Source: Salinicola acroporae
GTDB lineage: Bacteria > Pseudomonadota > Gammaproteobacteria > Pseudomonadales > Halomonadaceae
Assembly: GCF_003206615.1 (NCBI RefSeq)
Contig: NZ_PZJW01000006.1
Span: 620,001-684,000, forward strand
DNA: 64,000 nucleotides
Direction of reading: 5' to 3'
Made by a program: the position numbers and the translations under genes
The notes under the pieces: model-generated
Database searches by the model: none
What the model was told of the DNA's origin: nothing
What the model saw: the letters and a program-made list of their open reading frames with translations, nothing else
Part shown: positions 1 to 64,000 of the stretch, one piece after another
How positions within the stretch are numbered: position 1 is the first letter of the stretch
How the letters are laid out: every line of letters begins with the position of its first letter

Positions 1-1929
1 GTCAATGGTGGTCTTGCAGCGCTCCTTCGGTGGCAGGTTGTAGCCGGAGCACCCCAGGAACACGCCAGTCGATGCAATCCGAATCTGCATCGGCCGGCCG
101 CAGGTCGGACAGGCGATATCGGTCTCGACCGGCTCGTTGGGCCGCATGCCCTCCTCGCCCTCGGCACGCTCCAACTTGCGCTTGAAATCGGCATAGAAAG
201 CATCGAGAAGCCGCTGCCACTGCTCGTGCCCCTCGGCAACCTCGTCGAGACGGTCTTCCATCCGCGCCGTGAATCCGTAGTCCAGCAGGTCGTTGAACGA
301 CTCCACCAGGCGATCGGTGACGATCTCGCCCAGCTTCTCGGCGTAGAAACGCCGGTTGTCGAGCTTGGCGTAGCCCCTGTCCTGTATGGTCGAGATGATC
401 GCCGCGTAGGTCGAAGGGCGTCCGATCCCGCGCTTCTCGAGCTCCTTGACCAGGCTGGCCTCGGTGTAGCGCGCGGGGGGCTTGGTGAAGTGCTGCTGCG
501 GGTCGATCCGATCGACCGCGAGACTTGCGCCCTCGCCGATATCCGGCAGCTGGGTCTGCTCGTCCTTCTTGGCGATCGGCTTCATCACCCGGGTATAGCC
601 GTCGAACTTGAGCACGCGACCACGGGCCTTGAGCTCGAAGCCCGAGGTCTCGATCGTGAGGGTGGTGGCGAGATACTCCGCCGGCACCATCTGGCAGGCC
701 ACGAACTGACGCCAGATCAACTCGTAGAGCCGCTGGGCGTCACGCTCGACGGGCAGGTCGTCGGCCCGCTGGCTGACATTGGAGGGACGAATCGCTTCGT
801 GTGCCTCCTGGGCATTCTGCTTGCTCGAGTAGCGATTCGGCGCATCCGGCAGGTAACGCTCGCCGAACTCCGATTGAATGTAGTCGCGCACCCCGGTGAC
901 CGCATCCTGGGACAGGTTGGTCGAGTCGGTACGCATATAGGTGATGTAGCCGCCCTCGTAGAGCCGCTGGGCCAGCGTCATGGTCTTCTTGACCGAGAAT
1001 CCAAGACGCCCGCTCGCGGCCTGCTGCAGCGTCGAGGTGATGAACGGCGCATTGGGCTTGGAACTGGTCGGACGCGTTTCGCGACTGGTGACTTCCAGGG
1101 CGTCCTGACGCAGCGGGGCGATGCGCTCCAGGGTCTCCTGCTCGGAAGTCGGCCGGAATGCCTCACCATTCTGACGCACGACCTCGAAGCGTACCGGCTC
1201 GCCATCGGCGGTAACGGTATCCGCGTGTACGTCCCAGAACTCTTCCGGCACGAAGGCCCGGATATCGCGTTCCCGATCGACGATCAAGCGCACCGCCACC
1301 GACTGGACGCGCCCCGCCGACAGCCCTCGAGCGACCTTGCTCCAGAGCAGCGGGGAGATCATGAAGCCGACCACGCGATCCAGGAAACGCCGGCTCTGCT
1401 GCGCCTCGACCCGGGCGATATTGAGGGTGCCGGGCTGTTTGAAAGCTTCCTGGATGGCGTTCTTGGTGATCTCGTTGAAGACTACCCGCTTGTAGCGGGA
1501 GTCGTCGCCACCAATGGTCTCTTTCAAATGCCAGGCGATCGCTTCTCCCTCGCGATCCAGATCGGTCGCGAGATAAATAGTGTCGCTCTTGTCGGCGAGC
1601 TTCTTGAGCTCGTCGACCACCTTCTCCTTGCCCGGCAGGATCTCGTAGTTGGCCCGCCAGCCGTGTTCGGGATCGATCCCCATGCGGCGGATCAACTGAT
1701 CCCACTGCTTTTGCTTCTTGTAGCTCGCCTTCTCGTCCGGCGACATCTTGCGCGTGATCGCCGCCTGCTTGGCGCGCTCCTTGGGATCGCTGGCCTGCTT
1801 GGAGGAACCACTGGTCGGCAGATCACGAATATGCCCGACGCTCGATTTCACCACGAAATCGTTGCCGAGATACTTGTTGATGGTCTTGGCCTTGGCCGGT
1901 GACTCGACGATAACCAGTGACTTGCCCAT
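1..1929 (-). CDS. topA: DNA topoisomerase I, C-terminus beyond the left edge
   Basis: Type IA topoisomerase that relaxes negative supercoils by single-strand passage. Reading the minus strand from the ATG complementary to 1927-1929 gives 643 uninterrupted codons to the window edge. The protein opens with [16 protein letters not shown] and has the TOPRIM acidic motif [11 protein letters not shown] near residues 123-133. The active-site segment [10 protein letters not shown] carries the catalytic Tyr at about residue 331 (E. coli Tyr319). The start of a C4 zinc finger (CPTCGRPM) is visible near the edge, so roughly the last 200 residues (zinc ribbons) are missing only because the window ends. 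The family is usually about 865 residues. No frameshift is seen, and identification is certain. Confidence 0.97.
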
Positions 1930-1946
1930 AGCGCTCCTGCTTCTTT

Positions 1947-1978
1947 ATATCGTGCGGCGATTTGATATCGTGCGGCGA
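1947..1978. repeat. 14-bp direct repeat with 18-bp period upstream of topA
   Basis: ATATCGTGCGGCGA occurs at 1947-1960 and again at 1965-1978. It starts 18 bases upstream of the topA start codon, inside its leader or promoter. It could be a replication-slippage duplication or a pair of regulator sites; the sequence does not say which. Confidence 0.7.
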
Positions 1979-2370
1979 CCGATGACGTGCTCGACGGCCG
2001 CCTGGCTACCAGGGCCGGCCGGAAAATCCGCCTACCCTACCCTAGCCTTTCCCGAGGCGCCAGCCGTAGCTCGACTTTGAGCAGCAACGACAGCACCATG
2101 TCAATGGCCTTTCATCATGGGGCTGACGGGATGAATTCCAAGCGGCGAATACGGATTGCCCATGCGTTCTCTACCCTTCCTTTCATGTCCGGCCCTCGCC
2201 GGCACGCGACACTCGGGCAGAGTTCGTCATCACCCTGTCGCGCGGCCGTGATGCGATGCCAGTGGCTGTCGTCGGAACGCGCGCCATCTCGTGACGGCGC
2301 GACGTTTGTCGATAGTGTGGCCCTGTCGACGGTGGACCTGTCTATGATGAAATAGCTCATCAATGGGCTC

Positions 2371-2399
2371 CGGACAGGATGGCCCGCTTGTTGTAAAAT
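2371..2399 (+). promoter_or_regulatory. Putative sigma-70 promoter of pyk
   Basis: CGGACA (2371-2376), a 17-base spacer, then TAAAAT (2394-2399). The -10 matches the consensus at five of six positions and the -35 at four of six. Transcription would start near 2406, giving a leader of about 75 bases before pyk. This is a prediction from pattern only. Confidence 0.4.
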
Positions 2400-2481
2400 A
2401 ACCACATGCCATCGCCGCGTTTCGATTCCCCGATTTCCCGGCGCGGCGAGACGATTTCACTCAGTTGCCAGGAGAATTTCC

Positions 2482-3945
2482 ATGCAGCACGCGTTTCACG
2501 GCCCGATTCGCCGCACCAAGATCGTCGCCACCCTGGGACCCGCCACGGATCGCGAGGGAGTATTGGATGCGATCATCGAAGCCGGGGTCGACGTCGTTCG
2601 CTTGAACTTCTCCCACGGCAATCCCGAGGATCACCGGCGCCGCCTCAAGGCCGTGCGCGAGGCGGCGGATCGTCACGGCCGCGCCGTGGCGGCACTCGGC
2701 GACCTGCAGGGCCCCAAGATCCGGATCGCCCGTTTTGCCGCCGAGGGCGGCGTAAAGCTGGAGAAGGGACAAGCCTTCATACTCGACGTCTCGCTGGACC
2801 GCAACGCCGGCGACAGCGAACGCGTCGGTTGCGACTACGAGGAGCTGGCGGACGACGTCGAGGCGGGCGACAAGCTGCTGCTCGACGACGGCCGACTGGT
2901 ACTCGAGGTCGAGCGCATCGACGGTCCCCGGATCCACACCAAGGTCGTTGTTGGCGGCAAGCTGACCAACAACAAGGGTATCAACAAGCAAGGTGGCGGC
3001 CTGTCCGCGGCAGCCCTGACCGACAAGGACAAGGAAGACCTCAAGACGGCGATCGACATCGGCGTCGATTACCTTGCGGTCTCGTTCCCGCGCAGCGGCG
3101 CCGACATGCAGTACGCCCGCGAGCTGCTCGGCGAGGCCGGCCAGGAGATCGGTCTGGTCGCGAAAATCGAACGCGCCGAGGCGGTCGCCGACCCGGAAAC
3201 CCTGGACGACATCATCCGTGCCTCGGAAGCCGTCATGGTTGCCCGCGGCGACCTTGGCGTCGAGATTGGCGACGCCCAGCTGATCGGGGTCCAGAAACGG
3301 ATCATCGCGCGTGCCCGGACCCTCAACAAGGTGGTGATCACCGCCACCCAGATGATGGAATCGATGATCGAGTCGCCGCTGCCGACCCGGGCCGAGGTCT
3401 TCGACGTCGCCAACGCAGTGCTCGATGGCACGGACGCGGTCATGCTGTCGGCGGAGACCGCCGCCGGCGACTATCCGGTGGAAACCATTCGCGCCATGAA
3501 TCGGCTCTGCCTGGGCGCGGAGCGGGAACGTGCCGCACAGCAGTCCCAGCACCGCATCCACGAGGGTTTCACTCGCATCGACGAAACCCTGGCGCTGTCC
3601 GCCATGTACGCCGCCAACCATCTCTCCGGCGTGGTGGCAATCGCCTGTTTGACCGCCTCAGGCTACACGCCGCTGATCGCTTCGCGCATCCGCTCCGGAC
3701 TCCCGATCGTGGCGCTGGCCGAGACGCCCATGGTACAGCGTCGCATGGCCCTGTACCGGGGCGTGGTGTCACTGGTCTTCGACAGCTCGCGCTTCCCGTT
3801 GACCGAGATCAATGCCGGCGCGATCAAGGAGCTGGTCGACCGCGGGCTCGCCGACAAGGGCGATCACGTGATTCTGACCCGGGGCGACCACATGAACGCC
3901 CATGGCGGCACCAACACCATGAAGATCATCCAGGTCGAGGAATAG
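2482..3945 (+). CDS. pyk: Pyruvate kinase
   Basis: Converts phosphoenolpyruvate and ADP to pyruvate and ATP in the last step of glycolysis and the Entner-Doudoroff route. The 487 residues match the PykA-type length. Visible motifs are RRTKIVATLGPA at the N-terminus, RLNFSHG and GDLQGPKIR for metal and phosphate binding, and the signature VAKIERAEA with its catalytic Lys near residue 229. MMESMIESPLPTRAEV and DAVMLSAETAAGDYP follow, then a C-terminal allosteric domain. The ATG follows AGGAGA at 2470-2475. The gene is monocistronic, with a promoter upstream and a strong terminator behind it. Its convergent neighbour makes pyruvate carboxylase, so both genes act at the pyruvate node. Confidence 0.96.
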   Translation: MQHAFHGPIRRTKIVATLGPATDREGVLDAIIEAGVDVVRLNFSHGNPEDHRRRLKAVREAADRHGRAVAALGDLQGPKIRIARFAAEGGVKLEKGQAFILDVSLDRNAGDSERVGCDYEELADDVEAGDKLLLDDGRLVLEVERIDGPRIHTKVVVGGKLTNNKGINKQGGGLSAAALTDKDKEDLKTAIDIGVDYLAVSFPRSGADMQYARELLGEAGQEIGLVAKIERAEAVADPETLDDIIRASEAVMVARGDLGVEIGDAQLIGVQKRIIARARTLNKVVITATQMMESMIESPLPTRAEVFDVANAVLDGTDAVMLSAETAAGDYPVETIRAMNRLCLGAERERAAQQSQHRIHEGFTRIDETLALSAMYAANHLSGVVAIACLTASGYTPLIASRIRSGLPIVALAETPMVQRRMALYRGVVSLVFDSSRFPLTEINAGAIKELVDRGLADKGDHVILTRGDHMNAHGGTNTMKIIQVEE

Positions 3946-3986
3946 GCCGCGCGTCAGCCGGCACACGACCGATCCACGTGAAAGAA

Positions 3987-4011
3987 CGCGGAGCCTGGGC
4001 TCCGCGTTTTT
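3987..4011 (+). terminator. Rho-independent terminator of pyk
   Basis: An 8-bp perfect stem CGCGGAGC / GCTCCGCG with a 4-base loop (3987-4006) is followed by TTTTT (4007-4011). It lies between the convergent pyk and pycB genes. An A-rich flank on the left (AAAGAA) may let it work in both directions. Confidence 0.85.
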
Positions 4012-4037
4012 CGTCATGCCGTCAGTGACCGGGACCG

Positions 4038-5855
4038 CTACTCGATTTCGACCAGGACCTCGCCGGGCGTCACCCGGTCCCCCTTGGCCACGTGGACGGC
4101 CTTGACCGTACCACCGATTCTCGCCTGGACCTCGGTCTCCATCTTCATCGCCTCGGTGATCAACACAGCCTGCCCTTCCTTGACGCTATCGCCCTCGGCG
4201 ACCAGCACGTCGACGATATTCCCCGGCATCGACGTGGTGACGTGTCCCGGAGAGCTGGCCTTGGCTCGTCCACCGCTCTTGCCTTCCTGGACGAACTCGT
4301 CCTTGGCCTCGAACACGACTTCCTCAGGCATGCCGTCCAGCGTCAGATAGACCCGGCGCTTGCGGCCACTGCCGCTGCCGACACCGGTGATCTGCACCTC
4401 GTATGACTCGCCGTGGACGTCGATCACGAACTCGGTCGGCACGCCCTCGGACACCGGCCGACCGCCGCCTGAAGCCTCGGCCGCCGGAATCGGTTCGGCC
4501 ACCAGGGTGCCGTCGCGCCGCCCCTGCAGGTACTCCCGACCGAGGTCGGGGAACATGGCGAAGGTCAGCACGTCCTCCTCGCTGTTGGCGAGATCGCCGA
4601 TCTCCTGCTCGAGCTTGGCCATCTCGGGCTTGATGTGGTCGGCGGGCCGGCCATCGTCGACCGACTCGTTGCCGATCGCCTTGCGACGAACCTCCGCATT
4701 CACTTCCGCGGGCGGCTGGCCGTAGCCGCCCAGCAGGTACCGCTTCACTTCGTTGGTGATCGACTTGTAACGCTCGCCGGTCAGCACGTTCATGGCGGCC
4801 TGGGTACCGACGATCTGCGAGGTCGGCGTCACCAGCGGCGGATAGCCAAGATCGGCACGGACCTTGGGGATCTCGTCGAATACGTCCTGGATCCGGCCCA
4901 GGGCATTCTGCTCTTTCATCTGATTGGCGAGATTCGACATCATCCCGCCTGGCACCTGCCAGATCTGCACGCTGACGTCCTCGCGGGTGTACTCGCTTTC
5001 GAAAGCCGCGTATTTCTTGCGGACCTCGCGGAAGTAGTCGCCGATCTCCTTCAACGCCACTAGGTCCAGGCCGGTGTCGTAGGGCGTGTCCTGGAACGCT
5101 GCCACCATCGCCTCGGTCGACGGATGACTGGTACCTCCGGCAAAGGCGGAGATGCAGGTATCGATATGTCGACACCCCGCCTCGACCGCCTTCATCTGAC
5201 TCAGGGACGCGAGCCCGGATGTCGCGTGCGCGTGGAGATGGACCGGAACGTCTACCGCCTCGACCAGCGCCTCCACCAGCTCGCCGGTCGCGTACGGCGT
5301 CAGCAGACCCGCCATATCCTTGATCACGATGGAGTCGGCTCCCATGTCGACGAGTCGCTTGGCCTGCTCGACGTACATCTCACGGGTATGAACCGGGCTG
5401 ACGGTGTAGCAGATCGTCCCCTGGGCGTGCTTGCCGCTGGCCTTGACCGCTTTCATGGCGGTCTCGAGATTGCGCAGGTCGTTCAACGCATCGAAGACCC
5501 GGAAGATGTCGATCCCGTTGTCGGCCGAACGCGCGACGAAGCGCTCGACGACATCGTCCGCGTAGTGACGATAGCCGAGCAGGTTCTGACCCCGCAGCAG
5601 CATCTGCAGCGGCGTGTCGGGGAGCGCCTCGCGGAGCGACTGCAGGCGTTCCCAAGGGTCCTCCTTCAGAAATCGTACGCAGGCGTCGAAAGTGGCACCA
5701 CCCCACACCTCCAGGGAGTGGAACCCGATCGCGTCGAGCTTGGCGCAGATCGGCAGCATGTCCTCGGTGCGCATGCGCGTGGCAAGCAGCGATTGATGCC
5801 CGTCTCGCAGAACGACATCGCTGATCTTGACGGATGACGGCTCGGCTTGGTTCAT
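4038..5855 (-). CDS. pycB: Pyruvate carboxylase subunit B (OadA-type carboxyltransferase with biotin domain)
   Basis: Transfers carboxyl groups between biotin and pyruvate/oxaloacetate. The 605 residues hold an N-terminal carboxyltransferase barrel (VVLRDGHQSLLATR, metal-binding HLHAHATSG), a conserved carboxylase domain, a Gly/Ser-rich linker near residues 465-530, and a C-terminal biotinyl domain with the biotinylation site EAMKMET. The ATG is preceded by GGAGA. It lies 55 bases behind the biotin-carboxylase gene, so together they form a two-subunit pyruvate carboxylase as in Pseudomonas. No membrane beta or gamma subunit genes of the sodium-pumping oxaloacetate decarboxylase are present, which favours the anaplerotic role. 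The alternative name is oadA. Confidence 0.9.
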   Translation of the reverse strand: MNQAEPSSVKISDVVLRDGHQSLLATRMRTEDMLPICAKLDAIGFHSLEVWGGATFDACVRFLKEDPWERLQSLREALPDTPLQMLLRGQNLLGYRHYADDVVERFVARSADNGIDIFRVFDALNDLRNLETAMKAVKASGKHAQGTICYTVSPVHTREMYVEQAKRLVDMGADSIVIKDMAGLLTPYATGELVEALVEAVDVPVHLHAHATSGLASLSQMKAVEAGCRHIDTCISAFAGGTSHPSTEAMVAAFQDTPYDTGLDLVALKEIGDYFREVRKKYAAFESEYTREDVSVQIWQVPGGMMSNLANQMKEQNALGRIQDVFDEIPKVRADLGYPPLVTPTSQIVGTQAAMNVLTGERYKSITNEVKRYLLGGYGQPPAEVNAEVRRKAIGNESVDDGRPADHIKPEMAKLEQEIGDLANSEEDVLTFAMFPDLGREYLQGRRDGTLVAEPIPAAEASGGGRPVSEGVPTEFVIDVHGESYEVQITGVGSGSGRKRRVYLTLDGMPEEVVFEAKDEFVQEGKSGGRAKASSPGHVTTSMPGNIVDVLVAEGDSVKEGQAVLITEAMKMETEVQARIGGTVKAVHVAKGDRVTPGEVLVEIE

Positions 5856-5910
5856 TCTTGTCTCCTGATTCTGGTCCCGATCGATTCGTCGTGTTCCAAG
5901 TGGGTCCCGC

Positions 5911-7326
<1,416 letters not shown>

Positions 7327-7423
7327 CGTAAGCTCTCCCGGTAGGCGGATGAACGTTGGTTACCGTTTACCCTACGCTAGCCACCCGGGACCCAATAGAA
7401 AAATTGATATTTTTTTGCCAACC

Positions 7424-7441
7424 TATAAGCTCTACCTTATA
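7424..7441. promoter_or_regulatory. Putative LysR-type operator between pycA and its regulator
   Basis: TATAAGCTCTACCTTATA is a perfect 6+6 dyad (TATAAG / CTTATA) around a 6-base centre. It contains the T-N11-A pattern typical of LysR-family sites and lies in an AT-rich stretch 23 bases before the divergent LysR start and about 100 bases before pycA. That position suits autoregulation of the regulator and activation of pycA-pycB. Confidence 0.6.
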
Positions 7442-7463
7442 CCTGACCGCGAGAGCGTAACGA

Positions 7464-8450
7464 ATGTCGAGACCCAACCTGCTCAATCGCCTGACATTTC
7501 GTCAGCTCCAGGTCTTTCAGGCCGTCCACCGGCAACAGTCCTACTCACGCGCGGCGGAGCAGCTGGGCCTGACGCAGCCCGCCGTCAGCGCCCAGATCCG
7601 GCAGCTCGAGCAGGCCCTGGCCCAGCCACTGTTCAAGTATGCCGGCAAGACGCTTCACATCCTGCCGGCCGCCGATGCCCTGGCAGCTTCGGTGCAGTCG
7701 ATCTTCGGCCAGGTCTCCAGCCTCCAGATGGAGCTGTCGGAACTGGCCGGCACCATACGCGGCGAACTCAACCTGGCCGCCGTCTCGACCGCGCAATACG
7801 TGGTGCCGCACATTCTGGCCCGCTTTCGCGCCCGCTATCCGGAGGTCCAGATTCGGTTGCGCGTCTGCAACCGGGGGCAGGCACTCGAGCGGTTGGCGGA
7901 AAGGCGAGATGATCTCGTGATCATGGGCATGGTGCCGGACGACCCCAATCTGGTCTTCATGCCCATTCTGGACAACGAATTGATTCCCGTGGTGTGGCCG
8001 GGCCATCCACTGGTGACCGCCGAGAGAGCCACCCTCGAGGATTTCGCGAGGCACTACCTGCTGATGAGGGAGCCGGGGTCTGGAGCCCGAACGGCCTTCG
8101 AGGATTTCGCGGCACGGGAACGCATTTCACTCCCCCACACCATCGAACTCGGCACCAACGAGGCCATCAAGCAGGGGGTCATGGCGCATCTTGGAGTCGC
8201 CGTGCTACCGAGACTGGCGGTGCAACTGGAGCTCGCGTCGGGCTTGCTGGCGAGCCCGGCGATACCGGGCTTCCCGCTGCGGCGCTCGTGGTGCACGGTC
8301 TACCCCAAGGATCGCTACCCGACACCGGTGACGGAACTCTTTCTACGTTTCGTGCGCGAACTGCTGCCGGAGCTGAACGCCCATTTCCGGGCCCCCATGA
8401 CGCCAATCGAGACGCCGACCTTACTCTGCCTTCCCGCCGACGATGGCTAG
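7464..8450 (+). CDS. LysR-family regulator, PycR/CbbR-like
   Basis: Transcription factor of 328 residues. An N-terminal winged helix (LTFRQLQVFQAVHRQQSYSR, then LTQPAVSAQIRQLE as recognition helix) precedes a two-lobed effector domain. It is divergent from pycA-pycB with 137 bases between start codons, the same arrangement as the Pseudomonas pyruvate carboxylase genes and their LysR regulator. The effector domain looks like the CbbR subgroup of RuBisCO regulators, but no Calvin-cycle genes are nearby, so regulation of pyruvate carboxylase is the better inference. It ends six bases from the convergent GAF gene. Confidence 0.85.
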   Translation: MSRPNLLNRLTFRQLQVFQAVHRQQSYSRAAEQLGLTQPAVSAQIRQLEQALAQPLFKYAGKTLHILPAADALAASVQSIFGQVSSLQMELSELAGTIRGELNLAAVSTAQYVVPHILARFRARYPEVQIRLRVCNRGQALERLAERRDDLVIMGMVPDDPNLVFMPILDNELIPVVWPGHPLVTAERATLEDFARHYLLMREPGSGARTAFEDFAARERISLPHTIELGTNEAIKQGVMAHLGVAVLPRLAVQLELASGLLASPAIPGFPLRRSWCTVYPKDRYPTPVTELFLRFVRELLPELNAHFRAPMTPIETPTLLCLPADDG

Positions 8451-8456
8451 AATCGA

Positions 8457-8987
8457 TCAGGCCTGAGCCTGCACCTCGCGAAGGTTGGCGCGAACACGCA
8501 GCACGTGCAGCTGGATCAACTCCTCGGCCTGGGCGGCAAGCAACTTCATGCGCTGCATACTGGTCTCTTCGAACGTGCGCGGGAGCGTGTCGATCAGACA
8601 GAGGGTACCGACACAGATATCCGGCGCCACGAACAGCGGATAGCCCGCATAGAAGCGGATGAACGGCGCCCCCGTCACCAGCGGGTTGTCCGAAAACCTG
8701 GGGTCTCGCAACGCGTTGTTGACCACCATCGGCTGGCCGTCGGCCACGACGTGGCCGCAGAACGAGATACGCCTCGGCGTCTCGCACACACTCAACCCCT
8801 GACGTGACTTGAACCACTGCCGGTCTTCGTCGATCAGCGTGATCAACGATATCGGCACGTCGAAAATCTGCGTTGCCAGCTCCGTCAACCGGTCGAAGCC
8901 TTCATCCGCATTGGAATCGAGCAGTTGCAGGTCCTGCAGGGCGCTCAAGCGCTCCTTCTCCCGCCCGGGCATGCTAGGTGCGATCAT
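8457..8987 (-). CDS. GAF domain protein
   Basis: A 176-residue soluble protein that is a single GAF domain with short flanks: FDRLTELATQIFDVPISLI, DRQWFKSRQGL, and RISFCGHVVADGQP. The segment around the conserved SFC is typical of the GAF subgroup found in front of GGDEF or histidine kinase domains. Here no output domain follows, so it may be a stand-alone sensor or partner protein. An in-frame start further upstream (9131) exists, but the ATG at 8985-8987 has GAAGAG at the right distance and coincides with the start of conserved sequence. Ligand and function are unknown. Confidence 0.75.
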   Translation of the reverse strand: MIAPSMPGREKERLSALQDLQLLDSNADEGFDRLTELATQIFDVPISLITLIDEDRQWFKSRQGLSVCETPRRISFCGHVVADGQPMVVNNALRDPRFSDNPLVTGAPFIRFYAGYPLFVAPDICVGTLCLIDTLPRTFEETSMQRMKLLAAQAEELIQLHVLRVRANLREVQAQA

Positions 8988-9230
8988 AGTTTGACTCTTC
9001 AGTACGGACACATCATGGGGGGTTGTATGGATATCATCGTAGTCGCGTTCGATGAGATGGCCACGGCACGGACGCCACTCATCGAGCCGAGATGATTGAT
9101 TGAAAATCCTGTCTCGCGCGGAACGAATCACTACTGCAGTACGCCGCTACCGCGACACCGGATGCATCGACACCCGAAAAACCATCGCCGGCCAACCCCG
9201 CGCTGCGGGAATCATGCGCCAGACACGGCA

Positions 9231-9259
9231 CGGGCCCACCGATGGCGACGGTGGGCCCG
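9231..9259 (-). terminator. Hairpin behind lipA
   Basis: A perfect 11-bp stem CGGGCCCACCG / CGGTGGGCCCG with a 7-base loop lies 24 bases past the lipA stop codon. There is no T-run on the minus-strand side, so it may end transcription weakly or only protect the mRNA 3' end. Confidence 0.55.
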
Positions 9260-9283
9260 GCCGATATTCGCTTCAGAGGGGCG

Positions 9284-10273
9284 TTACTTTACTTCGACCC
9301 CGTGGGCCTGCTTGTCGGCGTGGTACGAGGAACGCACCAGCGGCCCGGACGCGACATGGGTGAATCCCATGCTTCTGCCCTGCTCGGCGAACCAGTCGAA
9401 CGTCGTGGGATGGACCCAGCGATCGACGGGCAGATGGTTGCGAGACGGCTGCATGTACTGCCCCAGCGTCAACATGTCGACGTTGTGCGCACGCAGGTCA
9501 CGCATGACCTCGATGACCTGCTCGTCGGTCTCGCCCACCCCGAGCATCAGCCCCGACTTGGTCATGACTTCCGGGCGGCGCGCCTTGTAACCCTTCAACA
9601 GGTCCAGCGACCACTGATAGTCGGCGCCGGGCCGCACCTTGCGGTAGAGCGACGGCACCGTCTCCAGATTGTGGTTGAAAACGTCGGGCGCCTCGCCTTC
9701 CAGAATGTCGAGCGCCACCTGCATCCGGCCGCGAAAATCGGGTACCAGAACCTCGATCTCGATCTCCGGGCTGTCACGCCGGATCTCGCGAATGCAGTTG
9801 GCGAAGTGCTGCGCGCCACCGTCGCGCAGATCATCCCGATCCACCGAGGTCACGACGACATAGTTGAGCCGCATTTCGGCGATGGCTTCAGCCAACTCGC
9901 GCGGCTCCTTCTCGTTGAGCGCATTGGGTCGACCGTGCGCGACATCGCAGAACGGGCAGCGGCGAGTGCAGATGTCACCCATGATCATGAACGTCGCCGT
10001 ACCGCCGCTGAAGCACTCGCCCAGATTGGGGCAGGATGCCTCTTCGCACACGGTGTGCAATCCGTGCTTTCGCAGCGTCTGCTTGATATGCGTCACCTGC
10101 GGGGAAACCGGCATCCTGACCCTCAGCCAGTCCGGCTTCTTCGGCAGCGTTTCGGTCGGAATGACCTTGACGGGAATCCGCGACACCTTGTCGGCACCGC
10201 GCAGTTTGACACCCCGCTCGGCGCGAGCAGGCTTCTTGGCCGCGGGCGTTTGCATCACTGTCGTCTCGGTCAT
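9284..10273 (-). CDS. lipA: Lipoyl synthase
   Basis: Radical-SAM enzyme that inserts two sulfurs into octanoyl groups bound to the E2 subunits of 2-oxoacid dehydrogenases and to GcvH. The 329 residues show the auxiliary cluster cysteines (C76, C81, C87 in [12 protein letters not shown]), the radical-SAM CX3CX2C motif (C102, C106, C109 in CTRRCPFC) and the C-terminal RSSYHAD. AGGAAGGGA stands before the ATG. It lies 35 bases behind lipB, so the two lipoate genes are probably cotranscribed. Confidence 0.96.
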
Positions 10274-10308
10274 AGGTCCCTTCCTGATAGGTCTTGGAGC
10301 GCCGGTAG

Positions 10309-10986
10309 CTACACGGTCGCTACCGGTTCAAAAGCTTGTGGCCACCGGGGTTTCGCTTCGAGCTCCACCGCCAGCCGCTGCGCGAGGCAGTCGGCCAACC
10401 TCGTGGCTTCACGGTCAAACGAGATCGGCCCGGGTAGATGATCGCGCAGTTGAGTCATCCTCAGGTCCGAATAGCCGCACGGATTGATGCGAGAAAATGG
10501 AGAAAGATCCATATCGACATTGAGAGCGACCCCATGAAAGCTGCACCCCCGCCGAATCCGCAGACCCAACGAGGCAATCTTGTCATCGCCGACATACACC
10601 CCCGGGGCGTCAGGGCGCGCCTGCGCCAGGATGCCGTGGCAGGCCAGCAGATCGACGACAGCGCCCTCGAGCAACGTCACCAGCTCGCGCACGCCCAGCC
10701 CCCGGCGACGAACGTCCAGCAGCGGGTACAGCACGATCTGGCCCGGCCCATGATAGGTCACCTGCCCGCCTCGATCACTGGCCACCACCGGGATATCGCC
10801 AGGCATCAACAAGTGCTCCGGCTTGCCCGCCCGCCCTTGCGTGAACACGGGTTCATGCTCGACCAGCCACAGCTGGTCCGGCTCCTGGCTATCGCGACCA
10901 TCGGTAAAGCGCGACATCGCCTGCCAGACCGGCAGGTAGGGCTGGCGTCCGAGGCGGTAGAGTGACAGCGCGGACATCGGCGTCAT
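10309..10986 (-). CDS. lipB: Octanoyl-ACP:protein octanoyltransferase
   Basis: Moves octanoate from acyl carrier protein to lipoyl domains, supplying the substrate of LipA. The 225 residues carry the substrate-loop motif [15 protein letters not shown], the catalytic Lys in [12 protein letters not shown] and the catalytic Cys in INPCGY. Its start overlaps the ybeD stop by ATGA (10983-10986), indicating translational coupling. Order ybeD-lipB-lipA is the standard gammaproteobacterial one. Confidence 0.95.
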
Positions 10987-11270
10987 AGCACCATGTGAAC
11001 CCGACCGGTCGCTTTCAGATCCTGGAACAGCGCATTCAACTGCTCCTCTCCAGTGGCCCGAATGACCACGCGGAGTGACTGAAATCGGCCATTGCGGCTG
11101 TCCGACAATTTGATCGACGCCGTATCGAATCCTGGCGCATGACGTTCGATCACGTTGCTGACGACCGCCACGAAGTCATCGGCGGCGTCGCCAACCACCC
11201 GTATCGGGTAATCGCAGGGAAACTCGACCTTGGGCCGGGGAAGATCAACATCACTGGGAGTCTGGGTCAT
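10983..11270 (-). CDS. ybeD: YbeD family protein (DUF493)
   Basis: Small 95-residue ferredoxin-fold protein ([14 protein letters not shown] at residues 14-27, ending in GRVHMVL). The family is widely found beside lipB and resembles ACT-like regulatory domains. The biochemical role is not established; the context suggests a link to lipoylation or to the peptidoglycan genes upstream. The stop codon overlaps the lipB start. Confidence 0.9.
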
Positions 11271-11377
11271 GGCATCTGGGCATGGAAGACATTTCCGAGC
11301 ATTCTACTCAACATTACCCGACTCACCAACCGAAGCCCGACCCAGCACTCCGGGGGAATTCTCCCGAAGCGCCAGGA

Positions 11378-11401
11378 GAGGCACCGGTCGAGCGGCGCCT
11401 C
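11378..11401 (-). terminator. Imperfect hairpin behind dacA
   Basis: On the minus strand GAGGCGCCG pairs with CGGTGCCTC (one G-U wobble) around a 6-base loop, starting nine bases past the dacA stop. There is no T-run, so it is a weak terminator or processing site inside the dacA-ybeD-lipB run. Confidence 0.35.
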
Positions 11402-11409
11402 GGCGGGGC

Positions 11410-12630
11410 TCAGTCGAACAACCCGGTCACGAACAGCACGATGGAGTCCCAGACGCGTTTGAAGATGCTGCCCTCTTCGACGCCTTCCAGCGCGACCAGC
11501 GGCTCCTGGCCCAGCACTTCGTCACCGGATTTGATCTCCAGCGTGCCGACCTGCTGCCCAGCCTGGATCGGCGCATGCAGGGTCTCCGGCAGATTCAGAC
11601 GTGCGGTCAGGTTGTCGGCACTGCCCCGGGGTACGGTCATGCTGACCGCATCCTTGACGCCGAGGCGCACGGTGTCGCTATCGCCGCCCCAGACCCGCGC
11701 CTCGTTGAGCACGGAACCGGCATCATAGAGCTTGCGGGTCTGGAAGAAACGGAAACCGTAGTTGAGCAGGCGCTGGGTTTCCGCCGCCCGCGCCTCATCG
11801 GAATTGGTACCCATGACCACGGCGATCAGGCGCGTGTCCTGCTTCTTGGCGGAAGCGACCAGACAGTAGCCGGCGGCTTCCGTGTGCCCGGTCTTCAGGC
11901 CGTCGACGTCCGGATCACGCCATAGCAGGCGGTTACGGTTGGGCTGGCGGATATCGTTATAGGTGAAGTATTTTTCGGAGTAGACCTGATAGTGGTCGGG
12001 AAAGTCCTTGATGATATGGCGCGCGAGAATCGCCAGATCGTGGGCGGACGAATAGTGATCGTCGTGCGGTAGCCCCGTGGGGTTCATGAAGTGGCTGTTC
12101 TGCATGCCCATGCGTTGGGCCTGCTGGTTCATCAGATCAGCGAAGGCCGACTCGCTTCCGGCGACGTACTCCGACAGCGCCACGCTGGCGTCGTTGCCGG
12201 ACTGCACGACCACGCCGCGCAGCAGGTTCTCGACGCTGACCTGAGTCCCCTCCTGGATGAACATGCGCGAACCGCCCGTGCGCCAGGCATTTTCGCTCAC
12301 GCTGACCATGTCGCTGTCGGAGATACTGCCGCCGTCGATCTCCTGTTCGACGATGTACGCCGTCATCATCTTGGTCAGACTGGCTGGCGGCAGCCGCTGA
12401 TCGCCGTTGTGATTCACCAGCAACTGGCCCGTGGAAGCATCCATCAGCACCCAGGAAGAGGCTGCCAGATCCGGCGGCGACGGGATCAACTGACCGGGCT
12501 CGGGGTTGGTCGCGGACATCTGGCTATCGGGGGTCGGCTGCTGGGCGCTGACCGGCGATGAAAGCAGCCCCAGACACAATGACGCCGAGATGACCAGACG
12601 GGAAACAGACGAAGTGAACAACGCTTTCAT
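11410..12630 (-). CDS. dacA: D-alanyl-D-alanine carboxypeptidase (PBP5/6 type)
   Basis: Low-molecular-mass penicillin-binding protein that trims the terminal D-Ala of peptidoglycan pentapeptides in the periplasm. The 406 residues contain a signal peptide (residues 1-29, cleavage near PVSA/QQ) and the serine-peptidase motifs SLTK (S84, K87), SGN (143-145) and KTG (245-247). A C-terminal beta domain and an amphipathic anchor (IFKRVWDSIVLFVTGLF) follow. It belongs to the mrdA-rodA-mltB-rlpA-dacA cell-wall cluster. Confidence 0.95.
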   Translation of the reverse strand: MKALFTSSVSRLVISASLCLGLLSSPVSAQQPTPDSQMSATNPEPGQLIPSPPDLAASSWVLMDASTGQLLVNHNGDQRLPPASLTKMMTAYIVEQEIDGGSISDSDMVSVSENAWRTGGSRMFIQEGTQVSVENLLRGVVVQSGNDASVALSEYVAGSESAFADLMNQQAQRMGMQNSHFMNPTGLPHDDHYSSAHDLAILARHIIKDFPDHYQVYSEKYFTYNDIRQPNRNRLLWRDPDVDGLKTGHTEAAGYCLVASAKKQDTRLIAVVMGTNSDEARAAETQRLLNYGFRFFQTRKLYDAGSVLNEARVWGGDSDTVRLGVKDAVSMTVPRGSADNLTARLNLPETLHAPIQAGQQVGTLEIKSGDEVLGQEPLVALEGVEEGSIFKRVWDSIVLFVTGLFD

Positions 12631-12656
12631 GACAATCGGGTTCTCACTGAAAGAGG

Positions 12657-13775
12657 TTACTGAGTGGGCGCTACCAGGAACACCTGGCCGTAGCCGGCGT
12701 CTCGCAAGGTAGCTCTGATGGAGTCGAGCGACGCCAGGTCTTCGATGGGCCCGACCTGGACGCGATAGAGAGGTGACGCATTGTCAATGCGAACCGGCCG
12801 CGACAGCAAGCCCTGGAGGCGGCTTTTCAGCGCCTCCGCCCCGGCCAGCGAGCCCAGCGCGGCAACTTGAACGTAGCGCTGCCCGGCGGACAAACTCGAA
12901 GCACCGGCGGACGGGGACGCGGCACTGCCGGATCGCGCGGATAGCGCGCCCGAGGCACCGCCTGATGAAGAGGTGGCACGGGCGGGCCGCGCGGAGGCCC
13001 CACCCGCGGGCGCGCCATCGTTGGCCGCCGCAAGAAGCGGATCGATCGTCGCCTCGTAATCCGTCGTTTTGCCGGCATACGACCTCGGGTCGGCCGACCG
13101 GTTCGGTGCGGCCCGTGTCGATACCGGAGCCGGAGCCGCCGACGCCGGTCGGGAAGCCAACTCGGTCTGCTCGGTACCGTCACCCGTCGAGCTGGATCGA
13201 CCATGGGTGCGCGCCCAGGCCACCGGGTCGATCGCCTCCACCTTCACCCGCCCCGTCCCGCCCTTCAGGATTCCCAGCCGGGCGGCCGCCGCGTAGGAGA
13301 GGTCGATCAGGCGATCGCTGTGAAACGGACCACGGTCGTTGACCCGCACGATGACCTTGCGACCATTGTCGAGGTTGGTGACGCGGGCGTAGGTCGGCAG
13401 GGGAAGCGAGCGATGCGCCGCCGACATCTTGTACATGTCGTAGGTCTCGCCATTGGCGGTGTCGTAGCCCTGGAACTTGACCCCGTACCACGATGCGCGA
13501 CCTTCCGCCGAGTAGCCGGTTGGGTCGTCGAGCACATGATAGGTCTTTCCCCAGACGCTATACGTCGAGCGGTTGCCGCTTCTGGACCGGGGCTCGACCT
13601 TGGGCACCGCGTCCGGCACGTTGGCGACATCCTCGGGCGAGTCGGGATAGGCATCCTGGTCCATGGCGTAACGCCCGCCACCCTGCTGGGAGCCGCCACC
13701 ACCGGCACACCCCGCCAGTATCGACACCAGCAGGATCGCCGGTAATCCGCGCCGAGCCAGGCTTCGCCCCCTCAT
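12657..13775 (-). CDS. rlpA: RlpA, septal ring lytic transglycosylase lipoprotein
   Basis: Outer-membrane lipoprotein that cleaves denuded glycan strands. The 372 residues have a lipobox (SILAGC, Cys22), a double-psi beta-barrel domain (ASWYGVKFQGYDTANGETYD at about residues 93-112, then VNDRGPFHSDRLIDLS), a long Ser/Ala/Gly-rich linker (about 195-295), and a C-terminal SPOR domain (YVQVAALGSLAGAEAL) that binds denuded peptidoglycan at the septum. Its ATG overlaps the mltB stop (ATGA at 13772-13775). Confidence 0.94.
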   Translation of the reverse strand: MRGRSLARRGLPAILLVSILAGCAGGGGSQQGGGRYAMDQDAYPDSPEDVANVPDAVPKVEPRSRSGNRSTYSVWGKTYHVLDDPTGYSAEGRASWYGVKFQGYDTANGETYDMYKMSAAHRSLPLPTYARVTNLDNGRKVIVRVNDRGPFHSDRLIDLSYAAAARLGILKGGTGRVKVEAIDPVAWARTHGRSSSTGDGTEQTELASRPASAAPAPVSTRAAPNRSADPRSYAGKTTDYEATIDPLLAAANDGAPAGGASARPARATSSSGGASGALSARSGSAASPSAGASSLSAGQRYVQVAALGSLAGAEALKSRLQGLLSRPVRIDNASPLYRVQVGPIEDLASLDSIRATLRDAGYGQVFLVAPTQ

Positions 13776-14803
13776 ATCCCCTCATCCATGGCCGTCTGAA
13801 TGCGCTGGGCCAGTGTCGCCACCGCCATGGCGTAGAGATGACTGTGGTTGTAACGCGTGATGACGTAGAAATTGTCGAGGCCCATGACATAGCGGACATG
13901 GCCATCGGCGAAATCCAGCGCCAGCGGCACGACCTTGTCCTGCGGCTGCAGGTTGCCCGCCGTCGGCTGAATACCCGCACGCGCGAGGGCCTCGACCGTG
14001 GTATCCGGCGGCTCGGTACGGTTGAATCTCACGTCCGGAGGCATCGCCTCGGGGCCACTGGCCTCGACCAGTACCGCCTGGTGGCGCTGCCAGCCATGCT
14101 CGCTGAAGTAGTTGGCGATGCTGCCGATGGCGTCGACCGGATTGTTCCACAGGTCCTTCAAACCATCGCCGTCGAAGTCGACCGCGTAGGCCTGGTAGCT
14201 CGTCGGAATGAACTGAGGATATCCCATGGCGCCAGCGTAGGAGCCGTAAAGCGTCCCGGGATCGACCCCCTGCCCAAGCGTGATTTCGAGAAAGGCTTCG
14301 AGCTCGCCACGGAAGAACCCACCCCGTGTGGGATGGTGAAACGCCAGCGTCGACAGGGAATCGAGCACACGATGGGTTCCCTTGTGCCGGCCATACTGGG
14401 TCTCGACGCCCAGAATCGCCACGACGACTTCCGGCGGCACGCCGTAGCGCCGCTCGGCGCGCTCCAGGGCTTCCCGGTTGGCGTCGAGAAAAGCGACCCC
14501 CTGTCTTATCCGCTCGGACTGAATGAAGATGTCGCGATACTCGTCCCAGCGCAGCCGGCGCTCGGCCGCATGGCTCATCGACTCCAGCACCTGGGGCCGG
14601 TACCTCGCCGCCCGCATGGCGGCGTCGAGTTCACGCGGCGACATCCCCTGGCGAGCCAGCGAATCCAGCATCGCCTTGACGTCGGGGTGGGTAGCGGGAT
14701 CGAAGTTCTCGTCGCCCAGCGCGACTGCGTTCGCCATGCTCAGCAACCCCGCCAGCAGCAGGATGAGGCTGAATCGCAATTCTCGTCTCCAACGCAGCGG
14801 CAT
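13772..14803 (-). CDS. mltB: Membrane-bound lytic murein transglycosylase B family
   Basis: Cleaves the MurNAc-GlcNAc bond of peptidoglycan with anhydro-ring formation. The frame stays open far upstream into rodA, but the ATG at 14801-14803 is the sensible start: it opens MPLRWRREL followed by a hydrophobic export signal (residues 10-27) and is preceded by AGGGAG. The length of 343 residues fits MltB/Slt35 (about 360). The catalytic Glu is E134 in AILGVETQYGRHKG; GAMGYPQFIPTSY and DLWNNPVDAIGSIANYF are also present. Unlike E. coli MltB there is no lipobox Cys, so this version is probably periplasmic and soluble. Confidence 0.92.
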   Translation of the reverse strand: MPLRWRRELRFSLILLLAGLLSMANAVALGDENFDPATHPDVKAMLDSLARQGMSPRELDAAMRAARYRPQVLESMSHAAERRLRWDEYRDIFIQSERIRQGVAFLDANREALERAERRYGVPPEVVVAILGVETQYGRHKGTHRVLDSLSTLAFHHPTRGGFFRGELEAFLEITLGQGVDPGTLYGSYAGAMGYPQFIPTSYQAYAVDFDGDGLKDLWNNPVDAIGSIANYFSEHGWQRHQAVLVEASGPEAMPPDVRFNRTEPPDTTVEALARAGIQPTAGNLQPQDKVVPLALDFADGHVRYVMGLDNFYVITRYNHSHLYAMAVATLAQRIQTAMDEGI

Positions 14804-14838
14804 GCGTGACTTGCTCCCTGATTGCGGCTTGTCCAGCG

Positions 14839-15981
14839 TCAGTGTGTCAACAGCCGCCGGTGCGTGTGAATCGACATGAGAATACCGAACCCGGCCATCA
14901 AGGTCACGCTGGAGGTCCCGCCGTAGCTGACCAGCGGCAGCGGCACCCCGACCACCGGCAGAATGCCGCTGACCATCCCGATATTGACGAACACATAGAT
15001 GAAAAACGTCAGCACGATGCTGCCGGCCAGCAAGCGCCCGTAGGTATCCTGGGCGTTGTTGGCCATCACAAGGCCTCGCGAGACCAGCAGGAGATAAAGG
15101 ATCAGGATGGTGCACATGCCGATCAGCCCGAACTCCTCCCCGAGTACGGCGACAATGAAATCGGTATGGCGTTCGGGCAGGAACTCGAGCTGGGACTGTG
15201 TCCCCAGCCCCCAGCCTTTTCCTTCCAGCCCTCCGCTACCGATCGCCGTCTTGGACTGGATGATGTTCCAGCCGGCACCCAATGGATCGCTCTCCGGGTT
15301 GAGAAAGGTCAACACCCGCTGCCGCTGATAGTCATGCATGTTGATCCATAGCAGCGGCATCGCCCCTCCGGCCATGACCACCAGCGTCAGGATGAACTTC
15401 CAGGAAAGCCCCGCCAGCAGGATCACGAAGACGGCGGCGCAGGTGACCAGCAGCGAGGTCCCCAGGTCGGGCTGGCGCGCGATCAGAAGCACCGGGACGC
15501 CGACGATCACCCCGCAGACCAGAAGATCGCGCCATGTCGGCGGCAGAGGTCGCCGGTGGAGATAGGCGGCCAGCATCATCGGCATGGCGATCTTCATCAA
15601 TTCCGAGGGCTGGAAGCGCAAGGGGCCGATCTCCAGCCAGCGCTGGGCCCCCATGCCGATATCCCCCATGATCTCGACGGCGACGAGCATCAGCAGCCCC
15701 GCGCCATAGGCGACCGGCGTCCACCGAAACAGCGTGACAGGCGAGAACTGGGCGATGGCGATCGCCCCGAGCAGCGCAACCCCCATGCGCGAAGCCTGGG
15801 CCATCGTCGTCGAAACCGACATGCCGCTGGCGCTGTAGAGCACCACCAGACCAAAGGAGATCAGCAGTACCAGAATCGACAGCAGCCAGGGATCGATATG
15901 AATACGCAACCATATCGAGCGCTTGCGCCCGACTCGGGCGCGCTGCGTTCGCGGTGCCACGCGCTGGAAATCAATCGCCAT
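14839..15981 (-). CDS. rodA: RodA, SEDS peptidoglycan glycosyltransferase
   Basis: Polytopic inner-membrane polymerase of lipid II acting with PBP2 in rod-shape elongation. The 380 residues show about ten hydrophobic segments. SEDS motifs include LVVLYSASG near the first helix, GAQRWLEIGPLRFQPSELMK, and the C-terminal GVPLPLVSYGGTSSVTLM. Its start overlaps the mrdA stop by 11 bases, so the two elongasome genes are coupled. Confidence 0.96.
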   Translation of the reverse strand: MAIDFQRVAPRTQRARVGRKRSIWLRIHIDPWLLSILVLLISFGLVVLYSASGMSVSTTMAQASRMGVALLGAIAIAQFSPVTLFRWTPVAYGAGLLMLVAVEIMGDIGMGAQRWLEIGPLRFQPSELMKIAMPMMLAAYLHRRPLPPTWRDLLVCGVIVGVPVLLIARQPDLGTSLLVTCAAVFVILLAGLSWKFILTLVVMAGGAMPLLWINMHDYQRQRVLTFLNPESDPLGAGWNIIQSKTAIGSGGLEGKGWGLGTQSQLEFLPERHTDFIVAVLGEEFGLIGMCTILILYLLLVSRGLVMANNAQDTYGRLLAGSIVLTFFIYVFVNIGMVSGILPVVGVPLPLVSYGGTSSVTLMAGFGILMSIHTHRRLLTH

Positions 15982-17866
15982 CGATACTCTCGACTTCTTC
16001 GTTGACCGTGGTGCCGGGCCAGTCTTTCAACTGTCCGTCCGGCAACAGCCAGGCGTCGGTCAATTCACGGCCCAGACCGGAGACGCCGCCACCGGCGTTC
16101 TCGACGATGACCGCGATCGCAATCTGCGGATCCTCCACCGGCGCAAAACCGATGAACAGCGCGTGATCGCGGAGTCGCTCCGTCAGTTCATCGGCGTCGT
16201 ACTTCTGATTCTGTCCCAGCGAGAATACCTGAGCCGTGCCGGTTTTGGCCGCCATCTCGTACTTCAGGCCGGCCCCCGCCTTGCGGGCGGTACCTTCGGA
16301 ACCCTGGAGTACCGCCTCCATGCCCTTGTAGACGTCCTGCCACCAGCGGGCCTGGTCGACCTGGACGTCCGGCTTGGTGTCGGCGAAAGGCGGCTCGATG
16401 GCTTGGTCACCGATCTCCTTGGCCAGGTGCGGACGGACCCAGTGACCATGGTTGGCCAGCGTCGCAGTGGCGGCGGCCAGTTGGAGCGGCGTGGCCATGA
16501 AATAGCCCTGGCCAATACCCGCGGAGAGCGTCTCGCCGGGATACCAGACCTGGTTGTATTTCTCGCGCTTCCATTCACGGGATGGCATCAGCCCTGGTGA
16601 TGCACCCTGCACATCCAGCGACGTTATCTCGCCGAAGCCGAACTGATGCATGAAAGCGGAGAGCCGGTCGATGCCCAGCCGGTAAGCCATGGTGTAGAAG
16701 TAGGTGTTGTTGGAGACCTCCAGCGCCCGCTCGAGATCGACACGCCCGTGGCCCCAGCGCAGCCAGTTATGATAGCGCCGCGTATCGTTGGGCAACTGGA
16801 AATAGCCCGGGTCGTAAATGACATCATTGGGCTTGACCACTCCATCCTGTAACGCCGCCAGGGCCTCGAAAGGCTTGACCGTGGAGCCGGGCGGATACTG
16901 GCCTCGAACCGCGCGATTATACAGGGGCAGATCGAGATTCTGCTGCAGCGCCCGGTAGTCGTCGTAAGAGATACCGGTCACGAACTTGTTGATATCGAAA
17001 CCCGGCGCGGAAACCATCGCCAGGATGTCGCCGGTCTTGGGCTGGATCGCCACGATGGCACCGCGCCGGCCATCCAGCAGGTCGTACGCCATGTGCTGGA
17101 GACGGCTGTCGATGGTCAGCGTGATGTCCTTTCCGGGCACCGGCGGGTCCCGATCCAGCTCCCGCAGGACTCTTCCCCGCGCGTTGGTCTCGACCTTGCG
17201 AAGGCCGGCCTTGCCGTGGAGCTGATCCTCGTAGGTGTACTCGACGCCGGTCTTGCCGATGAAGTGGGTACCGGCGTAATTCCCCGAGTCCAGCTCGGCC
17301 AGCTCCTGCTCGTTGATCCGCCCGACATAGCCCAGCACATGCGACATCACGATGGGATCGGGGTAGTAGCGCATCAGCTGAGCCTCGACCTCGACGCCGC
17401 TGAGCAGGTATCGGTTCACCGCCAGGCGTGCGATCTGATCCTCGGTGAGGTCGCTCATCAGGAGCGCCGGCTGGTAAGGCCGCTGACGCTGCCGGGAGCG
17501 TTCGCGAAAAGTCGCCACCTCATCCTCGGGCAGATCGAGAATATCGATCAACCGCTGCAGCGTGGTATCGAGATCATCGACACGTTCACGCACGATGGTG
17601 AGATTGTAGGTTGGCCGGTTTTCCGCCAGCAGCTTACCGTTCCGGTCGTAGATCAGCCCACGCCGGGGCGGCAGCGGTTCGACCCGCATGCGATTGTTGT
17701 CGGACCGGGTGATGAAGACGTCGTGCTCGATGACCTGCAGGTAGAACAGGCGGGAAACCAGTGCCCCGGCCATCAGCACGATGACCAGCGCGGCGACCAG
17801 CGAGCGGTTGCGGAAGACACGGACTTCCTGCTCGTGGTTCTTGATGTTCGCTCGACGCTTACGCAT
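15971..17866 (-). CDS. mrdA: Penicillin-binding protein 2
   Basis: Elongasome transpeptidase, partner of RodA. The 631 residues have a cytoplasmic N-terminus, one transmembrane helix (about residues 23-45), a pedestal domain with RRGLIYDRNGKLLA, and a transpeptidase domain with catalytic Ser328 and Lys331 in YPPGSTVKPF, the SNN motif (VSNNTYFY) and KTGTAQ. All catalytic motifs are intact. The gap of 105 bases to rlmH upstream could hold a promoter, but none is obvious. Confidence 0.96.
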   Translation of the reverse strand: MRKRRANIKNHEQEVRVFRNRSLVAALVIVLMAGALVSRLFYLQVIEHDVFITRSDNNRMRVEPLPPRRGLIYDRNGKLLAENRPTYNLTIVRERVDDLDTTLQRLIDILDLPEDEVATFRERSRQRQRPYQPALLMSDLTEDQIARLAVNRYLLSGVEVEAQLMRYYPDPIVMSHVLGYVGRINEQELAELDSGNYAGTHFIGKTGVEYTYEDQLHGKAGLRKVETNARGRVLRELDRDPPVPGKDITLTIDSRLQHMAYDLLDGRRGAIVAIQPKTGDILAMVSAPGFDINKFVTGISYDDYRALQQNLDLPLYNRAVRGQYPPGSTVKPFEALAALQDGVVKPNDVIYDPGYFQLPNDTRRYHNWLRWGHGRVDLERALEVSNNTYFYTMAYRLGIDRLSAFMHQFGFGEITSLDVQGASPGLMPSREWKREKYNQVWYPGETLSAGIGQGYFMATPLQLAAATATLANHGHWVRPHLAKEIGDQAIEPPFADTKPDVQVDQARWWQDVYKGMEAVLQGSEGTARKAGAGLKYEMAAKTGTAQVFSLGQNQKYDADELTERLRDHALFIGFAPVEDPQIAIAVIVENAGGGVSGLGRELTDAWLLPDGQLKDWPGTTVNEEVESIDGD

Positions 17867-17971
17867 GACGAGAATGACGGTTCAAGGCACGGGAACCCCC
17901 GGCGCGGGCAAGGCGTCCAACGGCGTCGCTGTCGGCAGTATCGAATGGGAACAAGCGACTGACTCTCTGAC

Positions 17972-18439
17972 TCAACGGTGGTACGGGTGGCCTGTAAGCA
18001 ATGTCCAGGCGCGGTAGAGCTGCTCCGCCAGCACGACCCGCACCAGCGGATGCGGTAACGTCAATGCGGACAGCGACCAGGAGTGTCGAGCGCGGCTCAC
18101 GACCCGGGGATCAAGCCCGTCCGGGCCGCCGACCACCAGGGCGATATCCTGTCCTTCCAGACGCCAGGCATCGAGCTGTCGGGCAAGCTGCTCTGTGGTC
18201 CAGGCCGTACCTTTGACCTCGAGCGCCACGATACGTTCCTGATCTCTCAGCTTTTCCAGCATCCGATCACCCTCGGCCTGGATCGCCCGCGCCACGTCGG
18301 CGTTCTTGCCACGGGGGCCTGCCGGAATCTCGACGATCTCGACCGGCATTTCCCGCGGCATCCGCTTGCGGTACTCGTCGACGCCGGCCTCGACCCATGC
18401 CGGCATGCGCGAGCCGACCGCCAGCAGCCGGATTTTCAT
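17972..18439 (-). CDS. rlmH: 23S rRNA pseudouridine-1915 N3-methyltransferase
   Basis: SPOUT methyltransferase that modifies pseudouridine 1915 of 23S rRNA in assembled ribosomes. The ATG at 18437-18439 gives 155 residues, exactly the usual length, with the knot motifs [10 protein letters not shown] and [17 protein letters not shown] at the C-terminus. It overlaps the rsfS stop as ATGA, so translation is coupled. Longer open frame upstream is rsfS read in another frame. Confidence 0.95.
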
Positions 18440-18813
18440 CCCCGGAGCTCTTGTCGATCCGCATCGCCGGTGGCTCGCCGGGAGTCGGCGGGCAGATCGG
18501 CCCAGAGACGCTCGAGATCGTAGAGCTGACGGGTCTCGGGCATCATCACATGAGCGATCACATCGCCCAGATCCACCAGCACCCACTCTCCGCTCTGCTG
18601 TCCTTCCACGCCCAACGGGCGAAGGCCGGCCTCCTTGGCTTTCTCGATCACGTTGTCCGCCAGCGCGGAAACGTGCCGCGAGGACGTGCCGCTGGCGACG
18701 ACCATGACGTCGGTGACGCTGGTCAATTCAGCCACGTCCAGCTCGACGACATCGCGCGCCTTCAGCTCCTCGAGCGCGTCCACCACCAATGATTTAAGCG
18801 TATCTGTCTGCAT
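18436..18813 (-). CDS. rsfS: Ribosomal silencing factor RsfS
   Basis: Binds ribosomal protein L14 and blocks subunit joining when nutrients are scarce. The 125 residues contain the family core [16 protein letters not shown] and [27 protein letters not shown] precedes the ATG at the expected distance. nadD-rsfS-rlmH-mrdA-rodA is a conserved gammaproteobacterial order. Confidence 0.95.
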
Positions 18814-18831
18814 AGCTCCTCGTCATATAAC

Positions 18832-18877
18832 CCCTTCCGGAGAAGGGAATCGCGACCCCCGGGATCCGGGAGTCGCG
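18832..18877 (-). repeat. Two adjacent hairpins in the rsfS leader
   Basis: CGCGAC (18851-18856) pairs with GTCGCG (18872-18877) and the stem continues through the CCCGG/CCGGG interior. A second hairpin, CCCTTC / GAAGGG with a 4-base loop, spans 18832-18847. They lie between nadD and rsfS with no T-run. A role as partial terminator, mRNA stabiliser or attenuator is possible. Confidence 0.5.
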
Positions 18878-18925
18878 CATTTTACGCGGATAGGCCATTA
18901 ACGCCAGTCCCCTCCTCGATATCGC

Positions 18926-19609
18926 TCATGGATGGCGATAGAGGGCATGACTGGCGATATAGCGCTCCACCGCTTCGGGAATCAGATAGCGCACGCTGAG
19001 CCCCTGCTGCAGACGCCAGCGTACCTCGGTGGCGGCAATGGCCATACGGCTCGGCAGTCGCAGCCGCAGCAGGTGCCCACCAGGCGCTGCCATCATCGAC
19101 TCCACCGTCGAGACCTCCCGGCCCTCGATCAGCGACGCCAATGCCGGTTCCAGCGGGGCCTCGTGGTCGGGCCGGTCGATCACCACGATGTGCGCCAGTG
19201 ACAACAACCGATCTCGCTGGTGCCATTCCGGAAGCCCCAGAAACGCATCGTGACCAACGGCCATGATCAGTCGCGCCTGCTCGCCCCACTCTTCGCGCAA
19301 CGATATCAGCGTGTCGATGGAATAGGAGTGCCCCGGGCGCCGGACCTCCCGATCGTCCGCCACCAGCCCCGGTGTGTCGCCGATACCGGCTTTCAGCATC
19401 GCCAGGCGGTGCTCGGCCGAAATCCCCGGTGCCTTGCGATGCGGGGGGACATGAGCCGGGATCATGTGCACCGCATCCAGCGCCAGCGCCTCTCCCAGCT
19501 CGACGGCGCTACGTAGATGCCCAATGTGAACCGGGTCGAACGTCCCGCCCAGCATCGCAATTCGTGGAATCGAGGAGCCCGGCACGTCAACTCCGCACAT
19601 GGCCGTCAC
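18926..19609 (-). CDS. nadD: Nicotinate-nucleotide adenylyltransferase
   Basis: Adenylates nicotinate mononucleotide in NAD synthesis. The 227 residues hold the nucleotidyltransferase signature [14 protein letters not shown] and the C-terminal [10 protein letters not shown], corresponding to the usual ISSTxIR with Ser-Ser replaced by Ala-Ala. The start overlaps proA by 23 bases; a second Met four codons in (19600) is an alternative. The overlap implies cotranscription with proA. Confidence 0.94.
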
Positions 19610-20870
19610 CGAAGACGACGTATTTTCGCGTGGTCAAGCCTTCGAGGCCCACAGGACCTCGGGCATGGAGCTTGTTGGTGGAGATGCCGATCTCCGCCCC
19701 CAGCCCGTATTCGAAACCGTCGGCAAAGCGCGTCGAGGCATTGACGATCACCGAACTCGAGTCCACCTCGCCGAGGAACCGTCTCGCGAGGGTCAGGTTC
19801 TCCGTCACGATGGCGTCGGTATGCTGGGACCCATGGGTATTGATGTGATCGACGGCCTGATCGAAATCGTCCACCACCCGGATGGAGACGATCGGTGCCA
19901 GGTACTCCGTCGCCCAGTCCTCGGGGGTTGCCGCCAAGGCATCGCCGACCCACTCTCGGGTGCGCGGGCAACCACGCATTTCCACGTTCTTGTCGCGATA
20001 GACGGCCGCTACCCGAGGCAGCACCTGACCCGCGATATCGGCGTGGACGAGCAACGTCTCCATGGTATTGCAGGGAGAGTAGCGCTGGGTCTTGGCGTTG
20101 TCCGCGATCGCTAACGCCTTGTCCAGATCCGCGCTGGCGTCGATATAGACGTGGCAGACGCCATCCAGGTGCTTGATGACCGGCACTGTCGCCTCGCCGG
20201 CAACGCGAGCGATCAACGACTTGCCGCCACGCGGCACGATGACGTCCACGAACTGGGGCATGGTGATCAGTTCCCCCACTGCCGCGCGGTCCGTCGTCGC
20301 GACGATCTGCACGGTGGCGGCAGGCAAGCCGGCATCCGCCAGGCCTTGGCCTATGCACTCGGCGATGGTCGCGTTGCTGGACGCTGCTTCGGAGCCGCCG
20401 CGGAGAATGCAGGCATTACCCGATTTCAGGCACAGGCTAGCCGCCTCGACGGTCACGTTGGGACGGGACTCGTAGATGATGCCGACCACGCCCAGCGGGA
20501 CGCGCATCTGGCCGACCTGAATTCCGCTCGGCCGATAGCTCAAGCCATCTATCTGGCCCACCGGGTCGGCGAGCGCGGCAACCTGACGAACGCCGAGGAT
20601 CATCGCGTCGATCCGGTCGGGGGTCAGCGCCAGGCGATCGAGCAGCGCATCGCTCAGACCGTTCTCGCGACCACGGGCCAAGTCCTCCCGGTTGGCCTCC
20701 GCCAACGCCGGCCTGGCGCCATCCAGGCGCGCCGCGATCGCCTCGAGCGCGGCGTTTTTCCGACCGCTGTCGACACGCCTCAATGCGGCACTCGCAACGC
20801 GTGCCTGCCGCCCCAGCTCCCGCATATATTGGGCGATATCCTCGACCCGACGGGTCGCAGTCTGCTGCAT
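19587..20870 (-). CDS. proA: Gamma-glutamyl phosphate reductase
   Basis: Second enzyme of proline synthesis, reducing gamma-glutamyl phosphate to the semialdehyde with NADPH. The 427 residues are of normal length. [17 protein letters not shown], the dinucleotide-binding part [15 protein letters not shown], the catalytic Cys in [11 protein letters not shown] and [15 protein letters not shown] are all present. It heads the long minus-strand block ending at lipA. The proB gene is not in the window. Confidence 0.96.
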
Positions 20871-21079
20871 GGTGTACTATCTCTTGTCAGTGGTAGCCCG
20901 CAACGAACGACGCTCGACATCGCATCGAGAGCGTATCGACCGGCCGCGAAGCTTGGCATCGAATGGGCGATAAGGCTTTGTCCTTGATCGCAATCGACGC
21001 TATACGGCTGTTCTCGGCACGTGCGATAGTGAGGGACGAATCGAGCAAGCCATTCGCAATCGGTCCAATATAAGCCACC

Positions 21080-21907
21080 ATGCAAAGCAAGTACAAAAGC
21101 CTCGGCTCAAGAATCCTACTGTCGCTTCTGTTGCTGCTCGCTCTGCTCACGGGCTGGCTGGCGGAAGACGCTATAAGAGTGGTGGCCTGGGGCAGCAGCA
21201 TCGCGTTTGCGATGTTGACGATTGGCCCCTCGCGCCTATCTCGCTGGGTTCCCGCCGCAATCGTGGTGTCGAGCATCGCGCTGCTTGCTACCCTCCAGCC
21301 CAGCAGCTACATCTGGTTGTGGATACTGCCGTTGTGCCTGCTGAGGATGCCGGGCAAGCCCGGCCTCGCATTCAGCGGGCTGATCTATGTCTTGAGCCTC
21401 GTCCACATCGGCTGGACCACGCCGCTGCCCACCGCTGTCGTTGCCGACCTATCGCTGGCCATCGCCTGGCTGCTGTGCCTGGAGCGGCAGACGAGCCCCG
21501 CGGCGATATCGGCGCACGCCACATCGAGCTGGCTGCTCCCGGTCGCCCAGTTGGACGGCGACATCCAGCGGGAGCTGAAGCGGGCCAAGCGCGAGGCGCT
21601 ACAGGCGGAAGTGGTGGTTTTCGGTTGTGCTCGCTCGACGGCGGCTGACATGGCGACACTGTCCCGCCGCCTTCAGGATACGCTGGCGCTCTATGAGCGC
21701 GCCTACCGGCTCAACGACTACGGTATCGCCGTCATCCTGGTGGCCCCGGACCCGGAATCGGCCCGCCAACGACGTCAGCAGCTGCGGCATGCGATTGCCC
21801 CGCACAAGGAGGTGTGGTCGACGCCCTTGACGGAGATCGGGGATCGCTTCGCGAGCTACCATGGCAAACGATCCGCTGCGGTTCCGGAGGTGCAGCCTTG
21901 GCATTGA
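21080..21907 (+). CDS. Membrane protein with degenerate GGDEF-like domain (first of pair)
   Basis: A 275-residue protein without a confident family name. The N-terminal 140 residues form about five hydrophobic helices, and a cytosolic domain follows (LDGDIQRELKRAKREA onward). Its last part, LYERAYRLNDYGIAVILVAP with a downstream alanine-rich helix, lines up by eye with the end of a diguanylate cyclase domain, where R-Y-GGDEF-A-LL-P is expected; the GGDEF tetrad is replaced by LNDYG. If correct, the domain cannot make cyclic di-GMP and would be a scaffold or sensor. No good ribosome binding site precedes the ATG. It overlaps the next gene, which has the same architecture. Confidence 0.65.
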   Translation: MQSKYKSLGSRILLSLLLLLALLTGWLAEDAIRVVAWGSSIAFAMLTIGPSRLSRWVPAAIVVSSIALLATLQPSSYIWLWILPLCLLRMPGKPGLAFSGLIYVLSLVHIGWTTPLPTAVVADLSLAIAWLLCLERQTSPAAISAHATSSWLLPVAQLDGDIQRELKRAKREALQAEVVVFGCARSTAADMATLSRRLQDTLALYERAYRLNDYGIAVILVAPDPESARQRRQQLRHAIAPHKEVWSTPLTEIGDRFASYHGKRSAAVPEVQPWH

Positions 21908-22818
21908 GCCGATACAAGTTGATCGCCCACCTTCTCACGCTGGCGTTACTGCTGGGGCTTGCCGTGTGGGAACACCTGATGCGTCACTACGATCTGATAC
22001 TACCGCCCACATTGATGGCTATCGCACTGCTGATCTCAGTGCCACTGCAATGTCTGGGTCGCCTGCGTCCCGCTGTCGCCGACCACGTCCTGCTGATCGG
22101 CGGCCTGATTCTGTGCGCCCTGGAAGCCCCGGGTAGCCACAGCCCCATGTTATGGCTGGGGCTGTCGATCACGCTCGGCTATCTGCTGCTGTCCCCCTTG
22201 CCGGCCCTGCTGTTGACGGTACTTCTGGTACCACTATGGCTGTTGCTTCTCGGCAACGCGCACATGACGGCCATCAATCTGATGCTCGGCTGGTGGTTCT
22301 CTCTCGCGGCGGCGGCCCTGACCCTGTTGCCGGGCGGCACTCGCGCCCTGCGGTTCACGCTGAGGCCATGGCGAGACGACGTGCAGCCCACCGGAGAGTT
22401 CATTTCCAGAAGCCTCGATATGGAGGTAGCCCGGGCAGCCGCGCTCGACCGACCGCTGAGCGTACTGGTGCTCTACATTCCGCAATTGGATCAGGCCGGC
22501 GACCAGTTCGGTGGTCACATGCGCGAGATACTGTCGGCGAGTTTCAGCGAAGTGATCTCCGACAACAGCCGCCAGAGCGATCTGCTTGGCGAACATCATG
22601 CCAATGTCTTCTGGCTCATTTTGCCCAACGCCGGCGAGGCGGGGGCCGTGGCAGCCGCCAAGCGGCTCTCGAATGCCGTGACGTCGGTCGCCCATCCGGA
22701 GATCGGATCCCTGGAAAGTTTCAGTCGCGTCTGCACACTGCGTGCTCAGGAGAGCCCCGAACGCTTTTCGCAACGCCTGGAAACCGCCGCCAACAAACTG
22801 CTGGAACCGCACGCTTGA
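21898..22818 (+). CDS. Membrane protein with degenerate GGDEF-like domain (second of pair)
   Basis: A 306-residue protein whose start is set by a strong Shine-Dalgarno: GGAGG at 21886-21890, seven bases before TTG at 21898-21900, inside the end of the previous gene. Five to six membrane helices occupy residues 1-160. The C-terminal domain reads like a diguanylate cyclase fold: LDMEVARAAALDRPLSVLVL, then RQSDLLGEHHANVFWLILPN followed by a helix rich in Ala. The GG(D/E)EF position is HHANVF, so catalysis is not expected. It is coupled to both neighbours by overlaps. Confidence 0.7.
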   Translation: MALSRYKLIAHLLTLALLLGLAVWEHLMRHYDLILPPTLMAIALLISVPLQCLGRLRPAVADHVLLIGGLILCALEAPGSHSPMLWLGLSITLGYLLLSPLPALLLTVLLVPLWLLLLGNAHMTAINLMLGWWFSLAAAALTLLPGGTRALRFTLRPWRDDVQPTGEFISRSLDMEVARAAALDRPLSVLVLYIPQLDQAGDQFGGHMREILSASFSEVISDNSRQSDLLGEHHANVFWLILPNAGEAGAVAAAKRLSNAVTSVAHPEIGSLESFSRVCTLRAQESPERFSQRLETAANKLLEPHA

Positions 22819-24221
22819 ACCTTACTCACTGGCTCTACTCTCTCGCCCCTCCACCGGAACTGCTGCTGGTCATCATCTTCGCAGTGGCCTTGATCGAGTC
22901 ACTCGCGGTCGTCGGTATCGTCGTTCCTGGTGTGGTTTTGCTGGGTGCGGCGGCCTCGATCGCCGGCCATGACGACGTTCCGCTGTGGTCGGTTCTGATC
23001 GTCGGCATCCTGGGCGCATTCGCCGGCGACAACCTGAGCTTCTGGCTGGGCCGCACGCAGCGCGACCGCATTCCGTACTGGTGGCCGCTGTCACGTCATC
23101 CCCAGTGGCTGGCAAGAGGCCACGAGTTCTTTCAGCGCTACGGTATCCTGTCCGTCGTCGTTGGCCGATTTCTCGGACCTGTCCGCCCGTTCATTCCCAT
23201 GATCGCCGGCATGCTGGCGATGCCGACGAAACGTTTCACCCTCGTCAACCTGCTCTCCGCGATAGCATGGGCCCCGGTCTACCTGCTACCGGGCTACCTG
23301 CTCGGCCGCTCGTGGGAGGAGTTGATGCAGTTGCCTCCCGGTGCCGAACGGTGGCTGCTGACGCTGTCCGTTTCGCTGCTGGTGCTGGCGCTGCTGTTCT
23401 CGTGGATTCGATATCAGCTCAGCGGGGAGGGTCGCCTGCACCGCTGGCTGGAGAAACGCATGGCGCGCAGCCCGCGACTCTCCAAAGGCTGGCATGCGCT
23501 ATGTTCGCCATCCCCAGCCAACGAGTTTCCGCTGGCCTCGGTGTCGTTACTCGCGACCAGCCTGATCGCCCTGATCGTCTGGACCGCATGGGTCCTGATG
23601 CACAATGGCCCACTACCGATGGATCAGCAGATTCATGCCCTGGCCAGCCTGCTGCAGCGCAACTGGCTCATCGGAACCAGCGAGGTCCTGGCCAAGGTGG
23701 GCGATGCACTGGGCATTGGGGTCCTGATGGCGCCCTGGCTCGTGTGGCTACTGCTGGCACGGCGCTTCGCCGCGTTGCTGCATATCGCCGGCGCTCTGAT
23801 TCTCGTCGCCATCGTCAACACGGTATTCAAATCCCTGGCGGGGCGAGCCCGCCCGGATACGCCGGACTACCTGACGGGGTCGATGTCCTACCCCAGCGCC
23901 CACACCTCGACGATTGTGGTCGTGGTGGGATTGACGGCCGCTTTCGCGGCCCAGGTGATGCCCCAGCGCTATCGTGGATACGCCTACTGGCTGGGTATCG
24001 TCGCGTGCGTCCCCATGGCCCTGTCCCGGTTGGTGATTGGCGTTCACTGGGCCAGCGACTTGATCGGCGGCGCCCTGGTGGGCCTGATCGTCTGTGCCCT
24101 GACGCGCATCAGCTATCAGCATTTTCAGCGCCCGGACCGCGACATGCCTCCCTGGCCCTGGCTCTGTGCGGCCTCGCTGATACTGGAGGTGCTGAGAGTC
24201 GTCCTCTTCGCCCCTGTCTAG
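22815..24221 (+). CDS. DedA-PAP2 fusion membrane protein
   Basis: A 468-residue polytopic protein joining two lipid-carrier families. Residues 1-200 are DedA/VTT-like (GDNLSFWLGRTQRDR, RFLGPVRPFIPMIAGM). Residues about 260-445 are a PAP2 phosphatase with all three motifs: KSLAGRARP, YPSAH, and SRLVIGVHWASD with the catalytic His and Asp. DedA proteins translocate polyprenyl or phospholipids; PAP2 enzymes dephosphorylate lipid diphosphates. The fusion may recycle undecaprenyl phosphate, which is my inference. The start is probably TTG at 22815-22817, overlapping the preceding stop as TTGA; the Shine-Dalgarno is weak, so the start is uncertain. Confidence 0.85.
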   Translation: MNLTHWLYSLAPPPELLLVIIFAVALIESLAVVGIVVPGVVLLGAAASIAGHDDVPLWSVLIVGILGAFAGDNLSFWLGRTQRDRIPYWWPLSRHPQWLARGHEFFQRYGILSVVVGRFLGPVRPFIPMIAGMLAMPTKRFTLVNLLSAIAWAPVYLLPGYLLGRSWEELMQLPPGAERWLLTLSVSLLVLALLFSWIRYQLSGEGRLHRWLEKRMARSPRLSKGWHALCSPSPANEFPLASVSLLATSLIALIVWTAWVLMHNGPLPMDQQIHALASLLQRNWLIGTSEVLAKVGDALGIGVLMAPWLVWLLLARRFAALLHIAGALILVAIVNTVFKSLAGRARPDTPDYLTGSMSYPSAHTSTIVVVVGLTAAFAAQVMPQRYRGYAYWLGIVACVPMALSRLVIGVHWASDLIGGALVGLIVCALTRISYQHFQRPDRDMPPWPWLCAASLILEVLRVVLFAPV

Positions 24222-24237
24222 AGGCTTCCACGCCGGC

Positions 24238-24876
24238 TCAATCGCCCCAGCGCGGCATCAGCGTCTGGGCTATACCCAACTGATTGAGAATGCGTGCCAC
24301 GACGAAATCGATCATCGCCTGGACGCTGTCCGGGCGATGATAGAAACCGGGGGCAGCCGGCAGTATCACGCCCCCCATGTTGGTCAGCTTCAGCATGTTG
24401 TCGAGGTGAACGGCCGATAGCGGCGTTTCCCTGGGAACCAGGATCAGCTTTCGCCGCTCCTTAAGCGCCACATCGGCGGCACGCTCGATCAGATTGTTGC
24501 TGGCGCCACAGACCACCGCGGATAGGGTGCCGGTCGAACAAGGGCAGACGACCAGTGCCTGCCACGCCCCGGAACCGGATGCCACCGGCGCCATCCAGTC
24601 CTCGCGACCAAAGCAGCGGACCTGCCCCTCCCCGGCACCGAATCGCTTGGTCAGGTCCCGCGCAAGCCGATCCGGCTGGGCTGGCAGTTCGATCTCGGTC
24701 TCGACGGCGATCACACGATGAGCGGCCTTGGAGACCATTACGTAGACCTCATGCTCGGCGGCGATGAGACACTCGACCAGGCGTAGCCCATACTGGACGC
24801 CAGACGCACCGGTGAGCGCGACGGCGATCGGTGCCCGATATTGCTTCACGGAAATCGACTCATCGCGAACGGCCAT
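24238..24876 (-). CDS. ubiX: Flavin prenyltransferase UbiX
   Basis: Makes prenylated FMN, the cofactor of the UbiD decarboxylase in ubiquinone synthesis. The ATG at 24874-24876 has GGAGG six bases upstream and gives 212 residues; the frame remains open upstream only because it overlaps mpl. Motifs are ALTGASGVQYGLRL for FMN phosphate, VVCPCSTGTLSAV and ETPLSAVHLDNMLKL. It overlaps mpl by 17 bases, a common gammaproteobacterial pair. Confidence 0.94.
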   Translation of the reverse strand: MAVRDESISVKQYRAPIAVALTGASGVQYGLRLVECLIAAEHEVYVMVSKAAHRVIAVETEIELPAQPDRLARDLTKRFGAGEGQVRCFGREDWMAPVASGSGAWQALVVCPCSTGTLSAVVCGASNNLIERAADVALKERRKLILVPRETPLSAVHLDNMLKLTNMGGVILPAAPGFYHRPDSVQAMIDFVVARILNQLGIAQTLMPRWGD

Positions 24877-26233
24877 GGCGTGCCTCCAGTGCCTGCAACA
24901 ACTTGTCGTGGATGCCGCCGAATCCACCGTTCGACATGACGACGATCCGGTCACCGGATGCCGCCTGTTCGACGACGTGGGCGACGAGCGCATCGAGATC
25001 GGTCTCGACGCGACTGGCCCCATGCCCGGCCACCACCTCCGCCAGCGACCATTCGAGCCCGGGGGGCTGATACCACCAGACGCTGTCGGCCCGCGAGACG
25101 CTATCGGCCAGACGTGTTTTCATGCCTCCCAGGCGCATGGTGTTGGAGCGGGGCTCGATCACCGCCAGCAACCGCCCCCCATGCCGGTCCTGGTCCAACC
25201 CCTCGAGCGTCAGCGCGATGGCCGAGGGATGGTGGGCAAAGTCATCGAGAACCTGGATTCCACCTGCCTCGCCGCGGATCTCCTGACGCCGGCGGGGCGC
25301 GGCGAATGTCGCCAGCGCGCGACAGCCATCGGCCAGGGTAACACCCAGGCAACTGGCCGCGGCCAGGGCGGCCACGGCGTTGGCCGCATTGTGCCGGCCA
25401 CTCATTCCCCAGCGGACGACATGGCTCTCGCCCCCCGAAACCACGGTGAAGACACGGCTGTCATCCGGATCTGGCAGCAGTCGCCACTCGCTCCCGGGCA
25501 GTCGCCCGAAGCGCTGAACCGGTGTCCAGCACCCCTGGCTCAACACGCGTTCCAGGGAGGGTTCGTCATCGGCGACCAGTAGCGAGCCGTTACCCGGCAC
25601 CGTGCGTACCAAGTGGTGAAACTGTCGTTCGATGGCTGCCAGGTCGGGGAAGATATCGGCATGGTCGAACTCGAGATTGTTGAGAATGGCGACATCCGGC
25701 CGGTAGTGGACGAATTTCGAGCGCTTGTCGAAAAAGGCCGTGTCGTACTCGTCCGCTTCGACGATGAACGGTGCACCGGCCCCGCCGAGACGGGCGGAGA
25801 GGCCGAAGTTGCGAAGTACGCCTCCGATCAGGAAACCAGGCTCGAGACCGGCGCACTCCAGTATCCAGGCCAGCAGGCTGGCAGTCGTCGTCTTGCCGTG
25901 CGTCCCGGCCACTGCCAGGACCCGGCGCCCCGGCAGGACTTGCTCCGCCAGCCACTGCGGCCCGGAGACATAGGGCAGCTTGGCATTCAGCAACGCCTCG
26001 ACCTCCGGATTTCCCCGGGAGAGCGCATTACCGACGATGACCAGGTCCGGTGCCGGCTGCAAGTTCTTGGCATCATAGCCTTCCGCCAGTTCGACGCCCA
26101 TTTCCCGAAGCTGGAGGCTCATCGGCGGGTAGACGTTGGCGTCCGACCCCGTCACCCGATGTCCCAGCATCTTGGCCAGACGTGCCAGACTCCCCATGAA
26201 AGTCCCGCAAGCCCCTACTACATGAATGTGCAT
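24860..26233 (-). CDS. mpl: UDP-N-acetylmuramate:tripeptide ligase Mpl
   Basis: Reattaches recycled murein tripeptide to UDP-MurNAc, feeding peptidoglycan synthesis from salvaged wall material. The 457 residues show GTFMGSLARLAKMLGHRVTG at the N-terminus, the Mur-ligase P-loop AGTHGKTTTAS, EADEYDTAFFDKRSKF and the C-terminal EPRSNTMRLGG. Its activity matches the cell-wall remodelling genes at 11-18 kb. Transcription runs from the intergenic region shared with pfp. Confidence 0.95.
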   Translation of the reverse strand: MHIHVVGACGTFMGSLARLAKMLGHRVTGSDANVYPPMSLQLREMGVELAEGYDAKNLQPAPDLVIVGNALSRGNPEVEALLNAKLPYVSGPQWLAEQVLPGRRVLAVAGTHGKTTTASLLAWILECAGLEPGFLIGGVLRNFGLSARLGGAGAPFIVEADEYDTAFFDKRSKFVHYRPDVAILNNLEFDHADIFPDLAAIERQFHHLVRTVPGNGSLLVADDEPSLERVLSQGCWTPVQRFGRLPGSEWRLLPDPDDSRVFTVVSGGESHVVRWGMSGRHNAANAVAALAAASCLGVTLADGCRALATFAAPRRRQEIRGEAGGIQVLDDFAHHPSAIALTLEGLDQDRHGGRLLAVIEPRSNTMRLGGMKTRLADSVSRADSVWWYQPPGLEWSLAEVVAGHGASRVETDLDALVAHVVEQAASGDRIVVMSNGGFGGIHDKLLQALEARHGRSR

Positions 26234-26653
26234 TCGAACTCTCCCTCACATTAACCGGCGAGCCTAGCATGGCCTCCCGGACCGAACCACTGGACGCCCG
26301 CCGGTGACGTGGCCCTCACCGTCCACCCGGTCCAGCCGGCAACTCAACTCGGTCGATCAGCCCGAACTGGTCTCCCTCTCATCCCTCAGTTGCAGAAAAT
26401 TGACGTGCCCCTCAATCCCGCCTCGTATTAACAGGCATTCGCCTTTCGGCTATGCTGGGCCCGCTTTCGTGCCCCGGCCCTCGACAGGGAGGTGTCAAAC
26501 GATTGGCCAGCCAGTTTCATCCACTCGTGATGATTCGAGGTCGATCATTGCCAGCGCGAGACCGTCATCGAAGTCCGCGCGGGAATGCGACCGAGCACAC
26601 CGGGCCGACGACGTCAGACCAGCACAACCGAACCTCAGGAGATGAGAGCCGAT
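26234..26653. other. Divergent intergenic region between mpl and pfp
   Basis: These 420 bases separate the mpl and pfp start codons. A promoter-like sequence for pfp is present; the rest shows no coding character. The pfp leader would be about 190 bases, long enough for regulatory RNA, but I found no known riboswitch pattern. Confidence 0.5.
26428..26456 (+). promoter_or_regulatory. Putative sigma-70 promoter of pfp
   Basis: TTAACA (26428-26433) and TATGCT (26451-26456) are separated by exactly 17 bases. The -35 matches five of six and the -10 four of six positions. Prediction only. Confidence 0.45.
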
Positions 26654-27913
26654 ATGGCCAAGCACAATGCGTTCTACGCTCAGTCCGGTGGCGTCACTGC
26701 CGTCATCAACGCCAGCGCCTGCGGCGTGATCGAAGCCTGCCGTCGCCACTCGGATCGCATCGGTCATCTCTATGCGGGGCACAACGGCATCATCGGCGCG
26801 CTTCTGGAAGACCTGATCGATACCAACCAGGAGAGCGAGGAATCTATCTCGGCGCTGCGCCACACGCCCGGCGGCGCGTTCGGCTCCTGTCGCTACAAGC
26901 TCAAGTCCATCGAGACGCATCGCGCCGAGTACGAGCGCCTGATCGAGGTATTCAAGGCCCACGACATCCGCTACTTCTTCTACAACGGCGGAGGCGACAG
27001 CGCCGATACCTGCCTCAAGGTCTCCCAGCTGTCGGAGACGATGGGCTACCCGTTGACGGCTATCCACGTTCCCAAGACCGTCGACAATGATCTCCCCATC
27101 ACCGACAACTCCCCCGGCTTCGGTAGTGTCGCCAAGTACGTCGCCACCTCGACCCGCGAAGCGGCGCTCGACATCGAGTCGATGTGCTCGACGTCCACCA
27201 AGGTCTTCATCCTCGAGGTGATGGGTCGACATGCCGGCTGGATCGCTGCCGCCGGCGCCCTCTCCGGAGAGTCCCCGCAACAAGCACCGCACCTGATCAT
27301 CTTTCCGGAGATCGCGTTCGATCGTGAGAAGGTCATGGCGCGCATCGACGAGGCGGTCAAGTCTCACGGTTTTTGCGTGCTCGTGGTGTCCGAGGGCGCC
27401 CAGTACGCCGACGGGACCTTCCTTACCGACTCGGGCAGCACCGACGCCTTCGGCCACAAGCAGCTCGGTGGAGTCGCCCCCACCCTGGCATCGATGGTCA
27501 AGGAAGATCTCGGCTACAAGTACCACTGGGCGGTGGCCGATTACCTGCAGCGGGCGGCCCGCCACATCGCCTCCAAGACCGATGTCGATCAGGCTTATGC
27601 CGTGGGCGAAGCCGCCGTCGAACTCGCGCTGGCAGGCCAGAACTCGATGATGCCCGCCATCAAGCGCGTCTCCGATACCCCCTACGAATGGAAGATCGAG
27701 CCTGCCCCGCTGTCGGAGATAGCCAATCACGAGAAGTTCATGCCGCGGGAGTACATCAGCGAGGATGGTCTCTATATCAGCGAAGCTGGCCGCCGCTATC
27801 TCGCGCCGCTGATTCTGGGCGAGGACTTCCCTCCGTTCGAGAATGGTCTGCCCAAGGTCGCCAAACTCAAGAAGGCCAGAGTCGACCGCAAGCTGGCCCA
27901 GTTCGCGCTGTAA
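26654..27913 (+). CDS. pfp: 6-phosphofructokinase, probably pyrophosphate-dependent
   Basis: Interconverts fructose 6-phosphate and fructose 1,6-bisphosphate. The 419 residues fit the PPi-using group. VPKTVDNDLP carries Lys where ATP-dependent enzymes have Gly, as in PPi enzymes. The phosphate-donor loop reads YNGGGDSADT: Asp stands where ATP enzymes have Gly, and the preceding acidic residue is Gly, a less common variant. EVMGRHAGWIAAAG binds the sugar phosphate. The start is ATG 26654; an ATG at 26642 lies too close to AGGAG (26637-26641). A reversible PPi enzyme suits an organism degrading sugar mainly by Entner-Doudoroff, but that pathway is not visible here. Confidence 0.9.
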   Translation: MAKHNAFYAQSGGVTAVINASACGVIEACRRHSDRIGHLYAGHNGIIGALLEDLIDTNQESEESISALRHTPGGAFGSCRYKLKSIETHRAEYERLIEVFKAHDIRYFFYNGGGDSADTCLKVSQLSETMGYPLTAIHVPKTVDNDLPITDNSPGFGSVAKYVATSTREAALDIESMCSTSTKVFILEVMGRHAGWIAAAGALSGESPQQAPHLIIFPEIAFDREKVMARIDEAVKSHGFCVLVVSEGAQYADGTFLTDSGSTDAFGHKQLGGVAPTLASMVKEDLGYKYHWAVADYLQRAARHIASKTDVDQAYAVGEAAVELALAGQNSMMPAIKRVSDTPYEWKIEPAPLSEIANHEKFMPREYISEDGLYISEAGRRYLAPLILGEDFPPFENGLPKVAKLKKARVDRKLAQFAL

Positions 27914-27931
27914 ACCCCAGCGGCACGAAAC

Positions 27932-27955
27932 TCGGCGCCGGGGACCCGGCGCCGA
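27932..27955 (+). terminator. Strong hairpin behind pfp
   Basis: A 10-bp perfect stem TCGGCGCCGG / CCGGCGCCGA with a GGAC loop starts 19 bases past the pfp stop. There is no T-run after it, so it may act with Rho or as 3'-end protection. Confidence 0.55.
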
Positions 27956-28069
27956 CGAGTCCTGTCAGTTCTCCCCACTCCTGATACCCGCCCCGCTTCT
28001 CGGTCCTTGTCGTGGAAAAAGTCGCCTCACGCTTCCCATCGCTTGACCTGATGATCGCCGCCCGGAGAC

Positions 28070-28107
28070 GTTTCCATTTGGAGACACCCCGTCGCCAAAA
28101 TGGAAAC
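28070..28107. repeat. Long inverted repeat
   Basis: GTTTCCATTTGG (28070-28081) is complementary to CCAAAATGGAAAC (28095-28107) apart from one extra A. Between the arms GAC and GTC can also pair around ACCCC. The AT-rich arms stand out from the surrounding high-GC sequence. It may be an operator, a hairpin RNA, or a mobile-element remnant. Confidence 0.65.
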
Positions 28108-28130
28108 AGCGTTCAATAACCCGCCGGCCC

Positions 28131-28205
28131 GGCGCTCTCCGGAAGTTTCGAGGCTATAATCATTCGATCTTGCGGAAGCGCTCATGGAGTGGCGCTCTCC
28201 GAAGA
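28131..28205 (+). promoter_or_regulatory. TATAAT promoter element flanked by 10-bp direct repeats
   Basis: A perfect -10 hexamer TATAAT lies at 28155-28160. GGCGCTCTCC occurs at 28131-28140 and again, exactly 60 bases later, at 28191-28200, each followed by near-identical GGAAG/GAAG. No good -35 is present, so an activator or repressor binding the repeats would make sense. The likely target is the glycine-zipper gene at 28311. Confidence 0.4.
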
Positions 28206-28310
28206 TCATGCCAATCGGCAATCGATAGGGACATCACAAGAATTGCGAAGACTGCAGCATCGAACGCATGACGGTTCGGTACTGCAGAGAGCACAGAGAG
28301 GAGCAAGGTC

Positions 28311-28859
28311 ATGAACAAACCGATCGTCATTGGTGGCGTCATTGCTGCACTGGGTATTGCCGGAGGCATCGCCGTCGGCTCCTATCAATCCTCGGAGAGC
28401 GGGCCCAGATATGCGGAGATCGTCAGCGTCGAGCCGATCGTTCAGACCACCAACACGCCGCGCGAAGTGTGCAAGAACGTCACGGTGACCCATCAGCGCC
28501 CGGTGAAAGACGAGAACCGCATCGCCGGCACCGCGATCGGCGCCATCGTCGGTGGCGTCGTGGGCAATCAGTTCGGTGGCGGCAGCGGCAAGAAGATCAT
28601 GACCGCGGCGGGTGCCGTCGGTGGTGGCGTGGCAGGCAACCAGGTCCAGCAGCAGATGCAGCAGGGCGACACCTACCAGACCACCGAACAGCGCTGCAGC
28701 ACCGTCAATGACAGCAAGGATGAGACTGTGGGCTACGATGTCCGGTATCGCTACGATGGCGAGGTGCATGAAGCCAAGCTGGACGAGAAGCCCGACGGGG
28801 ACCGAGTCCTGATGCGTGACGGCAATCCGCAATGGGATGGTGACTCTCGATCCTCGTAA
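28311..28859 (+). CDS. Glycine-zipper (2TM) envelope protein
   Basis: A 182-residue envelope protein. An N-terminal hydrophobic segment (IVIGGVIAALGIAGGIAVGS) acts as a signal or anchor without a lipobox Cys. The middle has two glycine-zipper stretches, GTAIGAIVGGVVGNQFGGG and AAGAVGGGVAGNQ, at about residues 73-106. The C-terminal part has YDVRYRYDGEVHEAKLDEKP. Such proteins (SlyB/Rick-17kDa-like) sit in the outer membrane and respond to envelope stress. GAGGAG stands upstream of the ATG. Confidence 0.8.
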   Translation: MNKPIVIGGVIAALGIAGGIAVGSYQSSESGPRYAEIVSVEPIVQTTNTPREVCKNVTVTHQRPVKDENRIAGTAIGAIVGGVVGNQFGGGSGKKIMTAAGAVGGGVAGNQVQQQMQQGDTYQTTEQRCSTVNDSKDETVGYDVRYRYDGEVHEAKLDEKPDGDRVLMRDGNPQWDGDSRSS

Positions 28860-28898
28860 GAGCGAGCCGGCCAACACGGTTTCTCGCTTTCACCCGAA

Positions 28899-28923
28899 AG
28901 CCCCTGACGATGCCGCAGGGGCT
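28899..28923. terminator. Bidirectional terminator-like hairpin
   Basis: An 8-bp stem AGCCCCTG / CAGGGGCT with a 9-base loop lies between the ends of the plus-strand glycine-zipper gene and the minus-strand HTH gene. Each side has only three T, so it is a modest terminator serving both convergent genes. Confidence 0.55.
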
Positions 28924-28972
28924 CTCGCCTTTCCACCCGATCCCGTGCGATTTTTCCGGGCGAGCATCGAGT

Positions 28973-29203
28973 CTAGCGATGCGTGGGTTTCCTCGGACGC
29001 CCTTGGGGCCCGATAGGTTGACTTAGCGCAATCTCGATGGCGCGCTCTCTTTCGACGCCTCGGTCGACAAGTTTCTTGACCCGCGTTTTCAATGTTCCCA
29101 GCGGCATCCCGGAAATCCGAGCGTGGTAGGCAAGGGTCCCCTTGCGCGGCGCATTTTTTGTCCGTTGCTGGACGGGCTGAAGATCCCGCGTCGTCAATTT
29201 CAT
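28973..29203 (-). CDS. Small HTH-like DNA-binding protein
   Basis: A 76-residue basic protein beginning MKLTTRDLQPVQQRTK. The segment LAYHARISGMPLGTLKTRVK followed by KLVDRGVERERAIEIALSQP resembles the short helix-turn-helix found at the ends of phage and HNH-endonuclease proteins, where 'TLRxRLxRGWSxExAL' is typical. I recognise the pattern but not the gene. An in-frame TTG at 29248 would add 15 residues; the ATG has only a weak AAGG upstream. It borders an AT-rich, gene-poor stretch, so acquired DNA is possible. Confidence 0.5.
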   Translation of the reverse strand: MKLTTRDLQPVQQRTKNAPRKGTLAYHARISGMPLGTLKTRVKKLVDRGVERERAIEIALSQPIGPQGRPRKPTHR

Positions 29204-29273
29204 GGCCTTACCGAATACTCGCCTCTGATACAGCCCGGGCAACCTCAACGCGGCTGAACAGTGTTCGACCGTG

Positions 29274-29320
29274 AATTAATTAAAGTTAGTCTGCCCCACA
29301 TTACGCTTCAACTTAATTAA
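29274..29320. repeat. AT-rich inverted repeat
   Basis: TTAATTAAAGTT (29276-29287) faces AACTTAATTAA (29310-29320), complementary except for one extra A, 22 bases apart. It lies upstream of the small HTH gene and could be its operator. Confidence 0.5.
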
Positions 29321-29500
29321 CACAGGTTAAAAAATCACTGAAAAAGCGCTACTTTACAATGGCATAAATGAGTGCCACCCCGCTGAGAAAAACCGCACTT
29401 GGCTCTGGATATCGGCAGAGATATCAAAATCTTGAGAATGACCTGGAGCGGAAGTCGCCAAGCAAGAAAAGTGACCAGCGGGCGTTTTTACCGCGCTAGG

Positions 29501-29550
29501 AACAAAAAAATGCCCCACCGACTCGATCGCTACGATGGAGTCGGCAGGGC
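29501..29550 (-). terminator. Strong rho-independent terminator on the minus strand
   Basis: A nearly perfect hairpin spans 29512-29550: GCCC/GGGC, a 2x2 internal loop, CCGACTC/GAGTCGG, a single mismatch, and ATCG/CGAT around a 3-base loop. On the minus strand it is followed by ATTTTTTT (29504-29511) and GTT. It ends a minus-strand transcript, either moeB read through from 29905 or an unannotated RNA in between. Confidence 0.8.
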
Positions 29551-29904
29551 CAAAGATCGCGGTATCGCGACCATGAACCTCTGGGCACGCGCAGCGGGTG
29601 CGCTCGCCTCGATTCAACAAATCATGAAATTGGTTTTTGCACGCCGGAAATCAACATATGGTAGATTTATCCCCCAGCCAACTACTATAGATATTAGGCT
29701 ATCAGGATAACACGAGGGAGAGAAGCCGGAATTTTCATCAACTTTAGTGTTGCCGGGCAGACGTCCTGCCCCATCTCCACCAGGTAGAACGGGCGGTGCC
29801 GTCATCAGGTCCACATTGCCGGCGAAGGCCGACTCATCTCGCCGCTACCTATCGCCGGCAGGTCGCCGTGAATCATCGCCGTCCCTTCGCAATGCCAGGT
29901 ATAT

Positions 29905-30651
29905 TTAGCGATTACCACACACCGGACAGGCAGGATCTCTAGGCAGCGCGAAATGGCGCCACTCGCCCTCCAGCGCGTTGAATGTGGATAACCCCTGGTG
30001 AGGCCGCCCCGCCCCCGTGATCAATTTCATCGCCTCCAGCGCCTGGAAGCTCCCGATCAAACCGACCAGTGGTGAAATCACCCCGCTCTCGGCACAGGTC
30101 AGCGCTTCATCGTCCCCTTGCTCACCGTAGAGGCAGGCGTAACACGGCGATTGGTGCTGGCGGGGATCGAAGACGGCCAATTGGCCGGAAAAGCGAATGG
30201 CCGCGCCGCTCACCAGAGGCGTCCCGCTCTCGACGCAGGCGCGATTGATGTCGAAGCGACTGGAGAACCGATCGGTGCAATCCAGCACCACATCGGCCAG
30301 GGCGACTTCCGCCATCATCGCCTCGCCGACGAGACGTGCTTCCAGGGCTCGTACGTCACATGCCGAGTTCAGGCTTCGTGCCGCTTCAGCCGCCGAGCGG
30401 GCCTTGGAGTGCCCCAGGCGCCCTTCCGTGTGGGCAATCTGACGCTGCAGGTTGGACAACTCGACAATGTCGTCATCGGCAATGCCCAGATGACCCACGC
30501 CGGCTCCCGCCAGGTAGAGGGCCGCGGGAGATCCCAGCCCACCGGCACCGATGACCAACACGCGGGAGGCCAGCAGGCGCTCCTGTCCCACGATGTCGAT
30601 CTCGTCGAGCATGATGTGACGGCTGTAGCGTAACAATGCTTGGTCGTTCAT
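29905..30651 (-). CDS. moeB: MoeB/ThiF/HesA family adenylyltransferase
   Basis: Activates the C-terminal glycine of a ubiquitin-like sulfur carrier (MoaD or ThiS) by adenylation. The 248 residues begin RYSRHIMLDEIDIVGQERL and contain the nucleotide loop VLVIGAGGLGSPAALYLAGA, SNLQRQIAH, DCTDRFSSRFDINRAC, and paired cysteine motifs CYAC and CPVC for zinc. prfA-prmC-moeB is a common neighbourhood, here interrupted by an Lrp-type gene. ThiF is the alternative; no other molybdopterin or thiamine gene is nearby. Confidence 0.88.
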   Translation of the reverse strand: MNDQALLRYSRHIMLDEIDIVGQERLLASRVLVIGAGGLGSPAALYLAGAGVGHLGIADDDIVELSNLQRQIAHTEGRLGHSKARSAAEAARSLNSACDVRALEARLVGEAMMAEVALADVVLDCTDRFSSRFDINRACVESGTPLVSGAAIRFSGQLAVFDPRQHQSPCYACLYGEQGDDEALTCAESGVISPLVGLIGSFQALEAMKLITGAGRPHQGLSTFNALEGEWRHFALPRDPACPVCGNR

Positions 30652-30702
30652 GAACTTTCCTGGGCACGAAAGCTACCGTTATCGGCCAGCCCTAGCCACG
30701 CA

Positions 30703-31203
30703 TCATCGGTCGTCTTCCGGCAGGCAGTCGGGAATCGGCAGCGCCAACTCCTCCTTGACCTCTTCCATGACCACGTAGCTCTTGGACTCCTTGACGCCGG
30801 GCAACGTCAATACCACGTCGCCCAGCAGTTGCCGATAGGCAGACATTTCGGGAATACGGCATTTGAGAATGTAGTCGAACTGTCCGGAGACCAGATGGCA
30901 CTCCTGGATCTGCGGCAGCTTGGCGACCGCCTTGCGAAACTCGTCGAACACCGATGGCGACTGCGTGTTGAGGCTGATTTCAACGAACACCAGCAGGTTG
31001 GCACGCAGCGCGCGAGGGTCGAGGATGGCCTTGTAACCCCGGATGATACCGGAACGCTCGAGGCGCTTGACCCGCTCCAGGCAGGGCGTGGTCGACAGAC
31101 CCACTTGCGATGCCAGATCCACGTAGGAGATACGGGCGTTGTCCTGCAGGCAACGCAGTATGTTGAGATCGATCCGATCGAGAGCTCGAGATTTGGCTTT
31201 CAT
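30703..31203 (-). CDS. Lrp/AsnC family transcriptional regulator
   Basis: A 166-residue regulator starting at the ATG 31201-31203 (MKAKSRALDRIDLNIL). The N-terminal helix-turn-helix has YVDLASQVGLSTTPCLERVK, and a C-terminal RAM domain has ECHLVSGQFDYILKCR. It resembles global Lrp/BkdR-type regulators that sense amino acids. It sits between prmC and moeB, which is not its usual place, and no amino-acid operon is adjacent. Direct repeats upstream may be its own binding sites. Confidence 0.9.
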   Translation of the reverse strand: MKAKSRALDRIDLNILRCLQDNARISYVDLASQVGLSTTPCLERVKRLERSGIIRGYKAILDPRALRANLLVFVEISLNTQSPSVFDEFRKAVAKLPQIQECHLVSGQFDYILKCRIPEMSAYRQLLGDVVLTLPGVKESKSYVVMEEVKEELALPIPDCLPEDDR

Positions 31204-31306
31204 TGGTGTAATTGTTCCAAGCCGATGGATGAGAAGGGTTCCCTGAAAACAAGCGGTCGACAGCGAGACTGTCATGCCACGAGCCGCGGTTCCGTCGCCG
31301 CTCATG

Positions 31307-31335
31307 GGGGCGTTATTACTATCACAGGGGCGTTA
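31307..31335. repeat. 9-bp direct repeat upstream of the Lrp-type gene
   Basis: GGGGCGTTA occurs at 31307-31315 and 31327-31335, exactly 20 bases apart, i.e. on the same face of the helix. It lies about 105-130 bases before the regulator start, suggesting a regulator or activator array. Confidence 0.5.
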
Positions 31336-31396
31336 CAAACCTCCAGTGAGCCCGGTCACCTTCGTTCAACGCTGGTGGCCAAGCTGGCATTTCGAG

Positions 31397-32230
31397 TCAG
31401 CCCCACTGACCACCGCTCACCCGCTCGTGGCCTGCCAGGTCGCGCCGCGACGTGACGCCGCGAAAACCGCGATCCCGCAGCGCCTTCCGCACCGGTCCCG
31501 CCTGACGATGACCGTGCTCGACCCATAGCCAGCCTGCCGGACGCAAGTAGTCCGGCGCATGCTCGACCAGCCAGACCAGATCCGACATCCCCGCGGCCTC
31601 CGCCACCAGCGCCGAGCGAGGCTCGAAGCGGACGTCATCGAGCAGCAGGTGCGGATCGTCTTCCGCAATATAGGGAGGATTGGAGAGGATCAGGTCGAAG
31701 CGATGTCCGGACAGCACGGAAAACCAGTCGCTCTGGAGAAAGCGCGCATTGGTTATCGCCAGCCGTCGGGCATTGCGCCACGCCAGCGCCACCGCATCGG
31801 TCGAGAGGTCGACGCCGGTAACATGCCAATCACGCCGTTCACTGGCAAAGGCCAGCGCGATGGCGCCGGTGCCGGTGCCCAGATCGAGCAGCTCGCCGGC
31901 GGGCGCCGATGCCGCCTCGAGCGCGACCTCGACGAGACACTCGGTATCCGGCCGGGGAATCAGCGTCACCGGCGACGTCTCGAGACTCAGCCCCCAGAAC
32001 TCGCGCGATCCGACCAGATAGGCCACCGGCACCCCCTCGACCCGGTGGGCGGTCAGCGCCTGGAAGCGTTCCCGCTGCGCCGCCGTCAGTTCGCGATCGC
32101 CCCAGGTATAGAGCCAGGTCCGGTTGGCGGCACAGACATGGGCCAGCAGCACCTCGGCGTCAAGCCGCGCCGTGGGTGATGCCACGAGTCTCGCCGCCGC
32201 CTCACGCAGGGCCTCGTCGATCGTCATCAC
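31397..32230 (-). CDS. prmC: Release factor glutamine methyltransferase
   Basis: Methylates the Gln of the GGQ motif in release factors 1 and 2. The 277 residues show the SAM-binding [15 protein letters not shown] and the catalytic [18 protein letters not shown] is the family signature. The start overlaps the prfA stop by ATGA, so enzyme and substrate are translationally coupled. Confidence 0.96.
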
Positions 32231-33312
32231 TCGCCCTGCAGGGCTGCCAGTTGATCGGCCTGGTACTCGTTGACCAGCGGTTTGATCACTTCGTCGAGAT
32301 CGCCGGCAACGACTTCACCCAGCTTGTAGATCGTCAGGTTGATCCGGTGGTCGGTGAGCCGCCCTTGGGGAAAGTTGTAGGTCCGGATCCGCTCGCTACG
32401 GTCGCCCGACCCTACCAGCGAGCGCCGGGTATCGGCCTGCTGCTGGCGCTGCGAGTCCACCGCGGCCTGCTTGAGTCGCGCCGCCAGTAACGACATCGCC
32501 TTGGCCCGGTTCTTGTGCTGGCTGCGCTCTTCCTGACATTCGACCACCAGCCCGGTCGGCAAATGGGTAATGCGGATGGCGGAGTCCGTGGTGTTGACGT
32601 GCTGGCCACCGGCACCGCTGGAGCGGAACGTATCGACGCGGAGATCGTTGGTGTTGATATCGACATCGCCGACTTCGCTCGCCTCGGGCATGACCGCGAC
32701 GGTACAGGCCGAGGTGTGGATACGCCCCTGGGATTCCGTGGCCGGGACGCGTTGTACCCGGTGCGCCCCGGACTCGAACTTCAACGACGCGTAGACGTTA
32801 TCGCCCTTGACGCGCGCGATGATCTCCTTGTAGCCGCCCTGCTCGCCATGGCTGGCACTGACCACCTCGACCTTCCAGCCCCGGCGCTCGGCATAGCGGG
32901 AATACATCCGAAACAGATCACCGGCGAACAGCGCGGCCTCGTCGCCACCGGTGCCCGCGCGAACCTCCAGGAAGACGTTGCTGTCGTCATCCGGGTCCTT
33001 GGGCACCAGCAGGCGCTTGACCTCTTCCTCCAGCTCCTCGAGTTCCGCTCGTGACGAGCGCCACTCCTCCTCGGCCAGCTCGCGCATCTCCGGATCGCTG
33101 TCTTGGCGCATCTGGTCGGCCGCCTCGATGTCGCCTTCGGTGCGGCGATAGGCGAGCCAGGCCCCGACCAGCGGCTCGAGTTCGGCATACTCGCGGGAGT
33201 AGTCCCGGAAACGCGGTTGATCGGCGATCACCTCGGGCTCGGAAAGAAGCGCGGACAGCTCCTCGAAGCGGTCCTGGAAGGCGTCGAGTCGTTCGCGCAA
33301 AGACGCTTTCAT
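32227..33312 (-). CDS. prfA: Peptide chain release factor 1
   Basis: Terminates translation at UAA and UAG. The ATG at 33310-33312 gives [19 protein letters not shown] and 361 residues, the usual length. The GGQ catalytic loop is in [15 protein letters not shown], whose Gln is the PrmC target. It follows hemA by 16 bases in the conserved hemA-prfA-prmC operon. Confidence 0.97.
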
Positions 33313-33328
33313 GCCCAGTCCTGTATTG

Positions 33329-34603
33329 TCATACCGAGTCCTGTGTCTTGGCGGGCCCCTCGATGAGCAGGTTATCGGCCGCCTGGATGATATCGTGACG
33401 TGACTGGCCCGATGCTTCGCGCAGGCGCAGCGTCGGACCATGCATCAATTTGTTGGCCAACTGGTGCGAAAGCCGCTTGATCACCGTCTCGGGATCCTCG
33501 CCGCGCGCCAATTGCGCCAGTGCCTCCGCTTCGGAGTCGCGCCTGAGCGCTTCGCCGTGCTGACGATAACGCCGAATCAGGTCCCCCGCGCCGCGAACCC
33601 GGCGCTGGTGCAACCAGTGCTCGACGCCACTGTCGATCAGCGCCTCGGCCTGCCGCGCGGCGACCTCGCGATGACGGCGGTTTTCGGCGATCACCTGCTG
33701 CAGATCGTCAACGCTATAAAGGAAGACATCGTCGAGATCGCCCACTTCGGGCTCGATATCCCGCGGCACCGCGATGTCGACCATGAAGATGGGCCGATGA
33801 CGGCGCACCTTGAGCGCACGCTCGACCATACCCTTGCCGAGGATCGGCAATTCACTGGCCGTGGAAGCGATCACGATGTCCGCCTGCTCCAGCGCCTGCG
33901 GGATGGCGCTGAGCTCGATCGCCCGTCCACCGCAGTCGTCGGCCAGCGCCTGGGCTCGCGCCAGGGTGCGATTGGCAACGGTCAGCCCCATGATGCCCGC
34001 CTCGCGAAGATGGCGCGCAACCAGCTCGACCGTCTCCCCGGCGCCAATCAGCAGGGCGCGGGCCCGGCTGAAATCATCGAAGATCCGGCTGGCCAGACTG
34101 ACCGCCGCGTAGGCAACCGATACGGGGTTCTCGCCGATCGAAGTCTCGCTTCGGACCTGCTTGGCGATGGAGAACGTATGCTGGAAGAGACGCTCCAGCT
34201 CGCTGCCGAGTCCCGCGTGCTGACGCGCGATCTGATAGGCATCCTTGAGTTGACCGAGGATCTGCGGCTCGCCCAGCACCATCGAGTCCAGCCCGGCTGC
34301 CACTCGCATCAGATGCTTTGCGGCCTCGCCCTCGTGGTAGTGATAGGCACAGTTCAACAACTCCTCGGCCGGCATGCCGTGGAATGTCCCCAGCCACTCC
34401 AGCAATTGACGCTCACCTTCGGCCACGGTGATGCAATACAACTCGGTCCGGTTGCAGGTGGAGAGCACCGCCGCCTCGCGCACGTCGGGCAGGGCCCGCA
34501 GCTGCGTCAGCGCGGACTCGAGCTGTGCCGGCGAGAAGGCGACACGCTCGCGCATGTCGACAGCGGCCGTCCTATGATTGATACCCAGTGCTAGCAGCGT
34601 CAT
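33329..34603 (-). CDS. hemA: Glutamyl-tRNA reductase
   Basis: First committed enzyme of haem synthesis by the C5 route: reduces glutamyl-tRNA(Glu) to glutamate-1-semialdehyde. The ATG at 34601-34603 gives [19 protein letters not shown] and 424 residues. Catalytic Cys is in [24 protein letters not shown] and the NADPH loop [16 protein letters not shown] follow, then a C-terminal dimerisation domain. It heads hemA-prfA-prmC. Confidence 0.97.
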
Positions 34604-34760
34604 GAAATCACGGTCACTTTCTTGCGTGGACCCGGCCCTCGCGCCTTCGAGCATCATGCGGCGCGCCGGGATGGAACGCGACGGATGTCAGGTCGTCAGA
34701 CGCTCCATCAATGTTCGCGACCGGCCAGTGGCCAAGACGCCAAGACATACCAGCCGACGG

Positions 34761-34780
34761 CGGGCCCCAACCGGGGCCCG
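34761..34780. repeat. Perfect GC-rich palindrome in the hemA leader region
   Basis: CGGGCCCC and GGGGCCCG form an 8-bp stem with an AACC loop. It could be an mRNA hairpin in the hemA 5' leader or a protein site. Confidence 0.5.
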
Positions 34781-34947
34781 TTCACACTATAGGCCGCGAG
34801 CCGCGTTGCTGCGTCAAGTGCGTTCAGGCAAGGCGCGGGACGCCGGTAAGAGTCGTTTCCTGATCCCGTCACCCAACGAAGCCTGGACGGACCTGACGCG
34901 CAGCCAAGGGGCAGGCCCACGTGTCACCCGTCGAGCGAAGCGGCGCC

Positions 34948-34956
34948 ATTTTAGCA
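34948..34956 (-). promoter_or_regulatory. Extended -10 promoter element towards hemA
   Basis: On the minus strand TGCTAAAAT is an extended -10 (TGn followed by TAAAAT). No convincing -35 is present. The implied hemA leader is about 340 bases, so another promoter nearer the gene may exist. Confidence 0.35.
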
Positions 34957-35068
34957 CAACCGGAAGACGCTTAGCAGGCAATGAATCAGGCCCGCGATGG
35001 CTGTCTCCGCGATTGACCCCGGCCCGCCAGCCGCTATGCTGGACCCATTGATCGATCTCGAGGGCCGC

Positions 35069-36787
35069 ATGCCTAAAAGTCTGTTATCCGCCGCCATCTG
35101 TGCGGCCCTGTTGGCTGGCTGCGAGAGCCTGTCGGGCGGTTCCATGTCGCCGCCTGTCGATGACCCGTTAGCGACGGCACCGCCGGTCTCCAGTGGCTTC
35201 GATGCAGAGGGTCTCTCCCAGGTGCTGCTCTCCGAGATGGCTGGCCAACGCGGCGATTTTCATCGTGCCGCGATGGGTTACCTGGCGGCCGCCGAGCGTT
35301 ACCGCTCCGCCCCCCTGGCCGAGCGTGCCACCTTGGCCGCGCGCTATACCGACGATACGGCGCTGCTGAATGCCACGGCGGAACGCTGGCAGCAGTTGGC
35401 ACCTGAGGATACGGCTCCGGAAAAGCTGCTGTCGGGAATCGCAGTAGATCGCGGCAACTGGCCGGCGGCCCTGCAGCACAGGCTGGAACTCGCCCGGGCG
35501 GGGGAAGATGCCCAATTGCTCGATCTGGCAGACCTGATGGTGGAGTCCCAAGCGGAACTGCCGCCGCTGATCGCTCAACTGCGCGACTTCACCGCCACCT
35601 TCCCCGACGATGCCGACGCCCAGATGGCGACTGCCCGACTGGAGGCCGCCGACGGCCGGGTGGATGAGGCCCAGCAGCGCCTGAAACGCCTGACACGACA
35701 ACACGCCGAGCTACCCGAGCTCTGGCTGGCCCGATCCCAGATCGCCCTCGAGGCCGGCGACTACGCCCAGGCCACCGCGACCGCCAGGCGTGGCCAGGAG
35801 CTCTCTCCCGATGACGACCGGTTCCTGCTGGCAATGGCCCAGGCCCAGATCGCCAATGGCGACATCTCCGCCGCCGAAGGCCAGATCGATCAGCTGTTGG
35901 CGCGGCACAACGCGACCCCATCGCTGCGGATCGGCCTCGCCCAGCTCTATCTCGAGGCGGGAGCGATCGAACCCGCCCGCCGATTGCTGCTGCCACTGCT
36001 CGACCGCGATGACACGCCGCCGGCCACCTATCTGGTACTGGGGAGCATTGCCGAGACCCAGGGTGAGATCGAGAACGCGCTTCTTTACTACCGCCAGGTA
36101 CCCGTGGGTCCGGGTTTCCTCGATTCACGTGCGCTGGCCACCCGGATGCTCACCGCCGACGGTCGCACCGACCAGGCCCAGCAGTTCTTGCGCATCGAGA
36201 TTCTGCGCCACCCCGGCCAACGCGTCGCGCTGACCCAGATCGGCCTGCAGGCTCTCGACAATGTCGATCGGACAGCGGCGGCGGATACGTTGCTTGCCAG
36301 CAGCCTCGAGCAGGCCCCGGACGACGCCGACCTCCTCTATACTCGTGCCATGCGCGAGTTCGAACGTGGCAACGTCGAGACAATGATGAGCCAGATGCGT
36401 CAGCTCATCGCCAGGTACCCCGACAATGCCGCCGCGCTCAACGCCCTGGGTTATACCCTCGCGACGACAACCGAGAACTACGACGAGGCGCAGGAGCTCA
36501 TCGAAAGAGCTCATGCCCTCGAGCCGCAGAGCCCTGCGATCCTCGACAGCCTGGGATGGGTGTATTTCAAACGCGGGGAGACCCGCAAGGCGCTGGGCTA
36601 CCTGCGCCGCGCCTACGCTGGCCAACCCGATCAGGAGGTTGCCGCGCATCTCGCCGAAGTCCTGGTCGCGCTCGATCATCAGCGAGAGGCACGGGAACTG
36701 GTTAAATCCGCGCTTGCCGACAGCGAAGTCCATCCGGATATCGACGACCTGTTGACCCGCTATCCCCAGTTGGCCCCGCAGCCCTAG
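35069..36787 (+). CDS. TPR-repeat lipoprotein
   Basis: A 572-residue outer-membrane lipoprotein. The start ATG 35069 follows GAGG and gives a signal peptide ending in the lipobox LLAGC (Cys17). The rest is a long array of tetratricopeptide-like helices (for example QMATARLEAADGRVDEAQQR and NALGYTLATTTENYDEAQEL, then SPAILDSLGWVYFKRGETRK). Similar proteins stand next to lolB and hemA in Pseudomonas, where they are thought to act as envelope scaffolds. The exact role is unknown. Next is lolB on the same strand, 110 bases on. Confidence 0.85.
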   Translation: MPKSLLSAAICAALLAGCESLSGGSMSPPVDDPLATAPPVSSGFDAEGLSQVLLSEMAGQRGDFHRAAMGYLAAAERYRSAPLAERATLAARYTDDTALLNATAERWQQLAPEDTAPEKLLSGIAVDRGNWPAALQHRLELARAGEDAQLLDLADLMVESQAELPPLIAQLRDFTATFPDDADAQMATARLEAADGRVDEAQQRLKRLTRQHAELPELWLARSQIALEAGDYAQATATARRGQELSPDDDRFLLAMAQAQIANGDISAAEGQIDQLLARHNATPSLRIGLAQLYLEAGAIEPARRLLLPLLDRDDTPPATYLVLGSIAETQGEIENALLYYRQVPVGPGFLDSRALATRMLTADGRTDQAQQFLRIEILRHPGQRVALTQIGLQALDNVDRTAAADTLLASSLEQAPDDADLLYTRAMREFERGNVETMMSQMRQLIARYPDNAAALNALGYTLATTTENYDEAQELIERAHALEPQSPAILDSLGWVYFKRGETRKALGYLRRAYAGQPDQEVAAHLAEVLVALDHQREARELVKSALADSEVHPDIDDLLTRYPQLAPQP

Positions 36788-36897
36788 GCCCGGGGGCGAG
36801 GTAGACGAACTCGCGGTTCTTGACGACCTGGCGCCCCTGTTATCGTATACGCCCCCATCTGCACACCGGAATCATCCGCGCTCGACAGGAATTTGCC

Positions 36898-37593
36898 ATG
36901 TCTCCAAGCCTTTTTGCCAATGCTCAGCCACGCCACCTGTCGTTCCCGTCTCGACGCTGGTGGCAGCCACTGGGGGCGCTGCTTCTGCTCGCCTGGCTGG
37001 CCGGCTGCGCCGGACAAGCACCAGCCCCGGAGGTGCCGCGACAGCCCGATGACTGGCAGCGGCAACAGCAGGACCTGGCAGCGCTGGATACCTGGACGGT
37101 CGCCGGCAAGGTCGGGCTACGCACCGCAGAAGAGAGCCGCAGTGCCAACCTGGACTGGTCCCAGGCACCCGATCACTACCGCATGCTGATCAGCGGTCCC
37201 TTCGGCGCCGGACGCAGCGTGCTCGAGGGCCGCCGGGGTGCCGTCACCCTGACCACCGGCGATGGCCGCTTCGAGGCATCGTCGCCGGAAGCGCTGATGC
37301 AGCAACAGCTGGGATGGTCGCTGCCGATATCGGCGCTGGACTATTGGGTGCGAGGGCTCCCCGCGCCGGGCCGGATCCATCAGCAGAGCGATGACGAACT
37401 CGGCTTCCCCAGGACCCTGAGCCAGGATGGCTGGACCATTCACTACCGGGACTGGACCTATGCCGACTCGCTGTGGCTGCCGAGCCGCCTGATCATGACC
37501 TACGATGACATCCGCGCCACGCTGGTGGTCAACCAGTGGCAACCGGGGAGCGGCAGCGACAAGGCGCCGGAACAGGCGGCGGGATCGCCATGA
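36898..37593 (+). CDS. lolB: Outer-membrane lipoprotein receptor LolB
   Basis: Accepts lipoproteins from LolA and inserts them into the outer membrane. The 231 residues start at ATG 36898 (AGGA upstream) and carry a lipobox LAWLAGC (Cys38) after an unusually long hydrophilic N-terminal stretch. The core has WTVAGKVGLRTAEESRSANL and WVRGLPAPGRIH, typical of LolB. The stop overlaps the ispE start (ATGA, 37590-37593), the conserved lolB-ispE coupling. A TTGACG at 36820-36825 may belong to a local promoter, but its -10 is poor. Confidence 0.93.
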   Translation: MSPSLFANAQPRHLSFPSRRWWQPLGALLLLAWLAGCAGQAPAPEVPRQPDDWQRQQQDLAALDTWTVAGKVGLRTAEESRSANLDWSQAPDHYRMLISGPFGAGRSVLEGRRGAVTLTTGDGRFEASSPEALMQQQLGWSLPISALDYWVRGLPAPGRIHQQSDDELGFPRTLSQDGWTIHYRDWTYADSLWLPSRLIMTYDDIRATLVVNQWQPGSGSDKAPEQAAGSP

Positions 37594-38474
37594 GGTCGCT
37601 GACGCTGCCGGCGCCGGCCAAGCTCAATCGGCTGCTGCGGATCACCGGGCGTCGCGAGGATGGCTATCATTCGCTGCAGACGTTGTTCCAGATCCTGGAT
37701 CGCGGCGACACGCTGCGGTTCGAGACGCCGCCCCGGGGGACCGATATCGTCTTGTCGCCGGCACTCGCCGGCGTCGCCGAAGCGGACAACCTGATCGTGC
37801 GTGCCGCCCGCCGGCTTCAACGCGAGACCGGCTGCCGGCAGGGCGCGACCATCACCCTGGAGAAGCGCCTACCGATGGGCGGTGGGCTGGGTGGCGGCAG
37901 CTCCAACGCCGCCACCACGTTACTGGCGCTCGACCGCCTGTGGGATCTCGGGCTCGGCATCGAGCGGCTGGCGACGCTGGGGCTGGAGCTGGGCGCCGAT
38001 GTCCCGGTGTTCGTGCGGGGCCGCAGCGCCTGGGCTGAGGGTGTCGGCGAGCGTTTGAGCGCCGTGGATCTCGAGCCGGCCTGGTTCGTCATCCTTCATC
38101 CTGGCGTGGAAATCTCCACGGCGGCGATTTTCGGCCACCCCGGTTTGACACGCGATAGCACGGTCATTAGTATGCGTCGCGCACTCGATGGGGCTGGCCC
38201 CGAAGCGGTGTGGCGCAACGACTGCGAGCGCATCGTGCGAGCGCTTCATCCGGAGGTCGATCGCGCGCTGGACTGGCTTGGCCAGTACGGCCACGCGATG
38301 CTGACAGGGACTGGCGCCTGCGTCTTCTGTCCGCTGGACGGCGAAACGCAGGCCGATCAGGTACTGCAGCAGGTCCCGGATGAATGGCAAGCCTTCAAGG
38401 CCCGCGGTTGCAATCTGTCGCCACTGCACCAGGCTTTGGATCTTGCCGAAGGTTTGGGTCAGGCCCAAGCGTGA
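37590..38474 (+). CDS. ispE: 4-diphosphocytidyl-2-C-methyl-D-erythritol kinase
   Basis: GHMP kinase of the methylerythritol phosphate route to isoprenoids. The 294 residues show LPAPAKLNRLLRITGRREDG at the N-terminus, the ATP loop LPMGGGLGGGSSNAATTL and a C-terminal GHMP motif LTGTGACVF. The start overlaps lolB. tRNA-Gln and prs follow, as in many gammaproteobacteria. Confidence 0.96.
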   Translation: MRSLTLPAPAKLNRLLRITGRREDGYHSLQTLFQILDRGDTLRFETPPRGTDIVLSPALAGVAEADNLIVRAARRLQRETGCRQGATITLEKRLPMGGGLGGGSSNAATTLLALDRLWDLGLGIERLATLGLELGADVPVFVRGRSAWAEGVGERLSAVDLEPAWFVILHPGVEISTAAIFGHPGLTRDSTVISMRRALDGAGPEAVWRNDCERIVRALHPEVDRALDWLGQYGHAMLTGTGACVFCPLDGETQADQVLQQVPDEWQAFKARGCNLSPLHQALDLAEGLGQAQA

Positions 38475-38612
38475 CGTCTTCGATCTGAAAACCGAGACTT
38501 ACGTGGTTTTCATCAGTCTTTTCAGACGAATGACGACTTCACGACTGGTTTTGCCCTCAAACCTAGCCAACGGTTTGCGCTTTTGCGCATAATGAGCGCG
38601 ACCGATGATTGC

Positions 38613-38687
38613 TGGGGTATCGCCAAGTGGTAAGGCACTGGTTTCTGGTACCAGCATTCCCAGGTTCGAATCCTGGTACCCCAGCCA
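38613..38687 (+). tRNA. tRNA-Gln (anticodon CTG)
   Basis: A 75-base cloverleaf with acceptor TGGGGTA / TACCCCA, anticodon arm CTGGT-TTCTGGT-ACCAG (anticodon CTG), T arm CCAGG-TTCGAAT-CCTGG, and encoded CCA at 38685-38687. The sequence is very close to E. coli tRNA-Gln. A CATAAT at 38588-38593 is a plausible -10, but its -35 is unclear. Position between ispE and prs is conserved. Confidence 0.96.
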
Positions 38688-38945
38688 CTTCCTGAATTTC
38701 GACAAGCCTGCAAACGGAAACCGGGACGCGATGGCCGCTCAGCCCACACGATTTCCCCACCGACGTTGCGGTTCTTTTCCCTGCCGTCTCGACGCACGAT
38801 TTCGATGCCGCCCCGCATCGCAAGCGGGCGGGCGTGGTGTTTCGGCAACCTCTCGTCTCGTACGCTACCGGCAGTCTTGTCACCCGTCCTGGCTTGAACC
38901 GAATGTCCCCTACTGACCTTCAACAGCTCCCAAAGGTGGCCGCGC

Positions 38946-39887
38946 GTGTCTAAATTGATGGTTTTTACCGGTAACGCCAATGTCGGACTCGCCTCCAAGG
39001 TAGCCGAGAGTCTCGATAACCGGCTCGGCCATGCCACGGTCGGCCAGTTCAGCGATGGCGAAATCGCTGTCGAGATCAATGAAAACGTGCGCGGTAAAGA
39101 CGTCTTTATTCTCCAGTCGACCTGCGCGCCGACCAACGACAACCTGATGGAACTGATCCTGATGGTCGATGCGCTGCGCCGCGCTTCGGCAACGCGGATC
39201 ACCGCGGTGGTGCCCTACTTCGGCTACGCCCGCCAGGATCGCCGGGTGCGCTCCGCCCGAGTGCCGATCTCGGCCAAGGTCGTGGCGGACATGATGGTCA
39301 AGGCCGGCGTCGACCGAGTCATGACCATGGACCTCCATGCCGACCAGATCCAGGGCTTCTTCGACGTGCCGGTGGACAACGTCTACGGCTCGCCGATCCT
39401 GCTCGACGACATCGAGCGCCAGAACTATGACGATCTGGTGGTGGTCTCCCCTGACGTGGGCGGCGTGGTGCGCGCTCGCGCCATCGCCAAGCAGCTCAAC
39501 GTCGACCTGGCGATCATCGACAAGCGCCGCCCTCAGGCCAACCAGGCCCAGGTGATGCACATCATCGGCGACATTCAGGACCGCACCTGCGTGGTGGTCG
39601 ACGACATGGTCGATACCGCCGGCACCCTATGCAAGGCCGCCGAGGCGCTGAAGGCCCACGGCGCCCGTCGCGTGGTCGCTTATGCCACGCACCCGATCCT
39701 TTCCGGACCCGCCGTGGACAATATTAGCGGTTCGGTGCTTGACGAACTCGTCGTTGCCGATACCATACCGCTCTCCGAACCTGCACGTCGCAGCGGCAAG
39801 ATCCGTCAATTGACGGTCGCCGGCCTGATTGCCGAAGCCATCCGGCGTGTCAGTAACGAAGAATCCGTCAGCGCGATGTTTCACTGA
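38946..39887 (+). CDS. prs: Ribose-phosphate pyrophosphokinase
   Basis: Makes PRPP for nucleotide, histidine, tryptophan and NAD synthesis. The 313 residues begin at a GTG (38946) preceded by AAGGTGG, as GTG is used in E. coli prs too. Motifs are [31 protein letters not shown] for ATP, and the PRPP signature [20 protein letters not shown]. tRNA-Gln precedes it and rplY follows. Confidence 0.96.
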
Positions 39888-39947
39888 TCCCTCCCGACAC
39901 CGGAAACGGGGCGGGAGCGAACAGCGAAGCACGCGTGGATACGTGAG

Positions 39948-40008
39948 CCACTGCCGTGATGGCAGTGGTTCCTGCTGGAACGGCATCGTCTGGTCGCGGG
40001 CGATGCCG
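39948..40008 (+). repeat. Two tandem hairpins in the prs-rplY gap
   Basis: CCACTGCC / GGCAGTGG with a 5-base loop (39948-39968) and CGGCATCG / CGATGCCG with a 12-base loop (39981-40008). The first is followed by TTCCTG, so it might be a weak prs terminator. The second ends 33 bases before the rplY start and lies in its leader, where feedback control by L25 would be possible. Confidence 0.55.
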
Positions 40009-40041
40009 ATTCCTTTACTTGACCACTAGAGGTGACAATCC

Positions 40042-40689
40042 ATGTCCCATTACACCCTGACCGCCAATGTTCGTAAGGAGCTGGGGAAAGGTGCGAGCCG
40101 CCGCCTGCGCCGCAAGAACGAACAGGTCGCCGCCATCATCTACGGTGGCGAAGCCGCCCCGCAGCCGATCACCATCGACAAGCCGGCCTTCTACAAGGCG
40201 ATCGAAGACGAGGCGTTCTTCTCCTCGGTCATCGATATCAAGGTCGACGGCAAGAGCGAACAGGTCGTCATCCGTGATCTTCAGCGTCATCCGTACAAGG
40301 CGCTGATCACTCATGCCGACTTCATGCGCGTCGATGCGACCCACGAGCTGACCCTGAACGTCCCGCTGCACTTCCTCAACGAAGAGAACTGCAAGGGCGT
40401 CAAGGATGAAGGTGGCGTGATCCACGTCCTCAACAACGACGTCCAGATCAGCTGCCTGCCGTCCAAGCTGCCGGAGTACCTCGAAGTCGACGTCGCCAAC
40501 CTGGGCCTCGGCGAGACCATCCACCTCTCCGACCTCAAGCTGCCGGAAGGTGTGACCCTGGTCGAGCTGACCCACGGCGAAGAGCACGATGCCGGCGTGG
40601 TCAGCGTGACTCACCCGACCGTGTCGCGTGACGACGAAGTCGCCGGTGAAGGCGTCGACGAAGATGGCGAGCCGAAAGACGACGCATAA
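40042..40689 (+). CDS. rplY: 50S ribosomal protein bL25 (CTC family)
   Basis: Binds 5S rRNA in the large subunit. The 215-residue long form has the N-terminal L25 domain ([20 protein letters not shown], residues 12-31) and the C-terminal TL5/CTC domain ([20 protein letters not shown]), ending in an acidic tail. GAGGTGA precedes the ATG. The gene sits between prs and pth as in related genera. Confidence 0.96.
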
Positions 40690-40723
40690 TCTTGTGTCAA
40701 AGACCGGATAACAGGCAGTCGGC

Positions 40724-41305
40724 ATGGTAGTGAAAGCGATCATTGGGCTCGGTAACCCGGGGCCGGAATACGAAGACACTCGCCACAATGCCGGCGCCTG
40801 GCTGGTCGAGCAACTCGCTCGGGACGCAGCGCAGACGCTGCGTCCCGAGCGCAAGTTTCTGGGTCTGTATGCCAAGATCCGTCTGAGCGGGCACGACCTG
40901 CACCTGCTCAACCCCACCACTTTCATGAATCGCAGCGGCGCCTCCGTGGCCGCGCTGTGCCAGTTCTTCAAGATCGCCCCGGACGAGCTTCTCGTCGCCC
41001 ATGACGAACTCGATATCGCCCCCGGCTGCGCCCGTTACAAGACAGGCGGCGGGCACGGCGGGCACAACGGTCTGCGTGACATCGTCAGCGCGCTGGGCAA
41101 TACCAACGGCTTTCACCGCCTTCGCGTCGGCATCGGCCACCCCGGTAGCGCCAAGCTGGTCACCAATTACGTGCTCGGGCGTCCCGGCAAGGCAGAGCGC
41201 CAAGCCATCGACGATGCGCTTCTCGAAACCGTACACACCCTCCCCGACGCCCTCGACGGCCAATGGGCCAAGGCGATGAATCGCCTGCACAGCTTCAAGA
41301 GCTGA
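40724..41305 (+). CDS. pth: Peptidyl-tRNA hydrolase
   Basis: Releases tRNA from peptidyl-tRNA that drops off ribosomes. The 193 residues show [19 protein letters not shown] with the catalytic His, [21 protein letters not shown] and the conserved [13 protein letters not shown]. It lies 34 bases behind rplY and is probably cotranscribed. Confidence 0.97.
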
Positions 41306-41462
41306 GCAATGAGAAAGAGGACGAAACAGGGCTGCCTCGGCACTCGAGCGCGTGGCTTCCAGGCGCGCGGCGCCGTTCTTTCCTCTTCCTTCTGCTGCGG
41401 CGTCCCGTAGAATAGCGAGCCTCTCTTTCAGCTTTTCCTGCACATCAACTCGGATACATCCT

Positions 41463-42554
<1,092 letters not shown>

Positions 42555-42594
42555 CCGAGGCCACCCCCGAACTGGATGTGGATTTCGAAAAGCG

Positions 42595-42622
42595 TTGACG
42601 TTTCATCGGGTTATGGTAGTAT
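42595..42622 (+). promoter_or_regulatory. Putative promoter of tRNA-Met
   Basis: TTGACG (42595-42600), 16-base spacer, TAGTAT (42617-42622). The tRNA begins 36 bases after the -10 element. The -35 matches five of six positions. Confidence 0.6.
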
Positions 42623-42658
42623 TCGCAACCGTTGTCGGGCGACTCGATTTGCCCTTCA

Positions 42659-42735
42659 GGCTACGTAGCTCAGCTGGTTAGAGCACATCACTCATAATGA
42701 TGGGGTCCCCTGTTCGAATCAGGGCGTAGCCACCA
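42659..42735 (+). tRNA. tRNA-Met (anticodon CAT, elongator type)
   Basis: A 77-base cloverleaf with acceptor GGCTACG / CGTAGCC, a paired first position as in elongator tRNA, anticodon arm CATCA-CTCATAA-TGATG, and encoded CCA. It is nearly identical to E. coli elongator tRNA-Met over its 5' half. A dedicated promoter and terminator flank it. Confidence 0.96.
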
Positions 42736-42741
42736 GATATC

Positions 42742-42785
42742 ACGACAAGGCCCGCCGTTCTCGCGATCGGCGGGCCTTGTCGTTT
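42742..42785 (+). terminator. Terminator of the tRNA-Met transcript
   Basis: A perfect 16-bp stem ACGACAAGGCCCGCCG / CGGCGGGCCTTGTCGT (42742-42757 and 42768-42783) with a 10-base loop lies six bases past the tRNA. Only a short TTT run starts at the stem base, but its strength and position make termination very likely. Confidence 0.8.
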
Positions 42786-42832
42786 CCGGCTGGTCCGCGT
42801 CGGCCGACTCGTTCGAGCCGGCCGGCGGCGGC

Positions 42833-43705
42833 TTAGAGGGCGCGGCGGCGACTCACCTCGATATAGGCCGCTCGCAGGCGCTGGGCCACCTCACCGGGAT
42901 GTCCGTCGCCGACCGAGACCCCATCGATCGCGATGACCGGTGTCACGAACGAGGAGGCCGAGGTAACGAAGCACTCCCTGGCCTGCTGTGCCTCCTCGAC
43001 GCTGAACGCCCGCTCCTCGAGCTGCAGTGACAGCGCTTCGGCGAGCGTCATGACGGCGGCCCGGGTAATGCCCGGCAAAATGGCGGATGAAAGCTCGCGG
43101 GTCACCAGGGTCGCGTCGTGCGTCAGCATCCACACATTATTGGAAGCCCCTTCGGTCACCATGCCGTCCTCGACCAACCAGGCGTCATCGGCCCCGGCAG
43201 CCTTCGCCGCCATCTTGGCCATGGCGGGATAGAGCAGTTGCACCGTCTTGATATCACGCCGTGCCCAGCGCCAGTCCGGCTGCGTGGCCACACGGATGCC
43301 CTCCCGGCCACTGCGAGCGTCGACCAGCGGCTTGGCCTGGGTGAACAGCACCAGCGTGGGCTGGGTATCGGCGTCGGGGTAGTGAAAATCCCGGTCGCCG
43401 GCGCTGCCTCGGGTCAACTGGAGGTAGACCATCCCCTCGTCCAGCGCATTGCGCCGAATCAGCTCGCGGTGGATCGCCAGTAGCGTCTCCTCGTCCCACG
43501 GAAGCGCTATCTCGAGCGCGGCGGCGGAGCGCTTCAGGCGCCCCATATGGCCGGGGAAGTCGATCAGCTTGCCATCCAGCACCGAAGAGACTTCGTAGAC
43601 GCCATCGGCAAGCATGAATCCCCGGTCGAAGATCGATACCGTGGCGTCCCGCTCAGCGACGTAGTCGCCATTCACGTACACCGTGCGCTGTGTCATCTCA
43701 TTCAT
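42833..43705 (-). CDS. dat: D-amino-acid aminotransferase (class IV PLP enzyme)
   Basis: Transfers the amino group of D-amino acids to 2-oxoglutarate or pyruvate. The 290 residues start at ATG 43703-43705 (an internal Met at 43696 is possible). VSIFDRGFMLADGVYEV is the fold-type IV N-terminal signature; the PLP Lys is in RRDIKTVQLLYPAMAKMAA, and EDGMVTEGASNNVWML follows, all as in D-alanine transaminase. It is the last gene of the TRAP-dgcN-dgcA operon, 32 bases behind dgcA, which favours a D-amino-acid substrate over a branched-chain L-amino-acid one. Confidence 0.88.
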   Translation of the reverse strand: MNEMTQRTVYVNGDYVAERDATVSIFDRGFMLADGVYEVSSVLDGKLIDFPGHMGRLKRSAAALEIALPWDEETLLAIHRELIRRNALDEGMVYLQLTRGSAGDRDFHYPDADTQPTLVLFTQAKPLVDARSGREGIRVATQPDWRWARRDIKTVQLLYPAMAKMAAKAAGADDAWLVEDGMVTEGASNNVWMLTHDATLVTRELSSAILPGITRAAVMTLAEALSLQLEERAFSVEEAQQARECFVTSASSFVTPVIAIDGVSVGDGHPGEVAQRLRAAYIEVSRRRAL

Positions 43706-43737
43706 TTTCTTGTCTCGATCCTTGTGCGACGCGCCCT

Positions 43738-44718
43738 TCAGCCCCACAGGCGCGGCGAAGCCGGGTGGATGCCTGCCGCGTCGAAGCGCATGCCAGGCTC
43801 GCGATCCCGGGCCAGCAGCAGCGGCCCGTCGAGATCGACCACGGCCGCCCCCTGGGCCACCAGTAGCGCCGGTGCCATCGACAGCGACGACCCCACCATG
43901 CACCCCACCATCACCTCGAATCCCCTGGCCAGCGCCTCGCGCTTGAGCGCCAGAGCTTCGGTCAAACCACCGGTCTTGTCGAGCTTGATATTGATCATGT
44001 CGTAGCGCCCCGTCAGCGCCGCCAGGGAGCTTCGATCATGGCAGGCCTCGTCGGCACACACCGGCAGTGGCCGCTCGATCTCCGCCAGTGACGCGTCATC
44101 CGCGGCGGGCAGCGGCTGCTCCACCATGTCGATTCCCAACTCGAGCAGAGCCGGCGCCAGGCGCTGATAGGCCTCGCGATCCCAGCCCTCGTTGGCATCG
44201 ACGATGATTCGCGAATCCGGCGCCCCCTCGCGTACCGCCCGCAACCGCTCGATATCGCCCTCGCCACCCAGTTTCAGCTTCAACAGGGGGCGTGCGGCAT
44301 GCTGCCTGGCCTTGTCGCGCATCATCGCCGGGCTATCGAGCGAGAGCGTGAAAGCCGTGATCTCGGCCACCGGCGCTGGCAGCCCGGCGAGTTGCCAGAC
44401 CGGCGTTCCGCTGCGCTTGGCCTCGAGATCCCAGAACGCGCAATCTACCGCGTTGCGCGCCGCCCCGGCCGGCAGCCTAGCCTGCAGCGCCTCACGATCC
44501 AGCCCGTTGGCCAGATCGTCCTGCAGCGATTCGATCTGCGCGATGACGCTCGCCACCGACTCGCCATAGTGCGCATAGGGCACGCACTCGCCGCGCCCGA
44601 CATGAACGTCGTCGCTCAGGGTCGCCACCACGACCCGCGCGTCGGTGCGCGAGCCGCGGGAGATGGTGAACACCTCGGCGAGCGGGAAGACCTGCTCCTC
44701 GACGCGCAGCTTCAACAT
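43738..44718 (-). CDS. dgcA: N-acetyl-D-glutamate racemase / dipeptide epimerase family
   Basis: Enolase-superfamily enzyme of 326 residues. Acid/base lysines are in PLLKLKLGGEGD (KxK) and INIKLDKTGG (KxDKxGG); metal ligands are in IIVDANEGW, MVEQPLP and ADEACHD. Alone it would be called L-Ala-D/L-Glu epimerase (YcjG). The preceding gene is DgcN, and the DgcN-DgcA pair is known to convert D-glutamate through N-acetyl-D-glutamate to N-acetyl-L-glutamate, so I favour DgcA. Its start, with GGAGG upstream, overlaps the dgcN end by seven bases. Confidence 0.8.
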   Translation of the reverse strand: MLKLRVEEQVFPLAEVFTISRGSRTDARVVVATLSDDVHVGRGECVPYAHYGESVASVIAQIESLQDDLANGLDREALQARLPAGAARNAVDCAFWDLEAKRSGTPVWQLAGLPAPVAEITAFTLSLDSPAMMRDKARQHAARPLLKLKLGGEGDIERLRAVREGAPDSRIIVDANEGWDREAYQRLAPALLELGIDMVEQPLPAADDASLAEIERPLPVCADEACHDRSSLAALTGRYDMINIKLDKTGGLTEALALKREALARGFEVMVGCMVGSSLSMAPALLVAQGAAVVDLDGPLLLARDREPGMRFDAAGIHPASPRLWG

Positions 44719-45713
44719 GCCGCCACCGCCTCCGCCAGTCGTTCTGCGCCCTGGCGATAGGGATCCACGCACGGCAGTCCCAGCCGCGATTCGAGTGCTT
44801 CAAGATAGCGATCCGCCTCGTCGGCGGGCATGGCGGCGGTGTTGACCGAAACGCCGACGACCTGACAGGCGGGATTCACCACCTGGGCCAGCGGCAGCGC
44901 AGTATCGCGCAGTTGCTCGAGCGTCGGCAGCGAGTAATGGGGCAGGCCGCGCATGTGCGTGCGGGTCGGCTCGTGACACAGGATCAGCGCATCGGGCTGG
45001 CCGCCGTGGATCAACGCCAGCGTCACGCCAGAGTATGAGGGATGAAACAGACTGCCCTGCCCTTCGATGATGTCCCAGTGGTCGTCGTCATTGTCCGGCG
45101 TCAGCCACTCGATCGAACCGGCCATGAAGTCGGCGACGACGGCATCCAGCGGCACGCCCTCGCCGGTGATCAGGATCCCGGTCTGGCCGGTGGCGCGGAA
45201 GCTCGACTTCACGCCGCGTTCGCGCAACGCGATATCCAGCGCCAGCGCCGTGTACATTTTGCCGATGGAACAGTCCGTTCCCACCGCCAGGCAACGTTTG
45301 CCCCGACGCGGCTTGCCGTCGCCGATCGGATACTGGACCTGAGGCACGCGCACGTCGACGAGGCGTCCGCCATGCTTCTTCGCGGCCTCGACCAGCACCG
45401 GCTCGTCACGCAGCAGATTGTGCAGACCGGAAGCGATGTCCATTCCGGCGGCCAGTGCCTCCTCGAGCACTGCAATCCAGCTGCGGGAGATCACCCCGCC
45501 ACGGTTGGCCGCGCCGATCACCAGCGTCTGGGCACCCTGCGCAACCGCGTCTTCGATCGTCAGGTCGGGAAGTTTCATGTCCGCCTGGCAGCCCGGCAAC
45601 CGATACTGACCCAACGCATATTCCGGACGCCAGTCACGGATACCCTGCGCCACCTTGGCGGACAACGGGTCGGGCACATCGCCCAGAAAAAGCAGGTAAG
45701 GGGTCTTGAGCAT
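44712..45713 (-). CDS. dgcN: D-glutamate N-acetyltransferase DgcN (DUF1611)
   Basis: The 333 residues belong to the DUF1611 family: an N-terminal Rossmann-like half (PYLLFLGDVPDPLSAKVAQG, IGAANRGGVIS) and a C-terminal P-loop half (CLAVGTDCSIGKMYTALAL, IIEGQGSLFHPSYSGVTLAL). In marine bacteria a DUF1611 protein, DgcN, acetylates D-glutamate as the first step of its catabolism. Starts at ATG 45711-45713 with a weak ribosome binding site, 73 bases behind the TRAP permease. Substrate not proven here. Confidence 0.82.
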   Translation of the reverse strand: MLKTPYLLFLGDVPDPLSAKVAQGIRDWRPEYALGQYRLPGCQADMKLPDLTIEDAVAQGAQTLVIGAANRGGVISRSWIAVLEEALAAGMDIASGLHNLLRDEPVLVEAAKKHGGRLVDVRVPQVQYPIGDGKPRRGKRCLAVGTDCSIGKMYTALALDIALRERGVKSSFRATGQTGILITGEGVPLDAVVADFMAGSIEWLTPDNDDDHWDIIEGQGSLFHPSYSGVTLALIHGGQPDALILCHEPTRTHMRGLPHYSLPTLEQLRDTALPLAQVVNPACQVVGVSVNTAAMPADEADRYLEALESRLGLPCVDPYRQGAERLAEAVAAC

Positions 45714-45786
45714 GAGGGTTATCTCTATCCAATGTCTCGGGTAGTGCAGTGTCTCGGGTGGTGGCACCGCGATCATGACGACGCCA

Positions 45787-47109
45787 TTACATCATGGTTT
45801 CCGGCAACAACAGTGAAATGGCGGGAAATGCCAACAGCAGTGCCAGCACGATCAGGTCACACAGCACGAATGGCCAGACCCCGGCAAACACCTCGTTGAT
45901 CTTGACGCCCTTGCCGGCCGCGCCCGCCAGCGCGAAGGCGTTGAGTCCCACGGGCGGGGTCACGCCAGCGATCTCGCACATTTTCATCGCGATAACGCAG
46001 AACCATACCGGGTGATAGCCCAGCTCCACAACGATGGGAAACACGATCGGCAGCGTCAGCGCAAAGGCGGCGGCTGGCACCACGACCATCCCCATCAGAA
46101 ACCAGATGAGCAGGATCAGGCCCAGCACCATCCACGAGGGCACGTCCCAGGAGACCATGAAACTGGATATCTCGAACGGGATGCGTGTCAGGCCCAGGAA
46201 GCGACTGAAGAACAGCGCCGCGATGATGATGAAGAACAGCGTCGTGGTGATGCCCGCCGATTCGCGCAGCGCCCCACGCAGTCTTGGCATCGAGCGCAAC
46301 GGTCCGCCGACCAGGCCGAGCAGCAGCGCCCCGAGCGCGCCGATGGCACCCGCTTCGGTCGCCGTGAACAGGCCGCTGTACATGCCGCCGATAACCACGC
46401 CACCGAGCGCGAGTATCTGCCACAGGTCCCGCACGCCACGTACTCGGTCACGCACCGTGACCTCGCGCTCCTCGGCATCGATCGGCGCCAGTCGTGGATG
46501 GCGTTTGGCGCGCCACACGATCGAAAGTGTATAGACGATCGCGGTCAGAATGCCTGGGAGAATGCCCGCCATGAACAGCTGGCCGACCGACACGCCGGTG
46601 AAGATCGAGAACAGGATGAACATGCCGCTGGGCGGGATCATCGCCGCCAACGATCCCGAGCAGGCGATACTGCCCAGCGCGAAGCGCTTGTCGTAGCCGT
46701 AGCGCCGCATCTCGGGATAGGCGATACGGCCGAACACGCTGGCCGTGGCCAGCGAAGAGCCGCAGACCGTGGAAAAGGCCGCACTACCGAATGCCGTGGC
46801 CACCGCCAGCGACCCCGGCACCCTCGCCGCCAGCCGGTGGATCCCCTTGTAGGCCTGCTCGGCAAAGCCACTGGCCGCCGCCAGCGCGCCCATCAGGACG
46901 AACAGCGGCAATACGGTAAAGGTCGGCGAGGCGATCGCCGTATACATGGTATCGCCCAACAACGATGACGCGCTGGACGGCGTCAAAAGCGTGGCAATAC
47001 CGATGAAGCCGACCAGCAGGAAGTTGATGGCCAGCGGCACACCCATGACCAACAGCAGCAGCAGCACCGCAATGCCGCCGATACCTATCAGCGTGAAATC
47101 CATGATCAT
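45787..47109 (-). CDS. dctM: TRAP transporter large permease (DctM family)
   Basis: Inner-membrane channel subunit of a tripartite sodium-driven uptake system. About 440 residues with twelve or so hydrophobic helices. Family motifs are GVPLAINFLLVGFIG, PLFVLMGALAAASGFA, GSIACSGSLAAMIPPSGMFI and EIAGVTPPVGLNAFALAG. ATG 47107-47109 is my choice; a second Met two codons on (47103) is equally possible. It lies between the small permease and dgcN, which points to a D-amino acid or an N-modified derivative as the cargo. Confidence 0.92.
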   Translation of the reverse strand: MIMDFTLIGIGGIAVLLLLLVMGVPLAINFLLVGFIGIATLLTPSSASSLLGDTMYTAIASPTFTVLPLFVLMGALAAASGFAEQAYKGIHRLAARVPGSLAVATAFGSAAFSTVCGSSLATASVFGRIAYPEMRRYGYDKRFALGSIACSGSLAAMIPPSGMFILFSIFTGVSVGQLFMAGILPGILTAIVYTLSIVWRAKRHPRLAPIDAEEREVTVRDRVRGVRDLWQILALGGVVIGGMYSGLFTATEAGAIGALGALLLGLVGGPLRSMPRLRGALRESAGITTTLFFIIIAALFFSRFLGLTRIPFEISSFMVSWDVPSWMVLGLILLIWFLMGMVVVPAAAFALTLPIVFPIVVELGYHPVWFCVIAMKMCEIAGVTPPVGLNAFALAGAAGKGVKINEVFAGVWPFVLCDLIVLALLLAFPAISLLLPETMM

Positions 47110-47197
47110 ATCCGTGTTCAGAATAAGACTGTCGAGAGACCGTCCGGCGATGCCGGCCGAATCGTCGCGCCCCCACCCGGCAAGGTCCGGCCACCGA

Positions 47198-47737
47198 TCA
47201 CTCGTCGTGCGCTGCCCGCCTGAACTGGCGCGACAAGCTGCGGCAGAGTTGCAGGCCATACAGGACGAGCGCGGCGAACATCACGAACTTGATCGGGTAA
47301 ACGAGGATCGGGCGCGGCCCGGCAATCGCCTGGCGGCTGTCGAACGCACCGATGGCGTTATGCCATACCGCCCAGCCGACGATCACGATCGTGGCCAGCG
47401 ACACCAGCGTGACGAAGCCATTGAGACAGCGTCCGGCGATACCCTGCAGCCGTTCCGGCAACCATTCGACGCGAATATGGGCGTCCTGCTCCTCGGCATG
47501 GGAGAGCCCGAGATAGACGATCGCGATCATGGTGAACATGGCCAGTTCGGAGACGCCATAAAGGGGGCGGGAGAATCCCCGCGCCACCAGATCGACGACC
47601 ATGAACAGCACCACCACGATCAACAGCCAGCCGCACAGTTCGGCCAGGCCGCGATTGAGCAGGGTCAACAGGCGCGGCCTCCGCGACCGTCGAGCCTCCG
47701 TCCCCGCTCGCGGCTCATGCTGCGCCCGCTCAGTCAT
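47198..47737 (-). CDS. dctQ: TRAP transporter small permease (DctQ family)
   Basis: A 179-residue membrane protein with four predicted helices (LLIVVVLFMVVDLVARG first) and the DctQ pattern FTMIAIVYLGLSHAEEQDAH-IRVEW. The ATG at 47735-47737 overlaps the dctP stop by eight bases; an in-frame GTG at 47749 is an alternative start. It pairs with the large permease 88 bases downstream. Confidence 0.9.
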   Translation of the reverse strand: MTERAQHEPRAGTEARRSRRPRLLTLLNRGLAELCGWLLIVVVLFMVVDLVARGFSRPLYGVSELAMFTMIAIVYLGLSHAEEQDAHIRVEWLPERLQGIAGRCLNGFVTLVSLATIVIVGWAVWHNAIGAFDSRQAIAGPRPILVYPIKFVMFAALVLYGLQLCRSLSRQFRRAAHDE

Positions 47738-48815
47738 GGGCCACGCCACCCGAGCCAGCGTCGATGATCGCCTTCATTCGCTCGATGATCTGCGCGGGCT
47801 TTTCGGCGCCGGCCTTCTCGGCACTCTGAATCCAGGTCTCGCGGTTGGATGCCACCGCCGGCAATGACACGAACTTCTCGATATCCTCGTCCGACGCGGC
47901 CGTCACCGTATAGCCGGCGTCCTGCTGCACCTTGACGATGCGATCGAACTCGTTGTCGTAGTATTCGCCAAAGGTCTTCTCCGCCTGCGCCGCGGCCTGT
48001 TCGAACCAGCCCTGCATCTGCGGGGACATGGCGTCCCACTTGCGCTGGTTGATGGTCAGGATCATGGGAACCGCAAGCCACAGTCGGCGCGAGGTGAGGA
48101 TGTTCGGCGCGACCTCGTCCATGCCGGTCCGGTTGAGGCTGTCGTAATTGGTGAAGACGCCATCGATGGCCCCCGACTGCAGCGACTGGTAGGTGTCGCT
48201 CCACGGCACCGACACCGGCGTCGCTCCCAGATCCCCCAGCAGGTTGAGCATCCACTGGCTGGAAGCCCGGACACGCTTGCCGCGAAAATCGTCGAACGAC
48301 GTCACCGGCTCGCGAAAGACCCCTGCATATGGCAGATAGGGGTAGATGTAGATGATGTGCTGCCCCTGCTGGGTGAACTCCTCCCGCAACTGTGGCACCT
48401 GATCATAGACGTCGTGATAGACCGACATGATGTCGGCGTAATTTTCCGGCCCTTCGGGGAAGAGCTGGAAAGCCCCGTTCAGCAACAACCGGTTGGGATA
48501 GTAATTGATGTTGATGTAGCCCATGTCGGCGACACCGTTGCTGACACCACCAAGAATCTCGTCGCCCTGCATGACCGACGCGCCCCAATAAGGGATTACT
48601 TCTATCTCGCCGCCGGACACCTCGTTGAGCGCATCGAGAAAGCCTTTCTCGGCGGCGCCACGCAGGCCGTTCGGTGCGGTATTGGTCGCGTAGGTCAGCG
48701 TGTCCGCAGCAGCGGGAGCGGGCGCCATGGCGACGGTCGCACCCACGGCCAGGCTGACGGCGGCGGCGGATATCAGATGGCGCCAGCGGCGGGATTCAGG
48801 ATGAGTCAAAGACAT
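47730..48815 (-). CDS. dctP: TRAP transporter substrate-binding protein (DctP family)
   Basis: Periplasmic receptor of 361 residues. A signal peptide ends near residue 37 (PAPAAADTL). The mature part has FRGKRVRASSQWMLNLLGDL with the Arg that usually binds the substrate carboxylate, then SLQSGAIDGVFTNYDS. It is the first gene of the six-gene unit running to dat. GAGG stands before the ATG. A putative operator and a hairpin with T-run lie upstream. The ligand is unknown but should carry a carboxylate. Confidence 0.9.
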   Translation of the reverse strand: MSLTHPESRRWRHLISAAAVSLAVGATVAMAPAPAAADTLTYATNTAPNGLRGAAEKGFLDALNEVSGGEIEVIPYWGASVMQGDEILGGVSNGVADMGYININYYPNRLLLNGAFQLFPEGPENYADIMSVYHDVYDQVPQLREEFTQQGQHIIYIYPYLPYAGVFREPVTSFDDFRGKRVRASSQWMLNLLGDLGATPVSVPWSDTYQSLQSGAIDGVFTNYDSLNRTGMDEVAPNILTSRRLWLAVPMILTINQRKWDAMSPQMQGWFEQAAAQAEKTFGEYYDNEFDRIVKVQQDAGYTVTAASDEDIEKFVSLPAVASNRETWIQSAEKAGAEKPAQIIERMKAIIDAGSGGVAHD

Positions 48816-48868
48816 GGGGTAACCTCGTTTTCGTTGTCATTGTCGTCGAGCTCGTCGCCAAGCCCGCC

Positions 48869-48893
48869 AAAAAAAGTGTCAGCGATCCGACAC
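48869..48893 (-). terminator. Terminator or attenuator in the dctP leader
   Basis: On the minus strand GTGTC pairs with GACAC around an 8-base loop (48876-48893) and is followed by seven T (48869-48875). It either ends the upstream deacylase transcript or attenuates transcription from the operator region at 48911-48946 into dctP. Confidence 0.6.
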
Positions 48894-48910
48894 GCAGCTG
48901 TCTCATGCTT

Positions 48911-48946
48911 TTTCGTCGACAGCCCATAACCCGGTGTTAACGGGTT
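48911..48946 (-). promoter_or_regulatory. Putative operator A before the TRAP-dgc unit
   Basis: CAGCCCATAAC at 48920-48930 with TTAA at 48937-48940 matches site B (52891-52920) at 23 of 30 positions over 48911-48940. A dyad AACCCG / CGGGTT (48928-48946) overlaps it. ATAAC-N6-TTAA suits a LysR-type site. It lies about 100 bases before the dctP start and just past the deacylase stop. Confidence 0.55.
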
Positions 48947-48953
48947 GTCGGCG

Positions 48954-50387
48954 TCACGGTCCCTCGCGCCGGAGAAGCCGACCGGCACGCCGGCGCACGT
49001 CGCCATCGACCCAGGTCTCGTTGCCGTTGACCATGACCCAATCGATCCCCACCGCTGGCGTGGTCGGCTCGACGAAACTGGCGCCATCGAGAATGGTGTC
49101 GAAGTCGAACAGGGTCAGGTCGGCGAATGCCCCCTCGCGAATCACGCCGCGATCGGTCAGACCGAAACGGGCCGCCGACATCGACGTCATCTTGCGGATC
49201 GCTTCGGGCAGCGAGAAAAGCCCCTCATCGCGGCAGTAGTGGCCGATCACCCGGGGGAAACTGCCCCAGAGGCGCGGGTGCGGGTTGGGGTCGCTCGGCA
49301 GGCCATCGGAGCCGATCATGGTCAACGGATGCGCCAGTACGCGGCGCACGTCGCGCTCGTCCATGTTGTGGTAGATCGCCCCGGCCGGCATCAGCCGGCG
49401 TGCCGCCTCGGCCAGATCCACGCCCCACTCCTCGGCAATGGTGGAGAGCAGCCGCCGGCCCTGTTCGGGGTGTGGCTTCGACCAGGTGATCAGGATGTCG
49501 AACTGGCCCGACACCCGCCATAGATCGAGCGTGGTGGAACAAGCAGCGTACGGATAGCAGTCGCAATGGCAGGGCTGGCGTTGCGCGGCCTGCTCGAGCT
49601 TCTCGATCGCATGTTCGCTCTTGCCCCAGTTGTCGACGTCGGCGCACTTCAGGTGGGAGATCACCAGCGGCACTTGCCCATGCCGGGCCGTCTCGAAGGC
49701 CTCGTCCATCGCCTCGAACAAGGCCTCGCGCTCGTTGCGCATGTGGGTGGTATAGATCCCGCCCGCTTCGCCGACGACCTCGACCAGCGCCTTGACCTCT
49801 TGAGTCGGCGCCTGACGCGCGTTGGTGTAGGCAAGTCCCGTGCTCAAGCCGATCGCCCCCGCCCGCAGTGCCGCGCGCAGCGTCTCGCGCATGGCCTCGA
49901 TCTCGACCTCGCTGGCAGGCCGATCGAAACGATCCATCACCCCCGCCCGCAGCGTGGTATGACCGATCAGCGCCGCCACGTTGACGGCGGGCATGGCGGA
50001 GTCCACGGCCGAGGCGAAGTCCCCGAAGGTGTCGAAGAAGTCGTCGGCCTCGCCCAGCAGGTTCATCGGGTCCGGGACCTCACCGTCGATCTTGACCGGC
50101 GAGGCACTGATACCGCAGTTGCCGACGATGACGGTGGTGACGCCCTGGCTGATCTTGGGGCGCATCTCCGGTTGGCGAATCGCGCAACTATCATCGTGAG
50201 TATGCACGTCAATGAACCCCGGCGAGAGAAACCGCCCCGCGGCTTCGACCACCTGCGCGGCCTGCGTCGCATCCAGATCGCCGATCGCCGCGATTCGCTC
50301 TCCCTTCACGCCGATATCGGCCACGAATGGCTCGCGTCCCGTCCCGTCGACAACCTGGGCACGACGAATGATCACATCGAATGTCAT
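48954..50387 (-). CDS. N-acyl-D-amino-acid deacylase
   Basis: Zinc amidohydrolase removing acyl groups from D-amino acids, cytosolic. The ATG at 50385-50387 follows AGGAG and gives 477 residues. The metal-binding motif is FLSPGFIDVHTHDD near residue 60; VTTVIVGNCGISASP holds the bridging Cys typical of D-aminoacylase, ISHLKCADVDNWGK carries a metal His, and MIGSDGLPSDPNPHPRLWGS the catalytic Asp. All match D-aminoacylase and D-glutamate deacylase. It sits between the TRAP genes and two further D-amino-acid hydrolases. Confidence 0.9.
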   Translation of the reverse strand: MTFDVIIRRAQVVDGTGREPFVADIGVKGERIAAIGDLDATQAAQVVEAAGRFLSPGFIDVHTHDDSCAIRQPEMRPKISQGVTTVIVGNCGISASPVKIDGEVPDPMNLLGEADDFFDTFGDFASAVDSAMPAVNVAALIGHTTLRAGVMDRFDRPASEVEIEAMRETLRAALRAGAIGLSTGLAYTNARQAPTQEVKALVEVVGEAGGIYTTHMRNEREALFEAMDEAFETARHGQVPLVISHLKCADVDNWGKSEHAIEKLEQAAQRQPCHCDCYPYAACSTTLDLWRVSGQFDILITWSKPHPEQGRRLLSTIAEEWGVDLAEAARRLMPAGAIYHNMDERDVRRVLAHPLTMIGSDGLPSDPNPHPRLWGSFPRVIGHYCRDEGLFSLPEAIRKMTSMSAARFGLTDRGVIREGAFADLTLFDFDTILDGASFVEPTTPAVGIDWVMVNGNETWVDGDVRRRAGRLLRREGP

Positions 50388-50424
50388 GTTGTTCTCCTGA
50401 TGGCGAGGTGCGGCCAACGTCTTG

Positions 50425-51831
50425 TCATTGAGGGGTTTGCAGCATCGTGCCGGGCTGAACGATCAACGCGTCCAGCCCGGCAGCACGCACCGCCTTCTCG
50501 CCCACGGGCGTCGTGATCAGGCGGCCGCCGCGGCCGACCACCTCCTCGCCGTCGAGCAGTCGTTGCCCATGGGCATAGGTCAACACGGGACGACGGCGTT
50601 CGAGATCGAGCACGCAGATATCCGCATCGGCACCCACGCCCAGATGCCCCTTGTCGCGCAGCCCGAGGATTCGCGCCGGATGCAGACTCGCCTTGCGCAC
50701 GAAGCCATCCAGGCTCAAGGCATCGAGATGCACCAGCGCGAGGCCGCGCGCCACGATGTCGTTGCGTGGGATGCCACCGCCGTCGGTGGCCAGGGCATCC
50801 ACCGCGAAGCGGCCATCAGGCCGCGTGGCCGTCACCAGCCGCAGACGTGGCTCGGGCGGATTGGCACGAAAACTGATACCGATGAGCGACCCGCAGGCGC
50901 GCCAGGCGGCCAGCCCCTCGGCCCCACCCACCAGTTCGATGACGCCGTCGCGCTCCAGATTGACCAGCGCCCAGCCGGCCAGAATCGCCTCGGCCATCCC
51001 CTCGGTGGTGGCCGGATATCCGCCACGTTCGAGTCCGAAGGCGGCCAGTCGGCTGCCGGGAACGCCATCGATGCACTCGCCACTGACACCATTGAACGGC
51101 GCGAGATAGGATTCCGAACGGATATGCGGATGAGCCGCCAGCAGCCGCAATGCCTCTTCGCCCTCGGCGACGGCATCATGGATCTGACCGCGGCAGTAGC
51201 TGTTGATATGCGCCAAGTGAAGCGGATGTCCGGCGCTCAGTTCGCACGCCTCCCGCATACCCTCGATATTGGAGCCGGCCGACCGCGTGCCGGCATGAAA
51301 GGCCGCGTACGCACCTTGCCCTGCAGCCGCTGCGATGGCCTGCGCCGTCGCGTCGGCCGTCAATGGATAGTGCCCACCCAGAAGCTTCAGCCCGATCGCG
51401 CCCTGACTCAGGGCGTGACTCAACGCATCCTCGATATCGCCCCGGCCGGGGTCGGCGGAGGCGATGGTGTGTCCCGGACGCAGATAGTTGACGCAGGCGA
51501 TGCTCAGCCCGCAACCGTGACGGACCGCCAGATCGACGACACCCTCGATGGGTCCGGCCATATCCAGCGCGGTGGTCACGCCCGCCAGCGCCAGCATGCG
51601 ATGGCCGCATCCTCCACCCAGGAAGGGCGAGAGATGCACGTGCATGTCGACGATACCCGGTATGACCAGCAACCCCGTCAGATCGTGCTCGCGTCTTGCC
51701 CCACCGGCGATGGTCGGCGCCACCTCGACGATTTTTCCATCGCGCAAGGCAATGTCCCGAATGTCGTGCACCCCGTTGGCCGGGTCGACGACGGTGCCGT
51801 TGCGCAGCAGGGTGTCATAACCTTCCATCAT
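50425..51831 (-). CDS. Cyclic amidohydrolase of the dihydroorotase-hydantoinase superfamily
   Basis: A 468-residue metal-dependent hydrolase. Start ATG 51829-51831 with GAGG seven bases upstream. Motifs are IPGIVDMHVHLSPF (HxH), a Lys in AIGLKLLGGHY that could be carboxylated to bridge two metals, HAGTR and HLAHINSYCRGQ (metal His), and LATDGGGIP (Asp). The closest pattern I recognise is the amidohydrolase/deacetylase family. Because the next gene is an N-carbamoyl-D-amino-acid hydrolase, a role as hydantoinase opening 5-substituted hydantoins is attractive but is inference only; an N-acyl hydrolase is the alternative. Confidence 0.75.
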   Translation of the reverse strand: MMEGYDTLLRNGTVVDPANGVHDIRDIALRDGKIVEVAPTIAGGARREHDLTGLLVIPGIVDMHVHLSPFLGGGCGHRMLALAGVTTALDMAGPIEGVVDLAVRHGCGLSIACVNYLRPGHTIASADPGRGDIEDALSHALSQGAIGLKLLGGHYPLTADATAQAIAAAAGQGAYAAFHAGTRSAGSNIEGMREACELSAGHPLHLAHINSYCRGQIHDAVAEGEEALRLLAAHPHIRSESYLAPFNGVSGECIDGVPGSRLAAFGLERGGYPATTEGMAEAILAGWALVNLERDGVIELVGGAEGLAAWRACGSLIGISFRANPPEPRLRLVTATRPDGRFAVDALATDGGGIPRNDIVARGLALVHLDALSLDGFVRKASLHPARILGLRDKGHLGVGADADICVLDLERRRPVLTYAHGQRLLDGEEVVGRGGRLITTPVGEKAVRAAGLDALIVQPGTMLQTPQ

Positions 51832-51892
51832 CTCCACACCTCGGCGATCAGCGTGACTGTCATGCTCGACATAGCGACCTTCTCCGCGGCGA

Positions 51893-52819
51893 CTATTGCT
51901 GGCGCTCAACACCCGTCTGCGAGGTAATGCGCCCATAGTGTTCGATGCGACGATGACGCGCGAAATCGAAGATGGTTGTCTTGCCGAACTGGCAGCGTTC
52001 CATATCGCAGGTCGCCGTGATCAGCTCGTCTTCCTCGGTCTGCGCCCGGGCGACGACGAAACCGTCGGGATCGACGATGATCGAGCCACCCATCAGCGGA
52101 AACCCATCCTCGACGCCAGCCTTGGCCACGGCCACCGCCCAGGTCGCATTCTGGTAAGCCCCCGCCGTGACGGAGAGTTCGGAGTGATAGAGGCGCTGCT
52201 CCAGTCCCTCCCCTCGATTCTGGGAGTTCACCGACGGCGTGTTGTAGCCGAGCATCACCAGCTCGACCCCCTGTAATCCCATGACGCGCCAGGTTTCCGG
52301 CCAGCGGCGATCGTTGCAGATGCACATGCCCATCAGCGTGCCTTCGTTGTCGAAGGTCTCGAAGCCCAGGTCGCCGGGTTCGAAATAGCGCTTCTCGAGA
52401 TGCTGGAAATCCCGCCCGGTGTCGTACTCGACATGCCCCGGCAGATGTACCTTGCGATACTTGCCGACGATCTCGCCCTCACGGTCGGTCACGATGGAAG
52501 TATTGAAATGGCGCCCTTCCGGCGTCAGCTCGGCATAACCGAACGAGATGGCGATACGGTGCTCTCGAGCGCGGTCGAACAGCGGCTGCGTCGCGGCGTT
52601 CGGCATCTCGCGCTCGAACCAAGTATCGACCTCGGCCTGATCCTCCATGTACCAGCGCGGGAAGAACGTCGTGAGTGCCAGTTCCGGAAAGACCACCAGG
52701 TCGCATCCGCTGGCCGCGGCCCGATCCAGCAGCGCGATCATTCTCGCCACTACCGCTTCACGCGTGTCTCGCTTCTGAATGGCTCCCATCTGAGCCGCGC
52801 CGATTACCCATTCACGCAT
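51893..52819 (-). CDS. N-carbamoyl-D-amino-acid hydrolase
   Basis: Nitrilase-superfamily enzyme hydrolysing N-carbamoyl-D-amino acids to D-amino acid, ammonia and CO2. The 308 residues carry the catalytic triad: Glu46 in VFPELALTTFFPRW, Lys123 in GKYRKVHLPGH and Cys168 in MCICNDRRWPETW. The stretch HLEKRYFEPGDLGF and the following GVELVMLGYNTPS match Agrobacterium carbamoylase closely. It is the first structural gene after the regulator, behind putative operator B, and about 60 bases before the amidohydrolase. Confidence 0.9.
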   Translation of the reverse strand: MREWVIGAAQMGAIQKRDTREAVVARMIALLDRAAASGCDLVVFPELALTTFFPRWYMEDQAEVDTWFEREMPNAATQPLFDRAREHRIAISFGYAELTPEGRHFNTSIVTDREGEIVGKYRKVHLPGHVEYDTGRDFQHLEKRYFEPGDLGFETFDNEGTLMGMCICNDRRWPETWRVMGLQGVELVMLGYNTPSVNSQNRGEGLEQRLYHSELSVTAGAYQNATWAVAVAKAGVEDGFPLMGGSIIVDPDGFVVARAQTEEDELITATCDMERCQFGKTTIFDFARHRRIEHYGRITSQTGVERQQ

Positions 52820-52890
52820 TGCCGATCCACCTGCTGATGTCTTGTTGGTCGGCTCAGTGTCTGGATTCCGGGCGATGATGTCGTATACCG

Positions 52891-52920
52891 ATTCATCGCC
52901 AGCCCATAACTTTTGATTAA
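52891..52920 (-). promoter_or_regulatory. Putative operator B before the carbamoylase unit
   Basis: CAGCCCATAAC at 52900-52910, N6, TTAA at 52917-52920, and TTC-TCG matches upstream, aligning without gaps to site A. On the minus strand GTTATG and TATACG (52882-52887) are 17 bases apart, so the site would overlap a -35. It straddles the end of the LysR gene and lies about 90 bases before the carbamoylase start. Confidence 0.55.
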
Positions 52921-53837
52921 GGCCGGGAAGCCGGGCCTTCGACAGCGGCGCTGAAACGGACGAACGCCGCTTCGAGGTGGGTGATGAAGAGACGAGCCAG
53001 TTGCGAGAGCGGTTCGGTCCGCGGATAGGCCAGACTCACCACCAGGCGCTGCTCGACCGGCAGGGGAACGGCAGTCAGGTGCCGGCTGCGCCAGCCGTGC
53101 CAGGTAAACTCATCGATCAGGGCGATACCGGCACCGGCGTCCGCCATGGCGCAGGCGTAGTGCGGAGAGTCGACCTCGGTGGCCGGCCGCCATGGCTCGC
53201 CGGCCGCCTCGAAAGCGGCACGGATATGCTGGCCGAACGGGGTTTCCGCGCCGTAACCGATCAGGTCATATTGGCGGAGTTCGGGCAGCGAGACCGTGTC
53301 GCGCGCCGCCAGCGGATGGTCGATCGGACAGACGCAGACCATGCCTGCGCGGTGCAGCGGGTTGGCCTCCAGGTTGGGATGATTCACCGGAAACAGCGAG
53401 ATACCCAGATCGGCCTGACGGTCGAGCAGTTGGTCGCGCAACTGCGTATGACGCTGGCAATCCAGACTGACCCGGACATCATGCTCTTCCCGGAAGCTGG
53501 TGATCGCCCAAGGCACGATCTGATGACCGAGACTCGAACTGGCGGCGATGCGCACCACCCCATGGCGCCGCTGAGTCAGGTCATGCAGCGTATTGTTGAC
53601 CCGCTGGACGTCGCGGTAGACGTTCTCCACGTCGCGGAACAGCCGACGCGCTTCCGGCGATGGGTAGAGCCGCCCCTTGATACGCCCGAACAGCGGAAAG
53701 CCGATGCGCTGCTCGGTATGGGAGAGCATCCGACTCACGGCCGGCTGGGAAATCATCAGGACGCGTGACGCGCCACTGATGCTGCCGGTGGTCATGATTG
53801 CCCGGAAAACCTCGATCTGCCGCAGATTCAGCGCCAT
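52917..53837 (-). CDS. LysR-family regulator of the D-amino-acid cluster
   Basis: A 306-residue transcription factor. Start ATG 53835-53837 preceded by GGAGG. The N-terminal helix-turn-helix is LNLRQIEVFRAIMTTGSISG with MISQPAVSRMLSHTEQ; the effector domain has IGYGAETPFGQHIRAAFEAA. It resembles the LysR regulators that bind amino acids or opine-like compounds. It is codirectional with, and immediately upstream of, the carbamoylase, and putative sites A and B are its natural candidates. It could correspond to the regulator DgcR, but that is not shown. Confidence 0.88.
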   Translation of the reverse strand: MALNLRQIEVFRAIMTTGSISGASRVLMISQPAVSRMLSHTEQRIGFPLFGRIKGRLYPSPEARRLFRDVENVYRDVQRVNNTLHDLTQRRHGVVRIAASSSLGHQIVPWAITSFREEHDVRVSLDCQRHTQLRDQLLDRQADLGISLFPVNHPNLEANPLHRAGMVCVCPIDHPLAARDTVSLPELRQYDLIGYGAETPFGQHIRAAFEAAGEPWRPATEVDSPHYACAMADAGAGIALIDEFTWHGWRSRHLTAVPLPVEQRLVVSLAYPRTEPLSQLARLFITHLEAAFVRFSAAVEGPASRP

Positions 53838-53942
53838 GCTCCCCCTCCTCCCGATGGTCGGACGCGGCCTGATGCCGACGGTCACCCCGGCCACGCCTCC
53901 GCTGGAGCCCGCTACGCTGAAATGCTCCGCCTTATCCGGATA

Positions 53943-55259
53943 TCACTCGATCAAGAGCGAATCGCGATTGAAGAATACCGTCAACGCCCGGATCAGATAC
54001 GCCGGATCGCGGGTACCGGCCGTCTCGCGAATCGAGTGCATGCCGAACTGCGGCACGCCTACGTCGATGGTCGGCACGCCCAGCTCGGTCGCCGTGATCG
54101 GACCGATGGTGCTGCCGCAACCCATGTCGGCACGGGTCACGAACTGCTGCACCGGCACGTCCGCTTCCCGGCATAGGTCATGGAACAACGCTGCCGTCGT
54201 GCTGTTGGTCGCGTAGCGCTGGCTGGCGTTGACCTTGATCACCGGGCCGGCGTTGAGCGCCGGGCCATGGTTGGCATCGTGCTTGTCGGCGAAGTTGGGA
54301 TGCACGGCATGGGCATTGTCGCAGGAGATCATCAGCGAACGCTGGATCAGCCTGACGAAGCCCTCGTCGCCCGCCTCGCCCAGCGCCGCGTTGAGTCGGC
54401 GCAGCACATCGGCCAGGAAGGGTCCCTGGGCACCGCAGGCGCTGGCACTGCCCACTTCTTCATGGTCGTTGGCGACGAACAGCGCGCCCTGTCGGCCATC
54501 GGAGGCCAATAGCGCCTCGACGCCGATGAAGCAGGAGAGCAGGTTGTCCAGTCGCGCGCTGGCAAGCATCTCGCCGCCGACGCCGACCCGCGAGGGAGGC
54601 TGAACGTCATAGAACCCCAGCTCGAAATCGACGATATCCGCCACCTCGAGGCCGTGTTCGCGCTCGATCCACTGTTTCAGCAGGCGATCGAGGTCGGGCG
54701 CGTCGCCGCCCTGCATCAGCAACGGCGCCATCTGCGTCTGCGCATTGAGGGGCCGGCCGTTGTTGGCTTCGCGATCCATGTGAATCGCCAGGCTGGGTAT
54801 GATCGCAATCGGCTCTCTCACGTTCAGCAGCACCGCCTGAAGCTTCCCATCGGTACGGCGAACATGCACGCGCCCGGCAAGCCCCAGGTCACGGTCGAAC
54901 CAGGGTGCCAGCAGCGCCCCGCCGTAGACCTGGACACCCAGTTGCAGCCAGCCCTTGTTGACGATCGCCGGTTGCGGTTTCAGGCGCAAGACCGGACTAT
55001 CGGTGTGGGCACCTACCATGCGCAGGGTCTCGAGAGACGACGCCGGTAGCTGAAACGCGATCAAGGCACTATCGTTGCGCGTCACATAATATTTTTCGCC
55101 GGCTGACAATTTCCAGCTGTCAGTTTCCTTGAGCGACCGATATCCTGCCGCCTCCAGCCTGGCCACGAGGTTCGCGGTGGCGTGCCAGGGGGAAGGAGAA
55201 CGCTGGAGAAAATCGATCAAGCGGTCTTCGAGAGCCTTGTCGGCAGCGTGGTCTGACAT
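53943..55259 (-). CDS. apeB: M18 family aspartyl aminopeptidase
   Basis: Dinuclear zinc aminopeptidase preferring acidic N-terminal residues. The ATG at 55257-55259 follows GAGGAAA and gives 438 residues. Metal-binding motifs are MVGAHTDSPVLRLKP, SARLDNLLSC, ANDHEEVGSAS and the C-terminal GVPQFGMHSIRE. It is bounded by the LysR gene and, divergently, by prc. It may supply amino acids from peptides and is not obviously part of the D-amino-acid unit. Confidence 0.94.
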   Translation of the reverse strand: MSDHAADKALEDRLIDFLQRSPSPWHATANLVARLEAAGYRSLKETDSWKLSAGEKYYVTRNDSALIAFQLPASSLETLRMVGAHTDSPVLRLKPQPAIVNKGWLQLGVQVYGGALLAPWFDRDLGLAGRVHVRRTDGKLQAVLLNVREPIAIIPSLAIHMDREANNGRPLNAQTQMAPLLMQGGDAPDLDRLLKQWIEREHGLEVADIVDFELGFYDVQPPSRVGVGGEMLASARLDNLLSCFIGVEALLASDGRQGALFVANDHEEVGSASACGAQGPFLADVLRRLNAALGEAGDEGFVRLIQRSLMISCDNAHAVHPNFADKHDANHGPALNAGPVIKVNASQRYATNSTTAALFHDLCREADVPVQQFVTRADMGCGSTIGPITATELGVPTIDVGVPQFGMHSIRETAGTRDPAYLIRALTVFFNRDSLLIE

Positions 55260-55392
55260 GGGTTTCCTCGGATGTCGGTCTGTAGTCATGCGGACTGACT
55301 GCTACAATAGGTCCCGGACCTGAAAAAGATTCATGGATCCGGTGGTCTTCTAGGGAATAGAGAGTGTACAGGAAACCGGGAGTGCTTCATTG

Positions 55393-57492
55393 ATGACCCT
55401 GACTGTCGCCGCTCGGCACGCGGCCATGTGTTTGCTACTGCTGGCATGGAGCGTCACGGCGCTGGCCGGTCCCACCCCAACCGACGATCAGCGCCAGGCG
55501 GCGAGCGAAGTCGCCGAGTCTCTGCAGTACGGCTCCTATTCGGGAGTCGACCTCGACGACGAGTGGTCGAAACGCGCCTTCCAGCGTCTGCTCGACGTGC
55601 TGGACGACCAGCGTGCCTACTTTCTGCAGCGGGACGTCGATAATTTCAACGATCTGGATACATCGCTCGATGACGCGGTCAAGTCGGGCGACCTGGATCG
55701 CGTCTATGCATTCTATTCACGCTATCAGGATCGCGTGGAAGCGCGACTCCAGTGGCTGGTGGACAAGGTCGACCGCGGCATCGACTACGGCTACACCAGC
55801 GACGAGCGCCTGGCGCTGGATCGCAAGGACTACCCCTGGGCAGGCAGTGAAAGCGCGCTGGACGACCTCTGGAGCAAGCGGCTGGAGAATGCCGCACTGA
55901 CGCTGTCGCTAAGCGACCAGTCGCCGGAAGAGATCCAGAAGACGCTGCACGACCGCTACACCAACCAGCTCAACCGGGTGCGCCAGACCAATGCCGAGGA
56001 CGTGCTGGTGCTACTGATGTCGGCGGTGACCGGCACGGTGGATCCGCATACCGAATACTTCTCGCCGCAACAGAGCGAGTCCTTCGATATCCAGATGCGG
56101 CTCTCGCTGGAAGGGATCGGCGCGCTGCTGCAGAGCGATGGCGAGTACGTCAAGGTGTCGAGCCTGGTCCCCGGCGGCCCGGCGGACAAGGCCGGCGTCC
56201 TGCAGCCGGCGGATCGTATCGTCGCGGTGGGTCAGAACGAGGACGGCGACATGGTCAACGTCGTCGGGATGCGCCTCGACGAAGTGGTCGACCTGATTCG
56301 CGGGCCAAAAGGCTCGACGGTGAGGCTGGAGATCATTCCCGCCAAGGCGGTCGACGTGACCCGGACCCACACCATTAGGATCACCCGGGATACGGTCAAG
56401 CTCGAGGATCAGGCCGCCCACAGCCGGGTCGAGGAGATCCAGCGCGACGGCGAGACCCACAAGATCGGGATCATCACCGTGCCCGCCTTCTACGTCGACT
56501 TCGACGCCTGGCAGGCCGGCGAGTCCGACTACCGCAGCACCACCCGCGACGTGGCCAAGGAGATCGACAAGCTCAAGGCCGAGCAGGTCGAAGGCATCGT
56601 CCTCGACTTGCGTAACGATGGCGGCGGTGCCCTGCAGGAAGCCAACTCGATGATCGGGCTGTTCATCGATCGCGGCCCGACCGTCCAGGTGCGCGACGCG
56701 CGAGGGCGGATCAATCTCTATGGCGATACCGATGCCGGCGTCACCTATGACGGCCCCCTTGCCGTGCTGGTCAACCGGCTGTCCGCGTCGGCCTCGGAGA
56801 TCTTCGCCGGCGCGATACAGGATTACGGTCGTGGACTGGTGGTCGGTAGCCGGACCTTTGGCAAGGGCACCGTGCAGACGCTCACCGACCTCAGCCATGG
56901 TCAGCTCAAGCTGACCCGGGCCAAGTTCTATCGCATCTCGGGCGAGAGCACCCAGCACCGCGGCGTCGAACCGGACATCATCTACCCGAGCCTGATCGAC
57001 CCGGATCAGATCGGCGAGAGTGCCCTCGACAACGCCCTGCCCTGGGACCGGGTCCGACCGGTGCAATATCGTCTCTACGGCGAGCCGTGGCGCTATCTCG
57101 AGGCGCTGCAGGACCGTCACGAGCAGCGCATCGCCAATGACCCCGATTTCGTCTATCTGGAAAAGCAGGCCCAGTTGAGCAAGCGCCTGCGCGAGCAGCA
57201 GACCAGCATCAGTCTCAATAAGGAGCAGCGTCAGCGCGAAATGGATGCTCAGGAAACCGAGCAACTGGCGTTGGAGAATCAGCGGCGGCGATCGCTGGGC
57301 ATGGAACCGCTCGATGACTGGACCGATGCCAGGGGGCAGAGCGATGGCTCGGACCAGGACAGCGCCGACGCCGAGGCCAGCGGAGAAGACGAGATTCCCG
57401 ATTCGGACGACGCCAAGCCCATCGACCGCGCCGAGCTGCAGGAAACGTCCCAGATCCTGCTGGACTACGTGAAACTGACCGCCAAGCGTTGA
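55393..57492 (+). CDS. prc: Tail-specific protease Prc (CtpA family)
   Basis: Periplasmic serine protease that degrades proteins with exposed nonpolar C-termini and trims peptidoglycan hydrolases. ATG 55393 gives 699 residues; a TTG one codon earlier is possible, with GGGAG at 55378-55382 serving either. A signal peptide ends at residue 26 (ALAGPTP). A PDZ domain (VSSLVPGGPADKAGVLQPAD) precedes the catalytic core with Ser in SASASEI (residues 464-470) and Lys in FGKGTVQT. A charged helical C-terminus follows. Confidence 0.95.
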   Translation: MTLTVAARHAAMCLLLLAWSVTALAGPTPTDDQRQAASEVAESLQYGSYSGVDLDDEWSKRAFQRLLDVLDDQRAYFLQRDVDNFNDLDTSLDDAVKSGDLDRVYAFYSRYQDRVEARLQWLVDKVDRGIDYGYTSDERLALDRKDYPWAGSESALDDLWSKRLENAALTLSLSDQSPEEIQKTLHDRYTNQLNRVRQTNAEDVLVLLMSAVTGTVDPHTEYFSPQQSESFDIQMRLSLEGIGALLQSDGEYVKVSSLVPGGPADKAGVLQPADRIVAVGQNEDGDMVNVVGMRLDEVVDLIRGPKGSTVRLEIIPAKAVDVTRTHTIRITRDTVKLEDQAAHSRVEEIQRDGETHKIGIITVPAFYVDFDAWQAGESDYRSTTRDVAKEIDKLKAEQVEGIVLDLRNDGGGALQEANSMIGLFIDRGPTVQVRDARGRINLYGDTDAGVTYDGPLAVLVNRLSASASEIFAGAIQDYGRGLVVGSRTFGKGTVQTLTDLSHGQLKLTRAKFYRISGESTQHRGVEPDIIYPSLIDPDQIGESALDNALPWDRVRPVQYRLYGEPWRYLEALQDRHEQRIANDPDFVYLEKQAQLSKRLREQQTSISLNKEQRQREMDAQETEQLALENQRRRSLGMEPLDDWTDARGQSDGSDQDSADAEASGEDEIPDSDDAKPIDRAELQETSQILLDYVKLTAKR

Positions 57493-57497
57493 ACGCC

Positions 57498-57527
57498 ACG
57501 TGCCGGCCCGACTCGGGGCCGGCACGT
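57498..57527 (+). terminator. Hairpin behind prc
   Basis: ACGTGCCGGCCC / GGGCCGGCACGT forms a perfect 12-bp stem with a 6-base loop, six bases past the prc stop. No T-run follows; the second hairpin downstream may complete termination. Confidence 0.6.
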
Positions 57528-57551
57528 CCAACCTAGCGCCCTGTAACGATG

Positions 57552-57606
57552 CAGCCCCGCGACAGGAACCCACTCGCTGAAGTCGGTTCGTGTCGCGGGG
57601 CTGTTT
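57552..57606 (+). terminator. Long symmetrical hairpin between prc and ligB
   Basis: CAGCCCCGCGACA pairs with TGTCGCGGGGCTG, then GAACC with GGTTC and ACT with AGT, separated by single-base symmetric mismatches, around a 6-base loop. TTT follows at 57604. This is a strong candidate terminator or a stable structured RNA. Confidence 0.65.
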
Positions 57607-57666
57607 CGTCGAGACGCGTCGTCTCCTCCCCCCTGCGGGTCAAGAAAGCCGCCGAATGGTCGTTGA

Positions 57667-59463
<1,797 letters not shown>

Positions 59464-59708
59464 ACCACCGCCAGAATCACCAAAACGCGTCATGGCAGGC
59501 CGGCCGTGCCGCGTTACAGTCAAGTCGAGCCTACCCGTGCCCGACAGCGCGACTGGGTGCCATCATCCGCCTCGTCGACCCTGTCGGCCGACGACCGCCT
59601 GGCGATGGCCCCCGGTCGATCACGACTCCCGGGAGCAATCACGGATGGCACGCTTGCGTCGCGGCGCTCCTCGCCGACGATGCTTACCGGCATAGAGGGA
59701 TCGAGACG

Positions 59709-60959
59709 ATGTTCCCCGCAAGGCGAGCTTTTCTATTCCTGCAAGGCCCCCGCTCTCCGTTCTTCAGTCAGCTCGGAGAGCGGCTGACCGACGACGGGCA
59801 CAAGGTGGTCAAGGTCAACTTCACGCTCGGCGACCAGGCGGCCTGGCAAGGTGCTCACGTCGAGACCTTTCGAGACCCTTGGCCGATGCTGGCGGCGTTC
59901 GTCACCGACCTCTGGCAACGCCACGGCATCACCGATCAGGTAGCCTTCGATGACAGTCGACCGGCCCACCGGGAGGTCGTCCGCGCCGCCCGTCGGCGCG
60001 GCATCCGCAGTCACATCCTGGCGCCGGGATACTTCCAGCCCCACTGGATCACCCTGGAGCGTGAAGGCATCGACGGCCATTCGCTGCTGCCCCGGGATCC
60101 CGATTGGTACCACATGATCGGCCCGACGCTTCCCCGCCAGCTACCCCCGAGACCGTTCGAAGCGACATTCGCCACGGCCGCGGTCCGGGAACTGGGCTAC
60201 CGCATGGCGGATATCGCCACGCCGCTTCTGTTCCGGCATGCCCGCGGTCAGGCCGGGTCCTCGGAGGGAACCCGCTACCGCTCGGCGGTCGCCCGACTCG
60301 TCGGTCTGCAGCGTCGTCGCGCCGACCGCCTGCAGCGCGCCTTGATCAGCGACGGGAAGCCCTACTACCTGTTTCCCACCCAGCCCGCTGCCGCCCCCCG
60401 AATCCGGTTCCATTCACCCTACACCGACCTGCGGGCGGCCTTGACCCAAGTGGTCGAATCCTTTGCCCGGTTCGCCCCGGGCCACACCCGCCTGGCCATC
60501 GTCGACCCCGCAGGTCACGCCGGTGCCGCCTATACGCGGCACCTGCGGGACCTGGCGGCAAAGACCGGCCTTGGCGAGCGGTTGGTGCTGATGCCTCCGG
60601 GGGATCTGCCAGCCTTGATCGAGCACGCGTCGGGCCTGGTCACGATCAATGGCAACGAGGGCTTGATGTCGTTGGAGGGCGAGTGCCCGACCCTGGCGCT
60701 GGGCGACGCCATCTACCGTATGCCCGGGCTCACCGCCCCCAGCTCGCTGGACGACTTCTGGTGCCATCCGATCGGCCCGGATCGCCGCCTATTCCGGAGC
60801 TTCGCCCGCACGGTCATTCATGCCACCCAGATCAACGGCGACTTCTACAGCCAGCCAGGCATCGATCTCGCCGTCGTCAACGCCGTCTCGCCCTTGACGG
60901 CCAACGTCTCGCCCATCGAACGCCTGCTCTGGGACTCCCGACTGCCGGTCGCCTCCTGA
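59709..60959 (+). CDS. KpsS-like capsule polysaccharide protein
   Basis: A 416-residue protein of the capsule polysaccharide synthesis family, whose KpsS members transfer Kdo to lipid for capsule export. FLFLQGPRSPFFSQLGERL, then DDGHKVVKVNFTLGD at the N-terminus is the family signature, and LALGDAIYRMPGLT near the C-terminus the second. The segment TINGNEGLMSLEGE stands where TxNST-GLxAL is usual. It is the leftmost gene of the polysaccharide region and codirectional with ligB, 245 bases after it. Confidence 0.85.
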   Translation: MFPARRAFLFLQGPRSPFFSQLGERLTDDGHKVVKVNFTLGDQAAWQGAHVETFRDPWPMLAAFVTDLWQRHGITDQVAFDDSRPAHREVVRAARRRGIRSHILAPGYFQPHWITLEREGIDGHSLLPRDPDWYHMIGPTLPRQLPPRPFEATFATAAVRELGYRMADIATPLLFRHARGQAGSSEGTRYRSAVARLVGLQRRRADRLQRALISDGKPYYLFPTQPAAAPRIRFHSPYTDLRAALTQVVESFARFAPGHTRLAIVDPAGHAGAAYTRHLRDLAAKTGLGERLVLMPPGDLPALIEHASGLVTINGNEGLMSLEGECPTLALGDAIYRMPGLTAPSSLDDFWCHPIGPDRRLFRSFARTVIHATQINGDFYSQPGIDLAVVNAVSPLTANVSPIERLLWDSRLPVAS

Positions 60960-61350
60960 TTCCTGGCACCCGCGCCTGCCTGGCCCAACCCCGTGGTCCC
61001 GTGACACGAACGGCCAGGAGGTCGCCCCCGGCCAATGACTGCTGTCGGGAACCCCATCACGGCCGCGGCAGGATGCCATGAGGTGACAAGACAACGCCCC
61101 GGGAGAGACGTGTCGTGGCGCTACTGCCGCGAGCGATAACGCGGTATGGCGATCCCATGGCTCATGGCCCTGGGATCGGGCCGCCCATCGAGCCATACCC
61201 CGTTCCCTGCCCGACTCGCGCCCCCTACCGCCGACACGCACTTTCCTCGTCCAAACCCGTGATGCCATACGACGAGCGGCCAGGTGATCGCCACCCGGCC
61301 GCTAGTGTTCACTGCTTGAACTTCCGCGTTTCCCGTCCCGATGCGCGTCC
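60960..61350. other. Intergenic region between convergent polysaccharide genes
   Basis: The 391 bases contain no believable gene; the one long antisense frame overlapping the KpsS-like gene lacks any protein character. A two-part hairpin at 61275-61303 is the only clear element. Confidence 0.5.
61275..61303 (-). terminator. Hairpin behind the glycosyltransferase gene
   Basis: AGCGGCC / GGCCGCT, then GGTG / CACC, separated by a single A-C mismatch, around a 5-base loop. It lies about 50 bases past the minus-strand stop at 61351. No T-run. Confidence 0.45.
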
Positions 61351-62301
61351 TTAGTGGCTCGCCGGCGACAGTGCCCGGCCTATGTCGATCCGGGGTTTCA
61401 CCATCAGCTTGGTGAACGCCATCAACACCATCTCCTCGATCGCCGGCCCCATCTCCTGCTTGAGCGCTTCGTAGCTGGGGTAGCTCGGCTCCGGCGCGAT
61501 GCACATCTCGAAGAAGTGCTGGCGATTGATGTGCGGGTTGTCGATGAAGAACTGACTCAAGCGGTTGTGCTTTTCCTGCTTGGCGGCGCTGGAAACGTAA
61601 TTGCCGATCCGGGCGAAGAACTGCTCGACGCTGCGCAACGGGAGGTGGTAAATGCACGCTTCCCACTCCCGGGCAAAATCCATGATCTCCGCCTCGGGTT
61701 CCAGGACGGCACCATCCTGCTTGGCCATGAGCCAGTGGTAGCCCATGTGCAGCCGGTGGGACTGGCGGTAGACGAACAGCGCCTTGGTGTCGGAGGCCTG
61801 CTCGCCCAGCGACCAGTACTCCGCCTCCAGCAGGTGACCCTCGAGATCCTGCTGGTAGGCAATGCGTTCCTTGCAGATCACATTGATCCAGGGCAACCGG
61901 AAGTAGAATCGCTTGAGGTTCTCCTCCCCCGGGAAGCGCTGGGCAAAGGCAGCGTAGAAATCCTTGATCGTGAGCCCCTTCTTGAAGGTCAGGAACTCAT
62001 CGGCATCGAAGCCGTAGACGACATTGTAGCAATCCTTCTTCAGGTAGAGCTCCAGCGCCCCATTGATGTAATCGGCCTTGCGCTTCGAAAAGCCCTGCTC
62101 GTCCTCGATCTCGACGAACGCAATCTCCTTTTCCGGATAGCGATCCCGCAATTCGGCAACGCACTCCCGAAGAAAGTCATGCTCGATATGACTCAGCACG
62201 ACGAGCCGGTCGAATCCCAGTCGCAGGTGGTGCAGGAACGAAGCGAAGACGACGTCCTCTTCTCCCCTGACCATTGTGATAGCGGTGAACTCGAGTTTCA
62301 T
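61351..62301 (-). CDS. Glycosyltransferase family 2-like protein
   Basis: A 316-residue protein starting at ATG 62299-62301 (MKLEFTAITMVRGEEDVV). The family of small GT2-like proteins typically shows an N-terminal EDV segment followed by a helix, here VFASFLHHLRLGFDRLVVLS, and an acidic donor-binding motif, here YGFDADEFLTF at about residue 98. It is probably a cytosolic sugar transferase of the capsule cluster. A start six codons upstream (62319) is less likely. The donor and acceptor are unknown. Confidence 0.8.
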   Translation of the reverse strand: MKLEFTAITMVRGEEDVVFASFLHHLRLGFDRLVVLSHIEHDFLRECVAELRDRYPEKEIAFVEIEDEQGFSKRKADYINGALELYLKKDCYNVVYGFDADEFLTFKKGLTIKDFYAAFAQRFPGEENLKRFYFRLPWINVICKERIAYQQDLEGHLLEAEYWSLGEQASDTKALFVYRQSHRLHMGYHWLMAKQDGAVLEPEAEIMDFAREWEACIYHLPLRSVEQFFARIGNYVSSAAKQEKHNRLSQFFIDNPHINRQHFFEMCIAPEPSYPSYEALKQEMGPAIEEMVLMAFTKLMVKPRIDIGRALSPASH

Positions 62302-62374
62302 GGTGGGATGTCCTGTCATTGTTGAGAATGCTTGCCGCCACGACGGCGACACGAACTGGGAATACGGTTGCCGC

Positions 62375-63403
62375 TCAGCGCCTTACCCACCAGAAGGCCC
62401 GGGCCTTTTCCGGGTTGCCGATATCGAGCGCCTTGCGAGCGGCGTTTTGTGCCATGAGCCGGGCAGTTGCCGGGTCATCGATCAACTGCTGCATCGCCGA
62501 ACGCCAGGCTTCGGGGGTGTCCTCCACCAGCAGCCCGTCCTCGCCGTGGGAGACGATTTCCCGGTACGGCGAGCGAGCGCTGTAGAGCCCCACGCTGCCC
62601 ATGGCGGCGTTGTCCAGGAACTTGATGTACGTCTTGCCGGCGTTGAACGGAGTGTCGCGCATCGGCGTCAGGCTGATGTGCATGCGCTGGCGGTCGCGAT
62701 AGCGCTGGAATGCCCGCCACCCCAGCGGTTTCGGCGTACGAACGCGCTGCAGCCCGCGCAGGGAGACCGGGGAATACCCCCCCAGCATGATCTCGAAGGT
62801 CAACGCCACGTTGCGCTCGTGAATGTCGACCAGCGCCGGCGTGATGTTCTCGAGATCGGCCAGATGCGCCCGGGAGCCATGAAATCCGACCCGTGGCGCC
62901 AGCATGGAAAAATGGTCGTGGGTCGGCATCGGCGAAATCAGCGAAGGCGCCAGCAGCGAGACCGAATCGTGGCGACGGCTGAAGTGTCTCGCCAATGGCT
63001 CACAGCACGCGATCACCTCGTCGGCGATCGCCAGCAGGCGCGGCTGCAGGTGCGAGGAGACATGGGCCATCCGCCGCCGGTAGGTCTCGGGCAGTTGCTG
63101 GTCGAGGGCAGCGGCGGAGATATCGTCATCGATCAGATAGCGGATGGTCGCCAGCCGATGACGATTGTCTTCCAGCCACGAGATCCAGGCCGCGTTGAGC
63201 GAGCGGCAGACGAGAATGTGAGCGTTACGCAACTCGCCTACCAGCCAAGGCATGCACATGACCGGCAGCCGCCAGTAGCTGGTGTCGATGCGCTTGACCT
63301 CGATGCCACGCGATTGCAGCCACGGCGCCACCGATTTCAGGAAGTAGATATCTTCGGTCGGGCAGGTTCCATCACTTAAAACCACCCAGCGCGGATAGCT
63401 CAT
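62375..63403 (-). CDS. Glycosyltransferase, GT-B type
   Basis: A 342-residue protein starting at ATG 63401-63403 with GAGGGGA upstream. No donor signature is complete, but the C-terminal half has the GT4-like pattern: VGFHGSRAHLADLENI, then NAGKTYIKFLDNAAMGSVGL and ILGREIV-like YREIVSHGEDGLLVEDTPEA, followed by a helix over the remaining residues. It lies 73 bases before the GT2-like gene and probably belongs to the same transcript. Confidence 0.78.
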   Translation of the reverse strand: MSYPRWVVLSDGTCPTEDIYFLKSVAPWLQSRGIEVKRIDTSYWRLPVMCMPWLVGELRNAHILVCRSLNAAWISWLEDNRHRLATIRYLIDDDISAAALDQQLPETYRRRMAHVSSHLQPRLLAIADEVIACCEPLARHFSRRHDSVSLLAPSLISPMPTHDHFSMLAPRVGFHGSRAHLADLENITPALVDIHERNVALTFEIMLGGYSPVSLRGLQRVRTPKPLGWRAFQRYRDRQRMHISLTPMRDTPFNAGKTYIKFLDNAAMGSVGLYSARSPYREIVSHGEDGLLVEDTPEAWRSAMQQLIDDPATARLMAQNAARKALDIGNPEKARAFWWVRR

Positions 63404-63446
63404 GATCAGTCCCCTCGTAGGCTGGATTGGCGTTCCCCTCGCGCAC

Positions 63447-64000
63447 TCATCGCAGCGAGAAGTCTTCGTAAGTCAGTGTCAGGTTGGGGTGGTATGCCGG
63501 GTCGTCGAACAGGCGGTGACGCCAGCGATCCCGCATGTACTCCGCCTCTCGGGATGCCCGTAGCCGTTTGGCCTGGGTGTCATCGGCCCCGCGGGAAACC
63601 GACTCGTGGTGATAGAGCTCGGCGAATGGGGTCCACAGGTTGCGATACCCCGCCTCGCCCACCTTGAGGCAGAAGTCCACGTCATTGAACGCGACCGCCA
63701 GGTTGGCCTCGTCCAGCCCGCCGACGGCCTCGAACAGCGACTTGCGCACCACCAGGCACGCCGCGGTGACGGCGGAAAAGTTCTGGGCGAGATGGAGTCG
63801 ACTGAAATAGCCGGGTTCGTGGCGCGAAAAGAACTTGTGGGCATGCCCCGCGACCCCGCCGACGCCAAGCAGGACGCCGGCATGCTGGACCGTGCCATTG
63901 GGGTAGTAGAGCTTGGCGCCGACGCAGCCGATCTCCTCGCGGCAAGCCTGACTGACCATCTCCTCCAGCCAGTCTTCGTTGATCGGCTCGATATCGTTGT
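63447..64000 (-). CDS. Glycosyltransferase family 2, N-terminus beyond the right edge
   Basis: The frame is open from 63447 to the window edge, about 184 residues visible. NDIEPINEDWLEEMVSQA, CVGAKLYYPNGTVQHAGVLL, VTAACLVVRKSLFEAVGG and AFNDVDFCLKVGEAGYRNLW are characteristic of rhamnosyl- and related GT2 enzymes, ending in a short basic tail. The missing N-terminal part should hold the donor-binding Asp residues. It is probably the start of a longer capsule or O-antigen cluster continuing right. Confidence 0.88.
   Translation of the reverse strand, partial: NDIEPINEDWLEEMVSQACREEIGCVGAKLYYPNGTVQHAGVLLGVGGVAGHAHKFFSRHEPGYFSRLHLAQNFSAVTAACLVVRKSLFEAVGGLDEANLAVAFNDVDFCLKVGEAGYRNLWTPFAELYHHESVSRGADDTQAKRLRASREAEYMRDRWRHRLFDDPAYHPNLTLTYEDFSLR

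Follow-up and report, generated by a model that had tools for sequence, protein, structure and literature searches.

Characterised D-carbamoylases have been used on many side chains, and cyclic amidohydrolases share a ligand set made up of an HxH motif, a lysine, and two histidines. The DgcN-DgcA D-glutamate pathway is represented by the models NF041892 and NF042940. The locus studied here resembles it in having both genes, neighbouring and overlapping, and differs in that a D-amino-acid transaminase (DAAT) comes after them and a front module before them. The front module is closest to the bacterial hyu gene clusters (PMC3546935): the locus carries a D-carbamoylase, and its relatives also carry a D-hydantoinase, a racemase, and an ABC importer. 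Unlike these clusters, it has an amidohydrolase without an assigned family and no D-hydantoinase above cut-off, and dgc genes are attached to it. Its deacylase matches the D-aminoacylase/OngB GlcNAc1A deacetylase clan (PMC12017989) along the full length, and shares Ala193 and Ala256 with PpOngB, but has Thr292 and Arg298 in place of the Ser and Gln of that enzyme.

The locus occupies 42833-53837 of the window, the 64,000-nucleotide stretch of the Salinicola acroporae genome that was analysed, and all its features lie on the minus strand. The first-pass annotation had described ten adjacent minus-strand genes, and all ten reading frames were confirmed in that order and place: LysR, D-carbamoylase, amidohydrolase, D-aminoacylase, DctP, DctQ, DctM, DgcN, DgcA, and D-amino-acid transaminase. 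Each has a family match, and their third-position GC is 0.76-0.84. DgcN, DgcA, DAAT, DctM, and DctP pass NCBIfam curated cut-offs, and the other genes pass Pfam cut-offs only. The family names given earlier mostly stand, the soft one being the cyclic amidohydrolase. The regulator (52917..53837) matches Pfam HTH_1 and LysR_substrate. The TRAP importer consists of the binding protein DctP (47730..48815; NCBIfam, 78 bits, cut-off 50), the small permease DctQ (47198..47737; Pfam), and the large permease DctM (45787..47109; NCBIfam, 281 bits, cut-off 268). An Rfam search returned only the tRNA already known, and a PHROGs search gave only weak matches of no use.

For the predicted N-carbamoyl-D-amino-acid hydrolase (51893..52819; CN_hydrolase), comparison with 11 solved D-carbamoylase sequences gives 345-400 bits, 6lei reaching 400. 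By Pfam and NCBIfam profiles, a recognised hydantoinase (D-hydantoinase or HyuAB) is absent from the window cluster, and the genome that contains it has no D-hydantoinase above the TIGR02033 cut-off (393 bits) and no HyuA match at 1e-80. Related front blocks do carry such genes: a checked D-hydantoinase is found in L008, L104, and L107, with a 94% copy in G124 and an 88% copy in G121; a hydantoin racemase in L008 and L107; HyuA/HyuB in L011; and HyuA in L106. Judged against L008, L011, and L086, the window cluster is a putatively derived form of a hyu cluster. On gene content, the front genes are a predicted hydantoin-utilisation module, to which a distinct core of dgcN, dgcA, and DAAT is joined.

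The cyclic amidohydrolase (50425..51831; Amidohydro_1/3) would occupy the slot of the missing ring-opener and is a candidate for a new ring-opening subfamily. It reaches the cut-off of none of the best 25 of 59 NCBIfam models; it scores 50 bits with the TIGR02033 D-hydantoinase model, below the cut-off of 393, and reaches just 40 of the 650 bits that the hydantoin-5-propionate amidohydrolase model requires. Differing in this respect from the D-hydantoinase/dihydropyrimidinase family, it is only 21-22% identical to the D-hydantoinases of its relatives. It carries the HxH, Lys, and two-His ligands of cyclic amidohydrolases; among 19 alignment rows, H64, H66, K149, and H208 are nearly invariant and H179 is invariant. 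A first structural model was poor (mean pLDDT 54.6). According to the second model (mean pLDDT 75.0), the nearest fold is that of dihydropyrimidinase/D-hydantoinase, with allantoinases and D-aminoacylases scoring within about 2 Z; the alignment behind this model included three D-hydantoinase rows, which may account for part of its closeness to D-hydantoinase. To call the protein a plain replacement for D-hydantoinase would be too strong, since L008 has both and L011 has HyuAB alongside.

The deacylase (48954..50387) scores 418-591 bits against eight solved D-aminoacylase/OngB-type sequences. Its nearest match overall is the Klebsiella D-acylase (591 bits), followed by PpOngB (549 bits); nothing relevant on the Klebsiella enzyme was found in the literature searched. 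In PpOngB numbering, the alanines at positions 193 and 256 match the open PpOngB pocket, and the same genome encodes a separate paralog with Ser292 and Gln298 inside an ong-like cluster. A plain OngB is ruled out by Thr292/Arg298 together with this paralog. The arginine aligns with Arg295 (BbDam position) of the N-acyl-D-glutamate deacylase 3gip, a residue that binds the gamma-carboxylate according to PMC12017989. AfDam also has Arg in this column, and the assignment as a proven N-acyl-D-glutamate deacylase was dropped for that reason. As aligned, the body of the enzyme resembles OngB, and two of its specificity positions carry the Thr and Arg of the D-aminoacylase type, which makes an acidic D-amino acid a plausible, though not settled, substrate.

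In the core, dgcN (44712..45713) and dgcA (43738..44718) overlap by 7 bases. DgcN, the predicted D-glutamate N-acetyltransferase, scores 545 bits with NF041892 (cut-off 480), and DgcA, the predicted N-acetyl-D-glutamate racemase, 515 bits with NF042940 (cut-off 400); DgcA also scores 352 bits against the L-Ala-D/L-Glu epimerase model (cut-off 343). DAAT (42833..43705) scores 385 bits with PRK06680 (cut-off 320) and 154-158 bits against solved D-amino-acid/D-alanine aminotransferases. Eight relatives have a LysR (30-36%) directly upstream of dgcN, whereas the window has none there.

LysR-type operators follow a rule of a T-N11-A dyad upstream of the regulated genes. We newly found a 42-base operator-like element that occurs only twice in the 4.37-Mb genome, once before the carbamoylase gene (52879..52920, overlapping the lysR stop codon) and once before dctP, ahead of the genes for the TRAP importer and the dgc pathway (48899..48940). 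The T-N11-A dyad is present in this putative operator before both units. The core of the element is TAAC-N5-GTTA, and the C, G, and T positions within the dyad are kept in 19-20 of 20 distinct sites. The 42-base pattern, written after most of its sites had already been seen, matches at 23 sites, spread over 13 of the 201 family genomes searched, and the reversed control at none. These 13 genomes are exactly those of the 201 with a carbamoylase of at least 82% identity. The copy before dctP is shared by 8 genomes belonging to two genera; G121 has the element, yet no LysR relative in the stretches examined. LysR would bind at these elements. Since the second element precedes dctP, a single ten-gene operon is weakened as an arrangement, and the genes probably fall into two transcription units that share one LysR regulator. 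A terminator-like hairpin also lies in the 138-base gap before dctP (48876..48893). It carries no weight for the split because, in nine gaps folded and judged by eye, its T-run is confined to the window and L007. A sigma-70 scan gave one site, below the shuffled mean of 1.9.

Sequence comparison establishes the gene content of the locus, its conservation, the boundaries of its modules, and the common element. All ten genes are matched, by best segments, in seven other Salinicola loci, although DctM in L010 and the amidohydrolase in L017 match only in part. Of 18 Salinicola genomes, 8 have inherited the parts as a set, 9 have the front block preceding the core, and 5 have the core dgcN-dgcA-DAAT without the rest, adjoining an M18 gene. 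A second genus (G121, L100) again shows the succession carbamoylase, deacylase, TRAP, DgcN, DgcA, DAAT. The locus is thus modular in its predicted origin, with a core and a front block: the hydantoin-utilisation module would have been inserted between the M18 aminopeptidase gene and the dgcN-dgcA-DAAT operon, an order of events that we infer. The carbamoylase adjoins dgc in all nine Salinicola genomes that bear it and, with G121, in 10 of the 13 family genomes with a close carbamoylase. As the exceptions, the two are megabases apart in G037 and on different contigs in G016 and G097. In a draw across the phylum, with at most 5 candidates scored per genome, 8 of 398 genomes had both carbamoylase and dgc, adjacent only in 2 Salinicola; no general linkage appeared beyond the family among the genomes drawn.

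We consider it moderately likely that the locus is a LysR-controlled regulon for scavenging blocked D-amino acids, in which a hydantoin module has been joined to a dgc operon. The carbamoylase, cyclic amidohydrolase, and deacylase of the first unit would open hydantoin-like rings and strip carbamoyl and acyl groups to give free D-amino acids. The second unit would combine organic acid uptake by the TRAP importer with a drain for D-amino acids through DgcN, DgcA, and DAAT. DAAT would transfer the amino group of D-amino acids to 2-oxoglutarate, yielding D-glutamate and a keto acid; DgcN would acetylate D-glutamate, and DgcA would invert the product to N-acetyl-L-glutamate, which may enter arginine synthesis or be hydrolysed to L-glutamate. 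ArgJ is present and counts for this explanation. A deacylase active on N-acetyl-D-glutamate would reverse DgcN, which counts against it. Substrates and the direction of flux are predicted from sequence. The first-pass annotation had proposed one integrated scavenging locus with parallel routes from D-glutamate to L-glutamate and from other D-amino acids to keto acids. Joint inheritance and the common element favour integration, with two units now likelier than one; the enzymes of both routes are present, and a single hub, with DAAT and DgcN/DgcA connected through D-glutamate, would be the simpler reading. On peptidoglycan turnover, which that annotation had named as an example of a source, the present results bear neither way.

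The pathway could be narrower and serve glutamate only, with the amidohydrolase converting hydantoin-5-propionate to N-carbamoyl-D-glutamate, the carbamoylase releasing D-glutamate, the deacylase freeing N-acyl-D-glutamate, and DgcN/DgcA finishing the route. DgcN and DgcA take their names from D-glutamate, and the deacylase has both the arginine at the gamma-carboxylate binder of 3gip (PMC12017989) and the alanines of the open PpOngB pocket. We nevertheless regard this as rather unlikely: AfDam, which is specific for hydrophobic substrates, shares the arginine column, the amidohydrolase stays far below the hydantoin-5-propionate amidohydrolase cut-off (40 against 650 bits), and N-carbamoyl-D-glutamate is named in no paper of the incomplete literature searched. 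The broad use of characterised D-carbamoylases on side chains also argues against it.

A hydantoin module and an unrelated operon for D-glutamate might have become neighbours by chance insertion. Consistent with this, 5 Salinicola genomes have only the core, and in G016, G037, and G097 the front block lies away from dgc. The element upstream of the dctP-dgc unit in two genera and the adjacency retained in every carbamoylase-bearing Salinicola make it improbable. It is more improbable still that the deacylase and amidohydrolase act elsewhere, on oxidised amino sugars (GlcNAc1A) or dihydropyrimidines. The deacylase is indeed closest to the Klebsiella D-acylase and PpOngB, and the modelled amidohydrolase appears to resemble dihydropyrimidinases as much as D-hydantoinases, but Thr/Arg replace the Ser292/Gln298 of GlcNAc1A deacetylases, residues that the paralog in the ong-like cluster retains.

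The literature searched, which was incomplete, contained no paper tying dgcN to hydantoin, none on a hydantoinase and D-glutamate operon in D-amino acid catabolism, and none covering three or more of the topics N-carbamoyl-D-amino acid, D-aminoacylase, D-amino acid transaminase, and gene cluster. The proposed scavenging regulon points to one function in nature for enzymes familiar chiefly from industrial use. Tentatively, and with a low probability in our judgement, the natural job of racemase, D-hydantoinase, and D-carbamoylase in these halophiles might be to feed the D-glutamate pathway through one LysR regulon, with the amidohydrolase as a new hydantoinase subfamily substituting for the classical one; carbamoylated, cyclised, and acylated D-glutamate-type compounds would then be opened, freed, and converted to L-glutamate. 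Since dgcN is present in 32 class-level clades of surveyed deep-sea genomes, according to PMC12363236, entry of blocked D-amino acids into the dgc pathway would be of broader interest. The locus offers a testable natural context, with a regulator, a probable operator, an importer, and a D-amino acid route, and the presence of the module in some Salinicola species and its absence from others provide a natural comparison.

All ten minus-strand genes that the first-pass annotation had described at 42833..53837 are present, as judged from reading frames and family matches. They run from a LysR regulator through a D-carbamoylase, a cyclic amidohydrolase, a D-aminoacylase-type deacylase and DctPQM to DgcN, DgcA and a D-amino-acid transaminase (DAAT). 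The earlier reading of an integrated D-amino-acid scavenging system stands as an observation, and as an interpretation only in part, with a modular origin and a two-site element added. With starts trimmed, neighbouring genes overlap by 7-8 bases or leave gaps of 32 to 138 bases. Measured in 4-kb steps, the locus has a G+C of 0.63-0.65, inside the range of the window (0.60-0.67). Curated cut-offs are cleared by DgcN, DgcA and DAAT. Because DgcA narrowly clears the L-Ala-D/L-Glu epimerase model as well (352 bits against a cut-off of 343), its name relies on the adjacent DgcN. Solved D-carbamoylases align with the carbamoylase along its full length. DctP is only distantly related to solved TRAP binding proteins (best 81 bits); therefore, its ligand is not readable from them. 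A plus-strand tRNA-Met gene (window 42659-42735) lies just past the end of the transaminase gene.

Comparison with relatives suggests that the locus was put together from modules. All ten genes are matched in seven loci of the named collection (L007-L012 and L017), with partial matches only for DctM in L010 and the amidohydrolase in L017. The window genome itself belongs to Salinicola, its close loci being those of S. lusitanus, S. corii, S. socius, S. halimionae, S. rhizosphaerae, S. avicenniae and S. halophyticus. The L017 amidohydrolase gene is split over two overlapping frames at about 10001-11412 (G055:C17:615818-617229), by sequencing error or decay. The L008 LysR, a 65% relative, is separated from the carbamoylase by five other genes. 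Among the 18 Salinicola genomes, which are kin, so that these counts are not independent events, nine have the carbamoylase, eight of those nine and no others have the amidohydrolase, five have the core dgcN-dgcA-DAAT without the hydantoin-type front block (L082, L083, L084, L085 and L087), and dgcN was not found in four. The ninth carbamoylase genome, G124, has a D-hydantoinase in place of the amidohydrolase, and the two enzymes occur together in G003; the third match in this comparison, in G095, is just 38% identical. An M18 aminopeptidase gene lies directly upstream of the core in all five front-less loci, and such a gene is found in the window at 53943-55289.

DgcN is over its cut-off in 32 of the 201 family genomes, and its surroundings were inspected in 28 of them (all but G037, G050, G097 and G103). 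Outside Salinicola, dgcN-dgcA-DAAT occurs in L088, L089, L090, L092 and L093, and in L100 together with a front block. The other eight loci (L091, L094-L099 and L101) hold a LysR relative (30-36%), dgcN and dgcA, with no DAAT match. In L100 (G121), ABC-type genes and an 88% D-hydantoinase lie upstream of carbamoylase, deacylase, DctPQM, DgcN, DgcA and DAAT, in that order. The order in L086 (G124) is racemase, LysR (63%), D-hydantoinase, ABC-type genes, carbamoylase, deacylase, DgcN, DgcA, DAAT. In L008, a racemase, LysR, D-hydantoinase and ABC importer precede the same order as in the window. In L011 and L103, HyuAB and a TRAP set are oriented divergently to LysR-carbamoylase, and L104 and L105 carry LysR (59-60%), D-hydantoinase, ABC importer, carbamoylase and deacylase away from dgc. 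Family models were checked for the L008 racemase, D-hydantoinase and part of its importer, HyuA and HyuB of L011, the D-hydantoinases of L104 and L107, the L107 racemase and the L106 HyuA; the G124 and G121 D-hydantoinases were assigned by sequence match, and the corresponding genes of L103, L105, L108 and L109, as well as the L086 racemase, from N-terminal letters only. Frames were listed for 13 of the 16 carbamoylase regions, and a hydantoin gene was seen in some but not all of these. In other genera of the family (L114, L115 and L118), a 57-58% carbamoylase lies beside TRAP genes and an M20-type gene, checked by Pfam in L115 only, which is possibly an L-carbamoylase. In a phylum-wide draw of 398 genomes, taken as the same for both searches since the settings were the same, DgcN is over its cut-off in 63 and the carbamoylase is found at 1e-60 in 23 (at most five candidates scored per genome); eight genomes have both, adjacent in two, both Salinicola.

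The gap upstream of carbamoylase and the one upstream of dctP have a 19-base stretch in common, matching at 17 positions. It scores 28, and 2000 single-base shuffles of one of the two gaps gave at most 27. Lining up relatives gave a 42-base operator-like pattern, most site letters being known before it was written. It has two matches in the window versus none in 100 shuffles (up to 3 mismatches), and 23 matches in 13 of the 201 family genomes (up to 2 mismatches), where the reversed control pattern has none. These 13 genomes are those with a carbamoylase at 82-100% identity; the element is absent from all six genomes with a 51-60% carbamoylase. L114, L115 and L118 do not have it. Eight sites lie before carbamoylase, eight before dctP, five before D-hydantoinase and two after lysR. 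Sites that had no part in deriving the pattern, namely four in G016 and G037 plus the upper one in G121, also fell in the module. The G121 stretches L100 and L149, which extend 3.5 kb past that upper element, yielded no LysR relative. The pattern overlooks an imperfect copy, with a spacer one base longer, that lies upstream of dctP in L008. The two post-lysR sites, in G016 and G037, precede another amidohydrolase-type gene. In G016, this amidohydrolase/deaminase-like gene (L104 1613-3055) directly follows the element, and with its G037 counterpart it is a candidate further regulon member.

The cyclic amidohydrolase is the one enzyme that we could not place. It keeps the metal-ligand pattern. 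Its matches to solved chains cover mostly the N-terminal part, and the C-terminal part in a few cases; no NCBIfam cut-off is reached among the best 25 of 59 models. In the window genome, no D-hydantoinase is over its cut-off (best 38 bits), the L008 D-hydantoinase finds no match at 1e-50, and no HyuA relative appears at 1e-80. These negatives hold at the stated cut-offs, below which weaker relatives are possible; because of them, the amidohydrolase is the one ring-opener candidate found. The carbamoylase could also act on imported carbamoyl compounds, though. Amidohydrolase orthologs in Alphaproteobacteria (55-60%) have different neighbours, which give only a hint of its role: CuyA (named D-cysteate sulfo-lyase) and a peptide-type ABC importer in L013 and L016, MlrC-like and gamma-glutamyltransferase genes in L016 (and in L015, as read from N-terminal letters), and a TRAP binding-protein gene in L014. 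L013, L015 and L016 are from Rhodobacteraceae-type genomes, and in L013 a class-A-beta-lactamase-like gene (98.8 bits, NCBIfam cut-off 200) adjoins the ortholog.

For the deacylase, we used the GlcNAc1A deacetylase PpOngB as reference, whose chain positions are consistent with its published numbering and which has Ser at 292 and Gln at 298. Thr292 and Arg298 are found in all 13 aligned family deacylases from carbamoylase modules (window, L007-L012, L017, L086, L100, L103, L104 and L105). Ala occupies position 193 in all 13 and position 256 in 11, with Met in L104 and L105; Ala at both is as in PpOngB. The window Arg aligns with Arg295 of the N-acyl-D-glutamate deacylase 3gip, but also with an Arg of AfDam, a deacylase specific for hydrophobic substrates, and the AfDam-like deacylase of L113, outside the family, has Thr and Arg too. 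A paralog in the window genome has Ser and Gln. It is the OngB-like deacetylase of a cluster at 3925-11260 of L102 (G000:C27:109500-129400), with a sodium symporter, an RpiR-type regulator, a D-serine-dehydratase-like gene, an M20 gene and two RidA-type genes identical over their N-terminal 60 residues. This gene set is much like the ong clusters described in PMC9537276.

The substrates of the locus enzymes are predicted from sequence. The carbamoylase and deacylase would release D-amino acids. A common substrate of D-amino-acid transaminases is 2-oxoglutarate, from which they make D-glutamate, and DgcN and DgcA convert D-glutamate to N-acetyl-L-glutamate, with which their model names agree. 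N-acetyl-L-glutamate is used by ArgJ in arginine synthesis, and ArgJ is present in the genome. DAAT may be coupled to DgcN/DgcA via D-glutamate, which would explain why the three genes are kept together in several genera. PMC11747546 also states this DgcN/DgcA conversion and describes a strain that carries DAAT, DgcN and DgcA genes and grows on a number of D-amino acids. The locus combines known parts in a new arrangement, with a single enzyme left unplaced, and the useful new facts are its modular origin and its dedicated two-site element.
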